40,636 nucleotides of DNA, from positions 1 to 40,636 of the IMG/VR virus record IMGVR_UViG_3300024520_000182; one strand, given 5' to 3'. Positions 1-40,636 of the stretch are shown here, in pieces; position 1 is the first letter of the stretch, and the number at the start of each line of letters is the position of its first letter. The notes below the pieces were generated by a model that was given only the letters and a program-made list of their open reading frames with translations, made no database searches and was not told where the DNA came from. Source of the stretch: a virus. The position numbers were made by a program, and so were the translations under genes.

Positions 1-122
1 CCATGCGTGAGGATGGGCGTACCGATTGGATGGTGTTACTATCCGCAGATACATTTTTCAATATGATGGCACAGTCCCGAGGCATGGGATGGGATTTGCC
101 AACACTCAAGGACATCCTATGA
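1..122 (+). CDS. C-terminal end of an unidentified early gene, cut by the left edge
   Basis: An open frame enters from the left edge and ends at TGA 120-122. It gives about 39 residues containing a hydrophobic stretch (WMVLLSADTFF). Its stop overlaps the start codon of the next gene as ATGA, the same coupling seen throughout this operon, which is the main reason to believe the frame. No domain can be assigned from so short a tail. The last residues resemble the ends of some phage resolvase-like nucleases, but that is only an impression. Confidence 0.5.
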   Translation, partial: MREDGRTDWMVLLSADTFFNMMAQSRGMGWDLPTLKDIL

Positions 123-595
123 AGCGAGGCACCATATATCTGGCCGGACCGATCGCGAACACTGACGCAGGCGATGCGTTTGAGTGGCGCGGTCAGGCTG
201 CGGTTATTCTGCACGATCTGGGGTACGCCGTCCTCAACCCGTTACGCGGTAAAGTGGAACTGAAAGGCCAAGCTATCGGAGACGACTGCAATGAGTTTGT
301 CGACAAGGGGCCGTTCTATACTCCGAAAGGTATCTTGTCTCGTGACTACAACGACGTAAAGCGCTCCGATATCGTGCTCGCGAATCTATGGGGTACCGAG
401 TATTTGAGTGCAGGTACAGCCATGGAGTTTGCATGGACTCACGCTTTTCAAATTCCGACCGTTGTAATTATCGAGCCGGACGGCAGTAACCCGCATGACA
501 AACACCCGATGATTCACGCGGCCATCGGCTGGCGTAACACGAAGCTTGCGGACGCTATCTTTACGCTTGATACGATCATGGGTGGTGCCCGATGA
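119..595 (+). CDS. Nucleoside 2-deoxyribosyltransferase-like protein
   Basis: The 158-residue product opens with the strand and loop IYLAGPI. It later carries SRDYNDVKRSDIVLANL and a stretch with SAGTAMEFAWTHA followed by a hydrophobic strand. This is the Rossmann-like pattern of the nucleoside 2-deoxyribosyltransferase family, with the Asp of the DIVLAN strand and the Glu of AMEFA at the expected catalytic places. These enzymes cleave or exchange the base of deoxynucleosides or nucleotides. The frame is open further upstream, but AAGGA lies six bases before the ATG at 119 and the fold starts right there, so I place the start at 119. It is coupled to its neighbours by ATGA overlaps at both ends. 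The family call is good; the exact substrate is unknown. Confidence 0.75.
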   Translation: MKRGTIYLAGPIANTDAGDAFEWRGQAAVILHDLGYAVLNPLRGKVELKGQAIGDDCNEFVDKGPFYTPKGILSRDYNDVKRSDIVLANLWGTEYLSAGTAMEFAWTHAFQIPTVVIIEPDGSNPHDKHPMIHAAIGWRNTKLADAIFTLDTIMGGAR

Positions 596-912
596 CCGGG
601 AATACACCAGCACGTCAGCCAGCGGGGCCGGATAACTCCGGCGCCGAGCCATACGCCGTGTATCGTGAACGCCGCGAGCGCGCCAAGCAAGCCGTCACCA
701 GGCGCTTACGCGGCCGTGTCATCTATGCGCCGTGCAAGTTCGTGACGATACCAATGCCGGGAGTTGACGAGAAGGTCGACGAACTGATCCGGCGTCGCGA
801 GTATCGTGATGTCCACGAGTCCGCCCAACTGACAGCCGACGGGAAACCGTTTCGCATTGCCCGCACTAAGGGTGTGCCGTTTGTTAAACCAAAGGAAGCC
901 ATCACACTATGA
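592..912 (+). CDS. Hypothetical protein, 106 aa, Arg-rich
   Basis: A 106-residue basic protein that I do not recognise. The N-terminal 25 residues are Pro/Gly/Ala-rich and probably flexible. A charged helix follows (YRERRERAKQAVTRRLRGR), then a short region around YAPCKFVTIPMPG. Both ends overlap neighbours as ATGA, placing it firmly between the deoxyribosyltransferase-like and the diphosphohydrolase-like genes. Its position suggests a link to nucleotide metabolism, but nothing in the sequence proves it. Confidence 0.7.
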   Translation: MTGNTPARQPAGPDNSGAEPYAVYRERRERAKQAVTRRLRGRVIYAPCKFVTIPMPGVDEKVDELIRRREYRDVHESAQLTADGKPFRIARTKGVPFVKPKEAITL

Positions 913-1277
913 AAGCCAACCCTACACCCAAGTACATGACCAATCGGGATATTGCTGCCACGGTGGTCGCAGCGTGGCGCAAGGCGCGACCGCTGTACCG
1001 TGGCGTCATGCTGTACTTTCCTGATGCGCTGATGGAAGTGGCCAACGTCTCGCGCGTCGCCAACGAGCAACACAATCCAGGGGAGCCTATCCACTGGGCC
1101 AAGGCCAAGAGCAGCGACGAGTTAGATGCACTCATGAGACACTTGCCGAACGCGGGTGGCTTCGACACCGATGGCCTGCGCGAGTCCGCGAAGGTCGCAT
1201 GGCGTGCGCTAGCCAACCTGCAACGCGAGTTAGACGCAGCGCGCGACGTTGGTACATACCCGAAATATGTGGTATGA
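909..1277 (+). CDS. dATP/dGTP diphosphohydrolase-like protein (DUF5664/MazZ type)
   Basis: The 122-residue all-helical product matches the DUF5664 pattern: FPDALMEVANVSRVANEQ near residues 38-55, HWAKAKSSDELDALMRHL around 62-79, and DTDGLRESAKVAWRALANL at 86-104. Acidic residues at 43, 53, 86, 88 and 92 could bind the metal ions. Members hydrolyse dGTP or dATP to the monophosphate and pyrophosphate. In aminoadenine (Z) phages the MazZ member supplies dGMP to PurZ. Here it lies next to a deoxyribosyltransferase-like gene and upstream of a family A polymerase. The family call rests on pattern recognition; the link to base modification is inference because no PurZ gene lies in the window. Confidence 0.7.
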   Translation: MKANPTPKYMTNRDIAATVVAAWRKARPLYRGVMLYFPDALMEVANVSRVANEQHNPGEPIHWAKAKSSDELDALMRHLPNAGGFDTDGLRESAKVAWRALANLQRELDAARDVGTYPKYVV

Positions 1278-1416
1278 TTATCTAAGGCCTGCAACCCGGA
1301 CCGGTCGAGCACTGCGCATGGCCGTCCGGGTTCTGGACTGGACGCTTGACGCGTTCGTGATTGTGTTCGCGCTGACGGTTTTCGTGGTGTTCATGAATGA
1401 AATTGGAGGACTATGA
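1267..1416 (+). CDS. Small single-pass membrane protein, 49 aa
   Basis: A 49-residue frame fills the apparent gap between two genes. It overlaps the end of the preceding gene and its TGA overlaps the next start codon as ATGA. Residues about 25-43 form one hydrophobic segment (LDAFVIVFALTVFVVFM) after an Arg-rich, positively charged N-terminus, so it should sit in the inner membrane with the N-terminus inside. No good ribosome binding site precedes ATG 1267, and ATG 1318 is an alternative start. The tiling with its neighbours and the clean membrane segment support it; the function is unknown. Confidence 0.5.
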   Translation: MWYDYLRPATRTGRALRMAVRVLDWTLDAFVIVFALTVFVVFMNEIGGL

Positions 1417-2270
1417 CCAAGAAGAAAGAAGAGAAGATTAAGCCGGTCAAGAAGCAGATAACCGCGGCGAATCTGCCGATAGGCCTTGCTTCTGAACTGG
1501 CCAAGCTGCCACCGATGCCCGAGCACGGCTACAAGATCGCTGTAATCCCCGACGTGCAAGCCATGCCGGGTGTACCCATGGAGCATTTGACATGGGCCGG
1601 GCAGTATCTGTGCGAGAAGCGGCCGGACATCATTGTCTGCATTGGTGACTTCGGTGACTTCCCGTCACTGTCGCGCTGGGGACAAGGTCAAGGGTACGCA
1701 AGCTGGGAAGGGCGCCGGTACAAGGATGACCTAAACGCGTTCCACCAAGCTATGCAACTGTTTCTCACGCCCATCCGGGATGAGGCAGGCTATGACCCGA
1801 CCAAGGTATTCACGCTGGGCAACCATGAGGCCTTCATTGATCGCTTCGTCGAAGAGAATCCCATCCTTCAGGGGCATATGAGCCTCGACGATCTGAAGCT
1901 GCCCGAGTACGGCTGGCAAGTCTTCGAGTTCATGCAGCCGGTGAACATCGCGGGCACTGCCTTTTGTCACTTCTTTCCGTCCGGCATCATGGGTCGACCG
2001 ATCACCGCAGCACGCACGCTGCTGTCACGGTTGCACATGTCAGCCTTCGCGGGACATCAGCAGGGACGCATGATCGACTTCGCCAAGCGGGCCGATGGCA
2101 CTGACATGACCGCGATCATTAGCGGGTCGTTCTACCAGCACGAGTACGACTACCTGTCACCGTTCACCAATAAGCATTGGCGCGGCATGTACATGTTGCA
2201 TGAAGTCAAGGCCGGAAGCTACGACGAAATGCCGGTATCGATTGACTTCTTGCGGAGGCGTTACGGATGA
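1413..2270 (+). CDS. Calcineurin-like metallophosphoesterase
   Basis: The 285-residue protein has the metallophosphoesterase signature in order: IPDVQ (residues 45-49, where the usual second residue pair is DxH), GDFGD (78-82), GNHE (136-139), and a late AGHQQG (213-218) in place of GHxH. Together these would bind two metal ions. The first 20 residues are Lys-rich and probably disordered. GGAGG stands just before ATG 1413. The substitution of Gln for His in the first and last motifs is common in phage members and may alter metal or substrate preference, from nucleic acid to nucleotides or phosphoproteins. It lies in the nucleotide-metabolism part of the early operon. The fold is certain; the substrate is unknown. 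Confidence 0.85.
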   Translation: MTKKKEEKIKPVKKQITAANLPIGLASELAKLPPMPEHGYKIAVIPDVQAMPGVPMEHLTWAGQYLCEKRPDIIVCIGDFGDFPSLSRWGQGQGYASWEGRRYKDDLNAFHQAMQLFLTPIRDEAGYDPTKVFTLGNHEAFIDRFVEENPILQGHMSLDDLKLPEYGWQVFEFMQPVNIAGTAFCHFFPSGIMGRPITAARTLLSRLHMSAFAGHQQGRMIDFAKRADGTDMTAIISGSFYQHEYDYLSPFTNKHWRGMYMLHEVKAGSYDEMPVSIDFLRRRYG

Positions 2271-2485
2271 ATCTTGACCGATCGATACTCGCAACCTTGA
2301 TGCAGGCTCGCATCTCACAAGCACGCATCACCCAAGCCGAGTCACAAGAGATTGCGGCGGAAGAGTGGGAGGAAAACCGGCAATGGTTCGCCAGCAATTC
2401 GGCGGCGGAAGGGTCATTCTTATGGTTCTGTCAGCAGTTAGACCTTGAGCCGGGAGCCGTGCGCGAGGCTATAACCGATGGATAG
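2267..2485 (+). CDS. Hypothetical protein, 72 aa
   Basis: A small acidic, Gln/Glu-rich, probably helical protein with a central run of Ala, Ser and Glu residues and a C-terminal aromatic stretch (SFLWFCQQLDLEPG). It overlaps the phosphoesterase stop as ATGA and the next gene by eight bases. I do not recognise a family. Its place in the coupled operon is the main evidence that it is translated. Confidence 0.6.
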   Translation: MNLDRSILATLMQARISQARITQAESQEIAAEEWEENRQWFASNSAAEGSFLWFCQQLDLEPGAVREAITDG

Positions 2486-2774
2486 ACGTGGCTTTCTAAA
2501 GGCGATCGTGGCCGTACCGGCGGTCGTCTACGCGGCCAAGGGTGCGTTTATTGCGCTGCCTCCCCCGTTCAATATTCGGCGGGAGATATCAAAGCGCCTC
2601 GACATCGATGCGTGGCAGGTGTATTACTGCACGCCTATCGGGGCATACGAATACGAGTTCGCAACCCTTATCAATGTGCCGTGCAACAAAGCTGTACCCG
2701 CCGAGCGGCTGGCCTTCGCCGACAATCAAGCATGGCTAGCGTTCCAGCACGCGCAGAAACGGTATGAAGCTTAG
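2478..2774 (+). CDS. Small protein with a twin-arginine-like N-terminus, 98 aa
   Basis: The protein begins MDRRGFLKAIVAVPAVVYAA: two arginines followed by G-F-L-K and a hydrophobic segment ending in Ala, close to the Tat signal consensus RRxFLK. The mature part of about 70 residues is rich in Tyr and Trp and has one Cys (NVPCNK). It overlaps the helicase start by 11 bases. If the signal is real the protein would be folded in the cytoplasm and exported. A coincidental Arg pair before a normal membrane anchor is the alternative. I recognise no domain in the mature region. Confidence 0.6.
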   Translation: MDRRGFLKAIVAVPAVVYAAKGAFIALPPPFNIRREISKRLDIDAWQVYYCTPIGAYEYEFATLINVPCNKAVPAERLAFADNQAWLAFQHAQKRYEA

Positions 2775-4008
2775 GCCATACCAAGAGCAGGCCGTCAAGT
2801 GGCTACTAACCAAACCACTGGCCTTGCTCGCTGATCAGATGCGTGTCGGCAAGACGGCGCCCGCGATCGTGGCAAGCAGGCTAGCGGTTGCCAAGCTGCG
2901 CAAGAAAGGCAAGTCAGGACCTGCGCTCGTGCTCGTGGTCTGCCCGGCCATCGCTGTCATGCACTGGCCCGCACAGTTCAAGATGTGGGCGCCGGACATC
3001 ACGCCGCACGTCGTCACGTTCGCAGGCGCACGCATCCAACTGGAAGCATTGCTAGCGCTGCCGTGGGACGTACTGATTGTCGACGAAGCGCACTACGTAA
3101 ACAATCCACTAGCCAAGCAATCGCAAGCCGTGTTCGCGCTAGCGGGCGCCTCGTCGTTCGCTTGGTTTCTCACTGGCACGCCCATCACCAAGCATGCCGG
3201 GAATGTGTGGTACTATTTAAGGCGAATTGGTGCCGTTAAGTTGTCATATCTCGACTTCTGCGACGAGTTCTGCTACTCCAACATTGTCCGCAAGCAAGTG
3301 GTATACCGTGGCACGAAGCACAGCCGCATGAGTAAGCTTGCACAGATGCTACGCCCAGTTATCATGCGCCGGATGCGCAATGCGGTATTCGAAAACGTTC
3401 ACGAACCAATGTTCGACACGCAGCCGATCAAGATCAAGGTCGATATAGTACCTGCGAACGGCATCACGACACAGGATGCAGAAATCAAGGCCGATGTCGA
3501 CCTGTCCCGCCTCGAAGTGGCCGAAGCCAAGGTCCCGCACGTCGTCGCGCACGTCCGCACGTATCTGGAGACAAGCCACGCGGATGCATGTACCGTGATA
3601 TTCGGGCACCACAAGCGGCCATTACTAGATGTGGCCGAGAAGCTGACCGATGCCGGGTACCATGTCGCCATCATCACGGGCGACACCCCGAAACGCAGGC
3701 GCGGTGAGATCGCTATCGGTTTTCAGGCCGGGAAATATGATATAATAGCGGCTAACATCCAAGCAGGCGGGACCGCGATATCGATGAGCCGGGCGACGCA
3801 TGGCTTCTTTATCGAATTGTCATGGCTGCCATCAGACAACGAGCAAGCAGCATACCGGCTGCTGTCGAGCGAGGATAGCGAGCCAGTTACGTTCGATGTA
3901 TTCTCGATGCCGGGCAGTGTGGACGAGGCAGTCCAGAAGATCGTACTGAAAAGAAGCACCGAGATATCAACCATTTATCAACAGGCAACCGGGAGCATGA
4001 TAGAATGA
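2764..4008 (+). CDS. SNF2/SF2-type DNA helicase or translocase
   Basis: The 414-residue protein carries the ordered superfamily 2 motifs: RPYQEQAVKWL at the start (Q-like motif), Walker A DQMRVGKT (24-31), DEAH (107-110), TGTP (137-140) and, in the second RecA fold, IFGHHKRPLLDVAEKL, ITGD, and ANIQAGGTAISMS. The final motif reads NEQAAYRLLS: one Arg finger is kept, while the Arg usually found three residues earlier in the RAHR motif is replaced. It is compact, the size of other phage SNF2-like replication helicases. It is coupled to the next gene as ATGA and heads the replication part of the operon, so a role in fork remodelling or origin opening is likely. Family call strong, precise role inferred. 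Confidence 0.88.
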   Translation: MKLRPYQEQAVKWLLTKPLALLADQMRVGKTAPAIVASRLAVAKLRKKGKSGPALVLVVCPAIAVMHWPAQFKMWAPDITPHVVTFAGARIQLEALLALPWDVLIVDEAHYVNNPLAKQSQAVFALAGASSFAWFLTGTPITKHAGNVWYYLRRIGAVKLSYLDFCDEFCYSNIVRKQVVYRGTKHSRMSKLAQMLRPVIMRRMRNAVFENVHEPMFDTQPIKIKVDIVPANGITTQDAEIKADVDLSRLEVAEAKVPHVVAHVRTYLETSHADACTVIFGHHKRPLLDVAEKLTDAGYHVAIITGDTPKRRRGEIAIGFQAGKYDIIAANIQAGGTAISMSRATHGFFIELSWLPSDNEQAAYRLLSSEDSEPVTFDVFSMPGSVDEAVQKIVLKRSTEISTIYQQATGSMIE

Positions 4009-4424
4009 AAGTATCCATCACGTTAGAATTCGACACACCAGCTCACGCCATCGTGGCGCTGGATCACATCAACGCATTGCGCAAGGGGAATTTCGGTGAA
4101 ACAAAAGCTATCCCTACGGGCGCTAGCGGTGGAGACGGATCGGCTGTTACAGCGCCGACCGAGTCGGCTCCGGCAGTTACTAAGCCTCGCAAGCCACGCA
4201 AGTCGAAAGCGACACCCCCCGCTGACCCTCAAGCAGCCAAGCTGACTGCGCCAGCGGCTGAAGTTCCTAGTCTTGCGGATGTACAAGCGGCTGTGAAGGG
4301 TATCTTCGAGACGAAGGGTGCCGTCGCCGCTCTTGACTTGCTCAAGTCCATGGGTGCCGAGCGGGCCGCCGAGTTGCCGGAAGACAAGCGCGCTGCATTC
4401 ATCGAAGCAGCCGCCGCGCTTTGA
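4005..4424 (+). CDS. Hypothetical protein, 139 aa, two-part with Pro/Ala/Lys linker
   Basis: The N-terminal 30 residues form a short strand-helix unit (MKVSITLEFDTPAHAIVALD). A Pro, Ala, Thr and Lys-rich linker follows to about residue 85, and a helical C-terminal unit of about 50 residues ends the protein (ADVQAAVKGIFETKGAVAAL and onwards). Similar C-terminal units occur in other phage proteins encoded beside DUF2800/DUF2815 genes, and they may mediate contacts within the replication complex; I know of no assigned function. It is coupled by ATGA upstream and TTGA downstream. Confidence 0.65.
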   Translation: MKVSITLEFDTPAHAIVALDHINALRKGNFGETKAIPTGASGGDGSAVTAPTESAPAVTKPRKPRKSKATPPADPQAAKLTAPAAEVPSLADVQAAVKGIFETKGAVAALDLLKSMGAERAAELPEDKRAAFIEAAAAL

Positions 4425-5535
4425 TCGAAGTCCTAAAAGCTGGGTCGCACAAGCGGCTCAGTGCTTCATCGGCCAGTCGTTGGATACCCTGTCCAGCGTC
4501 TGCGAATCTACAGCAGCACGAAGCCAGCGAACCGGCGGCCGAAGGAACCGTCGCGCATGAAGTGGCCGTGCGTATCTATGAGGGAGACGTGACCCCCGAA
4601 ATGGCTGAACACCTAGCAATTTTTTCGGTGGACGATATGATTTTTCGCGTCTCCAAGGAAATGTTTGACTACTGCCGTGAGTACGTGGCGTTTTGCGAAT
4701 CTCTGACGACCGAAGGCAGCAGCGATCATGTCGAAGTAAATCTCACGCCAGCACTAGAAACGTTGGTAGACCCGGACACGGGCGGGAAGGCCGACTTCTT
4801 GACGTACGACCCGGCCGAACAACATCTACAGGTGGTCGACTGCAAGTCGAGGCCGAAGACAACACGCAGTTAAAGAAGTACGCACTGGGCGCCATGCTGT
4901 CAACCGAACAGCCGATATCAAAGGTGACGGTTCACATCTATCAGCCGCGTGGCGAAGGTGAAGTGGTTCGGTCTGCCTCATTTCATCCGGCCGACTTGCT
5001 GGAGTATCGCGCCGTTATCAAGATGGCGGCCGAGCTATCTCGCGAACCCGAACCACCATTCGCCGCGGGTAATCACTGCCGATGGTGTACACACGCCGTC
5101 GATTGCGACACGTTCAAGGCCGCGTCTATAATGAAGGTACCAGCGCAAGCCGTGGTGCCGGCCGACATGGACAAGTTCGTCACACTGGCTGCGCAGGTAC
5201 CTATGATAAAGCTGATGGTCAAGGAAGTGGAGGGTCGGGTCGAAAAGCTGGTTAAGGCCGGCAAGGGTGGTGACCTGCCATATAAGTTGGTCCGCTCCAA
5301 GACGCACCGCAAGTGGACAAGCGAGCAAGCGGCTATCGTGTTCCTCAACACGCACCTGACGGGTGGTGTCAAGCCAATCACCCCAGCGCAGGCCGAGAAA
5401 AAGCTTGACGCAGCAGGCAAGAAAGCGGTACAATCTTTAATCACGAAACCGAAAGGTGCTATAGTGGTTGCGCCCGACAGTGACTCACGGCCTGCTGTGA
5501 AGCAGGTCACCGCCGAAGACTTTGAGAAGGGATAG
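4421..5535 (+). pseudogene. Cas4/DUF2800-type PD-(D/E)XK nuclease, broken by a frameshift near 4846
   Basis: The N-terminal part (TTG 4421 to a stop at 4873) has the DUF2800 hallmarks: SASSASRWIPCPASANL, GTVAHE, then GGKADF (D125) and VVDCK (D140, K142), the nuclease core. The natural continuation, AEDNTQLKKYALGAM, is in the -1 frame from about 4846 and runs to 5535; it includes the Cys cluster HCRWCTHAVDC, which may hold an iron-sulfur cluster with the Cys of PCPAS. Between VVDCK and VEAEDNTQ the family usually has a short YGKG-like loop that is missing, so a loss of about 10-13 bases explains both gap and frame. No canonical slippery heptamer is visible. It may be a true lesion or a sequencing/assembly error; the rest is well preserved. 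Confidence 0.75.
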
Positions 5536-5537
5536 CA

Positions 5538-6137
5538 ATGCCGAGAACAGCATCAGGAGCATTACGAATTGATAACGTGCGGGTCGCCTTCCTGCACATC
5601 TTCAAACCGAAGGCCAACGACAAGGGCGAAGAGAAGTACGCCGCGACCATGCTTATTGCCAAGGATCACCCCGACTATGATCTGATTGTGTCGGGCATAC
5701 TTGCCAAGGCGAAAGAGAAATGGAAGGACCAAACGGCCGCGGTCATGAAGGCGATGAAGTTGTCGGATAAAATTTGTATCCATGACGGCGACAGCAAGCC
5801 GAAGTACCCCGAGTATGCGGGCCTGATGTACATCAACGCATACAACGACATCAAGCCGACAGCGTACGGCAAGGATGGCCGGGTGTTGGAGACGTACGAC
5901 GGTACCTTGTATTCAGGGTGCTACGCGAACGTCATCATTGACTTGTGGGCGCAAGACAACGAGTATGGTCAGCGCGTCAATGCCGAGCTGATGGGTATCC
6001 AGTTCCATGCGGATGGTGAAAACCTTGGCGGCGGCGGTAAGGCAGCTTCAGCCAGCGACTTCGACCTTCCGGATGAGGCGGCCAGTCCTTTCGATGACGC
6101 CGCCGGTGACGATGAGGACCTAAAAAATCTGATGTGA
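5538..6137 (+). CDS. DUF2815 single-stranded DNA-binding protein
   Basis: The 199-residue protein shows the DUF2815 pattern: a strand-rich start (LRIDNVRVAFLHIFKPKA), EEKYAATMLIAKDHPD, a central KICIHDGDSK and GLMYINAYNDIKP, then YSGCYANVIIDLWAQDNEYG. It ends in a Gly stretch and a strongly acidic tail (DDEDLKNLM) typical of single-strand binding proteins, where the tail recruits partners. It begins two bases after the nuclease stop. The DUF2800 - DUF2815 - family A polymerase order is a recurrent phage replication module, so it probably coats single-stranded DNA during replication or exonuclease-driven recombination. Confidence 0.85.
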   Translation: MPRTASGALRIDNVRVAFLHIFKPKANDKGEEKYAATMLIAKDHPDYDLIVSGILAKAKEKWKDQTAAVMKAMKLSDKICIHDGDSKPKYPEYAGLMYINAYNDIKPTAYGKDGRVLETYDGTLYSGCYANVIIDLWAQDNEYGQRVNAELMGIQFHADGENLGGGGKAASASDFDLPDEAASPFDDAAGDDEDLKNLM

Positions 6138-6150
6138 CATAAACCTAGTT

Positions 6151-6184
6151 ACTTGTTGACAAGTGACGAGGATTAGTATCAAAT
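6151..6184 (+). promoter_or_regulatory. Sigma-70-like promoter overlapped by a 14-bp dyad (operator-like)
   Basis: TTGACA at 6156-6161 is a perfect -35. After 17 bp comes TCAAAT (6179-6184, four of six -10 matches). The -35 lies inside the perfect dyad ACTTGT-TG-ACAAGT (6151-6164), too tight for an RNA hairpin but suited to a dimeric DNA-binding protein that would block RNA polymerase. It stands in a 143-base gap, the largest in the early operon, and would drive the exported HExxH gene, the polymerase and the genes beyond. About 90 bases of leader follow before the start at 6281. Confidence 0.5.
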
Positions 6185-6280
6185 GGCGAAGGGCCTCAAC
6201 GATAAAGAGCAACCCTCGCAGGCGCGGAGTCGGGTTCACCCGGCGGCCGTGCCACCTACAACACTGAAGGGGAACCAGTC

Positions 6281-6781
6281 ATGAGATTGACCCGCATCGC
6301 GTTAGCAGCCATTTTGTCGTTATGTAGTGTCGTGACTACAGCCACCGATCTTTCCCCCGATCAGGCACAATCAATCTGGGTGCTAGCGTGGGGTCAATCT
6401 CACTTTATTCACAAGGGTGATTCAACCATCTTGTTTCGTCCGCCGGTCATTCACTTGATGACCGAAGACCAACTGTGCGACGTGACCGAACGTCCTATAG
6501 GGACCTGCGCTAACCTGAAGGGCGCGCAACGGGACACGGGCGTGTATCTGCTGCGCTCGCTGGACTTCCAAAACAGGTACAATGCCTCGATTGTACTCCA
6601 TGAAATGATTCATTACATTCAGTACATGACGCACGGGGAAGCGAACGCGAGAGACTGCGCCGAGAAGAACAGACGCGAGCGTCAGGCCCGTGTGGTGCAG
6701 GCCAACGTGCTGGAAAAAGTCGGAGCCTTACGCGAGGCACGCATGGTTCAAAGGACCTTCAACCCCGCACGCTGTAGCTAG
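6281..6781 (+). CDS. Exported HExxH metallopeptidase-like protein
   Basis: The 166-residue product has a clear Sec signal peptide (residues 1-21, positive start, LAAILSLCSVV core, cleavage near TTA). The mature part has HEMIH at 107-111, the HExxH zinc signature, within a helix (NASIVLHEMIHYIQYM), and a downstream NRRERQA helix whose Glu133 could be the third ligand as in gluzincin-like folds. Four Cys in the mature part could form disulfides. It resembles small proteobacterial exported proteins of the DUF6647 kind. AAGGGGA precedes ATG 6281. Finding it between the single-strand binding protein and the polymerase is odd; an envelope role such as superinfection exclusion or lysis is possible but unproven. 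Confidence 0.75.
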   Translation: MRLTRIALAAILSLCSVVTTATDLSPDQAQSIWVLAWGQSHFIHKGDSTILFRPPVIHLMTEDQLCDVTERPIGTCANLKGAQRDTGVYLLRSLDFQNRYNASIVLHEMIHYIQYMTHGEANARDCAEKNRRERQARVVQANVLEKVGALREARMVQRTFNPARCS

Positions 6782-8853
6782 TGGGTCTGCACCTTGACTT
6801 CGAGACGCGGTCGACGATCGACCTGACCGCGGTTGGTTCGTACACGTACGCCGAGCACCCGGACACCGGCATATGGTGTCTTGGTTATGGATTCAATGCC
6901 GAGCCAGCCGGGTGCATGAACGTGGCGCATGGCGGCCTGCTTGGCGAAAGTAGTGACGAGTGGGTGCGCGTCCTCGACTACGTTCAGGACGGCGGCCTAG
7001 TCTATGCACACAATGCGGCATTCGAGTTTGACTTGTGGAATATAACACTAAGTCGCTTGTACCCTAACATCCCTTTGCTGCGGCCCGAGCAGATGCGATG
7101 CACCCGAGCCATGGCGCTGGCCTCCGGGATACCCTCGAAGCTGGAGCATGCCGCAGCCGTGACCGGCGCCGCCGAACAAAAGGACATGCCCGGTAGTGCG
7201 CTGATGATGCGTATGTTCAGACCGTGGAAGCTTGAGCCGTTAACGTGGATGGATGAGAATCCGAAGTTCCGCTGCGGTGGCGAGGACTATACCGGCGCGA
7301 CGGCGCTTGCCCGACTCATGGAGTACTGCAAGCAGGACGTAAACACGGAGCGCGCATTGCTCAAGAAGATACGCCCGCTGTCCACTGCCGAACAAGAAGT
7401 GTTCGCTATGGACTTGGAGATAAATCAGCGTGGTGTGAGCGTCGACCTTGACGGCGTCAAAGCATTCCTTAACCTGATCGCCGATTCATCCGACACGTAC
7501 GACGCCAAGGTATCAAGTCTGACCGATGGCGCCGTGTCGTCAGTCACCAAGGTGGCCGATATCAAAGAGTGGTGCGGTGAGCAGGGTGTACCCATCACGT
7601 CCATTGCCAAGGATGAAGTCATCGAACTGTTGAAGCTGGCGTCGCTGCCGGACGCAGTGCATAAGGTGCTAGTCCTACGTCAAGAAGCTGGCCTGTCCAG
7701 TACTGCCAAGGTCCAGCGCATGCTTGACTCAGCCGCGGCCGATGGCAGGCTGCACGGGATGTTTCAATACCACGGAGCCGGAGCGACAGGCCGGTTCACT
7801 TGCTACATTGTACAGTTGCACAACCTGCCACGCGGTACCCCGAAGCCGAAGGTCGTCGACGACATCATAAGCCTTGCTCACTCACCAGAAGCGATCGACA
7901 TGATATACGGTTCTCCGTATGGCGTGGTCTCCAAATGCTTGCGCGGTTTACTGGTGCCAGCGAAAGGCAAGGTGTTTGTAGGCGGTGACTTTAGCAGCGT
8001 CGAAGGCGTAGGGACCGCGTGGCACTCAGGCGAAGAGTGGAAGCTTGAAGCCTACCGTAAAGCATTCAACAAGACCGGGCCGGGCCTGTATGAGCTGGCG
8101 TATGCGAACATGTTCGGCATGTCCGTCGAGGATGTGACAGACTCGCAGCGACAAATTGGCAAGGTCACCGAACTAGCCTTCGGGTTCGGCGGTGGCGTCG
8201 GCGCGTTCCATAGCATGGCCAAGAACTATAACGTCCATGTGTCTGATGATGACGCGGACGGCTTCAAGTTTGGGTGGCGCAATGATCACCCGATGGTGAA
8301 GGAAGGCTGGAAAAATCTGGAGACAGCAGCCAAGGCCGCCGTCACCCATCCGGGTGTCAAGACATTCGCGGGGCATGTCGGCCGTCAGGTCACCTTCTTG
8401 ATGAAGGGGAAGCACCTATACTGCCAGCTACCATCAGGCCGCATCCTTACGTACCCGCTGGCTGTCCTGCGTCCGGGTAAGTACGGGCCGGAGCTGACTC
8501 ACTTTCGCACGATGTCCGGTGATGAGAAGCGCAAGGCCAAGGTCATAGCGGATGACCTGAACCGGCCGTACTTCGCACGCATTAGCACATGGGGCGGGAC
8601 CCTCATGGAAAACGTGGTGCAGGCGATATGCCGTGACCTACTCGTGCATGTCATGTTACAATTAAGAGCGATGGGAATTCCTATCGTGCTGCACGTACAT
8701 GACGAAGTCGTCGTCGAGGTGCTTGCCAGTGAGGCAGAGTGGACGCGTGAAGTGATGCAGGAACTAATGAGCGACGACAACAACCTTCCGCACTGGGCCG
8801 AAGGATTCATCATGAACGGGCCGTGTAAAATCTTCATGAGGTACGGGAAATGA
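6781..8853 (+). CDS. Family A DNA polymerase with 3'-5' exonuclease
   Basis: The 690-residue replicative polymerase starts with the exonuclease: LDFET (D6, E8), YAHNAAFEFDLW and YCKQD. The polymerase domain has motif A at GGDFSSVEG (D403, E408), motif B at RQIGKVTELAFG (K461) and motif C HDE (640-642). The Arg usually two residues after the motif A Glu is Val410 here. The start must be GTG 6781, since an in-frame TAG lies just upstream and LDFET follows at once; the GTG shares its first base with the preceding TAG, so translation probably re-initiates. It is related to other phage polymerases with an LDFETRS start, a group that includes those of aminoadenine phages. Stop overlaps the next gene as ATGA. 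Confidence 0.93.
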   Translation: MGLHLDFETRSTIDLTAVGSYTYAEHPDTGIWCLGYGFNAEPAGCMNVAHGGLLGESSDEWVRVLDYVQDGGLVYAHNAAFEFDLWNITLSRLYPNIPLLRPEQMRCTRAMALASGIPSKLEHAAAVTGAAEQKDMPGSALMMRMFRPWKLEPLTWMDENPKFRCGGEDYTGATALARLMEYCKQDVNTERALLKKIRPLSTAEQEVFAMDLEINQRGVSVDLDGVKAFLNLIADSSDTYDAKVSSLTDGAVSSVTKVADIKEWCGEQGVPITSIAKDEVIELLKLASLPDAVHKVLVLRQEAGLSSTAKVQRMLDSAAADGRLHGMFQYHGAGATGRFTCYIVQLHNLPRGTPKPKVVDDIISLAHSPEAIDMIYGSPYGVVSKCLRGLLVPAKGKVFVGGDFSSVEGVGTAWHSGEEWKLEAYRKAFNKTGPGLYELAYANMFGMSVEDVTDSQRQIGKVTELAFGFGGGVGAFHSMAKNYNVHVSDDDADGFKFGWRNDHPMVKEGWKNLETAAKAAVTHPGVKTFAGHVGRQVTFLMKGKHLYCQLPSGRILTYPLAVLRPGKYGPELTHFRTMSGDEKRKAKVIADDLNRPYFARISTWGGTLMENVVQAICRDLLVHVMLQLRAMGIPIVLHVHDEVVVEVLASEAEWTREVMQELMSDDNNLPHWAEGFIMNGPCKIFMRYGK

Positions 8854-9053
8854 GAGACCGGGTACTATACGGATTGTGGATTCTCCTGGCGTTGCTTATG
8901 CCCGCAGCCGCAATCGTTGGGGCTGTCGCCATAAGACCGGAGCCACGGCATACCTGCACGGTCGAGATTTACCAGAGGCACAGCACCACGATAGTCGACG
9001 GGGTTTTGATATACGAAGGGCAGAAAATAATCTGCCGGATCGGGGGGAAATGA
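8850..9053 (+). CDS. Small membrane-anchored protein, 67 aa
   Basis: One N-terminal transmembrane segment (residues about 7-29, LYGLWILLALLMPAAAIVGA) is followed by about 38 residues predicted to lie outside, with two Cys (HTCTVEI and IICRIGG) that could form a disulfide. It is coupled by ATGA to the polymerase stop and to the primase-polymerase start. No family is recognised. It is one of four small membrane proteins tucked between larger genes in this genome. Confidence 0.6.
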   Translation: MRDRVLYGLWILLALLMPAAAIVGAVAIRPEPRHTCTVEIYQRHSTTIVDGVLIYEGQKIICRIGGK

Positions 9054-10903
9054 GCAGACTACAAGAAGCGTGCTTTCTGGCAAAGGAAGGCTTCGCGATC
9101 TTCCCTATCAAGGCGGGAACGAAAGCGCCCCCGCTGGTAAAGGACTGGCCCGCGCAAGCCACCACCAAACGCGCGCAGATCAATACGTGGTGGAATAAGT
9201 GGCCTGATGCGAACATAGGTATTCACTGCGAAGGCCTGCTTGTGATCGACGTGGATGTCAAGAAGGATGGCGACGCCTCGCTTGCTGCACTCGAAGCTAT
9301 TCAAGAACTACCCGATACCCTGACGACGCGCACGCCAACCGGCGGCCGTCACCTAATATATAAGCTGCCAGAGGGTCACGCAGGCGTACAGAATGGCGTG
9401 GACGTGCTGGGTAAGGGGTTGGATATCCGATCCACTCACGGCTACGTAGTGGCGCCCGGCAGTACGGTTGAGGCAGGGGGTTATACCACGAACGATTGGC
9501 GTATGGCTCCGACTCCAGCACCCGGCTGGCTTGTTCAGGAGTGCGGGACGTTCACGAAGCGTGAACATGCACCAGTTATGAACATTCCGCCCGCTGATCA
9601 GCACATCATGGACCGGGCCGAAGAGTGGCTAAAGAAAGCCGAGCGATCAGTCCAGGGTGCGGGTGGTGATGAAACGGCCTACAGGGTCGCGTGCGGCCTT
9701 CGTGACTTCGGCCTGTCTTACGCGCAAGCGTGTGACCTGATGCGCTCTGACGCGTGGGACAACGGCTGCGGGTGGCGTGCTGGCTGGCTGGAACAGAAGC
9801 CGATCGCGAGCGCCTACCGCTATGCCGCCAAGGAACCGGGCAGCAAGGTGGCAGCCGTCAGCGACTTCGAGGTCAGCGACGAGCCACCGGCTCCGGCCAA
9901 GAAGCGGGTCAGCCGCCTTGTCGGGTTCAGTGACGTGGTGGCCACGCTGCATAAGCGCTCGCCGTACTTAATTAAGAACGTCCTCTACTGCCGCACCTTC
10001 GCGCAGATGTACGGCGCACCCGGCAACGGCAAGACCTTCCTCGCGCTCGACATGGCCTTCCACATCGCCGTGGGGCGGCAGTGGAACGGCTACCCGGTCA
10101 AGCAATCACCAGTCATTTACATCGCCTTCGAGGGCATGGGCGGACTGTGGAAGCGCTTCGCCGCCATTCAGAAACACTACGGCGTGAAGGATGCACCCCT
10201 CTACCTGTTGAACGGCTCCGGCCTGGACCTGCGCAAGCCGGAAGACCGGAAGCAGTTGGGCGAAGACATCAAAACGCTCGACGTACGGCCGGGCCTGATC
10301 GTCCTCGACACGTTCGCCCGGGCCATGGCTGGCTCCGGTGGCGACGAGAACAGCGCGCAGGATGTCGGCGCCTACCTGGACGCCATAGAAGGCCTGATCG
10401 ATGCGGGCATCTGTGTCCTGCATCTGCATCACCCTGGCAAGGACTCAAGTCGCGGCGGCCGTGGATCGAGCGCAGTGTTCGGCGCCCTGGATACCGAATT
10501 CGAAATCGCTAACTTCGAAATCAAGACAACGAAACAACGTGACGTGGAACTGATCGACCCGGTTGCCTTCAAGCTGGAGCCGGTGAACCTTGGCCTCGAC
10601 GAAGACGGGGACCCGATTGTCTCTTGCGTAGTGATACCGTCCGATGGTCCGGCCGTGGTACGCACCATGCCGAAGGGTAACGCTAAGCTGGTGTGGTCTG
10701 CGCTGTGCCGCATATCACCAGACGGCGCACCGGTCAAGCGGCTCGACTTGCTTGGCGCGTGTAAGTTGTTCTTACCACAGACACGAGCACGGGCAGCGTT
10801 CGCCGAAGCACTGGATCAACTGGACAGCCGCAACATGCTCACCTATGATAACAACGTTGTCCGGCGCAAGCTGGACTTGAAAGGAAACGACGATGCGGAT
10901 TAG
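9050..10903 (+). CDS. Primase-polymerase fused to a RecA-like helicase
   Basis: The 617-residue protein combines two enzymes. Residues 1-165 are a bifunctional primase/polymerase domain: DVDV (D67, D69) and RTPTGGRH (H101) give the catalytic Asp pair and His. Residues about 300-500 are a RepA/AAA-25-type ATPase: GAPGNGKT (322-329), LIVLD (416-420) and HLHHPGKDSSRGG (458-470). Such fusions prime and unwind at phage and plasmid origins. The frame is open further upstream, but ATG 9050 overlaps the preceding TGA and lies after GGGGGGA, and the primase fold begins there. The DNA for the helicase part (about 9940-10470) uses more C-ending codons than its neighbours, hinting at a separate origin. 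Confidence 0.9.
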   Translation: MSRLQEACFLAKEGFAIFPIKAGTKAPPLVKDWPAQATTKRAQINTWWNKWPDANIGIHCEGLLVIDVDVKKDGDASLAALEAIQELPDTLTTRTPTGGRHLIYKLPEGHAGVQNGVDVLGKGLDIRSTHGYVVAPGSTVEAGGYTTNDWRMAPTPAPGWLVQECGTFTKREHAPVMNIPPADQHIMDRAEEWLKKAERSVQGAGGDETAYRVACGLRDFGLSYAQACDLMRSDAWDNGCGWRAGWLEQKPIASAYRYAAKEPGSKVAAVSDFEVSDEPPAPAKKRVSRLVGFSDVVATLHKRSPYLIKNVLYCRTFAQMYGAPGNGKTFLALDMAFHIAVGRQWNGYPVKQSPVIYIAFEGMGGLWKRFAAIQKHYGVKDAPLYLLNGSGLDLRKPEDRKQLGEDIKTLDVRPGLIVLDTFARAMAGSGGDENSAQDVGAYLDAIEGLIDAGICVLHLHHPGKDSSRGGRGSSAVFGALDTEFEIANFEIKTTKQRDVELIDPVAFKLEPVNLGLDEDGDPIVSCVVIPSDGPAVVRTMPKGNAKLVWSALCRISPDGAPVKRLDLLGACKLFLPQTRARAAFAEALDQLDSRNMLTYDNNVVRRKLDLKGNDDAD

Positions 10904-11018
10904 AGAACTGTTGATTTTGATCGCCATGGTTTGCTTTGTGGGTCTAATCACATACATTGAGGACGGTAAGGAGTACTACCCATGCTGTCCTGATACACCT
11001 ACTTCGGACGCACAGTGA
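10893..11018 (+). CDS. Small membrane protein, 41 aa
   Basis: This short frame starts inside the end of the primase gene behind AAAGGA and stops as TGATG on the next start codon, so it tiles perfectly. It has a hydrophobic segment (LLILIAMVCFVGLITY) and a short tail with a Cys pair (YYPCCPD). The Cys in the membrane segment lacks a proper lipobox. Function unknown. Confidence 0.55.
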   Translation: MRIRELLILIAMVCFVGLITYIEDGKEYYPCCPDTPTSDAQ

Positions 11019-11278
11019 TGGCGCGTTACGACTTCTACTGCACAGACTGTGGCGCCGGAGAGACGCGCATTGTCAAGATTGCGCACCGGGATCAACAGCG
11101 GTGCGAGTGCTCGTCCATCATGAAGCGACACATCACCACAGTCTACGGCCGTGTGTTCGGACGCGCGGACGGCAAGCCACGGCCGGGCGGTGCTGATCAG
11201 TTCACCGCTGACGCCATGGGTTTACACATTGGTGACCTTCCCCCACATCTGAAAGAGAAAGGACCGGGTGCATTATGA
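11018..11278 (+). CDS. FmdB-like zinc-ribbon protein
   Basis: The 86-residue protein starts ARYDFYCTDCG, with a second Cys pair in QRCECSS. The two pairs form a small zinc ribbon like those of the FmdB/CxxC regulatory family. The rest is polar (GRADGKPRPGG) and ends in a helix. GTG 11015 is possible, but ATG 11018 gives the TGATG overlap with the upstream gene. It may bind DNA or RNA polymerase; no direct evidence for either. Confidence 0.65.
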   Translation: MARYDFYCTDCGAGETRIVKIAHRDQQRCECSSIMKRHITTVYGRVFGRADGKPRPGGADQFTADAMGLHIGDLPPHLKEKGPGAL

Positions 11279-11457
11279 CAGGACTGACGATGAAATACTT
11301 TGTGGCCAAGCCGGAAGGTGACGACGCGTACGCGCGTGCTTCTCGTGCTGCGCTGCATGCGTACGCTACCGAGATATCGCAAGAGGATCCCATGATGTCG
11401 ATTCAACTACACCAATGGGTGCGCGATGAAATGCACAAGGCTAACGCAGACTCATGA
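11275..11457 (+). CDS. Hypothetical protein, 60 aa
   Basis: A small Ala- and His-containing, probably helical protein (YARASRAALHAYATEI). ATGA overlaps couple it on both sides, and ATG 11290 is an alternative start. No family recognised. Confidence 0.55.
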   Translation: MTGLTMKYFVAKPEGDDAYARASRAALHAYATEISQEDPMMSIQLHQWVRDEMHKANADS

Positions 11458-11639
11458 ACAAGCCAGAGATACAACAACTTTACAGACTGGAATTGGCGGT
11501 AGGTGATGAGGTCACCGCGATGACTACCTTCGAAGGTGTCGTCATCATCTGCACGAGGTTCGGTAGACTCTACACCATGCGTGACGGCGAGCCACCGATG
11601 CGCCAGTCGGCATTAGGTCACCACTACGGACCACGATAA
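11454..11639 (+). CDS. Hypothetical protein, 61 aa, small beta fold
   Basis: The middle of the protein alternates strands and turns (VTAMTTFEGVVIICTRFGRL), suggesting a small barrel. It is coupled upstream by ATGA. A short GC-rich hairpin (11642-11656, stem GGGCGC/GCGCTC with one wobble pair) follows the stop but has no T run, so I do not call a terminator. Function unknown. Confidence 0.55.
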   Translation: MNKPEIQQLYRLELAVGDEVTAMTTFEGVVIICTRFGRLYTMRDGEPPMRQSALGHHYGPR

Positions 11640-11674
11640 TCGGGCGCGGCGCGCTCAAATTTCAAGGAGAAATT

Positions 11675-11956
11675 ATGCACGATATGCCTTTAATTCAGAT
11701 ACAAGTTACACGCATGGCCGAGACTATCAGCCACGCAATGGTGGTTCATCACAAGGAAATTCAGGTAGAGATTGACGCGAAGATCGCGCAAGCGATACGT
11801 CCGGAGAATATCCAGAAGCTGATCGACGAAGAGTGCGATTCACAAATGCGCATATTCGTCCGGAAGAAAGTTCGCCGGGACCCACGGTGGCAAGATCGAA
11901 GCCTTTGGGCTACCGTCAAGCACCGTGTGACCTATTGGTTTGATACTACTTTTTGA
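11675..11956 (+). CDS. Hypothetical helical protein, 93 aa, last gene of the early operon
   Basis: AAGGAGA lies six bases before the ATG, one of the best ribosome binding sites in the operon. The protein is mainly helical and charged, with a basic C-terminal half (RIFVRKKVRRDPRW) that could bind nucleic acid. Its last 11 bases overlap the holin gene tail to tail, so the early and late transcripts converge here without any visible terminator. Confidence 0.65.
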   Translation: MHDMPLIQIQVTRMAETISHAMVVHHKEIQVEIDAKIAQAIRPENIQKLIDEECDSQMRIFVRKKVRRDPRWQDRSLWATVKHRVTYWFDTTF

Positions 11957-12344
11957 ACGCTTGCGCGATGCCGGGAACGATCTTCTCAGCCGAGCGGCCA
12001 ATCACATAGCCACCAAGTCCAAGCTGGATTAGTTTCCACGCCATCATGTACTCGTCTTCCGACATACCTTCTGCCGCGAAGCCGAACCAACGAGCGACCA
12101 CAAGGCCGGTGAACGTCAGCATTACAATCGGGCGCCATGATGCGGTAAGCCAGTTGCTGCTTGCCGCTTCCGTCTTGACGATGTCAGCCTTGGTCGCCCA
12201 CTCTTCGAAGTCTGCTTGCTGAGTCAGCTTGAGCATTTCTAGCTTGGCTGCGTCGGCTGCCTGCTTGTCCGGGAAGATGCGATCGAAAGCCTTGCCTGCG
12301 ATGTCCATCAAGGGTCCTGCGAGAAGTGCTACGGGTAGTGCCAT
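11946..12344 (-). CDS. Holin, three-transmembrane (GTA-type)
   Basis: The 132-residue protein begins with a hydrophobic segment (ALPVALLAGPLMDIAG), continues with a charged amphipathic helix, and has NWLTASWRPIVMLTF followed by two more membrane segments and a Lys-rich end. The N-W-x-x-S-W-R-P pattern is typical of the Holin_3TMs family. Holins form lesions in the inner membrane and time the release of the endolysin. It lies directly downstream of the endolysin gene, with GGAG about eight bases before its ATG, and ends the late transcript. Confidence 0.82.
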   Translation of the reverse strand: MALPVALLAGPLMDIAGKAFDRIFPDKQAADAAKLEMLKLTQQADFEEWATKADIVKTEAASSNWLTASWRPIVMLTFTGLVVARWFGFAAEGMSEDEYMMAWKLIQLGLGGYVIGRSAEKIVPGIAQAFKK

Positions 12345-12346
12345 CT

Positions 12347-12850
12347 TTAACTCTCCATGGTTAGGTGAAACAAACGATTGAGCCAGCCGTTACCAAACCG
12401 GTCGAAGTTGCGTGTACCGGTGTAGCGTTTGGCGCGTGCCGTCATGAACTGCACGGCGTGCCATTTGCTGGATGATGCCAGCTTGGCCTTGGTGTTGCGT
12501 CCTGGTATCCCGTCTTGCTGGAGCCGGAGGACTTTTTGCACCATCTTGACAGCAGCGCTTACGCCCTGGTTGATCGCTGCGTCGAACAGATACAGATTGA
12601 GCGGCCACGGTGCGTGCTCTGCTGCACACTTGTTCCAGTACTTCTCTTCATAGATCGGGACCGCGTCCGCGATTGTCAAGTTCTTGATGTCGAGGTCTGG
12701 GAAGGACATGGCACTGATGCCAAACTTGGTGCCCTTCAGTTCGCCGCGACCTTTGCGACCGCTGGTCCAGTTGCCAGGGTCTTCCGGGTCGTCCGTGAAG
12801 CCTGCTTCGAGTGGTAAGATTATTTCGAGTGCGCGATGTACGTCGCTCAT
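12347..12850 (-). CDS. Endolysin, GH108-type muramidase
   Basis: The 167-residue enzyme has the GH108 start: LEAGFTDDPEDPGNWTSG with Glu15 as the probable catalytic acid, then GTKFGISA. A middle segment YEEKYWNKC and the region FDAAINQGVSAAVKMVQ match the C-terminal peptidoglycan-binding-3 part of the family. It would cut the glycan backbone of the murein. There is no signal peptide or anchor, so release depends on the holin. It overlaps its neighbour as ATGA. Confidence 0.88.
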   Translation of the reverse strand: MSDVHRALEIILPLEAGFTDDPEDPGNWTSGRKGRGELKGTKFGISAMSFPDLDIKNLTIADAVPIYEEKYWNKCAAEHAPWPLNLYLFDAAINQGVSAAVKMVQKVLRLQQDGIPGRNTKAKLASSSKWHAVQFMTARAKRYTGTRNFDRFGNGWLNRLFHLTMES

Positions 12851-13206
12851 TTGAATAGGTCCCTTCCTGCTGTCATTAACCCCTCACCTACACCCTTGTA
12901 GGCTTGTACTTGTTCCTTCACACTCCCGGTCGAGCGAGACTGGTGGAGGTTCGTTTTCCTGACGAGCGTGCCTAGAAGCGGCAGGTCCTTCGACATCGAG
13001 GCCAGTATCTTGGCGGCCGTGTACGCTGGGATCGCGATCCCGTACACGAGTGCTCGCGCCGGGTTGTCCTCAATCTCTTCGCGCATGTACGCCCGGTGCT
13101 CGTACGGCGCAAGCTGATTATGGTCCGCGTCGTCGCGGCTACGTAGTTCGCTTATCTCGCCGAAGGACATCTTCGCGAGTGCTGCTTCCTCGTACTGTGT
13201 TGCCAT
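12847..13206 (-). CDS. Hypothetical protein, 119 aa, in the lysis region
   Basis: A charged N-terminal half (AKMSFGEISELRSRDDADHN) is followed by a hydrophobic stretch (ALVYGIAIPAYTAAKIL) that might touch the membrane, then a basic C-terminus. The start shares a base with the upstream stop (TAATG) and the stop overlaps the endolysin start as ATGA. Related proteins occur near lysis genes of other podoviruses without a known role. Confidence 0.65.
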   Translation of the reverse strand: MATQYEEAALAKMSFGEISELRSRDDADHNQLAPYEHRAYMREEIEDNPARALVYGIAIPAYTAAKILASMSKDLPLLGTLVRKTNLHQSRSTGSVKEQVQAYKGVGEGLMTAGRDLFK

Positions 13207-13673
13207 TAGCTTAACTCCATGTGTTGAATGCGTCCACCGCTTTGCGGGTCCATACGGATCGCGTAGTCCATTGCGTCCCGTGGCTTGTATCCGAATGTCA
13301 TGGCAGCCTTGGCGAAGTCGCCACCGCTACCGATCGTGTATGATGGGTCGTTTACCTGCGCTGGCATGAATGCCTTGTCAAGCAGAAAAATACCGTTAGT
13401 ACTGACCGCCACAATGTCGGACTCCATGTCCTTGACGATCGCGGGCGGCCAGTTGTCTTGCAAGTTCGCGCGCCACAGTTCATGCAGTCCGTACTTGCGT
13501 ACCATTTCCACCACGAAGGCCAATTCGTTTAGGTCTCCGGCGCCGGACATTAGGTACTCGTGTCCATCGGCCTCGCAGTTGACGCGGAAAAGCTTGGGCG
13601 TGTTGAACGATGTGGAGTATACGCAAAGCGAATCAGCGTACACTTCGGTCAGCGTTGCTATGACGGTGGTCAT
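13206..13673 (-). CDS. HslV/proteasome-like Ntn hydrolase
   Basis: The 155-residue protein matches the proteasome beta/HslV fold. It starts MTTVIAT, so removal of Met exposes Thr2 as a possible nucleophile. YADSL (Asp14) and TPKLFRV (Lys27) stand where HslV has its Asp17 and Lys33. LMSGAGDLNELAFV corresponds to the GFAGG region, and YTIGSGGDFAKAAMTFG to the IGSGG-YA-AAA region of HslV. The end, AIRMDPQSGG, is typical of the short phage members. It lacks an HslU partner in the window. It could be a peptidase or a structural remnant. It sits between the membrane/coiled-coil gene and the endolysin, overlapping the former as ATGA. Confidence 0.75.
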   Translation of the reverse strand: MTTVIATLTEVYADSLCVYSTSFNTPKLFRVNCEADGHEYLMSGAGDLNELAFVVEMVRKYGLHELWRANLQDNWPPAIVKDMESDIVAVSTNGIFLLDKAFMPAQVNDPSYTIGSGGDFAKAAMTFGYKPRDAMDYAIRMDPQSGGRIQHMELS

Positions 13674-13897
13674 TTGGTCAGCAGTCGGTCTAGCTTGTCT
13701 TCCATGCGGCGCAGCGTCAGCGTTAGACCGGCGATGCGTTCCTTCGTCCGTTCCTCGACAGCGTCAACTTTGTCATTCACCCGGACAAGTTCGGCCGAGT
13801 TGACTTCGATGCCATGGGCGAACGCGAATACGCCGCCAATAAGACCAACGACAAGGCTGCCGATGGTGATGTAATCTCGTACGGTTAGCTTGTTCAT
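13670..13897 (-). CDS. Small membrane protein with coiled coil, spanin-like (75 aa)
   Basis: One N-terminal transmembrane segment (YITIGSLVVGLIGGVFAFAH) is followed by a long charged helix with heptad character (VNDKVDAVEERTKERIAGL, then RRMEDKLDRLL). This is the shape of an inner-membrane spanin subunit or a tail-associated anchor, and it lies in the lysis region. The frame is open 15 codons further upstream, but ATG 13897 overlaps the tail-fibre stop as ATGA, so I use it. No outer-membrane spanin lipoprotein is found nearby. Confidence 0.6.
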   Translation of the reverse strand: MNKLTVRDYITIGSLVVGLIGGVFAFAHGIEVNSAELVRVNDKVDAVEERTKERIAGLTLTLRRMEDKLDRLLTK

Positions 13898-15210
13898 GTC
13901 GTAATCGACTCTAGTTGTGCTTGCGTTAAACGGGTGTCCCAATACCGCACACGTTGAAAGTAGCCACCGGTACGCTGAAGGTCGTTCCAGGCGCGGCCAA
14001 GCTTAAGCGTGTCGATACCGGAAGGCAGGACGACGGAGCTATCGACGGCGGACGCAGTACCGTCGAGAGCCATTTGACAGTCATTGGCTTTGTAGGCGAA
14101 TGCAATCTTAAAGTATCCGCCTACGCCTACTCCACCGTGGGCCGGTTCTATCTGGCATTCGGTCGAGCCACCGTCCTTGATCTGACCGATGAACTTTGAA
14201 TTGTGCGCCGCGAGGCTGACTGAAATGTAATCGGTTGTCGGTGCGCCGCTGTTCACCAGCGAGGCGAGGTAAAAGTTCCACTGCGTCTGCCAATCGAATT
14301 GAAAGAATTCTACTAATACCGTACCTTCAGTCGCATTAAACCATCCGGAGGCGTTCATGTCAACGTCATCATCAAGCTGATCAATGTCGCCGGATGTCGT
14401 CGGCCCGCGGTAGTGACCGAAGGCGCGACGTGGTGCCACATGTAATCCAGCGCCGCACAATAGGATACCGTCCGAGGCGTTACCCGCGTAGGACTCGTCG
14501 CCCGATGTCGTACCGTTCGATACGTATGTCTTCGTACTACGACCAACGACGCCTACTCCGACCGTGTGCGCCCATATGAAATACCAATTATCCTGCAAAG
14601 GCTCCACGCCGTACGATGTAGCGGACCCACTTGTATCACCTATCGATCCGTCCGACAAGTCCACCCACATTTTGAACACGTTCGTCCCGCTGGTGCATTC
14701 CATCATGCAAGCGGTTTTCTCGACCGCCTTGGCAAATATCCCATGGTTGGCGTGGTCGGTAGCACCGGCCGCATTCTTACCCGACCCGTCAATCCAGTGA
14801 GTTGAATTGGCAGTTGTCGGGATGATCTTGTCTGCTACCGTGGTGCCGTCAATGAACGTGTCAGCATTCAAGGACGCGGTAATCCCACTGGAAGACCAAT
14901 TCGCCGCGTTCGTTACTTGTTCGTTGTAGTTCTCTTCCCAGTTGACGTTAGCTTCAACCGATAGACCGAGAGAAGTCAACGAGACGGGATGATAACCGAA
15001 ACGTGCGACACCTGATGCCGCAGTTGCCAAGTCGCCGCTACTGTCAAAGTACGTGGCGCCAACGGCAGCACGCGTGTGGCTAAGGGTGTAAGCCGTCGAG
15101 GCATCGACAAGGGATTGCGTGGTAGCAAAATCCCAATCGACGGTTGCAGCGGGTACGGTAACCCCGCCAGCCGTCACCCAGAATCCGTTAAGTTGTCCGG
15201 CTACAAACAT
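13894..15210 (-). CDS. Tail fibre/receptor-binding protein with LamG-like C-terminus
   Basis: The 438-residue protein has two beta-rich parts. Residues about 90-230 hold a carbohydrate-binding-like module (ITASLNADTFIDGTTVADKI). Residues about 300-435 follow the concanavalin/LamG pattern: GTVLVEFFQFDWQTQ, YFKIAFAYKANDCQMALDG, DTLKLGRAWNDLQ and the closing YFQRVRYWDTRLTQAQLES. Such domains bind sugars. It starts on the stop of the preceding fibre gene (TAATG), so both are made from one message and probably assemble together. Likely an exchangeable host-range determinant. Confidence 0.78.
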   Translation of the reverse strand: MFVAGQLNGFWVTAGGVTVPAATVDWDFATTQSLVDASTAYTLSHTRAAVGATYFDSSGDLATAASGVARFGYHPVSLTSLGLSVEANVNWEENYNEQVTNAANWSSSGITASLNADTFIDGTTVADKIIPTTANSTHWIDGSGKNAAGATDHANHGIFAKAVEKTACMMECTSGTNVFKMWVDLSDGSIGDTSGSATSYGVEPLQDNWYFIWAHTVGVGVVGRSTKTYVSNGTTSGDESYAGNASDGILLCGAGLHVAPRRAFGHYRGPTTSGDIDQLDDDVDMNASGWFNATEGTVLVEFFQFDWQTQWNFYLASLVNSGAPTTDYISVSLAAHNSKFIGQIKDGGSTECQIEPAHGGVGVGGYFKIAFAYKANDCQMALDGTASAVDSSVVLPSGIDTLKLGRAWNDLQRTGGYFQRVRYWDTRLTQAQLESITT

Positions 15211-16763
15211 TAGTCGTCATTCCCGGCATCAAGGTTTATGTATACATGTGCGCCGAGGAATTGGCCATCGGCGGACAGTGAGTCGCTGATATTCCGCGCC
15301 ACCTTCAACACAATGAAGCTGAAGTCGGCCGGAGTGTTCGCAATGGTAATGTCGCCGGTCTCGTCCGCAAGGTGCATGTCGCCAGCAGTGATAAGCGTGT
15401 CCGTCACACCAACAGCGGTACCGAACGCCGTGTCAATTGCATCGTCGTTCGCCAGGGCTACACCGGAAAAGTCCCATGTCGCAGTGCCGGAGCCGGAAGC
15501 CGCGGTCCAGAGCGGGCGCGCTTGGATGACACCCAGGTCCCACGACTTCGGCATAACGATCTGAACTTGCGCGGACTCTGACGTTGTTTGGTCGAAGTCA
15601 AGCGACGTGTACATGACATCGTTCGTTGTGCTCTCGTTGTCAGTCGGCCCGGCTGGTCCGTTGGTTGTGTTCGGAGTCCATGCCTTCGCCGGTATCCACA
15701 TCGTAGCCCGACCACCGTCAGCGCTGACGTTCTGCCACGAGCTACCATCATGAAAGCGGAACTTTAGAAGCGTCGTGTCCACCCGGACGGAGCCAGCCGC
15801 ACCGGTGGCTGCAACCGTGGTGGCACCGGATGCAATGACCGTCTCACCGGATGACGCGAAGCTTGAGTCCGCGTTATTGGCAGTGACGCCGCCCGTTACT
15901 ACGGTCAGTGTGTGCAGGCTTGATGCTGCGTTGTTCGCAGTGACACCGCCCGTCACGACGGTTAGTGTATGCAAGCTGGACCCGGCTCCAATGGCGGTGA
16001 CGGCAGTGAACGTCGGCGAATCACCAGTGCCGAGGCCCAAGGATGTGCGAGCCGTGTTGCCAGTTTCAACCACCCACGCCGAACCGTTGGCGACGATGAA
16101 GTTCCCATCGGTCTTGTCGAGCGCTGCGATGGCTGTCAAGTCCGCGCTATAGGCTTGCACGTTCGTGCCAATAACTAGCCCGAGGGTGGTTTGCCATTCG
16201 AGTTGCGTGGTGTCGTCGAGCAACGTGTACGAGAAGTCGCTTATCGCCGTATCAAGCGAACCATCAGAGACCGCGAGGTCGCCATTGGCGTCGAAGTAAA
16301 GGAACTTGTCTGCGCGGTCGACGTAGTTCGGCAGCGTAACGGCGGCCGTTTCGATGTCCGGGAACTTGATAGACCGGGCCGTAATCTCAAGTAGCTGCTG
16401 AATCTCCATCGTCAGTTTGTCGACTCGCGACTCTGCTACTTCAGCATCCGATGCCGAGTTATTGACGAAGTCATCATCTTGCAAGTAGGGTTCTTGCCGT
16501 ATGAGGACGACATATTCCGATGCACTGGGCGCACCATAGGGGGATGAGCCAGCCGACATGTCGACCGTACCGATTGCTCCGTCCCCACCCGAGATAGTGT
16601 AGTCAGTATTTTCGACAAGCGTAACCGCACCACCTGTTGCTGTGGTGACTACCTGGACATCGATCGTGTCCGAGTCGTAGAAGATAACCGGGTTCGTGCT
16701 GAAAGACGAAGTGGTCCCGTCCCCACTATAGTTCTTGCGTGCTGTGTCGTTTGCGACTGTCAT
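15210..16763 (-). CDS. Tail fibre protein with T7-like N-terminal attachment domain
   Basis: Residues 1-150 follow the T7 gp17 N-terminal pattern: YSGDGTTSSFSTNPVIFYD, VENTDYTISGGDGAIG, EYVVLIRQEPYLQ, then AESRVDKLTMEIQQLLEITARSIKFP. This part anchors the fibre to the tail. The middle is a repetitive shaft with two 19-residue repeats. The C-terminal 170 residues form a beta-rich domain that may bind a partner or receptor. An intact T7-type start with an unrelated end is the usual mosaic structure of fibre genes. It follows an intergenic space of 45 bases without a hairpin. Confidence 0.85.
   Translation of the reverse strand: MTVANDTARKNYSGDGTTSSFSTNPVIFYDSDTIDVQVVTTATGGAVTLVENTDYTISGGDGAIGTVDMSAGSSPYGAPSASEYVVLIRQEPYLQDDDFVNNSASDAEVAESRVDKLTMEIQQLLEITARSIKFPDIETAAVTLPNYVDRADKFLYFDANGDLAVSDGSLDTAISDFSYTLLDDTTQLEWQTTLGLVIGTNVQAYSADLTAIAALDKTDGNFIVANGSAWVVETGNTARTSLGLGTGDSPTFTAVTAIGAGSSLHTLTVVTGGVTANNAASSLHTLTVVTGGVTANNADSSFASSGETVIASGATTVAATGAAGSVRVDTTLLKFRFHDGSSWQNVSADGGRATMWIPAKAWTPNTTNGPAGPTDNESTTNDVMYTSLDFDQTTSESAQVQIVMPKSWDLGVIQARPLWTAASGSGTATWDFSGVALANDDAIDTAFGTAVGVTDTLITAGDMHLADETGDITIANTPADFSFIVLKVARNISDSLSADGQFLGAHVYINLDAGNDD
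15871..15984 (-). repeat. Two tandem 57-bp repeats inside the tail fibre gene
   Basis: Two adjacent copies, 15871-15927 and 15928-15984, differ at several third positions yet encode the same 18 residues, SSLHTLTVVTGGVTANNA. The silent differences show selection on the peptide, which probably forms rungs of the fibre shaft. Copy number could change by slippage and alter fibre length. Confidence 0.8.
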
Positions 16764-16808
16764 GTTTCTTTCCCCTATGCTTTGATTTTTTACATTTGAA
16801 TCGCAGCT

Positions 16809-17138
16809 TTATTTTACCGTGAGCGTGCCCGGCGTTACCGGGCGCACAGTTTTTCCCGCTTCATTCGAGTACCCCGACTTCCCGCCGATGTTACTGGCAG
16901 CAACACGATAGCATCGGGATTCGCCCGAAGGTACGTTCGCGTCCGTGTACGTGAGTACGTCGGCAATAACGGTGGCTATCTCAGTGAAGTTCGTGGCCAT
17001 ATCACCACACAAGAACGGGGACATTTCGACGTGGTACAGGTCTTCACCGTTCACGTCATCCCAGGTCAGGACATTGTCTTCGTCCGCGTGAGCGTTGAAG
17101 GCTACGAGTAGTAGTGCTGCGAATAAAGTCTTTCTCAT
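16809..17138 (-). CDS. Exported FN3-like domain protein, paralogue of 33972-34313
   Basis: The 109-residue product has a Sec signal peptide (MRKTLFAALLLVAFNAHA, cleavage after AHA). The mature part is one immunoglobulin-like fibronectin III domain: LTWDDVNGEDLYHVEM, a middle turn, and SRCYRVAASNIGGKSGYSNE. Two Cys (FLCGD and SRCYR) can form a disulfide in the periplasm. GGAG six bases before ATG 17138 fixes the start. It lies between the largest ejection protein and the tail fibre but has no virion signature. A second copy of the same design sits beside the terminase gene. An envelope-acting accessory gene (moron) is the likely class; its target is unknown. Confidence 0.75.
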   Translation of the reverse strand: MRKTLFAALLLVAFNAHADEDNVLTWDDVNGEDLYHVEMSPFLCGDMATNFTEIATVIADVLTYTDANVPSGESRCYRVAASNIGGKSGYSNEAGKTVRPVTPGTLTVK

Positions 17139-17149
17139 TGCATTCTCCA

Positions 17150-17177
17150 ATTATATCATGTATACTTACGGTGTCGG
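17150..17177 (-). promoter_or_regulatory. Promoter-like site before the first FN3 gene
   Basis: On the minus strand TATAAT occupies 17155-17150 with TGA directly before it, a perfect extended -10. CCGACA lies 16 bp upstream (17177-17172, four of six -35 matches). The start of transcription would fall near 17143, only five bases before ATG 17138 and past the ribosome binding site, so a transcript from here would be nearly leaderless. That makes the call uncertain. Confidence 0.4.
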
Positions 17178-20100
17178 GAAAGGCACTGTTTCCATTGCGC
17201 TTTCGTCCCCTTGCTTAATCTTCATACTGTTCTGCTGCATGTCCCCAAGCCACGTTTTGAACGCTGCATTGTCTGGGTCGTTGTAGACCTTCCACTGTGC
17301 GCGCTGTCGTTGCATTTCGACAAGTCCGCCTATCATGTCGAGTTTCTGGAAGTCGCTCGACATGTATTCGTATATCTGGCCGTAGAATCCTTCGCCGTTG
17401 ACCATGTCGTTCAACGTCTCCATCAGAGGCTTGCCCGTCAGTTCGATAGGATCGCGCCCGGCTGCCTCGGCGTACTGGTCGAAGACGTGCGGCCACTGTG
17501 AGAAGTCGACCTTCACTTCCATGAAGGTGGTATTCTTCTGAAGGCGTCGCGGCACTGATGCATCGCCACGCATGGGACTCTTGGCAAGCCGCATAATCTC
17601 TTCGTTGATCGGTTGCTTGACGATCGGCTTGGCTGCGATGGGTGATATGAAATCATACGTCGCACCGTAACCCGACCGCCGATGAATCACACGTCCCCAC
17701 ATGTCGCGAGTCGGCGCCAGGGTCTCAGCCATGGAGAGCAAGCGAGACGAGTAGAAGTCGCCGATCGTGTTCTGCTGTCGGACAATCTGGTCATCCATGG
17801 CGCGAGTCACACCACCGGCAAGCGTAGTCATGGGCATGAAGGTCGCAAGGTTGGAGCCAAGCCACCACTTTCCGTAACGCTCCGGGTCTGTCACCGCGTT
17901 AAGCGTGCGGGCGAAGCCTTGCATGTAGTTCTTGTTGACGAGTACGTTCGCCATGGCGAGCACCATCCCGGCAGACATTTCGCTCAGTTCATCCATGTCG
18001 GCATCGCCTAACTCGTAGCGGTGCGTGATGGTGGCAATGTCTCCCGCAAAACCAAACATCATTCCTATCGGGTCCATGCGGTTGAAACTGTGCCACTTGC
18101 CGCCTACCTTAAGGCTGTACGGCTTGTGCTCCTGTAGCCACACATCACGCTCAGCCTTGTCACGCGGGCCATAGCCGGTGAGTTGGTCCGAGTCTGTCCA
18201 GTCCAGGGCAATGGCCATCATCGATGTACCGGTTGCAATCTTGGCCTTCGCCATGGCTGCACGAGCCGGGTCCCCGCTGTTGATGTCGCTCCAAAATTTC
18301 TTCTGCATCAGGGCAGCCGGTGAGTGCTCCATGGTGTAGTTGAGGATTCGCGACGGTGTCTTCACGAACGGGAGGACCATCGTCAGGGCGAACCGGCCGA
18401 CAACGTTGGTACCTGGATCGTTGCGCAGCTTGGCCAGGAAGCTTGCTACCTGTCCCGATTTATCCTGGAACGTGGCATAGGTCGCCGCATCTTGTGCCAT
18501 AATCTTCATACGCTGGGGAGGGTTGTTCAGGGTCTTGGCTATCTCCCGCGCTAAATCATCGCCGGTAAGGCCCTTTGCAGAGGCCTCACGCAGCGACAGA
18601 GCGTGCAGTTCTCCACGGTACGCGATTGTCTTGCTGAATTCGTCCGTGGCACCCAGCACCCGTAGGGAGCCTCGGAAGCCAGTTCCGATAGCGTCGACCG
18701 TATTGCCGACCACGGTGTCCGACTTCAGGCCGAAGGCCTCAGCGGTGAAGGCTGGCTGCCGGGTGGTCTCTGCCTTGCCTGCCCAGTATCCACCGTCGCC
18801 GGACTTGAACGCCTTGCCGAAGTACCTGAAGGCGTCCTTAATGCTACCCATCATGCCGTGCAGGGCGAAGGCTGCCTCGTCTGAGTGAATCGAATCCGTC
18901 ATCATCGATGCGACCTTCCGGTTCGCCAGTTGGTGCATGAGTACCACCATGGACGACACGCCGTTCACAACGTGCGTGGACGGCAACCACAACAGGCCAG
19001 CCACCCAGGCTTCGCGGAACGCGTCCACAACCTTAGCGGCTGCCGACTTGTCGAGCATCTTGACACCGGCTTTCGAAGTCAGGGTGCCGTTACGCGCGAG
19101 CATAAGCACACGCTCGGCCATCTGCTTGCTGCTTGCGAGGCCTCCATGCTCGTCCAACATCTGGGACATCATGCGTGCCTTGGCTGCCAGTTCCGGCGCC
19201 TCGATACCCCAGGCGCGCAACGAGCGCGAGGACTCAGCAGATGCGCCACGTACTTCAGCGTTGATCGCGGTGAATACGGATTGCATCTTGCGGTACAGGT
19301 ATGCATCGATCTTGCCTGCGTTCGGTGCAGCAGCTTTACCGGCTGCGACGACGAGGTTTTCGGCCGCGTTCTCCCAGAGGGTGCGTGCCGCTATCACTTG
19401 TTCTGCACTCCATACGCTACCGTCCGGCCGGTTGAGTAGTTCCTTTTCGGTCATACCCAGGCGTTCGGCGTACTCTACCTGCTGCTTGTGCGACATGGTG
19501 TAGCGCTTTGACTTCCCGATGAGTGGCTTCGTATGTTCCGTTATCATCTGGATGGCCTGCTTGACATCTTCGGACTTCGAGATACGGCCATAGTTCACGT
19601 ACACCGTGGTATCCTCGCCGACCTTGATACCCTTCGACTCTTCGATAAGCTTCTGTGCGTCAATGTCTTTCGTTGCCCTGGTCGCGGCGCCCTTCTTACC
19701 TGCGGCCACCTTGGAGCCTTTGACCACGGCATGCAATACAGCCGCTTCCGGGTCGCCCCATTTCTTAAGCGCCTCGACCACTGCCTTGCCCTCAATCTCG
19801 TCTGCCTTGACCACGTCTTCAGCGTGTGCTACGAGTTCCGGTTGATCGTTCTTGACCTTGCGCCATTGCTTGTACAGGCGCACGGCTTTTATCACACCCT
19901 CAACGGCTCCGGCCGCGATGGTGCCTTCAAGCGCGTTCTTGATGCGTGCTTCGAATTTGCTATCCTTCGGGTCAGACTTCAGTCCTTCCGTAACGAAGTT
20001 CTTGGGTACCCCTGCCTTGATGAGCATGTCCGAGAAGCGAGCCTCATCCGGCGCACGCACGGCAAACTCCGTGATGGCTCCGGCCAACAGTTCCTTGGAT

Positions 20101-20675
20101 GCGCGGCCCATCCTGGCCAGTGCGGCAACCTTCTTGATGCCTCGTGCTGACGGAAGGTAGCCAGTCAGGAACTTGGTTACTTCGCGCGTGAATCCACCGA
20201 CCGCGGTCTTGGCTGGCTCCATGCCTTCATGGTATTCGCCACCGGTAAAGGTCTCGTCGAGCCACGTCGTAAAGTCCTCGACGTAAGGTACAAGGTTCAG
20301 GGTGTTGCGCACGGCGTCATCGACACCGGCCATACCTTGGTTGGTTGCATCGCCGACAGTCTTGACGGCTGCGACCGAGAAGTCAAGCGCTGGCCCGAGG
20401 TAGGGTACTCCGCTTTCACCCTTGTTGCGTTCGATCTTGCTCTGATCCGGCTCCATGGGTGTGGGTGCTACGGGATTTTGTGCATTCGGTAACCCTGGCT
20501 GTACCGGGGACCCGGCCATGTCTGGACCTGCGTCCGTGGCCATGTCTGCATCGTTGACATACTGCATCATTTCACCGATGTCAGTGTCGCCCATTACATC
20601 CGAGTATGCGTCTTCCTCGCGCGAAATGTCGGTATTGTATACCGCGTCATCGCCGTATTTATTTTCCTCGCTCAA
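17166..20675 (-). CDS. Large internal virion (ejection) protein, gp16-like
   Basis: At 1169 residues this is the largest protein of the window and occupies the place of T7 gp16, after gp14-like and gp15-like genes. The N-terminal 90 residues are acidic and Pro-rich. The rest is mostly helical with many Ala/Lys-rich segments and several hydrophobic stretches (VAGLLWLPSTHVVNGVSSMV and SMMAIALDW). T7 gp16 crosses the cell envelope during DNA entry and carries a lytic transglycosylase at its N-terminus. I see no such catalytic motif here, so murein digestion may be done by another protein. It overlaps the gp15-like gene by 17 bases. Function assigned by size and gene order. Confidence 0.75.
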   Translation of the reverse strand: MSEENKYGDDAVYNTDISREEDAYSDVMGDTDIGEMMQYVNDADMATDAGPDMAGSPVQPGLPNAQNPVAPTPMEPDQSKIERNKGESGVPYLGPALDFSVAAVKTVGDATNQGMAGVDDAVRNTLNLVPYVEDFTTWLDETFTGGEYHEGMEPAKTAVGGFTREVTKFLTGYLPSARGIKKVAALARMGRASKELLAGAITEFAVRAPDEARFSDMLIKAGVPKNFVTEGLKSDPKDSKFEARIKNALEGTIAAGAVEGVIKAVRLYKQWRKVKNDQPELVAHAEDVVKADEIEGKAVVEALKKWGDPEAAVLHAVVKGSKVAAGKKGAATRATKDIDAQKLIEESKGIKVGEDTTVYVNYGRISKSEDVKQAIQMITEHTKPLIGKSKRYTMSHKQQVEYAERLGMTEKELLNRPDGSVWSAEQVIAARTLWENAAENLVVAAGKAAAPNAGKIDAYLYRKMQSVFTAINAEVRGASAESSRSLRAWGIEAPELAAKARMMSQMLDEHGGLASSKQMAERVLMLARNGTLTSKAGVKMLDKSAAAKVVDAFREAWVAGLLWLPSTHVVNGVSSMVVLMHQLANRKVASMMTDSIHSDEAAFALHGMMGSIKDAFRYFGKAFKSGDGGYWAGKAETTRQPAFTAEAFGLKSDTVVGNTVDAIGTGFRGSLRVLGATDEFSKTIAYRGELHALSLREASAKGLTGDDLAREIAKTLNNPPQRMKIMAQDAATYATFQDKSGQVASFLAKLRNDPGTNVVGRFALTMVLPFVKTPSRILNYTMEHSPAALMQKKFWSDINSGDPARAAMAKAKIATGTSMMAIALDWTDSDQLTGYGPRDKAERDVWLQEHKPYSLKVGGKWHSFNRMDPIGMMFGFAGDIATITHRYELGDADMDELSEMSAGMVLAMANVLVNKNYMQGFARTLNAVTDPERYGKWWLGSNLATFMPMTTLAGGVTRAMDDQIVRQQNTIGDFYSSRLLSMAETLAPTRDMWGRVIHRRSGYGATYDFISPIAAKPIVKQPINEEIMRLAKSPMRGDASVPRRLQKNTTFMEVKVDFSQWPHVFDQYAEAAGRDPIELTGKPLMETLNDMVNGEGFYGQIYEYMSSDFQKLDMIGGLVEMQRQRAQWKVYNDPDNAAFKTWLGDMQQNSMKIKQGDESAMETVPFPTP

Positions 20676-22155
20676 GGTTCTGCTCCATTTCGGTTAGTTG
20701 TTTGATGCGGAGTGCAAGCGGTCGGTACTGCTCTTTGAATGTATCCTTGTCCATGGCGCCGGAGTTCAACATGCCTTCAAGTACGCGAGCCTGTCCGATA
20801 AGGTTACGCTTCTGTACGGTGATGCGTCCGTGGTTGGTTGTCTTCCATGCGTTCTTGGAAACGTCGCCCGTCTGCCACCGGTTGATAACACTCTTCTCAA
20901 TCTTGATGATGTCGTCATCCGACAAGCCGACTTCTTTCGTGCGGTCGTTGTACTCCGCAATAGCGCTTGCGTACTTCGCGTTCCGTGCAAGGTCGTACCT
21001 TTCCATGGGTCCAGGCTTGAAGTGAATCCGCAGGCTCTCCATGCTGCGTTCCTTCTGACTCTTGAATCCTTCTTGACGCATGGCGGTCCGGCCTGCACTG
21101 GAATACGTGCGCAGCGTCTGCCCGGTGATCATGCCTTCTTTGTACAAGAACGTGGCCGAGTCGCCAACCAGTTCCGGATTGTCGCGCATCTGGTCTTCGA
21201 GCAACAGCAGCGCGGATGAGTTGTTCTCGTCCGGCTCAATGTTGTTGACGAGCGCAAGTCCCATCTTGAAGTCTGACGGCGTGAGCCAGTCTGATACGGA
21301 CATCAGGTGGTCACGCGTAAGCTTCCCTTCGTCGTGCATCTTCAGGATGGTTTTAATTTCTTCATCCGCCTTCAGCTTCCGGGTGCGCGTGGCAATGCGG
21401 TCGGACTCTTTCGCTTCTGACACAAGGCGACCGGTCAGCGATCCTACAAGCGCCATGCGTGTGTCAACGTCAAGGAATACATCCCACATGCCCGACGCCA
21501 TCTGGTCTAGCGCGCCTTGTGGATCGTCTCGCGCAATTCCGCGGACGGTCGCAGCAGCCAACGATGACCGCGTCATTGCCGTCATTTGCTCGCGCTGTTC
21601 GAAGGTCAGGTCTTCATTGAGACTGATTAGCAGAGTTTGTTCTTGCAGTGCTGGTACGAACTGTTGTGGGTCACGGAACAGTAAGTTTGCATTCGCGTTG
21701 AGCATCAGCGTCAGATCGGCCTTGGCTTTAACTCCTGCCATTTCCGATTGTTTCTGATCGATCCGGACGGCAAACTCTCCGAGTAAGCCTTCCATGATCT
21801 TTTGATGTGCCTGCCGCCCGGCCGCCGTTGACGTGCCGTTGGCATACTTGTCCATCTTCTCGGAAGACTGTTCCAGGAAGCGGCTTGTAAATTCCCTGTC
21901 GTGCGGGTCTGCGCCGAATTTCTGGACGTACTCGTCCATGTCCGCATGCAGTTCTGCGCGAGCGGTTGCAGCACTGGACTGCATGGCAGCAATGTCGCTT
22001 TGCTCGATATGCCTCAAGACACCTTGTGCCCCACCCATGACCGTGTTACTCAGGTTCTGCACACTCGCTTGCACGTCCCGTCCTGGTACGTAGTCGTCAA
22101 CCTGATGGAAGGCCGCTTGCCTGACGGGTGCGGTGTATGTTTCTAGCTTCGCCAT
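20659..22155 (-). CDS. Internal virion (ejection) protein, gp15-like
   Basis: The 498-residue helical protein begins AKLETYTAPVRQAAFHQV, then a long region of charged helices (SSAATARAELHADMDEYVQK). The composition, length and position between gp14-like and gp16-like genes fit the T7 gp15 role: part of the channel that leads DNA through the periplasm. No enzymatic motif is visible. Starts three bases after the gp14-like stop and overlaps the next gene. Confidence 0.75.
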   Translation of the reverse strand: MAKLETYTAPVRQAAFHQVDDYVPGRDVQASVQNLSNTVMGGAQGVLRHIEQSDIAAMQSSAATARAELHADMDEYVQKFGADPHDREFTSRFLEQSSEKMDKYANGTSTAAGRQAHQKIMEGLLGEFAVRIDQKQSEMAGVKAKADLTLMLNANANLLFRDPQQFVPALQEQTLLISLNEDLTFEQREQMTAMTRSSLAAATVRGIARDDPQGALDQMASGMWDVFLDVDTRMALVGSLTGRLVSEAKESDRIATRTRKLKADEEIKTILKMHDEGKLTRDHLMSVSDWLTPSDFKMGLALVNNIEPDENNSSALLLLEDQMRDNPELVGDSATFLYKEGMITGQTLRTYSSAGRTAMRQEGFKSQKERSMESLRIHFKPGPMERYDLARNAKYASAIAEYNDRTKEVGLSDDDIIKIEKSVINRWQTGDVSKNAWKTTNHGRITVQKRNLIGQARVLEGMLNSGAMDKDTFKEQYRPLALRIKQLTEMEQNLERGK

Positions 22156-22158
22156 GAT

Positions 22159-22614
22159 TTAATTCACCGCTTGAAAGGCTTGGTATGTCTGCACACCACC
22201 ACCGAGTAGAGTAGTGGCAGCGTTGAGCATTCCGGCTTGTGATTCGCTCTTACCCTTCGAGCGAAACAGGTCGGCAGAGCGCGAGAAATTTTCAGCTTTT
22301 ATACCACCCGTTTCGGCAATGTTCTTGCGATTTATGAAGCCTTGTTGTATGGTGTCGCCGATGATATCGATGACGCTGCCAGCGATGCCGCCGCGGGCAC
22401 CACCCGAAGCACGTAGTGAACCGATACGCAAACGTTGCTGCCGGTCTTCGTGTGCGAGTTCGGCGCGCGTCTGCTTCTCCTGCAAGAGACGGTTTGCCTC
22501 TTCCATCTGCGCTTGTTTTGCGCGTGCCTTCTTAGCATCGCGTGCGCCTTTGACGGCCATGACGGTACCTACTGCCGCCATAGCTGCCATGATAAAAGGT
22601 ATTGCCGGTGCCAT
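22159..22614 (-). CDS. Internal virion (ejection) protein, gp14-like
   Basis: The 151-residue protein has an N-terminal membrane segment (AIPFIMAAMAAVGTVMAV), a Gln/Arg-rich helical middle, then RASGGARGGIAGSVIDIIG with small residues and a further helical end. Small size, one hydrophobic helix and position match T7 gp14, which inserts into the outer membrane as the first ejected protein. No catalytic motif is present. Confidence 0.75.
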   Translation of the reverse strand: MAPAIPFIMAAMAAVGTVMAVKGARDAKKARAKQAQMEEANRLLQEKQTRAELAHEDRQQRLRIGSLRASGGARGGIAGSVIDIIGDTIQQGFINRKNIAETGGIKAENFSRSADLFRSKGKSESQAGMLNAATTLLGGGVQTYQAFQAVN

Positions 22615-22616
22615 GG

Positions 22617-23045
22617 TTATTTCCCCTCGTTAAATCGTGCGAAGCTGCGATGGTCGGAACCATCTGGCCCGAATCCCCGCATCAGTGATCCGCGTGTGAA
22701 ACATAACGCGTCCAACCACCGCACATCCATTGGTACATCATCGCGAGCCGAGGCCTCAATTCTGCCATCGACTCGATTCAAAATCTGTCTACACAATCGG
22801 GTGAGCGAGAAGGGGTGCGCCCTGGCTCGTTCACCAATGAACGCCCAACCCATGTGCCGACCGGTCCATAACTCCATGGTACCGCCTACGGCAACCGGAC
22901 CTTGCTCGTCCACTATCGTTGCGCTGTTCTGTCCTGCAATTACATTCAGCGTGCCATCTATATCGCCCCATTGATCCATGAGGCCAGCTTCCGTCATGAC
23001 GACGCGTACATCTTCGGGGTGAAATTCTACTATTTTAAGAGTCAT
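22617..23045 (-). CDS. gp13-like protein with acetyltransferase-like fold (DUF2833)
   Basis: The 142-residue protein shows the pattern of phage gp13-like proteins: an N-terminal EFHPEDV, a central GPVAVGGTMELWTGRHMGWAF and the helix HPFSLTRLCRQIL, ending with WLDALCFTRG. The strand order resembles the GNAT acetyltransferase fold, though its acetyl-CoA loop is not clearly kept. In T7 the gp13 gene is needed for proper addition of internal core proteins. It starts inside the end of the tail tubular B gene. Function by similarity and gene order. Confidence 0.75.
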   Translation of the reverse strand: MTLKIVEFHPEDVRVVMTEAGLMDQWGDIDGTLNVIAGQNSATIVDEQGPVAVGGTMELWTGRHMGWAFIGERARAHPFSLTRLCRQILNRVDGRIEASARDDVPMDVRWLDALCFTRGSLMRGFGPDGSDHRSFARFNEGK

Positions 23046-25326
23046 CGCTCACATTCGCTTGCGGCATAATCGCCAACACAGTGGCCGGGAACGGCCCATC
23101 ACATCGCCAGTAGACTTGCCCGAGAAGGTCAAAGTCTGCCTCGAAGCGTTTCCGTACAATGCCGGTGAACAGCGGCACGGCTACGCCGTAAGTAAATCCC
23201 CACTCAGCGACTAACAGTTCTTGCAAGTGGTCTGCGTCATACCCGAACTGAAGGCCCAACGTGTCCAGCAAGTTGAAGCCTACCCGGTGAATGCGCCGTA
23301 TCTTGCTGGACGAACTACCGTCATGCGATCCGCCTTCGAGCGGCAAGTTCTGCCCGTCGCTGTCGAAGCCATAGCCAACGGTTAGAATGTTGCACGCTAA
23401 CGTTATCGTCAGCAAGCCGTTAGTTACGGTCTGATCCGGATAACGTGCGCCGTCTGCATAAATCTGTACGCTCTCACCTTCAAGGTGATGCAGTTGGTCA
23501 ATCACGGTCGCGGCCGGGTCCGAAAGCTGCGTCCATGCACAGTCCAGGTGTACGGCTTCGTCTTGCTCGTCCGTGGTCTCCCAGAATTTGGTCATGTACT
23601 CGATATAACGCTTCGTCCCGCCGTCGATGTAGCGCTCTACTTGTAAGTATAACTCATCGCGTGAGCCGTCCGCCGAAGGTATGAGGGCTAGTGCCTCAAC
23701 CTTGGCAGCGGCAGTGTTGCCGGAATCACTAAACCCCCCGAGAGAATGGCGATGCCAAGCAGTCACGTTTTGAGAGCGTTCGTATGTAAAGCCTAGTAAG
23801 GCTCCATCCGTACGCACTGACCATATGATCGTATGCGGTATCTGTTGCTGCACATGCTGCACCGTGCCAGGGCGCAAGATGTGTTCGGCGATGAGCGTCA
23901 TGTCCGGCGCCGTAAAGTCGTCTTGCTCAAACATGTACGCGAATTCGCGAATCTTGCGGCTGCCACGCTGCGCGAATAGTGTGACGGACCCAACCTTTAC
24001 CGGTTGCGTTGTGTCGCTACCATGGTACGTCGACGGGCGCGCGGTGGCGTTCGCCGGGGTAATGACTTCAGCCGTTACGGATCCGGCCTTCAGCAACCAT
24101 TCACCGCGGCTAGTCCCAATGGCGAGGCCGCGACTTGTCGGCGACAGCCAGCGGATCGAGTGCAGATCGTCAGCGTTAAGCGGGTAGTCGATCGCCGCGT
24201 CGTCTGTAACAGTCCCGTCCAGGTCGGACGGACTAAACGTCGTGTACAGGCCTGACTTGGACCCGTCGACGCGCTGTGGTTGGTCGGTCGGGCCGCCCGT
24301 CCATAATCGATTCTCAAGAAATGCGCCCGTTCGCGGCCAGCCGGTGGTGTCCGACCATGCGCCGAGGCGCCAGTTCGTTTTCGCGTTCGTGTTCGTCAGC
24401 GTATCGTATACAACGACATCAACTACGGTGGTGCTGGTGTGCGTGACAATCTCGCACCACCCCCACGTCGAGGACTCTTGCAACCGCATCAGGCGGCCGA
24501 CATCCGTGGACTGGAAGCCGGTGTCTTCGTTAATCCCGGTTATGGCACTGGCAGTAACCGTCACCGTCCCTGTAGCAGCACTAGGCGACATGGTGGTTGA
24601 CGACGTGTTCGTCACTAAGTACGGGCCATCGGATGCTGTGAAGGCGGCCAGGGTCCACACTACGGCGCTTGTACGCGAGAGAACTACCGGCTCGTGATCG
24701 ACATGGAAGATGTACAACCTATCGGCCGTTTGTGTGAAGTGCAAGTCCGGCAGATCGGCAGCGACAAAGTTCGTCGTAATCTCGAATATCTCGGCCATAT
24801 TACCGGACGTAAAGGCGGTATAGTTCGTCGTATCAATGTTGGCGCCATCGGTGTCGGTGAGTTCAAACGTGCTGGCCGTCGAGTTAGCAACGATTATTTC
24901 GCGCCCGTTTATCTGCTTCATGCCAACAACGTCGTACAGTTCTAACCTGTCGCCGTCGCTGTACCCGTGGGTTGACTTCGTAGCGACGCCGGGATTAGCC
25001 AGAGTGACAGATGTGATGGACTGGCCGGTCTGTACCGTAATGGCTTGGTTGTTGAACACGCGGATATAGTTCACCCCGAATTCAAGTATGTAGTCGTTAC
25101 CCGAGTTGTGGCGGAAGGGGATCAAGCGCACGCTTTGTGCGTTGTCCTTAACGCCGTGCAGGAATGCCGTGCCAGGGCGCCGGGTCCATGGACCTTGCAT
25201 GACCGACACACCGTTCAGGCAAACGGCCATGCCCTTCGGATACTTGTCGATATCCGAACGAGCGTGCATGAGTGGAGACCACTCGCCCGAGTTGAACCCG
25301 TTTTGAATTTGCGACGTGCGGCCCAT
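23035..25326 (-). CDS. Tail tubular protein B (nozzle, gp12-like)
   Basis: The 763-residue protein has the nozzle start NGFNSGEWSPLMHARSDIDK, then NGVSVMQGPWTRRPGTAFLH, and a long beta-rich body, including NRLWTGGPTDQPQRVDGS and VQQQIPHTIIWSVRTDGAL, both typical of the family. It forms the distal tail tube through which DNA leaves. The frame is open 22 codons upstream, but AAAGG stands before ATG 25326 and the family start lies right there, so that start is used. It follows the tail tubular A stop by one base. Confidence 0.92.
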   Translation of the reverse strand: MGRTSQIQNGFNSGEWSPLMHARSDIDKYPKGMAVCLNGVSVMQGPWTRRPGTAFLHGVKDNAQSVRLIPFRHNSGNDYILEFGVNYIRVFNNQAITVQTGQSITSVTLANPGVATKSTHGYSDGDRLELYDVVGMKQINGREIIVANSTASTFELTDTDGANIDTTNYTAFTSGNMAEIFEITTNFVAADLPDLHFTQTADRLYIFHVDHEPVVLSRTSAVVWTLAAFTASDGPYLVTNTSSTTMSPSAATGTVTVTASAITGINEDTGFQSTDVGRLMRLQESSTWGWCEIVTHTSTTVVDVVVYDTLTNTNAKTNWRLGAWSDTTGWPRTGAFLENRLWTGGPTDQPQRVDGSKSGLYTTFSPSDLDGTVTDDAAIDYPLNADDLHSIRWLSPTSRGLAIGTSRGEWLLKAGSVTAEVITPANATARPSTYHGSDTTQPVKVGSVTLFAQRGSRKIREFAYMFEQDDFTAPDMTLIAEHILRPGTVQHVQQQIPHTIIWSVRTDGALLGFTYERSQNVTAWHRHSLGGFSDSGNTAAAKVEALALIPSADGSRDELYLQVERYIDGGTKRYIEYMTKFWETTDEQDEAVHLDCAWTQLSDPAATVIDQLHHLEGESVQIYADGARYPDQTVTNGLLTITLACNILTVGYGFDSDGQNLPLEGGSHDGSSSSKIRRIHRVGFNLLDTLGLQFGYDADHLQELLVAEWGFTYGVAVPLFTGIVRKRFEADFDLLGQVYWRCDGPFPATVLAIMPQANVSDDS

Positions 25327-25327
25327 C

Positions 25328-25912
25328 TTATCGCCTTTCGCTAATCCAAGTGTCCTCTGGGAATTCGATAGCCGTTGCCTCAATGGAGCCAACGCGTTTC
25401 GCTTCTGCTATCGCGGTTTTGTAATCGTCCTTAAGGGACTTTTTCTTGCCACCGCTGCCGGTGACTTCCTCGCATATTTCGAAAGCGACCTTCGTTGCAA
25501 ATGCGTTTTCGAAAAGCGCGTCGTACAAGTTCGCTGACTTGACTTCGTGGATGTACTTGATATATAGTGGCGCCGCATCTTTCGTGACGATGAACAGAGT
25601 ATCCGTGTCGTCGCTCTCAAGGCGCCAGTCTGTACGCTGTCCGGTCTCGTCATCGAATATCAGACGTATGAAGCCGGTCGGCGTTGTGAATCGATTTAGG
25701 TTACCCCAAATAGTTGTTGCTGTGTCTTTCGCCAGGGTGGCGCGACGGGTCGCGAATCCCCAATGGAAACGACGTAGCTCGGCGCGCTTGATCGAATCAT
25801 AAACCGCTTTTACCGAACGGGCGTTCGGATGATTCTGGTCAAAAGACTCGACGCGTTCGGCGCCGAGTTTCTGAAGTGCATAGTTAGCGACCGCGATATC
25901 GGAAGTCGACAT
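25328..25912 (-). CDS. Tail tubular protein A (adaptor, gp11-like)
   Basis: The 194-residue protein opens with IAVANYALQKLGAERV, followed by ARSVKAVYDSIKRAELRRFHWGFA, the two helices that define this adaptor family. The C-terminal half has the usual YIKYIHEVKSANLYDALFEN. It links the portal ring to the nozzle. It begins on the stop of the preceding gene (TAATG). Confidence 0.92.
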   Translation of the reverse strand: MSTSDIAVANYALQKLGAERVESFDQNHPNARSVKAVYDSIKRAELRRFHWGFATRRATLAKDTATTIWGNLNRFTTPTGFIRLIFDDETGQRTDWRLESDDTDTLFIVTKDAAPLYIKYIHEVKSANLYDALFENAFATKVAFEICEEVTGSGGKKKSLKDDYKTAIAEAKRVGSIEATAIEFPEDTWISERR

Positions 25913-26202
25913 TATGTCGCATTCGTGATAATAGCGATTTTGTCGCCGGGTTGAACTGCAAGGTCAACGGTGCCGTCAGCAGGTATCCGCATAGAATCCG
26001 CAGCCGTGGCCGTTGGACTTTTACCCACTTTGTACGAGATAATCCCGTTAGAGTGTACCCGGATAAATTGCGTATTCGCGTTGAAAGCGTCTGACTGTTG
26101 ACTTGTGCCACTGTTGGTGATGGCACCTTGCTCCGCAATCGGGCCACCAAACGGCAGCCCGGCACGGTAATCGGCGTATTCGGTAATGTAGGTTTTCGCC
26201 AT
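25912..26202 (-). CDS. Small structural/decoration protein, 96 aa
   Basis: A beta-rich protein with FNANTQFIRVHSNGIISYKV and DLAVQPGDKIAIIT, a small-barrel pattern often seen in capsid decoration or head-fibre proteins. It follows two other small proteins after the capsid gene and precedes the tail tubular genes, consistent with a virion part. No exact family recognised. Confidence 0.65.
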   Translation of the reverse strand: MAKTYITEYADYRAGLPFGGPIAEQGAITNSGTSQQSDAFNANTQFIRVHSNGIISYKVGKSPTATAADSMRIPADGTVDLAVQPGDKIAIITNAT

Positions 26203-26211
26203 AATTACCCC

Positions 26212-26448
26212 TTACGAGCTAGATGTAATCGGCCAAACCTTCGCCGATTCAAGCTTGGCGAGAATACCCTTGACCGCGACCACGAGTCGCTGTTTACCTT
26301 CGTTCGTCGCACCGTAGATCGCGTCATCAAAGACGAGTTCCACGGTTGCGCTTGCTCCGGTCAGCGTTCCACCAGTTGCAGCACCAGTGAAGTCGCTCGG
26401 CGCGCTTTGCGGTGCTTCGCTTGCCGAAAAAATGTAACGATCTGCCAT
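26212..26448 (-). CDS. Small structural protein, 78 aa
   Basis: The protein begins ADRYIFSASEAPQSAPSDFT and contains ATVELVFDDAIYG and a C-terminal helix LVVAVKGILAKLES. The frame is open for 68 codons upstream, but GGAG eight bases before ATG 26448 and the better composition after it decide the start. Probably a minor virion component. Confidence 0.65.
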   Translation of the reverse strand: MADRYIFSASEAPQSAPSDFTGAATGGTLTGASATVELVFDDAIYGATNEGKQRLVVAVKGILAKLESAKVWPITSSS

Positions 26449-26503
26449 TGTGTTTTCTCCTGAAAAGTGAGCGATAGACCGAAGCCTATCGCTCGTGCCA
26501 GAA

Positions 26504-27001
26504 TTACTCAGGCATGACGTACTTGACTTCCATTCCGACAGCCGTTGCGGCGCCGGTCGAGACGGTGACCACGCTGACAACGATGTCATACTCGACATCA
26601 CCGGTTGCGCTGGCCGTGCCGACTGCCGTGGCGTACGCGGTCTTAAGATCAAGAGCGCGATCGGCGGGAACCGGAACGGTGTTCACGTTGACACCAGCGT
26701 TGGCGGTGAGCGCAACGGCGGTAGCGAACACGTCGTCATCGATAGCGATGCCGTCGTTCGGGCGGAACAGACCGATTTTGACCGAGCCGTTACCCATGGA
26801 AGCGTTGAAAAGGCCAATATGCGTGACGCGCGCTCGTGCCGGAACCCGGACGAAAGCGTTAGTCTGCGCGGCAGTGGCAGGAGTGAGGGTAAGGACGCCA
26901 TACGCGGAACGTTCAGCACCACCCTTTTGAATCTGGGACACCTTGGTAACTGGTACGGTGTCCTGATTCGTAACGACTGTGGCTTGATTTGTGTGAGCCA
27001 T
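26504..27001 (-). CDS. Capsid decoration-like protein, 165 aa
   Basis: The beta-rich, Ala/Val/Thr-rich protein has ARARVTHIGLFNASMGNGSV and KIGLFRPNDG, then GDVEYDIVVSVVTVSTG. Its place just after the major capsid gene and its composition suggest a head decoration or head-fibre protein. It has few charged residues, as such proteins often do. I know of no catalytic motif in it. Confidence 0.7.
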   Translation of the reverse strand: MAHTNQATVVTNQDTVPVTKVSQIQKGGAERSAYGVLTLTPATAAQTNAFVRVPARARVTHIGLFNASMGNGSVKIGLFRPNDGIAIDDDVFATAVALTANAGVNVNTVPVPADRALDLKTAYATAVGTASATGDVEYDIVVSVVTVSTGAATAVGMEVKYVMPE

Positions 27002-27031
27002 GAAAATTTCTCCAATTAGTCAGGAAGTGGG

Positions 27032-27913
27032 TTAGATTTTGTCGTCGCAGATGACTTTGATGACTTTACCCAACTGAGTGCGAGTCGCACCAATGGTGTG
27101 GCAAAGGTACACTTGCCACGCGTAGGACTTGTCGGCCCGCTTGGTAACTTCGGTTTGCGTGTCCGTCCACAAGCCAAGGTGAAGGCCAGACTTCAGCCAT
27201 GCCGGAACTTCACGGTTTCCACCGGTAACATTCAGGCGCTCGCTGAGGATGAAGTTCACGCCCATGAAGCGACGGACTTTGCCCTCTTCGAGTACGGCGG
27301 TCGAGCCGTAATCCTTGTTGTGAATCTGGACTTCCTTGAGCAACGAGTCATGTTCGTAGCTGGAAATCGCGCTGGAAACCGGCTCCATGAGCTCACCCTT
27401 GTTGGCGCGGATCAGGAGTTCGATGACCTTCTGAAGCTTGGCAACGTTCAGGCTGGACGCGGCGCCACCAACGGTGACCGCTACGTCGTAACTCGTATCC
27501 CAGGTTTCGGACGTGGTGCCGTCTTCGCCGGTGAAGTTGGTGCCGAAGACTTTCTCAAGAATCTCGTCGTCCTTCGCACGGTTCATTGCAGCGGAACCGG
27601 CAGCGGCGTAAGGAGAAGTCGGGTCGATGATCATACGAAGTACGTCTTGATGATCGATCAGGCTGGCCCACTCGTAGTCCTGCGGCTGGACCCAGCGCTT
27701 GTCTTGTGACAGGTCAAGCAAAGGGGTGTCCGCGTGGCGGCTGGTCTTCTTCTGGGCAGTGGCTTCGCCGAACTGCTCGACAACGCTGGCTTTGTTACCA
27801 ACGTAGGAATTGGTCGAAACGGCTGGCACAAGACGGCTTTCGGTCTGTTGCATCAGGAGTTCGACATTCGCCTTGTACTCTTGTACATTGGCGACTGTGA
27901 TTGTATCAGGCAT
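27032..27913 (-). CDS. Major capsid protein
   Basis: The 293-residue protein fits the small HK97-fold capsid family of VpV262/SIO-like podoviruses: an N-terminal helix (VQEYKANVELLMQQTESRLV), then WASLIDHQDVLRMIIDP, RAKDDEILEKVFGT, a long central helix LNVAKLQKVIELLIRANKG, RRFMGVNFILSERLN and a closing strand region. There is no N-terminal delta domain; a separate scaffold is encoded upstream. GGAGG lies before its ATG. A dedicated promoter and structured leader precede it, in keeping with the large amount of protein needed. Confidence 0.9.
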   Translation of the reverse strand: MPDTITVANVQEYKANVELLMQQTESRLVPAVSTNSYVGNKASVVEQFGEATAQKKTSRHADTPLLDLSQDKRWVQPQDYEWASLIDHQDVLRMIIDPTSPYAAAGSAAMNRAKDDEILEKVFGTNFTGEDGTTSETWDTSYDVAVTVGGAASSLNVAKLQKVIELLIRANKGELMEPVSSAISSYEHDSLLKEVQIHNKDYGSTAVLEEGKVRRFMGVNFILSERLNVTGGNREVPAWLKSGLHLGLWTDTQTEVTKRADKSYAWQVYLCHTIGATRTQLGKVIKVICDDKI

Positions 27914-28045
27914 GGGAGCCTCCGTAAGTATTTGAAGATAAACAGTTTATCCCTATAGGTTGGGACTGACCGGCTTATCTCTTACAGAGGGCCACTGAAG
28001 TGGTACACACAAGGGGCGAAGGTGCTTGTCCTTTTCGACCACTTA
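27914..28045 (-). promoter_or_regulatory. Structured 5' leader of the capsid message
   Basis: The predicted transcript start near 28045 is at the very foot of a stem, 28044-28038 pairing with 28004-27998 (AAGTGGT/ACCACTT), with a nested stem at 28029-28025 and 28013-28009 (ACAAG/CTTGT). A second hairpin, GATAAA/TTTATC, is at 27951-27937. A stem right at the 5' end is a known way to protect messages from decay. The about 130-base leader has no coding sign. Confidence 0.45.
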
Positions 28046-28051
28046 CACCCT

Positions 28052-28060
28052 AGTATAGCA
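28052..28060 (-). promoter_or_regulatory. Extended -10 promoter for the capsid gene
   Basis: On the minus strand TGC-TATACT spans 28060-28052: a five-of-six -10 with the extended TG. No good -35 is seen, as expected for this class. It lies in the only long gap of the virion block, directly before the capsid leader, and has the same TGCTATACTA core as the site at 34378-34370. Confidence 0.5.
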
Positions 28061-28066
28061 TACGGA

Positions 28067-28285
28067 CTACCGGCGCTTTTCGGCCTCCAGCTTACGGCGC
28101 GCAGCCGCTGTCTTACCCATGGGTGGAGCCACGTTCTCGACCACCCAGGTGTACCACCCTTCGGCGGCTTCCTGGACGGATTCGGGATTCGAGAACGGCG
28201 AACGGACGGCGGCTTCAATACACCGCATCCGTAGTTCCCGATCCGCATCGGAGCGGACCGGTTCACTAATCGGCCGGTTATGCAC
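28067..28285 (-). CDS. Hypothetical protein between scaffold and capsid, 72 aa
   Basis: A small, basic and mainly helical protein (ELRMRCIEAAVRSPF, then a Trp-rich GWYTWVVENVAPP and an Ala/Lys/Arg tail). It starts inside the end of the scaffold gene. Its position suggests a helper of capsid assembly; no family recognised. Confidence 0.6.
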   Translation of the reverse strand: MHNRPISEPVRSDADRELRMRCIEAAVRSPFSNPESVQEAAEGWYTWVVENVAPPMGKTAAARRKLEAEKRR

Positions 28286-29228
28286 GGATCAGACTTTCCG
28301 TTGAGCCTTGCTCGGGGTGAGCCTTGTTGATCAATGCACGACGCTTGGCGACGGCTGCTTGGTGACCCGGATGCGTGCGGTCTGTCAGCGCTGCCGTGAA
28401 GTTCTTGTCAAGCTTCAGGGCCTCAAGTTCGGCGGTGGCTTCGGACGGTGTAAGTTCACCCTTGAATCCGTTGGACGTATCGCCGCTGACGAAGTTGTCT
28501 TCGGTCATCTTGCCGCCCAGGTCAGCGAATAACTTCATGGTCTTGGCATAACCCATGGTCGCCTCGATAGCATTAACCGCGTCGACGGGAAAGCCAAGTT
28601 GCTTGGCCGCGGTACTCGCGCGGTTCATCATCTTGTCATGGCCATCGCGCCACTCGTCCTTCAGGGTCTGCTTGTCAACTACGACTTGTGCTTCGTAGTC
28701 CTTGGCCGTGGCCGCCTGCGCCTCGTTGAAGTAATCATTATTCGCCGCGAACAGTGCAGCCGCTGTGTCTGCTGATATGCCGAGTTCGTGGAACTTATTC
28801 CGCGCCCATTCCTGGTACTTCGGGTCAAGTTGCTGACCTTCGGGTGCTGTCAGTTCGTAACCTTCGGCAGTCTCCGGCGCACCGAGTTTGGTCCAAAATG
28901 CTCGCTGGCCTTCCGGATCGTCTGCGCGCGGCAGTTCGATCACGCTGTCAGCCGGTTTGCCGTGTAGTTTCTCCAGGTGTTGGTACGAAGCGACGGCTCT
29001 TAACGGGTCCTCGTTCCATCCCTTGTTCGTAATGAACGCCGCAGTTTCCGTATCAGCGCCACTGAACCACGTATCAGCGTGTCCGCTAACATCGCCGTCC
29101 ACACTACCAGTACCACCGTTAGTATCAGTGCCAGCAGCACCAGTATCAGTACCAGCCGCACCGCTACTTGCATCACCGCCTGTACCATCGCCGCCCCCTT
29201 CCATTAAGAAATGTTTCCAACTAAGCAT
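28278..29228 (-). CDS. Capsid scaffold protein
   Basis: The 316-residue protein has a Gly/Thr/Asp-rich, repetitive first 45 residues (GAAGTDTGAAGTDTNGG), then mostly charged helices with KGWNEDPLRAVASYQHLEKL, LGAPETAEGYEL and AAALFAANNDYFNEAQAATA, typical of phage scaffolds, and a Lys/Ala-rich helical end that may contact the capsid protein. GGAGG stands before ATG 29228. It precedes the capsid gene as in T7 (gp9 before gp10). Confidence 0.85.
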   Translation of the reverse strand: MLSWKHFLMEGGGDGTGGDASSGAAGTDTGAAGTDTNGGTGSVDGDVSGHADTWFSGADTETAAFITNKGWNEDPLRAVASYQHLEKLHGKPADSVIELPRADDPEGQRAFWTKLGAPETAEGYELTAPEGQQLDPKYQEWARNKFHELGISADTAAALFAANNDYFNEAQAATAKDYEAQVVVDKQTLKDEWRDGHDKMMNRASTAAKQLGFPVDAVNAIEATMGYAKTMKLFADLGGKMTEDNFVSGDTSNGFKGELTPSEATAELEALKLDKNFTAALTDRTHPGHQAAVAKRRALINKAHPEQGSTESLIRA

Positions 29229-30237
29229 TGTCTTCCTCCGTTCCTGTTTCGTAGTTTAGTAATTCATCCATCATCGCGAGCATTTCCGCCGACTTCAATT
29301 CCTCGACGCATTTGTTATCTTCGTAGGCGCACTCGCGGAAGTCCTGAGTAAACACTAGCACCCAATGCGACTGGCACCCGGCGCACGCCAGTTCCTTCGG
29401 CCATACGTGGCGGACTTTCCAGTTGTACACGTTGTGCCGGGTGATGCCGCGGTCGTCCGGGTCCACGGATGTGATACCGTAAACGATCGGACAATCGGTC
29501 GTACCCGCAAGGTGCAGCATTCCGCCGTCCACGCCGACGATAGCTTCAGCGTTTCCAATGATGTCACGCGCTTCCATGAGAGTCGTTTTGTCTCGCATGT
29601 CTACGCACAAATCCTGTATCTGTTGCGGCATGCGTTCGAAGGTGTCCCGGACTTGAAGCGCTATGGTGTCGTGCGAAGCCTTGACGTGTGTCGTAGACTT
29701 GCCGACGACTACGACTTCGTATCCTCGCGCCCGAATCCCGACAATGACTTCCTGCATGATGCGCGGGTGGAAAATCTTGTTATCCGACGTGGCGCCGGAC
29801 GATATGACAACGTACTGTTTCGGCAGGCCGTGCATTGGTTTGACCGGCGACCAATGCGGGTAGTTCATGTCGGCCGTGGTGCGCGGGATCGTATCCAGTT
29901 GCACAACGAAGCCGAAGGTCACCAAGTCCATTTTGTTCCTGGTTACGGTGTCCTTTAGACCACAGTTCACCACGGCCGGGCCTGCCTCGGAGCGTACGTG
30001 TGTCTTCATATCGAAGGTGTGGAGTGCCTTTATCTGGATTCCCGGACCGCCGACAAGGTGCTTGACAAGGTCCATCTGGTGTTCTGGTACCCACAAGGTG
30101 AAGCCAAGGTCAAGCGAATTGATCTTGCGCGCATAGATGATCGCGGGGAGGCTGGTAATTAGATCGCCCAGCGCTGCATGCGTCATCAGAAAGTGTACGT
30201 GGTCCTCAGTACGAACCGTTGTGCCATCGCGGTACAT
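29221..30237 (-). CDS. GT9-family (heptosyltransferase-like) glycosyltransferase
   Basis: The 338-residue protein has the two-Rossmann plan of GT9 enzymes: HAALGDLITSLPAIIYARK at the start replaces the usual GDxxxxTP, then KQYVVISSGATSDNKIFHP, GYEVVVVGKST, and NAEAIVGVDGGMLHLAGTTD, the sugar-nucleotide-binding signature. A Cys-containing tail (CAGC and later Cys) is common in the family. These enzymes add heptose to lipopolysaccharide core. Start 30237 is chosen because it shares its A with the preceding stop (TAATG). Its place between portal and scaffold, next to a methyltransferase, is unusual: it may glycosylate virion protein or alter host lipopolysaccharide. Confidence 0.8.
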   Translation of the reverse strand: MYRDGTTVRTEDHVHFLMTHAALGDLITSLPAIIYARKINSLDLGFTLWVPEHQMDLVKHLVGGPGIQIKALHTFDMKTHVRSEAGPAVVNCGLKDTVTRNKMDLVTFGFVVQLDTIPRTTADMNYPHWSPVKPMHGLPKQYVVISSGATSDNKIFHPRIMQEVIVGIRARGYEVVVVGKSTTHVKASHDTIALQVRDTFERMPQQIQDLCVDMRDKTTLMEARDIIGNAEAIVGVDGGMLHLAGTTDCPIVYGITSVDPDDRGITRHNVYNWKVRHVWPKELACAGCQSHWVLVFTQDFRECAYEDNKCVEELKSAEMLAMMDELLNYETGTEEDNA

Positions 30238-30509
30238 TAGCCATCCCCTTCTGCAAAGAGTTGCCACAGTTCTTGATCATTCAGCCGGATGTGCTGCTGA
30301 ATACGGAGCCAGACTTCCCGGCGCCCCACCAGTTGATTGCGCACGGCTTCATCGGCATGGAACGTGGACGCGTTGGCCCGGCAGAATCGCGCCAAGTCGG
30401 CAAGCACCATCCTGGGAGGATACCCGTCGAACGTGCGGACGTAGTTCATGCGCCGCGTCGCGAGGTATGACTTGGCCAGTTTGATGGATGTGTTGAGGTC
30501 TACGCTCAC
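30237..30509 (-). CDS. Bbp19-like structural protein, 90 aa
   Basis: The pattern RTFDGYPPRMVLADLARFC followed by GRREVWLRIQQHIRL is that of the Bbp19 family, small proteins coded between portal and scaffold/capsid genes in many podoviruses. Its role is not well known; probably a minor head component. Coupled to both neighbours. Confidence 0.7.
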   Translation of the reverse strand: MSVDLNTSIKLAKSYLATRRMNYVRTFDGYPPRMVLADLARFCRANASTFHADEAVRNQLVGRREVWLRIQQHIRLNDQELWQLFAEGDG

Positions 30510-31273
30510 GCCGGGTCGCCCTTGTAATCCTCAATCTTGTGGACCGGTGACTTCTTTACCGGCTTTTCCTTACGGGCGAACGGTACCGGCTCACCCATGT
30601 CTAGGAAGGGCTTGACCGCCTTGACGAGAAAGCGCCACTCGATAACGACATTATTCTCGCGCATTTCCAGATCGCGCCATTCGCCATTCGTACGCTGTTC
30701 CTCGGTGATACGCTCGTCGAGGACACAATTCAAGTTACCTGCCATATCGAAATCGATACGATTGTATCTCCAGAAGGGTGTGAGTCGTCCGCCGACTGTT
30801 TCAATCATAGCGCGAAAGTTCGCCTGACAAAACATCGCGATTGTGTCCGGTGTCACTGGCATGCGGTGCGTCGGGTCGTTGAGGAAGACATTGTGGCGCG
30901 GATGCGGGATCGCAATCGAACAGACCGCGTTCGGCTTGAGGACCCGATACAGTTCCTTCATGAAGTGGAAGAATTCTTCCGTCGTCAGGTGCTCCAGGAT
31001 ATGATGGGCCAGGGTTTCATCCACCGAGTCAGTGGGGAACGGCCACGTATCGACACCGAGATTCAGGACCATGTCCGGATTTTCGGACGGCTCCATATCG
31101 ATGTTGGTCCAGCCGGGTAGCTTCTGGTGGCCACAACCTAAATTAAGCTTGCTGTGTTGATTTAGCTTGATCGTGCCACTTGACTTCATCATATTGCCAA
31201 TTAGTTTGCTTGGCTGCGACAGTGTCTGCGCGTGTTCCGCGCTCGGGGTGTTGCCGGTTTCAGGGGTGCTCAT
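30506..31273 (-). CDS. SAM-dependent methyltransferase (class I)
   Basis: The 255-residue protein has motif I LNLGCGHQKLPGW, an acidic end of strand 2 (TNIDMEPS), a motif around DETLAHHILEHL and motif LYRVLKPNAVCSIAIP, as in Methyltransf_11-type small-molecule or sugar methyltransferases. The 40 residues before motif I are low-complexity. No DNA-recognition part is seen, so it is not a typical restriction-modification enzyme. Together with the nearby GT9 enzyme it could modify a glycan. The Lys-rich C-terminus is odd and might bind a partner. It starts as ATGA on the preceding stop. Confidence 0.78.
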   Translation of the reverse strand: MSTPETGNTPSAEHAQTLSQPSKLIGNMMKSSGTIKLNQHSKLNLGCGHQKLPGWTNIDMEPSENPDMVLNLGVDTWPFPTDSVDETLAHHILEHLTTEEFFHFMKELYRVLKPNAVCSIAIPHPRHNVFLNDPTHRMPVTPDTIAMFCQANFRAMIETVGGRLTPFWRYNRIDFDMAGNLNCVLDERITEEQRTNGEWRDLEMRENNVVIEWRFLVKAVKPFLDMGEPVPFARKEKPVKKSPVHKIEDYKGDPA

Positions 31274-31770
31274 AATCTCAGTCTGTGCCCTTCTAGTTTG
31301 AAAGTGTGGTCGAACAGTTTCGAAAAGTCATCATGTAATGTAACGCTCACCCGATAGCCGGGCATCATCAAAACGAAAGGCCGAAACCGAAAATGGGCTA
31401 TTACTGTTTTCTCTTTCCCTTCCCAAATCCCGGCCCGTAATGCGGGCGTATGTTTCGCGAAGTCTCCGTTCTGTAATATCGGTTGTCCGGGTGTCACGTC
31501 CAGCACTGGTACACCCTTCGGGTCCATAAATAAAATCGAGTATCCGTTGGTCAAGGAGTTTTTCAATCCGCCGTATCGCTTCCTCTCGGGTTTGTCTTTT
31601 CCGGCTATCGTCACAGTCAACGATGATATCAGCGTTTCGTGATCGGGCGCCGAGTCGTAAAAGAATTCGGTTGGTGAGGCGTAGTCGCCAAGCGCGTCCG
31701 TTTCGCCGGATGCGGTGGACAAGTGAACGGATACGCGATCTTCGGGTCTCGGGTTGTCGAAGTATGGCAA
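31270..31770 (-). CDS. Probable virion protein, 166 aa, TTG start
   Basis: A beta-rich protein with HETLISSLTVTIAGKDKPER, KNSLTNGYSILFMDPKGVPV and FRFRPFVLMMPGYRVSV, right after the portal gene. The pattern fits a head or head-completion protein, though I do not recognise the family. An in-frame stop lies just upstream, so translation must begin at TTG 31770 or further inside; no ribosome binding site is clear, and coupling to the portal gene may help. A second frame across this region is Arg-rich and spurious. Confidence 0.65.
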   Translation of the reverse strand: MPYFDNPRPEDRVSVHLSTASGETDALGDYASPTEFFYDSAPDHETLISSLTVTIAGKDKPERKRYGGLKNSLTNGYSILFMDPKGVPVLDVTPGQPILQNGDFAKHTPALRAGIWEGKEKTVIAHFRFRPFVLMMPGYRVSVTLHDDFSKLFDHTFKLEGHRLRL

Positions 31771-31793
31771 AGGTCATGTGGGTGCGTTGTTTT

Positions 31794-33440
31794 TTATTCT
31801 GGTGATTCTTGGCCGGGTGCGGCTCCACTTTTCGCCATACCTGCCACCGCAGGTAGTGCGTCGATTGCTTGTTGCTGTGCCTCTTTTTCGGCGCGTCCTG
31901 CGCGAATCTCTTCGACTGCCTCTTCGGCACGGGTCCACTCGACCGGCGCACCGTTGATCTGCTGAATTGCTGGTACGGCGACATCAAAGTCAAACCAGTC
32001 CAGGGGCGACGCGTCACCCGTGGCCTGTACGTGTTCTAGTGTCATGGACAGCGAACGCATAAAGCCGGACGCCTTCTCGGCCTCGCGCATGCGGGACATT
32101 GGCGAATTGTACTCAATGGTATACAACATCGCTTCCGGGTCCTGCAAGATCGGCGGCAGTTCAGGTACAAGACCCTGTTGCGCGAGTAAGTCGACTTCGC
32201 GCTCGATCAAGCGTCCAAGGAATTCAGCCTGAAGGCGGCCAGCCGTTGGTGCGACGAGCATGCCCTTTTCGCGAGCGCGCTCCAGGACTTCCGTCGCGGT
32301 CATTTGCGGTGAGTCAAGTAGAATCTGAAAGAGGGTAATCAAGAACGCATCGTTAATGGTCTTGGCTTCCATTTCCATCAGTTCGAATCCGGCAGCCAAG
32401 TTCCCGGTCGGTAACGTGTCGACCATGCGCTTGCCGTCCTTGTTCAGTCCGCCCGCGTTCAGTGCGCCGGACTTCATACTAAAGCCACCCAGGTTGCCAT
32501 CGTCGTGTGAAAGCAGTACCGGTGAAAGCGTACGCTGACCCTGGATCAACGTGTCCTTTTTCTCTTGGTTGATAACCTTGATCGACGGCAATACCATCTG
32601 CGTCGGACCACGGCCGTAAATCTCGTTCGGTGCCTGCGTGTAACGCGCGATCGGGTAAGGGAACGTCCGGAAGCCGCCTTCTTGCAGCTTCACTTGCTCC
32701 GGTACGAACACATAGCAGGACTTGAAGCGCATGCCGACGTGGTCCATGCGATTAGGGTCATAGTCCCGCCGCGGCTCCACAATGTGCATTATCTCTAACT
32801 CTTCCTCCATCTGGGAAGGGTTGGCATTCTTGGAGCGCACGGACTCCGGCACGTTCGCGAATTTCTCGACCATCTGGTTCACAGACATCCGGAAAAAACG
32901 GTACGCGGTATCGATCACCCCTGCATGGTTGGGAACAAAGTAAATCTCCCCTAAGTGGATATTCTTGTATCGCAGACCTGGGGAATCATCCGGCTGGTCA
33001 ACGAACAGAATACCGTTACCATAGGCACCGATACTCGCGTACGACTGCTGAGAGTTTCCGACGAAGTTGGCGACCGGGCGATACCGGTACCGAAACAGCG
33101 CTTCGTTAAACTCTTCGTAAAATTTGCGAGCCTGCCGGTTGTTCTTGAGCATTTTATCGGCCGGTCGCAAGTGTGCCCAGAATGAATTTTGCGGCGTAAT
33201 GAGAGATTCGATTACTGCCGAAAATCGCTGGTTAGCGATAATCGCGGTTGAATCGTACGCGTCTTGGGTCTTCTTTTGCCCTTCGGACCCGTTCAGGTTG
33301 TGCGTCTGACGGGAGAAGAAAGAACCGGAATGCTCCGGGATCACCCGTCGTGCGGATTCTTCCCATTGCGTTTCCCAGTTGCCACGCTTGGAGCGCAGTT
33401 GCGCACCACGCTGGATGTAATGTCGTACGTCGTCTGACAT
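31794..33440 (-). CDS. Portal (head-to-tail connector) protein, gp8-like
   Basis: The 548-residue protein follows the T7-like portal family: NWETQWEESARRVIPEHSGS, RFSAVIESLITPQNSFWAHL, YASIGAYGNGILFVDQP, MVLPSIKVINQEKKDTLIQG, and QMTATEVLERAREKGMLVAP. These correspond to the wing, clip and stem segments. It forms the twelve-fold channel through which DNA is packaged and ejected. It starts on the preceding stop (TAATG-like overlap at 33440). Confidence 0.93.
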   Translation of the reverse strand: MSDDVRHYIQRGAQLRSKRGNWETQWEESARRVIPEHSGSFFSRQTHNLNGSEGQKKTQDAYDSTAIIANQRFSAVIESLITPQNSFWAHLRPADKMLKNNRQARKFYEEFNEALFRYRYRPVANFVGNSQQSYASIGAYGNGILFVDQPDDSPGLRYKNIHLGEIYFVPNHAGVIDTAYRFFRMSVNQMVEKFANVPESVRSKNANPSQMEEELEIMHIVEPRRDYDPNRMDHVGMRFKSCYVFVPEQVKLQEGGFRTFPYPIARYTQAPNEIYGRGPTQMVLPSIKVINQEKKDTLIQGQRTLSPVLLSHDDGNLGGFSMKSGALNAGGLNKDGKRMVDTLPTGNLAAGFELMEMEAKTINDAFLITLFQILLDSPQMTATEVLERAREKGMLVAPTAGRLQAEFLGRLIEREVDLLAQQGLVPELPPILQDPEAMLYTIEYNSPMSRMREAEKASGFMRSLSMTLEHVQATGDASPLDWFDFDVAVPAIQQINGAPVEWTRAEEAVEEIRAGRAEKEAQQQAIDALPAVAGMAKSGAAPGQESPE

Positions 33441-33766
33441 TAGCCTAGTAATTCTTGTGATGCGAATGCAGTACCGCGAGCGCGACGCTTACGTCCGGCG
33501 CGGTTCGCACTGTCCACTGTGCCGCCACCCTCTTCGCCTGTCATTACTGGGCCACTGTTGGTGATCAGCGATTCGGATGCACGCGTCGTCGGGTTGGTGA
33601 TGGGCGGTGGTGCTGCTGCGGATACCGGTGCTATGGCTGCGGCTGCGGCTCCACCGCCGTTATATGAAGTACCGCCGCGCGGCACGTACCTTGATTTTGT
33701 TTGGGCACCGCCACCCATCCATCCGGAATTTGATGTGTTGTTATTACTTCCTGAGCCGTAAGGCAT
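33440..33766 (-). CDS. Low-complexity virion-associated protein (gp7.3-like?), 108 aa
   Basis: Gly/Asn/Ser-rich and Ala/Pro-rich low-complexity sequence ends in a basic motif, NRAGRKRRARGTAFASQELL. T7 gp7.3, coded just before the portal, has a similar disordered body and basic end and helps tail assembly. The likeness is in design and position, not in detailed sequence. ACGGGGA lies before the ATG. Confidence 0.6.
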   Translation of the reverse strand: MPYGSGSNNNTSNSGWMGGGAQTKSRYVPRGGTSYNGGGAAAAAIAPVSAAAPPPITNPTTRASESLITNSGPVMTGEEGGGTVDSANRAGRKRRARGTAFASQELLG

Positions 33767-33767
33767 G

Positions 33768-33962
33768 CTATTCCCCGTTCGATTTTGCTGCGCGCATATC
33801 CATCAAGGCACGCATGCCAGGATTCGTCTGCACAAGGTTGGCCTCGGGGGCGACCGTAGATTGATTGATCGCCGTGGCGACCTTCGCTTGTCGTTCTTTA
33901 CGAACAAGGTCCGGGTCTCGCTTGTGACGATTCCCGGACCTTGGCTTTACTTCATCACGCAT
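33768..33962 (-). CDS. Hypothetical basic protein, 64 aa
   Basis: A strongly charged small protein (KPRSGNRHKRDPDLVRKERQ) with a helical C-terminus (GMRALMDMRAAKS). It fits between the FN3 gene and the low-complexity protein with gaps of only nine and one bases. No clear ribosome binding site and no family; it may bind DNA or another virion part. Confidence 0.5.
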   Translation of the reverse strand: MRDEVKPRSGNRHKRDPDLVRKERQAKVATAINQSTVAPEANLVQTNPGMRALMDMRAAKSNGE

Positions 33963-33971
33963 GTGGTGCGC

Positions 33972-34313
33972 TTAGTTCAATACCGTGGTAACGGTAATGG
34001 CCGAAAGAGAAGCCGGAACATTGATATCGACGCCAACTGACCAAGGACCTTGAACGCCATCCTTGATAGCGCGAACCCGGTGACAGTAATCGGCGTCATC
34101 CTGAACGGTGTCGACGAAACTAAGTACGTCCGCGGCCGGGCTGGCGATCGTGGTCCACGAATTGACGTTCGCCAGGGCACAAGTATTCGCGTTGCGCTGT
34201 ACTTGGTAACTGTCTTCGGAACCGGCGTCGGTCCACGAGACGGTAATGGTTTCATCAAAGGCGAAGGCGGAAAGCGAAAACAGAAAGACGGCAACAGCGG
34301 CAAGGAATCTCAT
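33972..34313 (-). CDS. Exported FN3-like domain protein, paralogue of 16809-17138
   Basis: The 113-residue product starts with a signal peptide (MRFLAAVAVFLFSLSAFA, cleavage after AFA). The mature part is one fibronectin III-like domain: VSWTDAGSEDSYQVQ, a middle turn, and DYCHRVRAIKDGVQGPW. Cys pair (NTCAL and DYCHR) as in the paralogue, and the same W-x-D-x-x-x-E-D-x-Y-x-V start. The frame is open 42 codons upstream, but the signal peptide and GGAG before ATG 34313 decide the start; the promoter at 34378-34370 leads straight to it. An exported moron expressed from its own promoter is the most likely reading. Confidence 0.75.
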   Translation of the reverse strand: MRFLAAVAVFLFSLSAFAFDETITVSWTDAGSEDSYQVQRNANTCALANVNSWTTIASPAADVLSFVDTVQDDADYCHRVRAIKDGVQGPWSVGVDINVPASLSAITVTTVLN

Positions 34314-34369
34314 GGGCGTAATCTCCGGTGATTGATGTGAGGAAAGATATCGAACTACCTTTAACACAT

Positions 34370-34378
34370 AGTATAGCA
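34370..34378 (-). promoter_or_regulatory. Extended -10 promoter before the second FN3 gene
   Basis: TGC-TATACT occupies 34378-34370 on the minus strand, with the same TGCTATACTA core as the capsid promoter. It begins three bases after the end of the large terminase gene; the start of transcription should be near 34363, giving a leader of about 50 bases to ATG 34313. Confidence 0.5.
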
Positions 34379-34380
34379 CA

Positions 34381-35964
34381 TCAGATCGTGAATTCATAGT
34401 CGCCGGTACCATGGGCGATGCGCTGCGGCCCTGGCCCATTATCCTGCGGGCGCCGTGGAGGGTTATCGACTTCGTGCGTACAAGCCAAGGAATCCATCTT
34501 ATCGGGCGAATCGACGCCGCGCTTTTTCAATTCTTCCTTGGATTCGAGTATCTTCTTGGTGTCTTCCTTGCCGCCTGACCACTTCCATTGCCGGTTGGTC
34601 GCCTCATATGATAGGCTACCCTTCTCGCCGTCGTCCATGGGGATCATGGCGCCGGGCAGCCAGTCCCGGACCTTGGCCCAGAGTCGGGTACCGTTGGTCT
34701 TGAATTCGTCGGTCTGCCCCTGGATCATGCCGAACCGGACTTCGTGCAGGATGCCGGGAAAGGGTAACTTACGTTTCAGGATGTCAATCACACCGGTACC
34801 CATCCCGAAGTCGATGCAGATGGCGTCCGGCTTGTATGCGGCGTCCAGGTCAAGCACTGCCTGCGCGATCTGGACGTTATCCTTGCCTTGCCACTCCCCG
34901 TGCGTCTTCGGGCCGCAGCAATCGCGCGCATTCCGGCCTTGCCTGAATTGCCATGTGGTCCTGCCGCGTGGAGCCGGGTCCACCCCGAGTATTAGCTTAT
35001 CGGTGCCAGGGTTGAGGGTGAGCATGTTGTGCATGGCCGTTTCCACGTTCTCCGTGGGAATGAACTGGCCTTCCTCGGTCTTCGGCGGCAATCCGTCAAT
35101 CTCGACCCGGACAAAGTCCGAATCCTCGCCGTACCTAAGTATTTGTTTGCGTATTACATTCTGGTCAATGCCTTCCATTCCCCGGGTGGACAGCGTCTCG
35201 CTATACCAGCCGGTGGCGTGGTTCTTGTCGTAGAATATGTCATGGAACCGGCCCTGACGATTCCGCATCTGCGACATGCCGAACCAGAAGCGATACGGGT
35301 TAATTTCCGTGAAGAATCCTTCAGTTACGTTCCATATGCCGTCTGGGATACCGGCTGCCTCGTCGAACATCACGCACATACCATAAGGGTTGTGCGCTCC
35401 GGCGAAGGCGTTCTCGTTGTCGGCATTCCAGGTCTGGGCGGCGCAGTACCAGTACTTCGGATCGATCCCGAGTCCACCGGCTTCGGGCGGCTGGTTCACG
35501 AGTTTCTGAAGCCAAGCGGCTGGCGTGATCCGCATCGCGTCCACTTCGAACCAATGGGCGTTTACCGAGGCGCCGAACCAGACCGCGAATTCTGGGAAGG
35601 TCTTGGCGCGCATCTGGGCCTCGGTGTTGGCTGACACGATGATGGGTGCGCCTATCCGGACGGACATGCACCAATGCGCTACCATCGCAAGCAGTGCGGT
35701 CTTGCCGGGTCCGCGGCCGGAGGACTTGCAGGACTGATACACGTCGAGCGGCAAGTCCAGGTCGTAGGCGGCGCGGTTCTCGCGGACGTGGTCCCTGATG
35801 CGTTCTAGCTCGCGCATTTGCCAGGGGCGGGGACCTTTGAATTTCTCGAATAACGTACCCTTGCGGCCCCACGGAAAACAGTACATGACGTGCTTGACCG
35901 GGTCGTCGCGGAACGAAAGAATCTTTGTTAGTATCTCTTTTTCTTGGTCGATCGTTCCACGCAT
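34381..35964 (-). CDS. Terminase large subunit
   Basis: The 527-residue packaging motor has the ATPase Walker A GRGPGKT (83-89), Walker B MCVMFDEA (D201, E202), and the nuclease domain with LILGVDPAPRG (D329), AICIDFGMGTG (D385) and SPDKMDSLACTHE (D488, D491) as metal ligands. It cuts and pumps DNA into the prohead through the portal. An Asp/Gln/Pro-rich end of about 30 residues probably docks on the portal. GAGGAAAA precedes its ATG. Confidence 0.93.
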   Translation of the reverse strand: MRGTIDQEKEILTKILSFRDDPVKHVMYCFPWGRKGTLFEKFKGPRPWQMRELERIRDHVRENRAAYDLDLPLDVYQSCKSSGRGPGKTALLAMVAHWCMSVRIGAPIIVSANTEAQMRAKTFPEFAVWFGASVNAHWFEVDAMRITPAAWLQKLVNQPPEAGGLGIDPKYWYCAAQTWNADNENAFAGAHNPYGMCVMFDEAAGIPDGIWNVTEGFFTEINPYRFWFGMSQMRNRQGRFHDIFYDKNHATGWYSETLSTRGMEGIDQNVIRKQILRYGEDSDFVRVEIDGLPPKTEEGQFIPTENVETAMHNMLTLNPGTDKLILGVDPAPRGRTTWQFRQGRNARDCCGPKTHGEWQGKDNVQIAQAVLDLDAAYKPDAICIDFGMGTGVIDILKRKLPFPGILHEVRFGMIQGQTDEFKTNGTRLWAKVRDWLPGAMIPMDDGEKGSLSYEATNRQWKWSGGKEDTKKILESKEELKKRGVDSPDKMDSLACTHEVDNPPRRPQDNGPGPQRIAHGTGDYEFTI

Positions 35965-36033
35965 TTTTTTCCTCAGTGAATCATATACTTACCCGGCCGG
36001 CAGTCGTTCTCTCCCTGGGAACGATCGTACTCA

Positions 36034-36042
36034 ATTGTATCA
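36034..36042 (-). promoter_or_regulatory. Extended -10 promoter before the large terminase
   Basis: On the minus strand TGA-TACAAT lies at 36042-36034, in a 101-base gap that otherwise holds only a hairpin (36004-36009 with 36019-36024, TCGTTC/GAACGA) in the leader of the terminase gene. No -35 matches. Same class as the sites at 38132-38124 and 28060-28052. Confidence 0.45.
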
Positions 36043-36065
36043 CATACTCTTGACACGGTTCGCAT

Positions 36066-36275
36066 CTAACCCTTTTCGTCAACCGCTGCGCGATACCGTC
36101 GATACCACGCCAACAGCTTCAGCGGATCGAACATGTACACCTTGTGCCCGGCCGCGTTCACGCACATCAGTTCACCGCGCGGGAAGCCTCCCGGTTTCTT
36201 GTCCATGACAAGATTGACGCTGACCAAGTTCGCCTCGGCTATCAAGGCCTTCTGCTGTATGTCCTGCGGTCTCAT
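36066..36275 (-). CDS. Hypothetical protein, 69 aa
   Basis: A small mixed alpha/beta protein (ANLVSVNLVMDKKPGGFPRG, then HKVYMFDPLKLLAWYRRYR). It overlaps the preceding stop as ATGA. No family is recognised; the aromatic, basic C-terminus could contact nucleic acid. Confidence 0.6.
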   Translation of the reverse strand: MRPQDIQQKALIAEANLVSVNLVMDKKPGGFPRGELMCVNAAGHKVYMFDPLKLLAWYRRYRAAVDEKG

Positions 36276-36673
36276 TCAGCACCACACGAGCAACACGGCT
36301 CGCCGTGCCACCACCAGCACTTACAGTGGAGGCCGTCTTCCGTCTTCGCGCAGGAGCCGAAGTCCGTCCGGCGTGCTTCCTGCATTACCGTATCCCGGTT
36401 CTGGCTGCACTCGTCGAACACGAGCAGCGGGCCGCGATCCTCGGCGGCCGGGTAGTCACTAGGCTGCGTAAGGTACGCTTGCCGCAGCAGTAAGTTGCGA
36501 TTCTCGGTGTACTGCCGGATGTGCGCCTCGCTGATATCGGCGCGCGGCTTGCGGGTGAAGATGGCCCGGTCCGCCAAGTACGCGAGATACAGCACAAGAG
36601 CGATGCCGCCACAGACTACAACCGTACCGCCGAGCATCAGTAATATATCAACGATTGTCCAAACAATTTCCAT
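36272..36673 (-). CDS. Membrane-anchored protein with Cys-rich tail, 133 aa
   Basis: An N-terminal membrane segment (LMLGGTVVVCGGIALVLYLA) is followed by a basic turn (FTRKPR), a helical charged middle, and a tail in which six Cys and two His cluster in the last 29 residues (FGSCAKT, then HCKCWWWHGEPCCSCG). The tail could bind zinc or another metal, or be a substrate for disulfide formation. The positive turn after the segment places the tail in the cytoplasm. GGAGG lies before the ATG. It lies between small and large terminase genes; function unknown. Confidence 0.65.
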   Translation of the reverse strand: MEIVWTIVDILLMLGGTVVVCGGIALVLYLAYLADRAIFTRKPRADISEAHIRQYTENRNLLLRQAYLTQPSDYPAAEDRGPLLVFDECSQNRDTVMQEARRTDFGSCAKTEDGLHCKCWWWHGEPCCSCGAE

Positions 36674-36703
36674 GTCACCCTCCGTGATCCGTAAGCTACC
36701 ATT

Positions 36704-37030
36704 CTACCCCAAGTCGTACATCCAAGCGTCGGATGACTTCCACTGTTGCGCATGAGCGCGTATCGCCTCGCGCCGTCGCTCCAAGACTTCGGTCGCGTTA
36801 AGCATGGGATCCGGTTCCGGCTCCACCTTCATACTGAACTGTTCAACGACGGCCATTATCTGCGGGTGCGTCGGCTGGTCGTCGAAGCGCTTCTCGTACA
36901 CCACCTTTCCGCCACCCTCCGTATATGTCAGCCACCAGCAATTCGCGGCCGGGTCCCGGTGCGTCGTAAGGAAGTCGCCGCGCTGGCCGATCCCGAGCGG
37001 AATGATACCGTCTCGCTGTTTGCCCATCAT
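36704..37030 (-). CDS. Hypothetical protein, 108 aa
   Basis: The first half is beta-rich (RGDFLTTHRDPAANCWWLTY, EGGGKVVYEKRFDD), the second half helical (NATEVLERRREAIRAHAQQW). Two adjacent ATG codons can start it; the first overlaps the preceding stop. No family recognised. Confidence 0.6.
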   Translation of the reverse strand: MMGKQRDGIIPLGIGQRGDFLTTHRDPAANCWWLTYTEGGGKVVYEKRFDDQPTHPQIMAVVEQFSMKVEPEPDPMLNATEVLERRREAIRAHAQQWKSSDAWMYDLG

Positions 37031-37335
37031 CTTGCGTATCCGTCCTTTCTGTCGTTGGTTCCAAACATCCGCATCAGTTCGTCCGCGATCAGTTTCGCGA
37101 TGCCGTTCGCGTGATCCTGTCGCAGCTTGAATATCCGGCGACGTTGCTCGACCGCGTTTCCCTTACCACCCCACATGCCGGGTGAGGCCAGCATTAGGGA
37201 GAACGGTTCGTCGCTCCACTCAAGCGGCTCCCGTAATTCGCGCATCAGGCTTTGGCTGATCGGAAGCGCCACGGTTTCGGAGCGCTCGCCGTACTGGCCG
37301 ATGTGTAACGTCAGTTCGATCGCCGGATCCCTCAT
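37027..37335 (-). CDS. Hypothetical protein, 102 aa
   Basis: A mixed protein starting MRDPAIELTLHIGQYGERSE, with a helical second half (VEQRRRIFKLRQDHANGIAK). Its start overlaps the stop of the short membrane protein upstream as ATGA. No family recognised; the chain of overlaps supports translation. Confidence 0.6.
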   Translation of the reverse strand: MRDPAIELTLHIGQYGERSETVALPISQSLMRELREPLEWSDEPFSLMLASPGMWGGKGNAVEQRRRIFKLRQDHANGIAKLIADELMRMFGTNDRKDGYAR

Positions 37336-37457
37336 GTCGGCAGGCCGCGTACGCCACGGATGAAGGTCACCAATATCCAGCCAAAGGTTACGATGGCCGT
37401 TATGAGCACCACGTTTTTCACGATAGCATCGATTGCGCAGGTCGTCACTGGGGTCAC
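37332..37457 (-). CDS. Short membrane protein, 41 aa, GTG start
   Basis: A 41-residue frame ends as ATGA on the next gene and is stopped just upstream by TAG, so it must start at GTG 37457 or a later GTG. It holds one membrane segment (NVVLITAIVTFGWILVTFI) and a basic tail. No strong ribosome binding site. The coupling and membrane segment support it; function unknown. Confidence 0.4.
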   Translation of the reverse strand: MTPVTTCAIDAIVKNVVLITAIVTFGWILVTFIRGVRGLPT

Positions 37458-37621
37458 CTATTTCGGGTTAAGATCATCATTTTATCTCAATTTTTATACC
37501 GGGTCAAGGCCGACCATCCCCTGATGGGCGATCGGCGACGAATCTTGGGGTACCCCGTCCCCCACTCCCCCCTTAAGAATCAATGACTTAGCAAACTGCG
37601 AAACGTTCGTTACGCCCCACG
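37458..37621 (-). other. Non-coding space after the small terminase, with GC palindrome and G-tracts
   Basis: No gene is seen here. It holds a short hairpin (37514-37518 with 37523-37527), the perfect palindrome GGGGTACCCC (37547-37556) and, on the minus strand, three G-tracts of four to six (37556-37553, 37563-37559, 37572-37567). An AT-rich stretch lies at 37470-37500. It could hold a packaging signal or a transcript structure. Confidence 0.35.
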
Positions 37622-38089
37622 CTACATCAATGCCGCTAGCTCTGGCACGGCTGTCGCCACGCCTTCAATCGTCAATGCCTCGTGTGCTTCGAGGCGTGCA
37701 TTAGCGTCGGCAATGATCTTGTTAAGGTCTAGCGTCTTGACATTGAAGTCTGCACGCACGCGCTGGCCATACTTGTCTGGGTCTTTCTTCTCGATCAGCC
37801 ACATTAGCCCATTGATCTTATTGCGCGCGTGTCTAGGGTCAAGGCCCGCATTAGAAATGGTGCGCCGCAATTCATCCATATCCGCCTGCGCGCTTTCCTT
37901 CATAGCATCATGGAAGGCATCCCGCGTTTGTTGCGGACTTTCACGCCTAAAAGCGTAAACCGCTGACCGGCTATATGGTTTCGACTCGCACACATCGCCA
38001 ATAGTCTGCCCATCTGCGATTGCGTCCAATATATCCAGCCAGTCGGATTCGATCGCTGCGAACGTTTCGCGGCTTATCCTTGTTGCCAT
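37622..38089 (-). CDS. Terminase small subunit
   Basis: The 155-residue protein has an N-terminal helix-turn-helix: FAAIESDWLDILDAIADGQT, then VCESKPYSRSAVYAFRRESP, the pattern of phage small terminases, followed by a helical region (KESAQADMDELRRTISNAGL) with HARNKINGLMWLIEKKDPDK, which in this family forms the oligomer. It recognises the packaging site and feeds DNA to the large subunit. An ATG at 38125 is possible, but it would lie within the -10 of the promoter at 38132-38124; AAGG before ATG 38089 favours the latter. Confidence 0.82.
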   Translation of the reverse strand: MATRISRETFAAIESDWLDILDAIADGQTIGDVCESKPYSRSAVYAFRRESPQQTRDAFHDAMKESAQADMDELRRTISNAGLDPRHARNKINGLMWLIEKKDPDKYGQRVRADFNVKTLDLNKIIADANARLEAHEALTIEGVATAVPELAALM

Positions 38090-38123
38090 TACATTACCTT
38101 CCGTGATCCTGTTTCGATAACCC

Positions 38124-38132
38124 ATTGTAGCA
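38124..38132 (-). promoter_or_regulatory. Extended -10 promoter starting the late block
   Basis: TGC-TACAAT on the minus strand at 38132-38124 has five of six -10 matches and the extended TG. No -35 is visible. Transcription would start near 38117, 28 bases before ATG 38089. The first CGTACG palindrome (38138-38143) lies directly upstream, where a bound protein could act as activator or repressor. Confidence 0.5.
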
Positions 38133-38137
38133 TCTGC

Positions 38138-38406
38138 CGTACGACGTAACCCTTACAGGGGTTACGCGTCGAATCGTACGTTTTCCGTACGCTGTTGATA
38201 GGTTAGCGCCTGCTTACCTGCAAACTGAAGCCTAGAGCCGATCCACGTTTTACAGCGTACGGCAAACGTACGGCAAACGTACGAAAAGCGTACGAATCCC
38301 ACGATACGAAAATCGTACGGTCAGCGTACGCTAACCTGCAAAGCTAGCATAGGCCTCAAACAGGCGTACGATTTTTGAAGCCGTTTTTCAGACCCTAAAT
38401 CGTACG
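38138..38406 (+). repeat. Array of eleven CGTACG palindromes (iteron-like)
   Basis: CGTACG occurs at 38138, 38175, 38186, 38256, 38267, 38278, 38289, 38314, 38325, 38365 and 38401. Five of the ten steps are exactly 11 bp, about one helical turn, so the sites face the same side of the DNA. In the core the unit is CGTACGGCAAA or CGTACGAAAAG, so A-runs alternate with the palindromes and may add bending. A worn copy lies near 38302. A twelfth CGTACG is in the first codons of the next gene (38567). A helix-phased array between divergent promoters suggests cooperative binding of a phage protein: an origin initiator or a master regulator. Confidence 0.9.
38145..38166. repeat. Inverted repeat beside the iteron array
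   Basis: CGTAACCC (38145-38152) and GGGTTACG (38159-38166) are perfect complements separated by six bases. It could be a protein-binding dyad or, in RNA, a hairpin; there is no T run, so not a terminator. It sits between the first and second CGTACG. Confidence 0.6.
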
Positions 38407-38463
38407 CTTAATAAATAGGCAGTGACAAATAGACCACCATCAAATCAACGACTTGCCAAATAC

Positions 38464-38472
38464 TTATCCACA
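38464..38472 (+). other. Perfect DnaA box
   Basis: TTATCCACA matches the DnaA box consensus exactly. It lies 58 bases after the last CGTACG, beyond an AT-rich stretch (38395-38463). The combination of iterons, AT-rich DNA and DnaA box is the classic make-up of a plasmid or phage origin. A single box can occur by chance. Confidence 0.5.
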
Positions 38473-38487
38473 ATGCGCCAAAAAGGC

Positions 38488-38515
38488 TTGACGGCATGAC
38501 CCCAGTGCCTGTAAA
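38488..38515 (+). promoter_or_regulatory. Candidate sigma-70 promoter of the right-hand early genes
   Basis: TTGACG (38488-38493, five of six) is followed after 16 bp by TGTAAA (38510-38515, four of six). Transcription would start near 38522, about 40 bases before ATG 38561. The match is fair, and the position between the array and the first plus-strand gene is right. Confidence 0.4.
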
Positions 38516-38560
38516 GTTCGCTTTATCGGATACGCAAACACACACGAAGGGGAACACAAC

Positions 38561-38746
38561 ATGAGTCGTACGTACAAAGAAGCCGCAGCAAACATCAAAG
38601 CCTGCAATTGCTCGTCCGGATGGATTCAGCGCGCGCTTGTTGATCTTGAGGACCGCGATTGTGTCGACGCCTATTATGATGCGCTCGCACTGGCTGCACT
38701 CGCCAAGCGCCGCATGGACGAAGCACTGAACAAGGGGATATCATGA
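38561..38746 (+). CDS. Hypothetical early protein, 61 aa
   Basis: A small helical protein with a Cys pair (IKACNCSSGW) and ALALAALAKRRMDEALN at the end. GAAGGGGA stands before the ATG. It contains a twelfth CGTACG in its first codons. Coupled to the next gene by ATGA. Unknown function; small first genes of phages often act on host proteins. Confidence 0.6.
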   Translation: MSRTYKEAAANIKACNCSSGWIQRALVDLEDRDCVDAYYDALALAALAKRRMDEALNKGIS

Positions 38747-39060
38747 TCACCATAGACTTCACATTCCAAACAGTGACACCAGAGTCAGCAGAATGCGGCG
38801 ACTTTGACAGTCATGGTTTCATCACACCCGGACACTGTAAATACTCGGCAGAGCAATACGACGAACGCCAACAGTGGAAACAAGGTGATTTAGCCCACTA
38901 CGTCCAGTTTGCGCAAGAGCTAGGCATTCAGTCTGACGGGTTATGCTCTGTCGACTCGGACATCGACTACCGAAGCGGCGAAGAGACAACGCACTCAATG
39001 CATATCGAAGGCGCAACACCTAGCACGCAAGCACGCATTGCGCGTTTGCTCGACAACTAA
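38743..39060 (+). CDS. Hypothetical early protein, 105 aa
   Basis: The acidic product begins MITIDFTFQTVTPESAECGD and contains SHGFITPGHCKYSAEQYDE, DLAHYVQFAQELG and DIDYRSGEETTHSMHIEG. Three Cys and four His are present, but in no known zinc pattern. I do not recognise the family. Starts on the preceding stop. Confidence 0.65.
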   Translation: MITIDFTFQTVTPESAECGDFDSHGFITPGHCKYSAEQYDERQQWKQGDLAHYVQFAQELGIQSDGLCSVDSDIDYRSGEETTHSMHIEGATPSTQARIARLLDN

Positions 39061-39071
39061 AGGAGGTCGTC

Positions 39072-39323
39072 ATGACAGTCAACTGGGAATCACTCGCGAT
39101 CACCGAGCAAGAGCGCGCATACTCAACGGCGTACGCTGAACACGCGCCACGATATCGCACCATATGGCGCAATCGCGATGTGAAAGAGTGCCGAGGCGCA
39201 CTGCGCGACATTCACGAAACGTTAGCAATCCACTCAGGCCCTAGCGAGTATACGGGGAAACTGTGGGCGGAACTGGACGCGATACGTGACCGCGTCATCA
39301 TCTTACAACGGAAAGGGGAATAG
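39072..39323 (+). CDS. Hypothetical early protein, 83 aa
   Basis: A helical, charged protein (ITEQERAYSTAYAEHAPRYR, then REVK-like and AELDAIRDRVIILQ). AGGAGG lies before its ATG, the strongest ribosome binding site of this block. No family recognised. Confidence 0.65.
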   Translation: MTVNWESLAITEQERAYSTAYAEHAPRYRTIWRNRDVKECRGALRDIHETLAIHSGPSEYTGKLWAELDAIRDRVIILQRKGE

Positions 39324-39324
39324 C

Positions 39325-39654
39325 ATGACACAGCATTATAGCGACGAATCAAGAACCGAGGACACATGGTCCTTGCCTGACGTCGAGACGTTTCAGCTAA
39401 CTGCACTGGAGGTAGCAGAATCAGACCGATACGAAGATGAACACTGGGAGTTCATGAAGCGGCACGAATTCAGGTTAGCGGACATGAACAGCAAAACACG
39501 CGAGGCGATGTTAGACGCCATGGTTGACGAACTAGCGATCGAAGGCGGGTGGTTCTGGTGGACATGTTTTCCGGGTTGTATGCCTGATTCGTCGCCGACG
39601 GGACCGTTCACTACCGAAGCGGAAGCTGTCGCCGATGCCCGCGATTTTGATTGA
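39325..39654 (+). CDS. WWTC-PGC motif protein 1, 109 aa
   Basis: The first 70 residues are acidic and helical. The C-terminal part holds GGWFWWTCFPGCMPDSSP and then TGPFTTEAEAVADARD, nearly the same as the next gene. Two Cys, four aromatic residues and a Pro-Gly turn suggest a small fold or metal site. The frame is open 13 codons upstream, but AAAGGGGA before ATG 39325 decides the start. The same motif is found in unassigned proteins of other phages and plasmids, to my knowledge without a function. Confidence 0.7.
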   Translation: MTQHYSDESRTEDTWSLPDVETFQLTALEVAESDRYEDEHWEFMKRHEFRLADMNSKTREAMLDAMVDELAIEGGWFWWTCFPGCMPDSSPTGPFTTEAEAVADARDFD

Positions 39655-39668
39655 AAGGGGAATAAATC

Positions 39669-39965
39669 ATGGAATTTCACTTCGAAACGTTCTTTGTCTC
39701 ATGGCGTGATTTTGCTGAGGCCTCAGTCGACACTTGGCAAGGGGAGCGCATGGCAGAGACGACCGAGTCATGTAATTGGCTATCCGAAGCGGAATCATTG
39801 CAGGGTTGGTATTGGTGGACGTGTCAACCTGGCTGCCTGCCTGATAGTGAAGCGGACGGGCCGTACGGGTCCGCGCAAGACGCGGTCCGGGTCGCTACTG
39901 ATGGTTTAGTTCAATCGCGCGATGAAAGCGGCCGCTTTACCGGAGTGTATGAATTCTCCGAATAA
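39669..39965 (+). CDS. WWTC-PGC motif protein 2, 98 aa
   Basis: A paralogue of the preceding gene: QGWYWWTCQPGCLPDSEA is followed by DGPYGSAQDAVRVATDG. The N-terminal 50 residues differ from those of its partner, so the shared unit of about 32 residues is a module joined to different partners. AAAGGGGA precedes the ATG. Unknown function. Confidence 0.7.
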   Translation: MEFHFETFFVSWRDFAEASVDTWQGERMAETTESCNWLSEAESLQGWYWWTCQPGCLPDSEADGPYGSAQDAVRVATDGLVQSRDESGRFTGVYEFSE

Positions 39966-39982
39966 AGTAATTGAAATAGTTC

Positions 39983-40011
39983 TTGACACCCGGAATCCAT
40001 GAGCGTATATT
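39983..40011 (+). promoter_or_regulatory. Strong sigma-70 promoter before the ArdC-like gene
   Basis: TTGACA (39983-39988) is a perfect -35 and TATATT (40006-40011) a five-of-six -10, with the ideal 17-bp spacer. The transcript would start near 40018 with a 40-base leader. This is the closest match to the host consensus in the window and suggests expression right after entry. Confidence 0.7.
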
Positions 40012-40057
40012 TCGGGTTGTTCTATCGCACTACATCTTAACTGATACGGGGAACCAC

Positions 40058-40636
40058 ATGGCCACAGCCACCAAAAAAGCCAAGCGCGATATCTACGCTG
40101 AAACCACAGCCGCGATGATCACGCTTCTTGAGGGCGACAAACTCGGAAATTGGAAAGCATCATGGAACCGCACGACATCGCGCGGAATGCCAGTCAAGCA
40201 CGACGGCAAAGCGTACAGGGGCGTTAACGTTCTGATGCTTTGGTGCGCACAGCAAGACAACGGATTCAAGTCTAACTGCTGGATGACATATCGTCAGGCA
40301 GAGACGTACGGCGGGAACGTGATCAAAGGCGAGCGTAGCAAAGCGCGATCGATCTTGTTCAAGCCGTTCACCAAAGGCGAGAAGCAAGAAGGCGGCGAAG
40401 TGAAAGAGAAAAGCTTTTTAATGATCCGCGATTATGCCGTGTTCAACGTTGATCAAATCGAAAACCTGCCAGGGCGATTCTACGCCAGCATCACGCCGTC
40501 GGCCGGATTCGTGAATCCTGATGAGCGCACAGATAGAATAGACGAGTGGTTCGAAAATCTCGGCATGGATTTACAGCATGGCGGCGATCGTGCATTTTTC
40601 CGGCCGTCGACCGATCAGGTACAAATGCCAAACTTT
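40058..40636 (+). CDS. ArdC-like antirestriction protein, cut by the right edge
   Basis: The first 193 residues fit the ArdC N-terminal domain (ssDNA-binding, DUF1738): DIYAETTAAMITLLEGDKLG, WKASWNRTTSRGMPVKHDGK, YRGVNVLMLWCA, WMTYRQAETYGGNVIKGER, and KSFLMIRDYAVFNVDQIENL. The metallopeptidase-like C-terminal domain should follow after the window edge. ArdC proteins protect incoming DNA against host restriction enzymes. A consensus promoter directly upstream and GGGGA before the ATG fit immediate early expression. Confidence 0.85.
   Translation, partial: MATATKKAKRDIYAETTAAMITLLEGDKLGNWKASWNRTTSRGMPVKHDGKAYRGVNVLMLWCAQQDNGFKSNCWMTYRQAETYGGNVIKGERSKARSILFKPFTKGEKQEGGEVKEKSFLMIRDYAVFNVDQIENLPGRFYASITPSAGFVNPDERTDRIDEWFENLGMDLQHGGDRAFFRPSTDQVQMPNF

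Follow-up and report, generated by a model that had tools for sequence, protein, structure and literature searches.

Two putatively exported FN3-like proteins from separate, old subfamilies in the late region of a podovirus-type genome

We analysed a stretch of viral DNA of 40,636 nucleotides (IMG/VR record IMGVR_UViG_3300024520_000182, hereafter the window), which carries two genes, A and B, each encoding a signal-peptide pattern followed by a single fibronectin III-like (FN3-like) domain. As judged from their sequences, A and B are members of two old subfamilies residing in one genome, and they look accessory, not structural. Our explanation as a whole, a tentative one that falls a little short of an even chance, is that both would be accessory, Sec-exported FN3 binders of the periplasm, drawn from two old subfamilies, that are not part of the virion and that block a site in the host envelope.

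The window displays a podovirus gene order on its minus strand, namely terminase, portal, scaffold, major capsid, tubular proteins, internal virion proteins, fibre, endolysin and holin. It had been described as T7-like, which is correct for gene order only, as by inspection no ORF of T7 RNA polymerase size is present beyond those otherwise assigned. In its portal protein, the window shares 49% identity with the uncultured podovirus ct8d5349 (MW202898), and 35-39% with BcepC6B and Stenotrophomonas phage BUCT708. Both ct8d5349 and the BcepC6B-type podoviruses resemble the window in gene order, but a profile search found an A or B gene in neither. The two genes and their surroundings are as follows.

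34381 to 35964, minus strand: terminase large subunit (phrog_2), upstream neighbour of A
34322 to 34326, minus strand: Shine-Dalgarno sequence GGAGA of A (from the sequence)
33972 to 34313, minus strand: gene A, 113 aa, putative signal peptide and single FN3-like domain, Cys45/Cys77, between the terminase large subunit and portal genes
34260 to 34313, minus strand: putative signal peptide of A, MRFLAAVAVFLFSLSAFA (from the sequence, a heuristic test and a matching segment in the homologue P0003; predicted cleavage site)
31794 to 33440, minus strand: portal / head-tail adaptor, downstream of A, past two small ORFs
17166 to 20675, minus strand: internal virion protein, 1169 aa (phrog_6651), upstream neighbour of B
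17144 to 17148, minus strand: Shine-Dalgarno sequence GGAGA of B (from the sequence)
16809 to 17138, minus strand: gene B, 109 aa, putative signal peptide and single FN3-like domain, same Cys pair
17085 to 17138, minus strand: putative signal peptide of B, MRKTLFAALLLVAFNAHA (from the sequence and a heuristic test; predicted cleavage site)
15210 to 16763, minus strand: tail fibre-type protein (phrog_1640), downstream neighbour of B

Both ORFs are present where the original prediction had placed them (ATG at 34313 and stop at 33972 for A; ATG at 17138 and stop at 16809 for B), each with GGAGA ahead of its ATG, although the end that had been given for A, 34378, is the far edge of its -10 box and not of the gene. 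B occupies the slot between the genes for the 1169-aa internal virion protein and the tail fibre. Base composition gives no sign of a foreign origin for either gene (0.54 in A and B versus 0.56 in the block).

Two homologues were found outside the window, by alignment scans and one DNA pattern run against IMG/VR viral contigs: P0003 (L086:108-446), which is 45% identical to A, and P0004 (L089:2330-2650), which is 40% identical to B. The family thus has four members, two of which are on short contigs. Single-sequence scans of viral contigs with A, B and the terminase returned no relative, and the five other loci returned by the pattern scan (L088, L091-L094) encode unrelated proteins, one of which (L093) is, by eye, large and multi-domain, with FN3-like repeats. 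Two scans of genome contigs gave nothing close: one was without any match, and the other yielded one match in an Elusimicrobia record, limited to query residues 25-92.

These homologues bear directly on the origin of A and B, which had been presented as a duplicated pair. The two are homologous (33% identity, E 9e-11), but each resembles a gene of a different phage more than it resembles the other: by BLAST, A scores 95.5 bits with the L086 copy and B 70.1 bits with the L089 copy, versus 41.2 bits for A with B. In a maximum-likelihood tree (200 bootstraps), A likewise pairs with L086 and B with L089, and this split receives support 100 on both full and mature sequences. A recent duplication within this genome is thus rejected, as the two copies are not each other's closest relatives. 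However, four tips do not place the root of the tree, so that A and B may stem from an ancient duplication that predates the divergence of these phages.

The four proteins, which are 28-45% identical, all retain the W-x-D-x-x-x-E-D-x-Y-x-V motif and both cysteines that had been predicted as common to A and B. In a model of A, the loop that follows the second strand contains Cys45 and a later strand contains Cys77, and we infer that the invariant pair may form a disulfide in A and B. The FN3-like nature of the domain, also part of the original prediction, is supported for A by profile and by model. A profile of the four members matches two solved chains over residues 20-104, 3mpc, the Clostridium thermocellum 'Fn3-like protein' (E 3.3e-7), and 5g56, the arabinoxylanase CtXyl5A (E 4e-6), both of which lack the Cys pair of the family in the printed alignments. 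A was modelled with AlphaFold2 at pLDDT 80.6; the model has eight strands, and Foldseek aligns it with FN3 chains at probability 1.00 (best E 3.9e-4), its viral matches being chiefly virion or tail proteins. In contrast, B yields a weak model (pLDDT 68.4), and no member reaches the cut-off of the Pfam fn3 family, 25 bits (A scores 15.4; B, P0003 and P0004 have no match). We thus consider A and B to be FN3-like domain proteins, with the modelled fold of A as the better-founded case. No PADLOC defence model matches any of the four members. Three NCBIfam models of Shiga toxin B subunits (E 0.011-0.088, one member each) were discarded as chance-level matches, and the other NCBIfam matches of the family are likewise weak and at chance level.

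A and B both start with an n-region containing K/R, followed by a hydrophobic core and an AxA motif, and the predicted export by signal peptide gains from the presence of the same pattern in both outside homologues. The rule used to flag it is a crude, home-made heuristic, checked on the known members, all four of which it flags. In a survey of relatives that covered loci L006-L085 (plus strand only) and L098-L103, with L001-L005 and L086-L097 outside it, the same rule flagged nine ORFs, two of which lie in the 80 portal loci, whose plus strands hold 2,817 open stretches of 60 aa or longer. As far as such patterns can tell, export of A and B would be of Sec type. In the alignment, none of the four members has a Cys ending the signal segment, that is, a lipobox, so A and B would be soluble.

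A search of 50,697 phage records returned nothing comparable (best E 5e-3, a baseplate protein). Against 13,603 ORFs taken from 87 records, the profile recovered only the members in the window, in a partial second copy of it and in L086, all three being among those records. No member was found in the portal loci of relatives (the best 80 of 484 by portal similarity), but many of these loci are short, and the phages concerned may still carry one. Finally, none of 20 whole relative records gave a match, while both window copies were recovered as a control. Looking for the pair in other phages, as had been proposed, led to single homologues in L086 and L089.

Genomic locations of the four members differ, as they occupy four slots. 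A is located between terminase and portal, and B between internal virion protein and fibre. The L086 copy is one gene ahead of the scaffold gene, from which it is separated by a 92-aa ORF, with capsid and tube genes afterwards. By eye, this ORF resembles the Bbp19-like gene of the window (30237-30509), which in relatives comes soon after the portal gene; the L086 copy is thus probably located between portal and that gene, unlike A. P0004 is outside any recognised head or tail block: its gene is followed by a lipoprotein gene, then by ribonucleotide reductase and M15 endolysin genes, and it faces a 1357-aa ORF without PHROG match on the opposite strand. A's slot is variable, as it holds other small ORFs in the 62 records with both terminase and portal and as neither of the two small ORFs next to A is matched in relatives. 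The corresponding slot of L072 contains an unrelated lipoprotein-like ORF of 122 aa (3116-3484) without PHROG match. As for B's slot, the distance from internal virion protein to fibre ranges from about 0.3 to 5.3 kb in four relatives (L098, L100, L102, and L103). A and B probably entered variable slots of the late region in separate events. Moron-type insertions provide a yardstick here: the presence of other ORFs in A's slot in relatives and the lack of the family in the 80 portal loci are features of this type. No terminator is listed on their strand directly downstream of either gene; the box described below is plausible as a promoter before A and ill-placed before B.

The original prediction had given each gene a promoter of its own. 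Three extended -10 boxes are found on the minus strand.

34370 to 34378, minus strand: extended -10 box TGCTATACT before A (consensus match; predicted start at about 34363)
17150 to 17158, minus strand: extended -10 box TGATATAAT before B (consensus match; predicted start at about 17143)
28052 to 28060, minus strand: third box, TGCTATACT, identical to that of A, before the major capsid gene

The window has four occurrences of the motif TGNTATAMT, versus 0.85 +/- 0.91 expected (60 first-order simulations), an excess that is inflated because the motif was picked after seeing the sites. All three minus-strand sites are intergenic, while intergenic DNA amounts, by our gene list, to 602 of the 24,019 bases of the block (364 of these 602 bases make up the scaffold-capsid gap, which contains a small ORF ending just ahead of the box). 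A's box would give a 50-nt leader and is a fair promoter candidate on its sequence, although it is not among the -35-bearing sites listed by a sigma-70 scan. B's box would give a leader of 5 nt only, starting past the GGAGA at 17148-17144. An RNA begun beyond the Shine-Dalgarno sequence cannot yield a B mRNA with its own ribosome site, and the box, if used, would be a better fit to the downstream fibre and lysis genes than to B. Moreover, by eye, no such box is seen in the upstream sequence shown for the L086 and L089 homologues. What holds of the prediction is thus a rare box before A and B; a conserved private promoter is not supported, given the position of B's box and the lack of one in the upstream sequence shown for L086 and L089. 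A generic sigma-70 scan detected no excess in 12000-31900 (9 sites versus 9.6 expected); in 31000-38700 sites are in excess (10 versus 4.8), A's box not being one of them. Among relatives, a box is present in the scaffold-capsid gap of three (L012, L018, and L019) out of 61, for 15 boxes per 797,868 bases overall, a recurrence that lends weak support to the capsid site and to neither of the others.

How might such proteins act? Under the explanation that we prefer, A and B would be exported single FN3 domains of about 90 residues, perhaps stabilised by one disulfide. They would be made late, along with the head and tail genes (a timing suggested by their position in the late block, which is itself no proof), exported to the periplasm and folded there. 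As plain binding modules, they would attach to some presumed component of the host envelope and there block or alter a receptor or a site of DNA entry; superinfecting phages would thereby be excluded and progeny kept off the dying cell. Taken alone, this exclusion or receptor-shielding step is conceivable but doubtful. In broader terms, the originally suggested role in the envelope, be it exclusion, masking of a receptor or adhesion, would be plausible. That one genome carries both subfamilies suggests two targets. The fullest version, a soluble periplasmic FN3 family with two co-occurring subfamilies that act on two envelope targets as receptor or entry blockers in uncultured podoviruses, an Ig-like counterpart of Llp, is unlikely. 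If true, stand-alone exported FN3 proteins would mean that a binding fold has shifted from the virion to the envelope of the infected cell, and proteins of the A/B type would be small, testable tools for studying how phages shut the cell to rivals.

The closest candidate work-alikes are superinfection-exclusion lipoproteins, namely T5 Llp with the Cor family, and Rtp45. According to PMC9586334, T5 Llp is periplasmic, contains one disulfide and, from inside, binds FhuA, whose outer loops it closes; in PMC12685063, Rtp45 acts on LptDE from the periplasmic side, thereby stopping the phage receptor-binding protein from binding. As we presume for A and B, these are small exported periplasmic phage proteins, and Llp has a single internal disulfide, as A and B may have. 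However, Llp and Rtp45 are lipoproteins in the same sources (PMC9586334, PMC12685063) and smaller, whereas A and B have no lipobox and carry an FN3 domain. Thus, A and B do not belong with them, and the idea of a similar way of working remains.

The main rival explanation, that A and B help lysis or release by binding peptidoglycan or the outer membrane through their FN3 domains and so aid holin and endolysin, seems quite unlikely to us. It draws on the surroundings of P0004, where a 73-aa membrane ORF runs over the start of the gene, the lipoprotein gene comes next and the M15 endolysin gene is 2.8 kb downstream, as well as on the location of B about 4 kb upstream of the window endolysin and holin genes, and on L098 and L102, where a different, exported-looking protein of 99 aa is encoded ahead of the holin gene. 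However, the L089 membrane ORF does not match holin families, A is about 20 kb away from the lysis genes, the L086 copy is near the scaffold gene, and the proteins have no transmembrane segment or lipobox, hence no spanin anatomy.

FN3 and Ig-like domains of phages are usually found on virion proteins. Fraser et al. in 2006 reportedly described them in tailed phages as fused to structural proteins, without signal peptide. These domains share the fold class of A and B and are likewise encoded among virion genes, but all four members of our family are stand-alone, exported-looking ORFs. A virion-associated decoration, which would attach to the particle or fibre after export or lysis and aid adhesion, is therefore a second rival, and it gains from the predominance of virion and tail proteins among the viral Foldseek matches and from the fibre gene adjoining B. 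We hold it to be improbable, as a stand-alone domain with a signal-peptide pattern is involved, the L089 gene is off the head and tail block, and absence from the best 80 of 484 portal loci is unlike a fixed structural part. The signal pattern and the Cys pair, kept in all four sequences, are also in line with the original view that A and B are unlikely to be virion parts. An Ig domain has been described inside a podovirus tail protein (PMC4802629). Among open-licence full-text articles, we found none on an exported stand-alone FN3 phage protein, which agrees with the suggestion that such proteins look undescribed, subscription journals and preprints being outside this scope.

A third possibility is another secreted binder of glycans or proteins, for example a periplasmic protease inhibitor or a chaperone of exported phage proteins. 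FN3 neighbours do include modules of secreted glycanases (such as 5g56), and three more window ORFs (at 2478, 6281, and 8850) are flagged as exported or membrane-anchored by our rule, but the FN3 genes have no genetic linkage to them and no known inhibitor family was matched, so that such a role is also rather improbable. Lastly, an uncleaved inner-membrane anchor holding the domain in the periplasm to stop DNA entry is very unlikely: several known exclusion proteins are indeed inner-membrane proteins and the hydrophobic segments are short, but short h-regions and AxA-type ends suit cleavage, and the segment ends directly ahead of the domain in all four members.

Other genes of this lineage deserve mention. 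Between portal and scaffold, the window carries a GT9 heptosyltransferase-type gene (29221-30267, minus strand) and a methyltransferase gene (30506-31273, minus strand), which are matched in 14 and 8, respectively, of 85 records (window and copy excluded), mostly nearest relatives. They hint, by association only, that this lineage alters the host surface. An ORF of 98 aa on the plus strand (2478-2774) starts with a twin-arginine-like segment, MDRRGFLKAIVAVPAVVYA, its Pfam TAT_signal match being below threshold (13.9 bits versus 22.7). Also on the plus strand, an ORF of 166 aa (6281-6781) combines a signal-peptide pattern with an HEMIH motif (HExxH) and a sub-threshold SprT-like match, and has a lipoprotein-like relative in L100 (1913-2482). 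The exported-looking 99-aa protein encoded before the holin gene in L098 (13283-13582, no PHROG match) and L102 (9583-9897) has two cysteines and, by eye, is not FN3-like. Finally, the lysis region of the window includes a 155-aa ORF (13206-13673, minus strand) that matches the PHROG peptidase HslV family (E 9.5e-18).

Follow-up and report, generated by a model that had tools for sequence, protein, structure and literature searches.

An array of eleven CGTACG palindromes lies between the leftward TerS gene and the divergent rightward early operon of an uncultivated podovirus, and the position and architecture of the array are kept across relatives while the recognition word is exchanged. Within a genome, a common unit is present at two terminase genes; between genomes, the units differ. 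Our preferred reading, which we hold tentatively and at somewhat less than an even chance, is that the array serves as an operator with many sites, belonging to a module for terminase and early-late control.

The window analyzed is an entire virus record of 40,636 bp. No end repeat was found in the record, and positions 30000-40636 have no DNA-level similarity to phages in the annotated collection. The copies of CGTACG start at positions 38138, 38175, 38186, 38256, 38267, 38278, 38289, 38314, 38325, 38365, and 38401, with steps of 37, 11, 70, 11, 11, 11, 25, 11, 40, and 36 bp. The initial annotation described eleven sites in 269 bp at the late/early divergence with half of the steps at 11 bp, and both the coordinates and the spacing (five of the ten steps) are reproduced. 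Across 2000 shuffles that preserve the dinucleotides of the 435-bp intergenic region, CGTACG averages 0.39 copies and never exceeds three, in agreement with the earlier estimate of well under one copy by chance, and the commonest 6-mer of any kind reaches at most 8 copies, as compared with the 11 observed. The whole record contains 35 copies of CGTACG versus 15 expected, an approximately two-fold excess. An equal density elsewhere had been named as a possible refutation, and the count reveals no second cluster: the array is the single cluster of at least three copies in the record. Other 6-mers reach at most five copies per 269-bp stretch anywhere in the record.

Table 1 Features of the window, with positions, strands, and the basis of each assignment
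Feature	Position	Strand	Basis
72-aa early protein, candidate reader	2267..2485	+	Predicted C-terminal helix-turn-helix, modest confidence
PrimPol (ORF904-like) fused to RSF1010-RepA-type helicase, candidate reader	8876..10903	+	Family matches and structure prediction
Exact IHF consensus AATCAATGACTTA, 3' side of TerS	37578..37590	+	Consensus match
TerS, terminase small subunit (Sf6_terminase, PF20901)	37622..38089	-	Start set by alignment with relatives
TACAAT -10-like hexamer, putative TerS promoter	38124..38129	-	Read by eye
Hairpin, TerS-proximal end of the array	38138..38171	-	Perfect 8-bp core stem 38145-38166 (CGTAACCCCTGTAAGGGTTACG)
CGTACG array, 11 copies	38138..38406	.	6-mer positions and shuffles
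Exact IHF consensus AATCAACGACTTG, early side of the array	38443..38455	+	Position conserved in relatives
TTATCCACA, DnaA-box consensus	38464..38472	+	Exact; not conserved as part of the module
Putative early promoter TTGACG-18-TAAAGT	38488..38517	+	Weak
Start of the early operon	38561..40636	+	Small genes of unknown function, followed by an ArdC-like antirestriction gene that the record end truncates

The array is accompanied by a hairpin and an exact IHF consensus, both of which the initial annotation missed. The hairpin folds with z = -3.7 for positions 38132-38198. The record contains only three exact IHF consensus sites, and TerS is flanked by IHF-type sites on both sides. The longest ORF of TerS starts at 38125, and the late genes lie beyond TerS. 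The first palindrome was said to abut the late promoter, and it is positioned 9-14 bp upstream of the TACAAT hexamer; the DnaA box, described as perfect, has no other exact copy in the window. Promoter-like sites number 2, as compared with 1.0 in shuffles, so the call of an early promoter is weak. Elsewhere in the window, the overlapping ORFs at 4421-4873 and 4693-5535 are consecutive halves of one exonuclease (phrog_69, DUF2800), indicating that the gene is frameshifted or is split by a sequencing error.

The clade loci were gathered by portal- and TerL-based scans, and their TerL proteins are mostly 51-63% identical. IMG/VR scans with the single proteins PrimPol and TerL and a TerL search of GTDB genomes yielded no relatives, and the TerS alignment is too variable to serve as a scan query. 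A scan for the exact triplet of CGTACG at 11-bp steps was dropped: the triplet is present in 14 IMG/VR stretches, mostly within genes and outside the clade, as compared with 30 for the control palindrome GCATGC. Because the triplet is rarer than the control, an iteron of CGTACG at 11-bp intervals is not widespread among viruses; the unit is one specificity among several. Some of these loci (L005/L008, L013/L014, and L007), which are unrelated to the clade, have runs of three or four CGTACG spaced by 11 bp within genes that we take to resemble phage replication initiators.

Directly 5' of TerS, the relatives carry arrays of ACCGTA (L022, L107, L108, L109), ATCCGG/ACCGGA (L026, L027, L126, L103, L105), CGGACA/GGACGA (L029, L115, L118, L124, L127), or AGCGGA (L121), and CGTACG in L102 only. 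Six loci (L036, L123, L130, L132, L032, and L119) have no clear array 5' of TerS. L036, whose TerS is 94% identical to that of L022, had been regarded as a genome lacking the ACCGTA unit; this was withdrawn when an ACCGTAA cluster was found before its TerL. Apparent arrays in L047, L049, L074, and L091 were rejected because they lie inside repetitive coding genes. Pooled over 18 arrays, the distances between sites of the same orientation show a 10.5-bp periodicity, with a mean cosine of 0.296 versus 0.007 ± 0.056 for random placement (2000 trials, maximum 0.193); in this test and in the permutation tests, the relatives share ancestry and the genomes are not fully independent. Of the conservation that the initial annotation proposed to check in relatives, the helix-phased spacing is present, but the CGTACG unit is replaced by other words.

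A strong hairpin is present within 200 bp 5' of TerS in nearly all loci (mean score 8.2 versus 5.0), and in many relatives it has an apex such as CCCTATAGGG or CCTGTAAGG. By reading, the hairpins of L022, L107, and L109 differ by two-sided changes of the outer and apical stem pairs. The distance between the hairpin and the ATG varies from about 38 to 180 bp. In most relatives, a TANNNT -10-like hexamer is positioned only 11-12 nt before the TerS ATG, which suggests that the TerS transcripts are leaderless; the TerS of the window differs in this respect and likely has a 5' UTR. The exact IHF consensus is present upstream of TerS in 14 of 27 regions (0.45 expected) and downstream of TerS in 15 of 27 (0.17 expected). 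Its four free positions are biased (TGAC, TGGG, CGAC, and similar), so IHF binding may not be all that the motif encodes.

Several other elements were observed in these loci. Relatives such as L022 (2141), L107 (4830), and L164 (10687) have, 3' of TerS and adjoining an IHF-type site, a conserved noncoding element that ends in TTATGTCAAAT and is possibly the true packaging site. In G002, G003, and G004, the early side is separated from the TerS hairpin by an unknown gene of ~120 aa (L158 6661-7023, L164 9541-9909, L161 11643-12011); that of L158 and L164 has no Pfam family match. In L102, tandem genes with variable AEYERVKA/ASAEAEYQRV repeats (88-2154) are located just upstream of the array. 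G002, G004, and G006 have an early-region cluster of CGATTACC-type repeats, at least partly coding (L158 about 3985-4620, L170 4081-4500, L164 about 7736).

In many relatives, the TerS-side unit recurs, together with a hairpin, before the TerL or HNH gene. The second arrays before TerL/HNH consist of CGTACG in L102, ACCGTA in L107 and L109, TCCGG in L026, GTCCG in L029 and L115, and CATCCG in L103 and L106; L110 has an ACCGTA array before TerL. The TerS-side unit is more frequent on the TerL side of its own genome than on that of other genomes (2.33 versus 1.07, permutation p = 5e-5). In the two whole relatives G001 and G006, clusters of ACCGTAA are present at TerS and TerL (8+3 and 5+3 copies, respectively), and every copy outside these clusters is single. 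One motif at several promoters of a genome, as expected of a regulon, is hence seen in relatives; the window has it in one place only, the TerS side, and its TerL promoter has no CGTACG array. Since one unit is located upstream of several genes and is swapped as a set between genomes, the arrangement points to a regulator and its operators rather than to a unique origin. Of the two functions offered in the initial annotation, singly or combined, control by a master switch is the better supported and an initiator-bound origin less so, because the unit is repeated at TerS and TerL/HNH in relatives.

In the operator reading, a sequence-specific phage protein would bind the helix-phased units along a single face of the helix, in the interval that separates TerS from the early operon, and IHF would probably bend the DNA at the array. 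The resulting nucleoprotein complex would govern the TerS (late) promoter and perhaps also the divergent early promoter, and in many relatives the same protein would serve the second array before the TerL/HNH gene. We infer the binding of both proteins, the control of transcription, and its direction from sequence. Against this reading, the hairpin-to-ATG distance varies, which is loose for a classical activator; the window TerL and the TerS of several relatives have no array; and the hairpin, the IHF site, and PrimPol are also compatible with an origin. A likeness is the phi29 early/late switch, whose A2b/A2c-A3 region is bound by p4 and p6: a specific phage protein acts at early and late promoters jointly, and A-tracts aid recognition (PMC3100819). 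A specific phage protein acting jointly at early and late promoters is what we propose here, whereas an 11-site palindrome array is not described for the phi29 region. Pfam and PHROGs scans of most early proteins found no p4 or p6 homologue.

No cognate reader and no recognizable repressor or activator was identified in the window. The specificity of the reader appears to drift between genomes. One candidate is the PrimPol/helicase, which matches pRN1 ORF904 and RSF1010 RepA. Its whole model is of low confidence; the C-terminal domain is the best part, with a predicted winged helix at about residues 600-665 (H-H-H-E-E, pLDDT about 75-87). Another candidate is the 72-aa early protein, which is present in all five PrimPol-bearing relatives examined whole. 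PDB fold searches with both models gave no significant match.

If PrimPol were the reader, the locus could be a replication origin, in which the units are iterons for its winged helix, IHF and the AT-rich early side aid melting, and the hairpin is a single-strand initiation site. We consider this unlikely, though well worth keeping in view. The array does have helically spaced direct repeats, as expected of an iteron origin, and precedents exist: pRN1 replication requires a stem-loop, and the RSF1010 origin combines iterons with ssiA/ssiB hairpins, in both cases iterons and/or stem-loops with a PrimPol and a RepA-type or SF3 helicase (PMC4234260). The arrays here differ from these in lying at late genes and in that they may occur twice, and no RepC homologue was found. 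G001, G002, and G006 have very similar PrimPol C-termini and a common ACCGTA unit, but this agreement is confounded by ancestry. The DnaA-box consensus TTATNCACA is present in 4 of 27 regions, the window included (0.3 expected); a conserved DnaA box, which is a common but not universal trait of origins, is not seen. The cumulative GC skew, proposed earlier as a check for an origin, has no sharp flip at the array. An iteron origin is expected to be one unique site serving the initiator gene, but G001 and G006 have two clusters of the same unit, both at terminase genes, and the single cluster of the window is far from the PrimPol gene. The array keeps to TerS/TerL and does not follow the PrimPol gene.

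The arrays and IHF consensus sites on either side of TerS, where a packaging site would be expected, could instead form a cosB- or pac-like region for TerS. Lambda cosB likewise combines short repeated sites, the R sites, with an IHF site adjoining TerS; here, in contrast, the unit does not track TerS and the hairpin is on the TerS side. In lambda-like phages, cleavage takes place at cos, which spans roughly 200 bp and comprises several subsites (PMC4669245). At a cos or pac site, the specificity is expected to follow the DNA-binding domain of TerS, but array similarity does not correlate with how alike the HTH regions of TerS are (Mantel rho 0.07, p 0.26), and correlates with whole-TerS identity at rho 0.21 (p 0.045). 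The window and L102 have the common CGTACG unit with TerS proteins 34% identical, and L022 and L107 have the common ACCGTA unit with HTHs 40% identical and TerL proteins 95% identical. Because the unit does not track its HTH, TerS is disfavored as the reader and is probably not the reader. Contig ends show no clear pile-up marking genome termini. We judge a packaging site improbable. Lower still, to the point of being very improbable, we place a passive repeat, in which a low-complexity or host-driven motif has expanded locally and has no phage reader: the unit is not conserved, CGTACG is in excess record-wide, and the 11-bp triplet is no commoner in viral contigs than the control palindrome, but the position, phasing, and hairpin are conserved and a common unit is present at two sites per genome.

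Similar elements are present in cultured phages whose portal proteins are related. Unannotated intergenic nested hairpins lie 5' of the TerS operon in Burkholderia phage BcepC6B (record positions 1-110, z -7.4) and in Bordetella phage BPP-1 (about 26607-26711, z -10.1). As in the clade, the hairpin is strong and its arms contain repeated units; in contrast, there are two units per arm and no long array, the units are others (ACGATAGGG-type and GCCTCGTTT), and the PrimPol gene adjoins or is near the element. Berkner et al. proposed a stem-loop at the 3' end of the BIP-1/BPP-1 PrimPol gene as an origin, and this is a separate structure, about 450 bp from the BPP-1 element (PMC4234260). A broader proposal, which we think doubtful as a whole, is that a podovirus lineage including BPP-1 and BcepC6B has a terminase-linked hairpin and array whose word changes between a small number of specificity classes (CGTACG, ACCGTA, ATCCGG, GTCCG, and others), largely independently of TerL/TerS descent. 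As with immunity groups, one fast-evolving protein would link the terminase genes to early/late switching, possibly to replication as well, and would separate co-infecting phages.

These results define by sequence a probable control locus for a large group of uncultivated podoviruses and caution that such arrays should not be called origins from a single genome. The recognition word turns over while the architecture persists. The reader can therefore be searched for by co-variation, and early/late switching is testable in cultured BPP-1 and BcepC6B.
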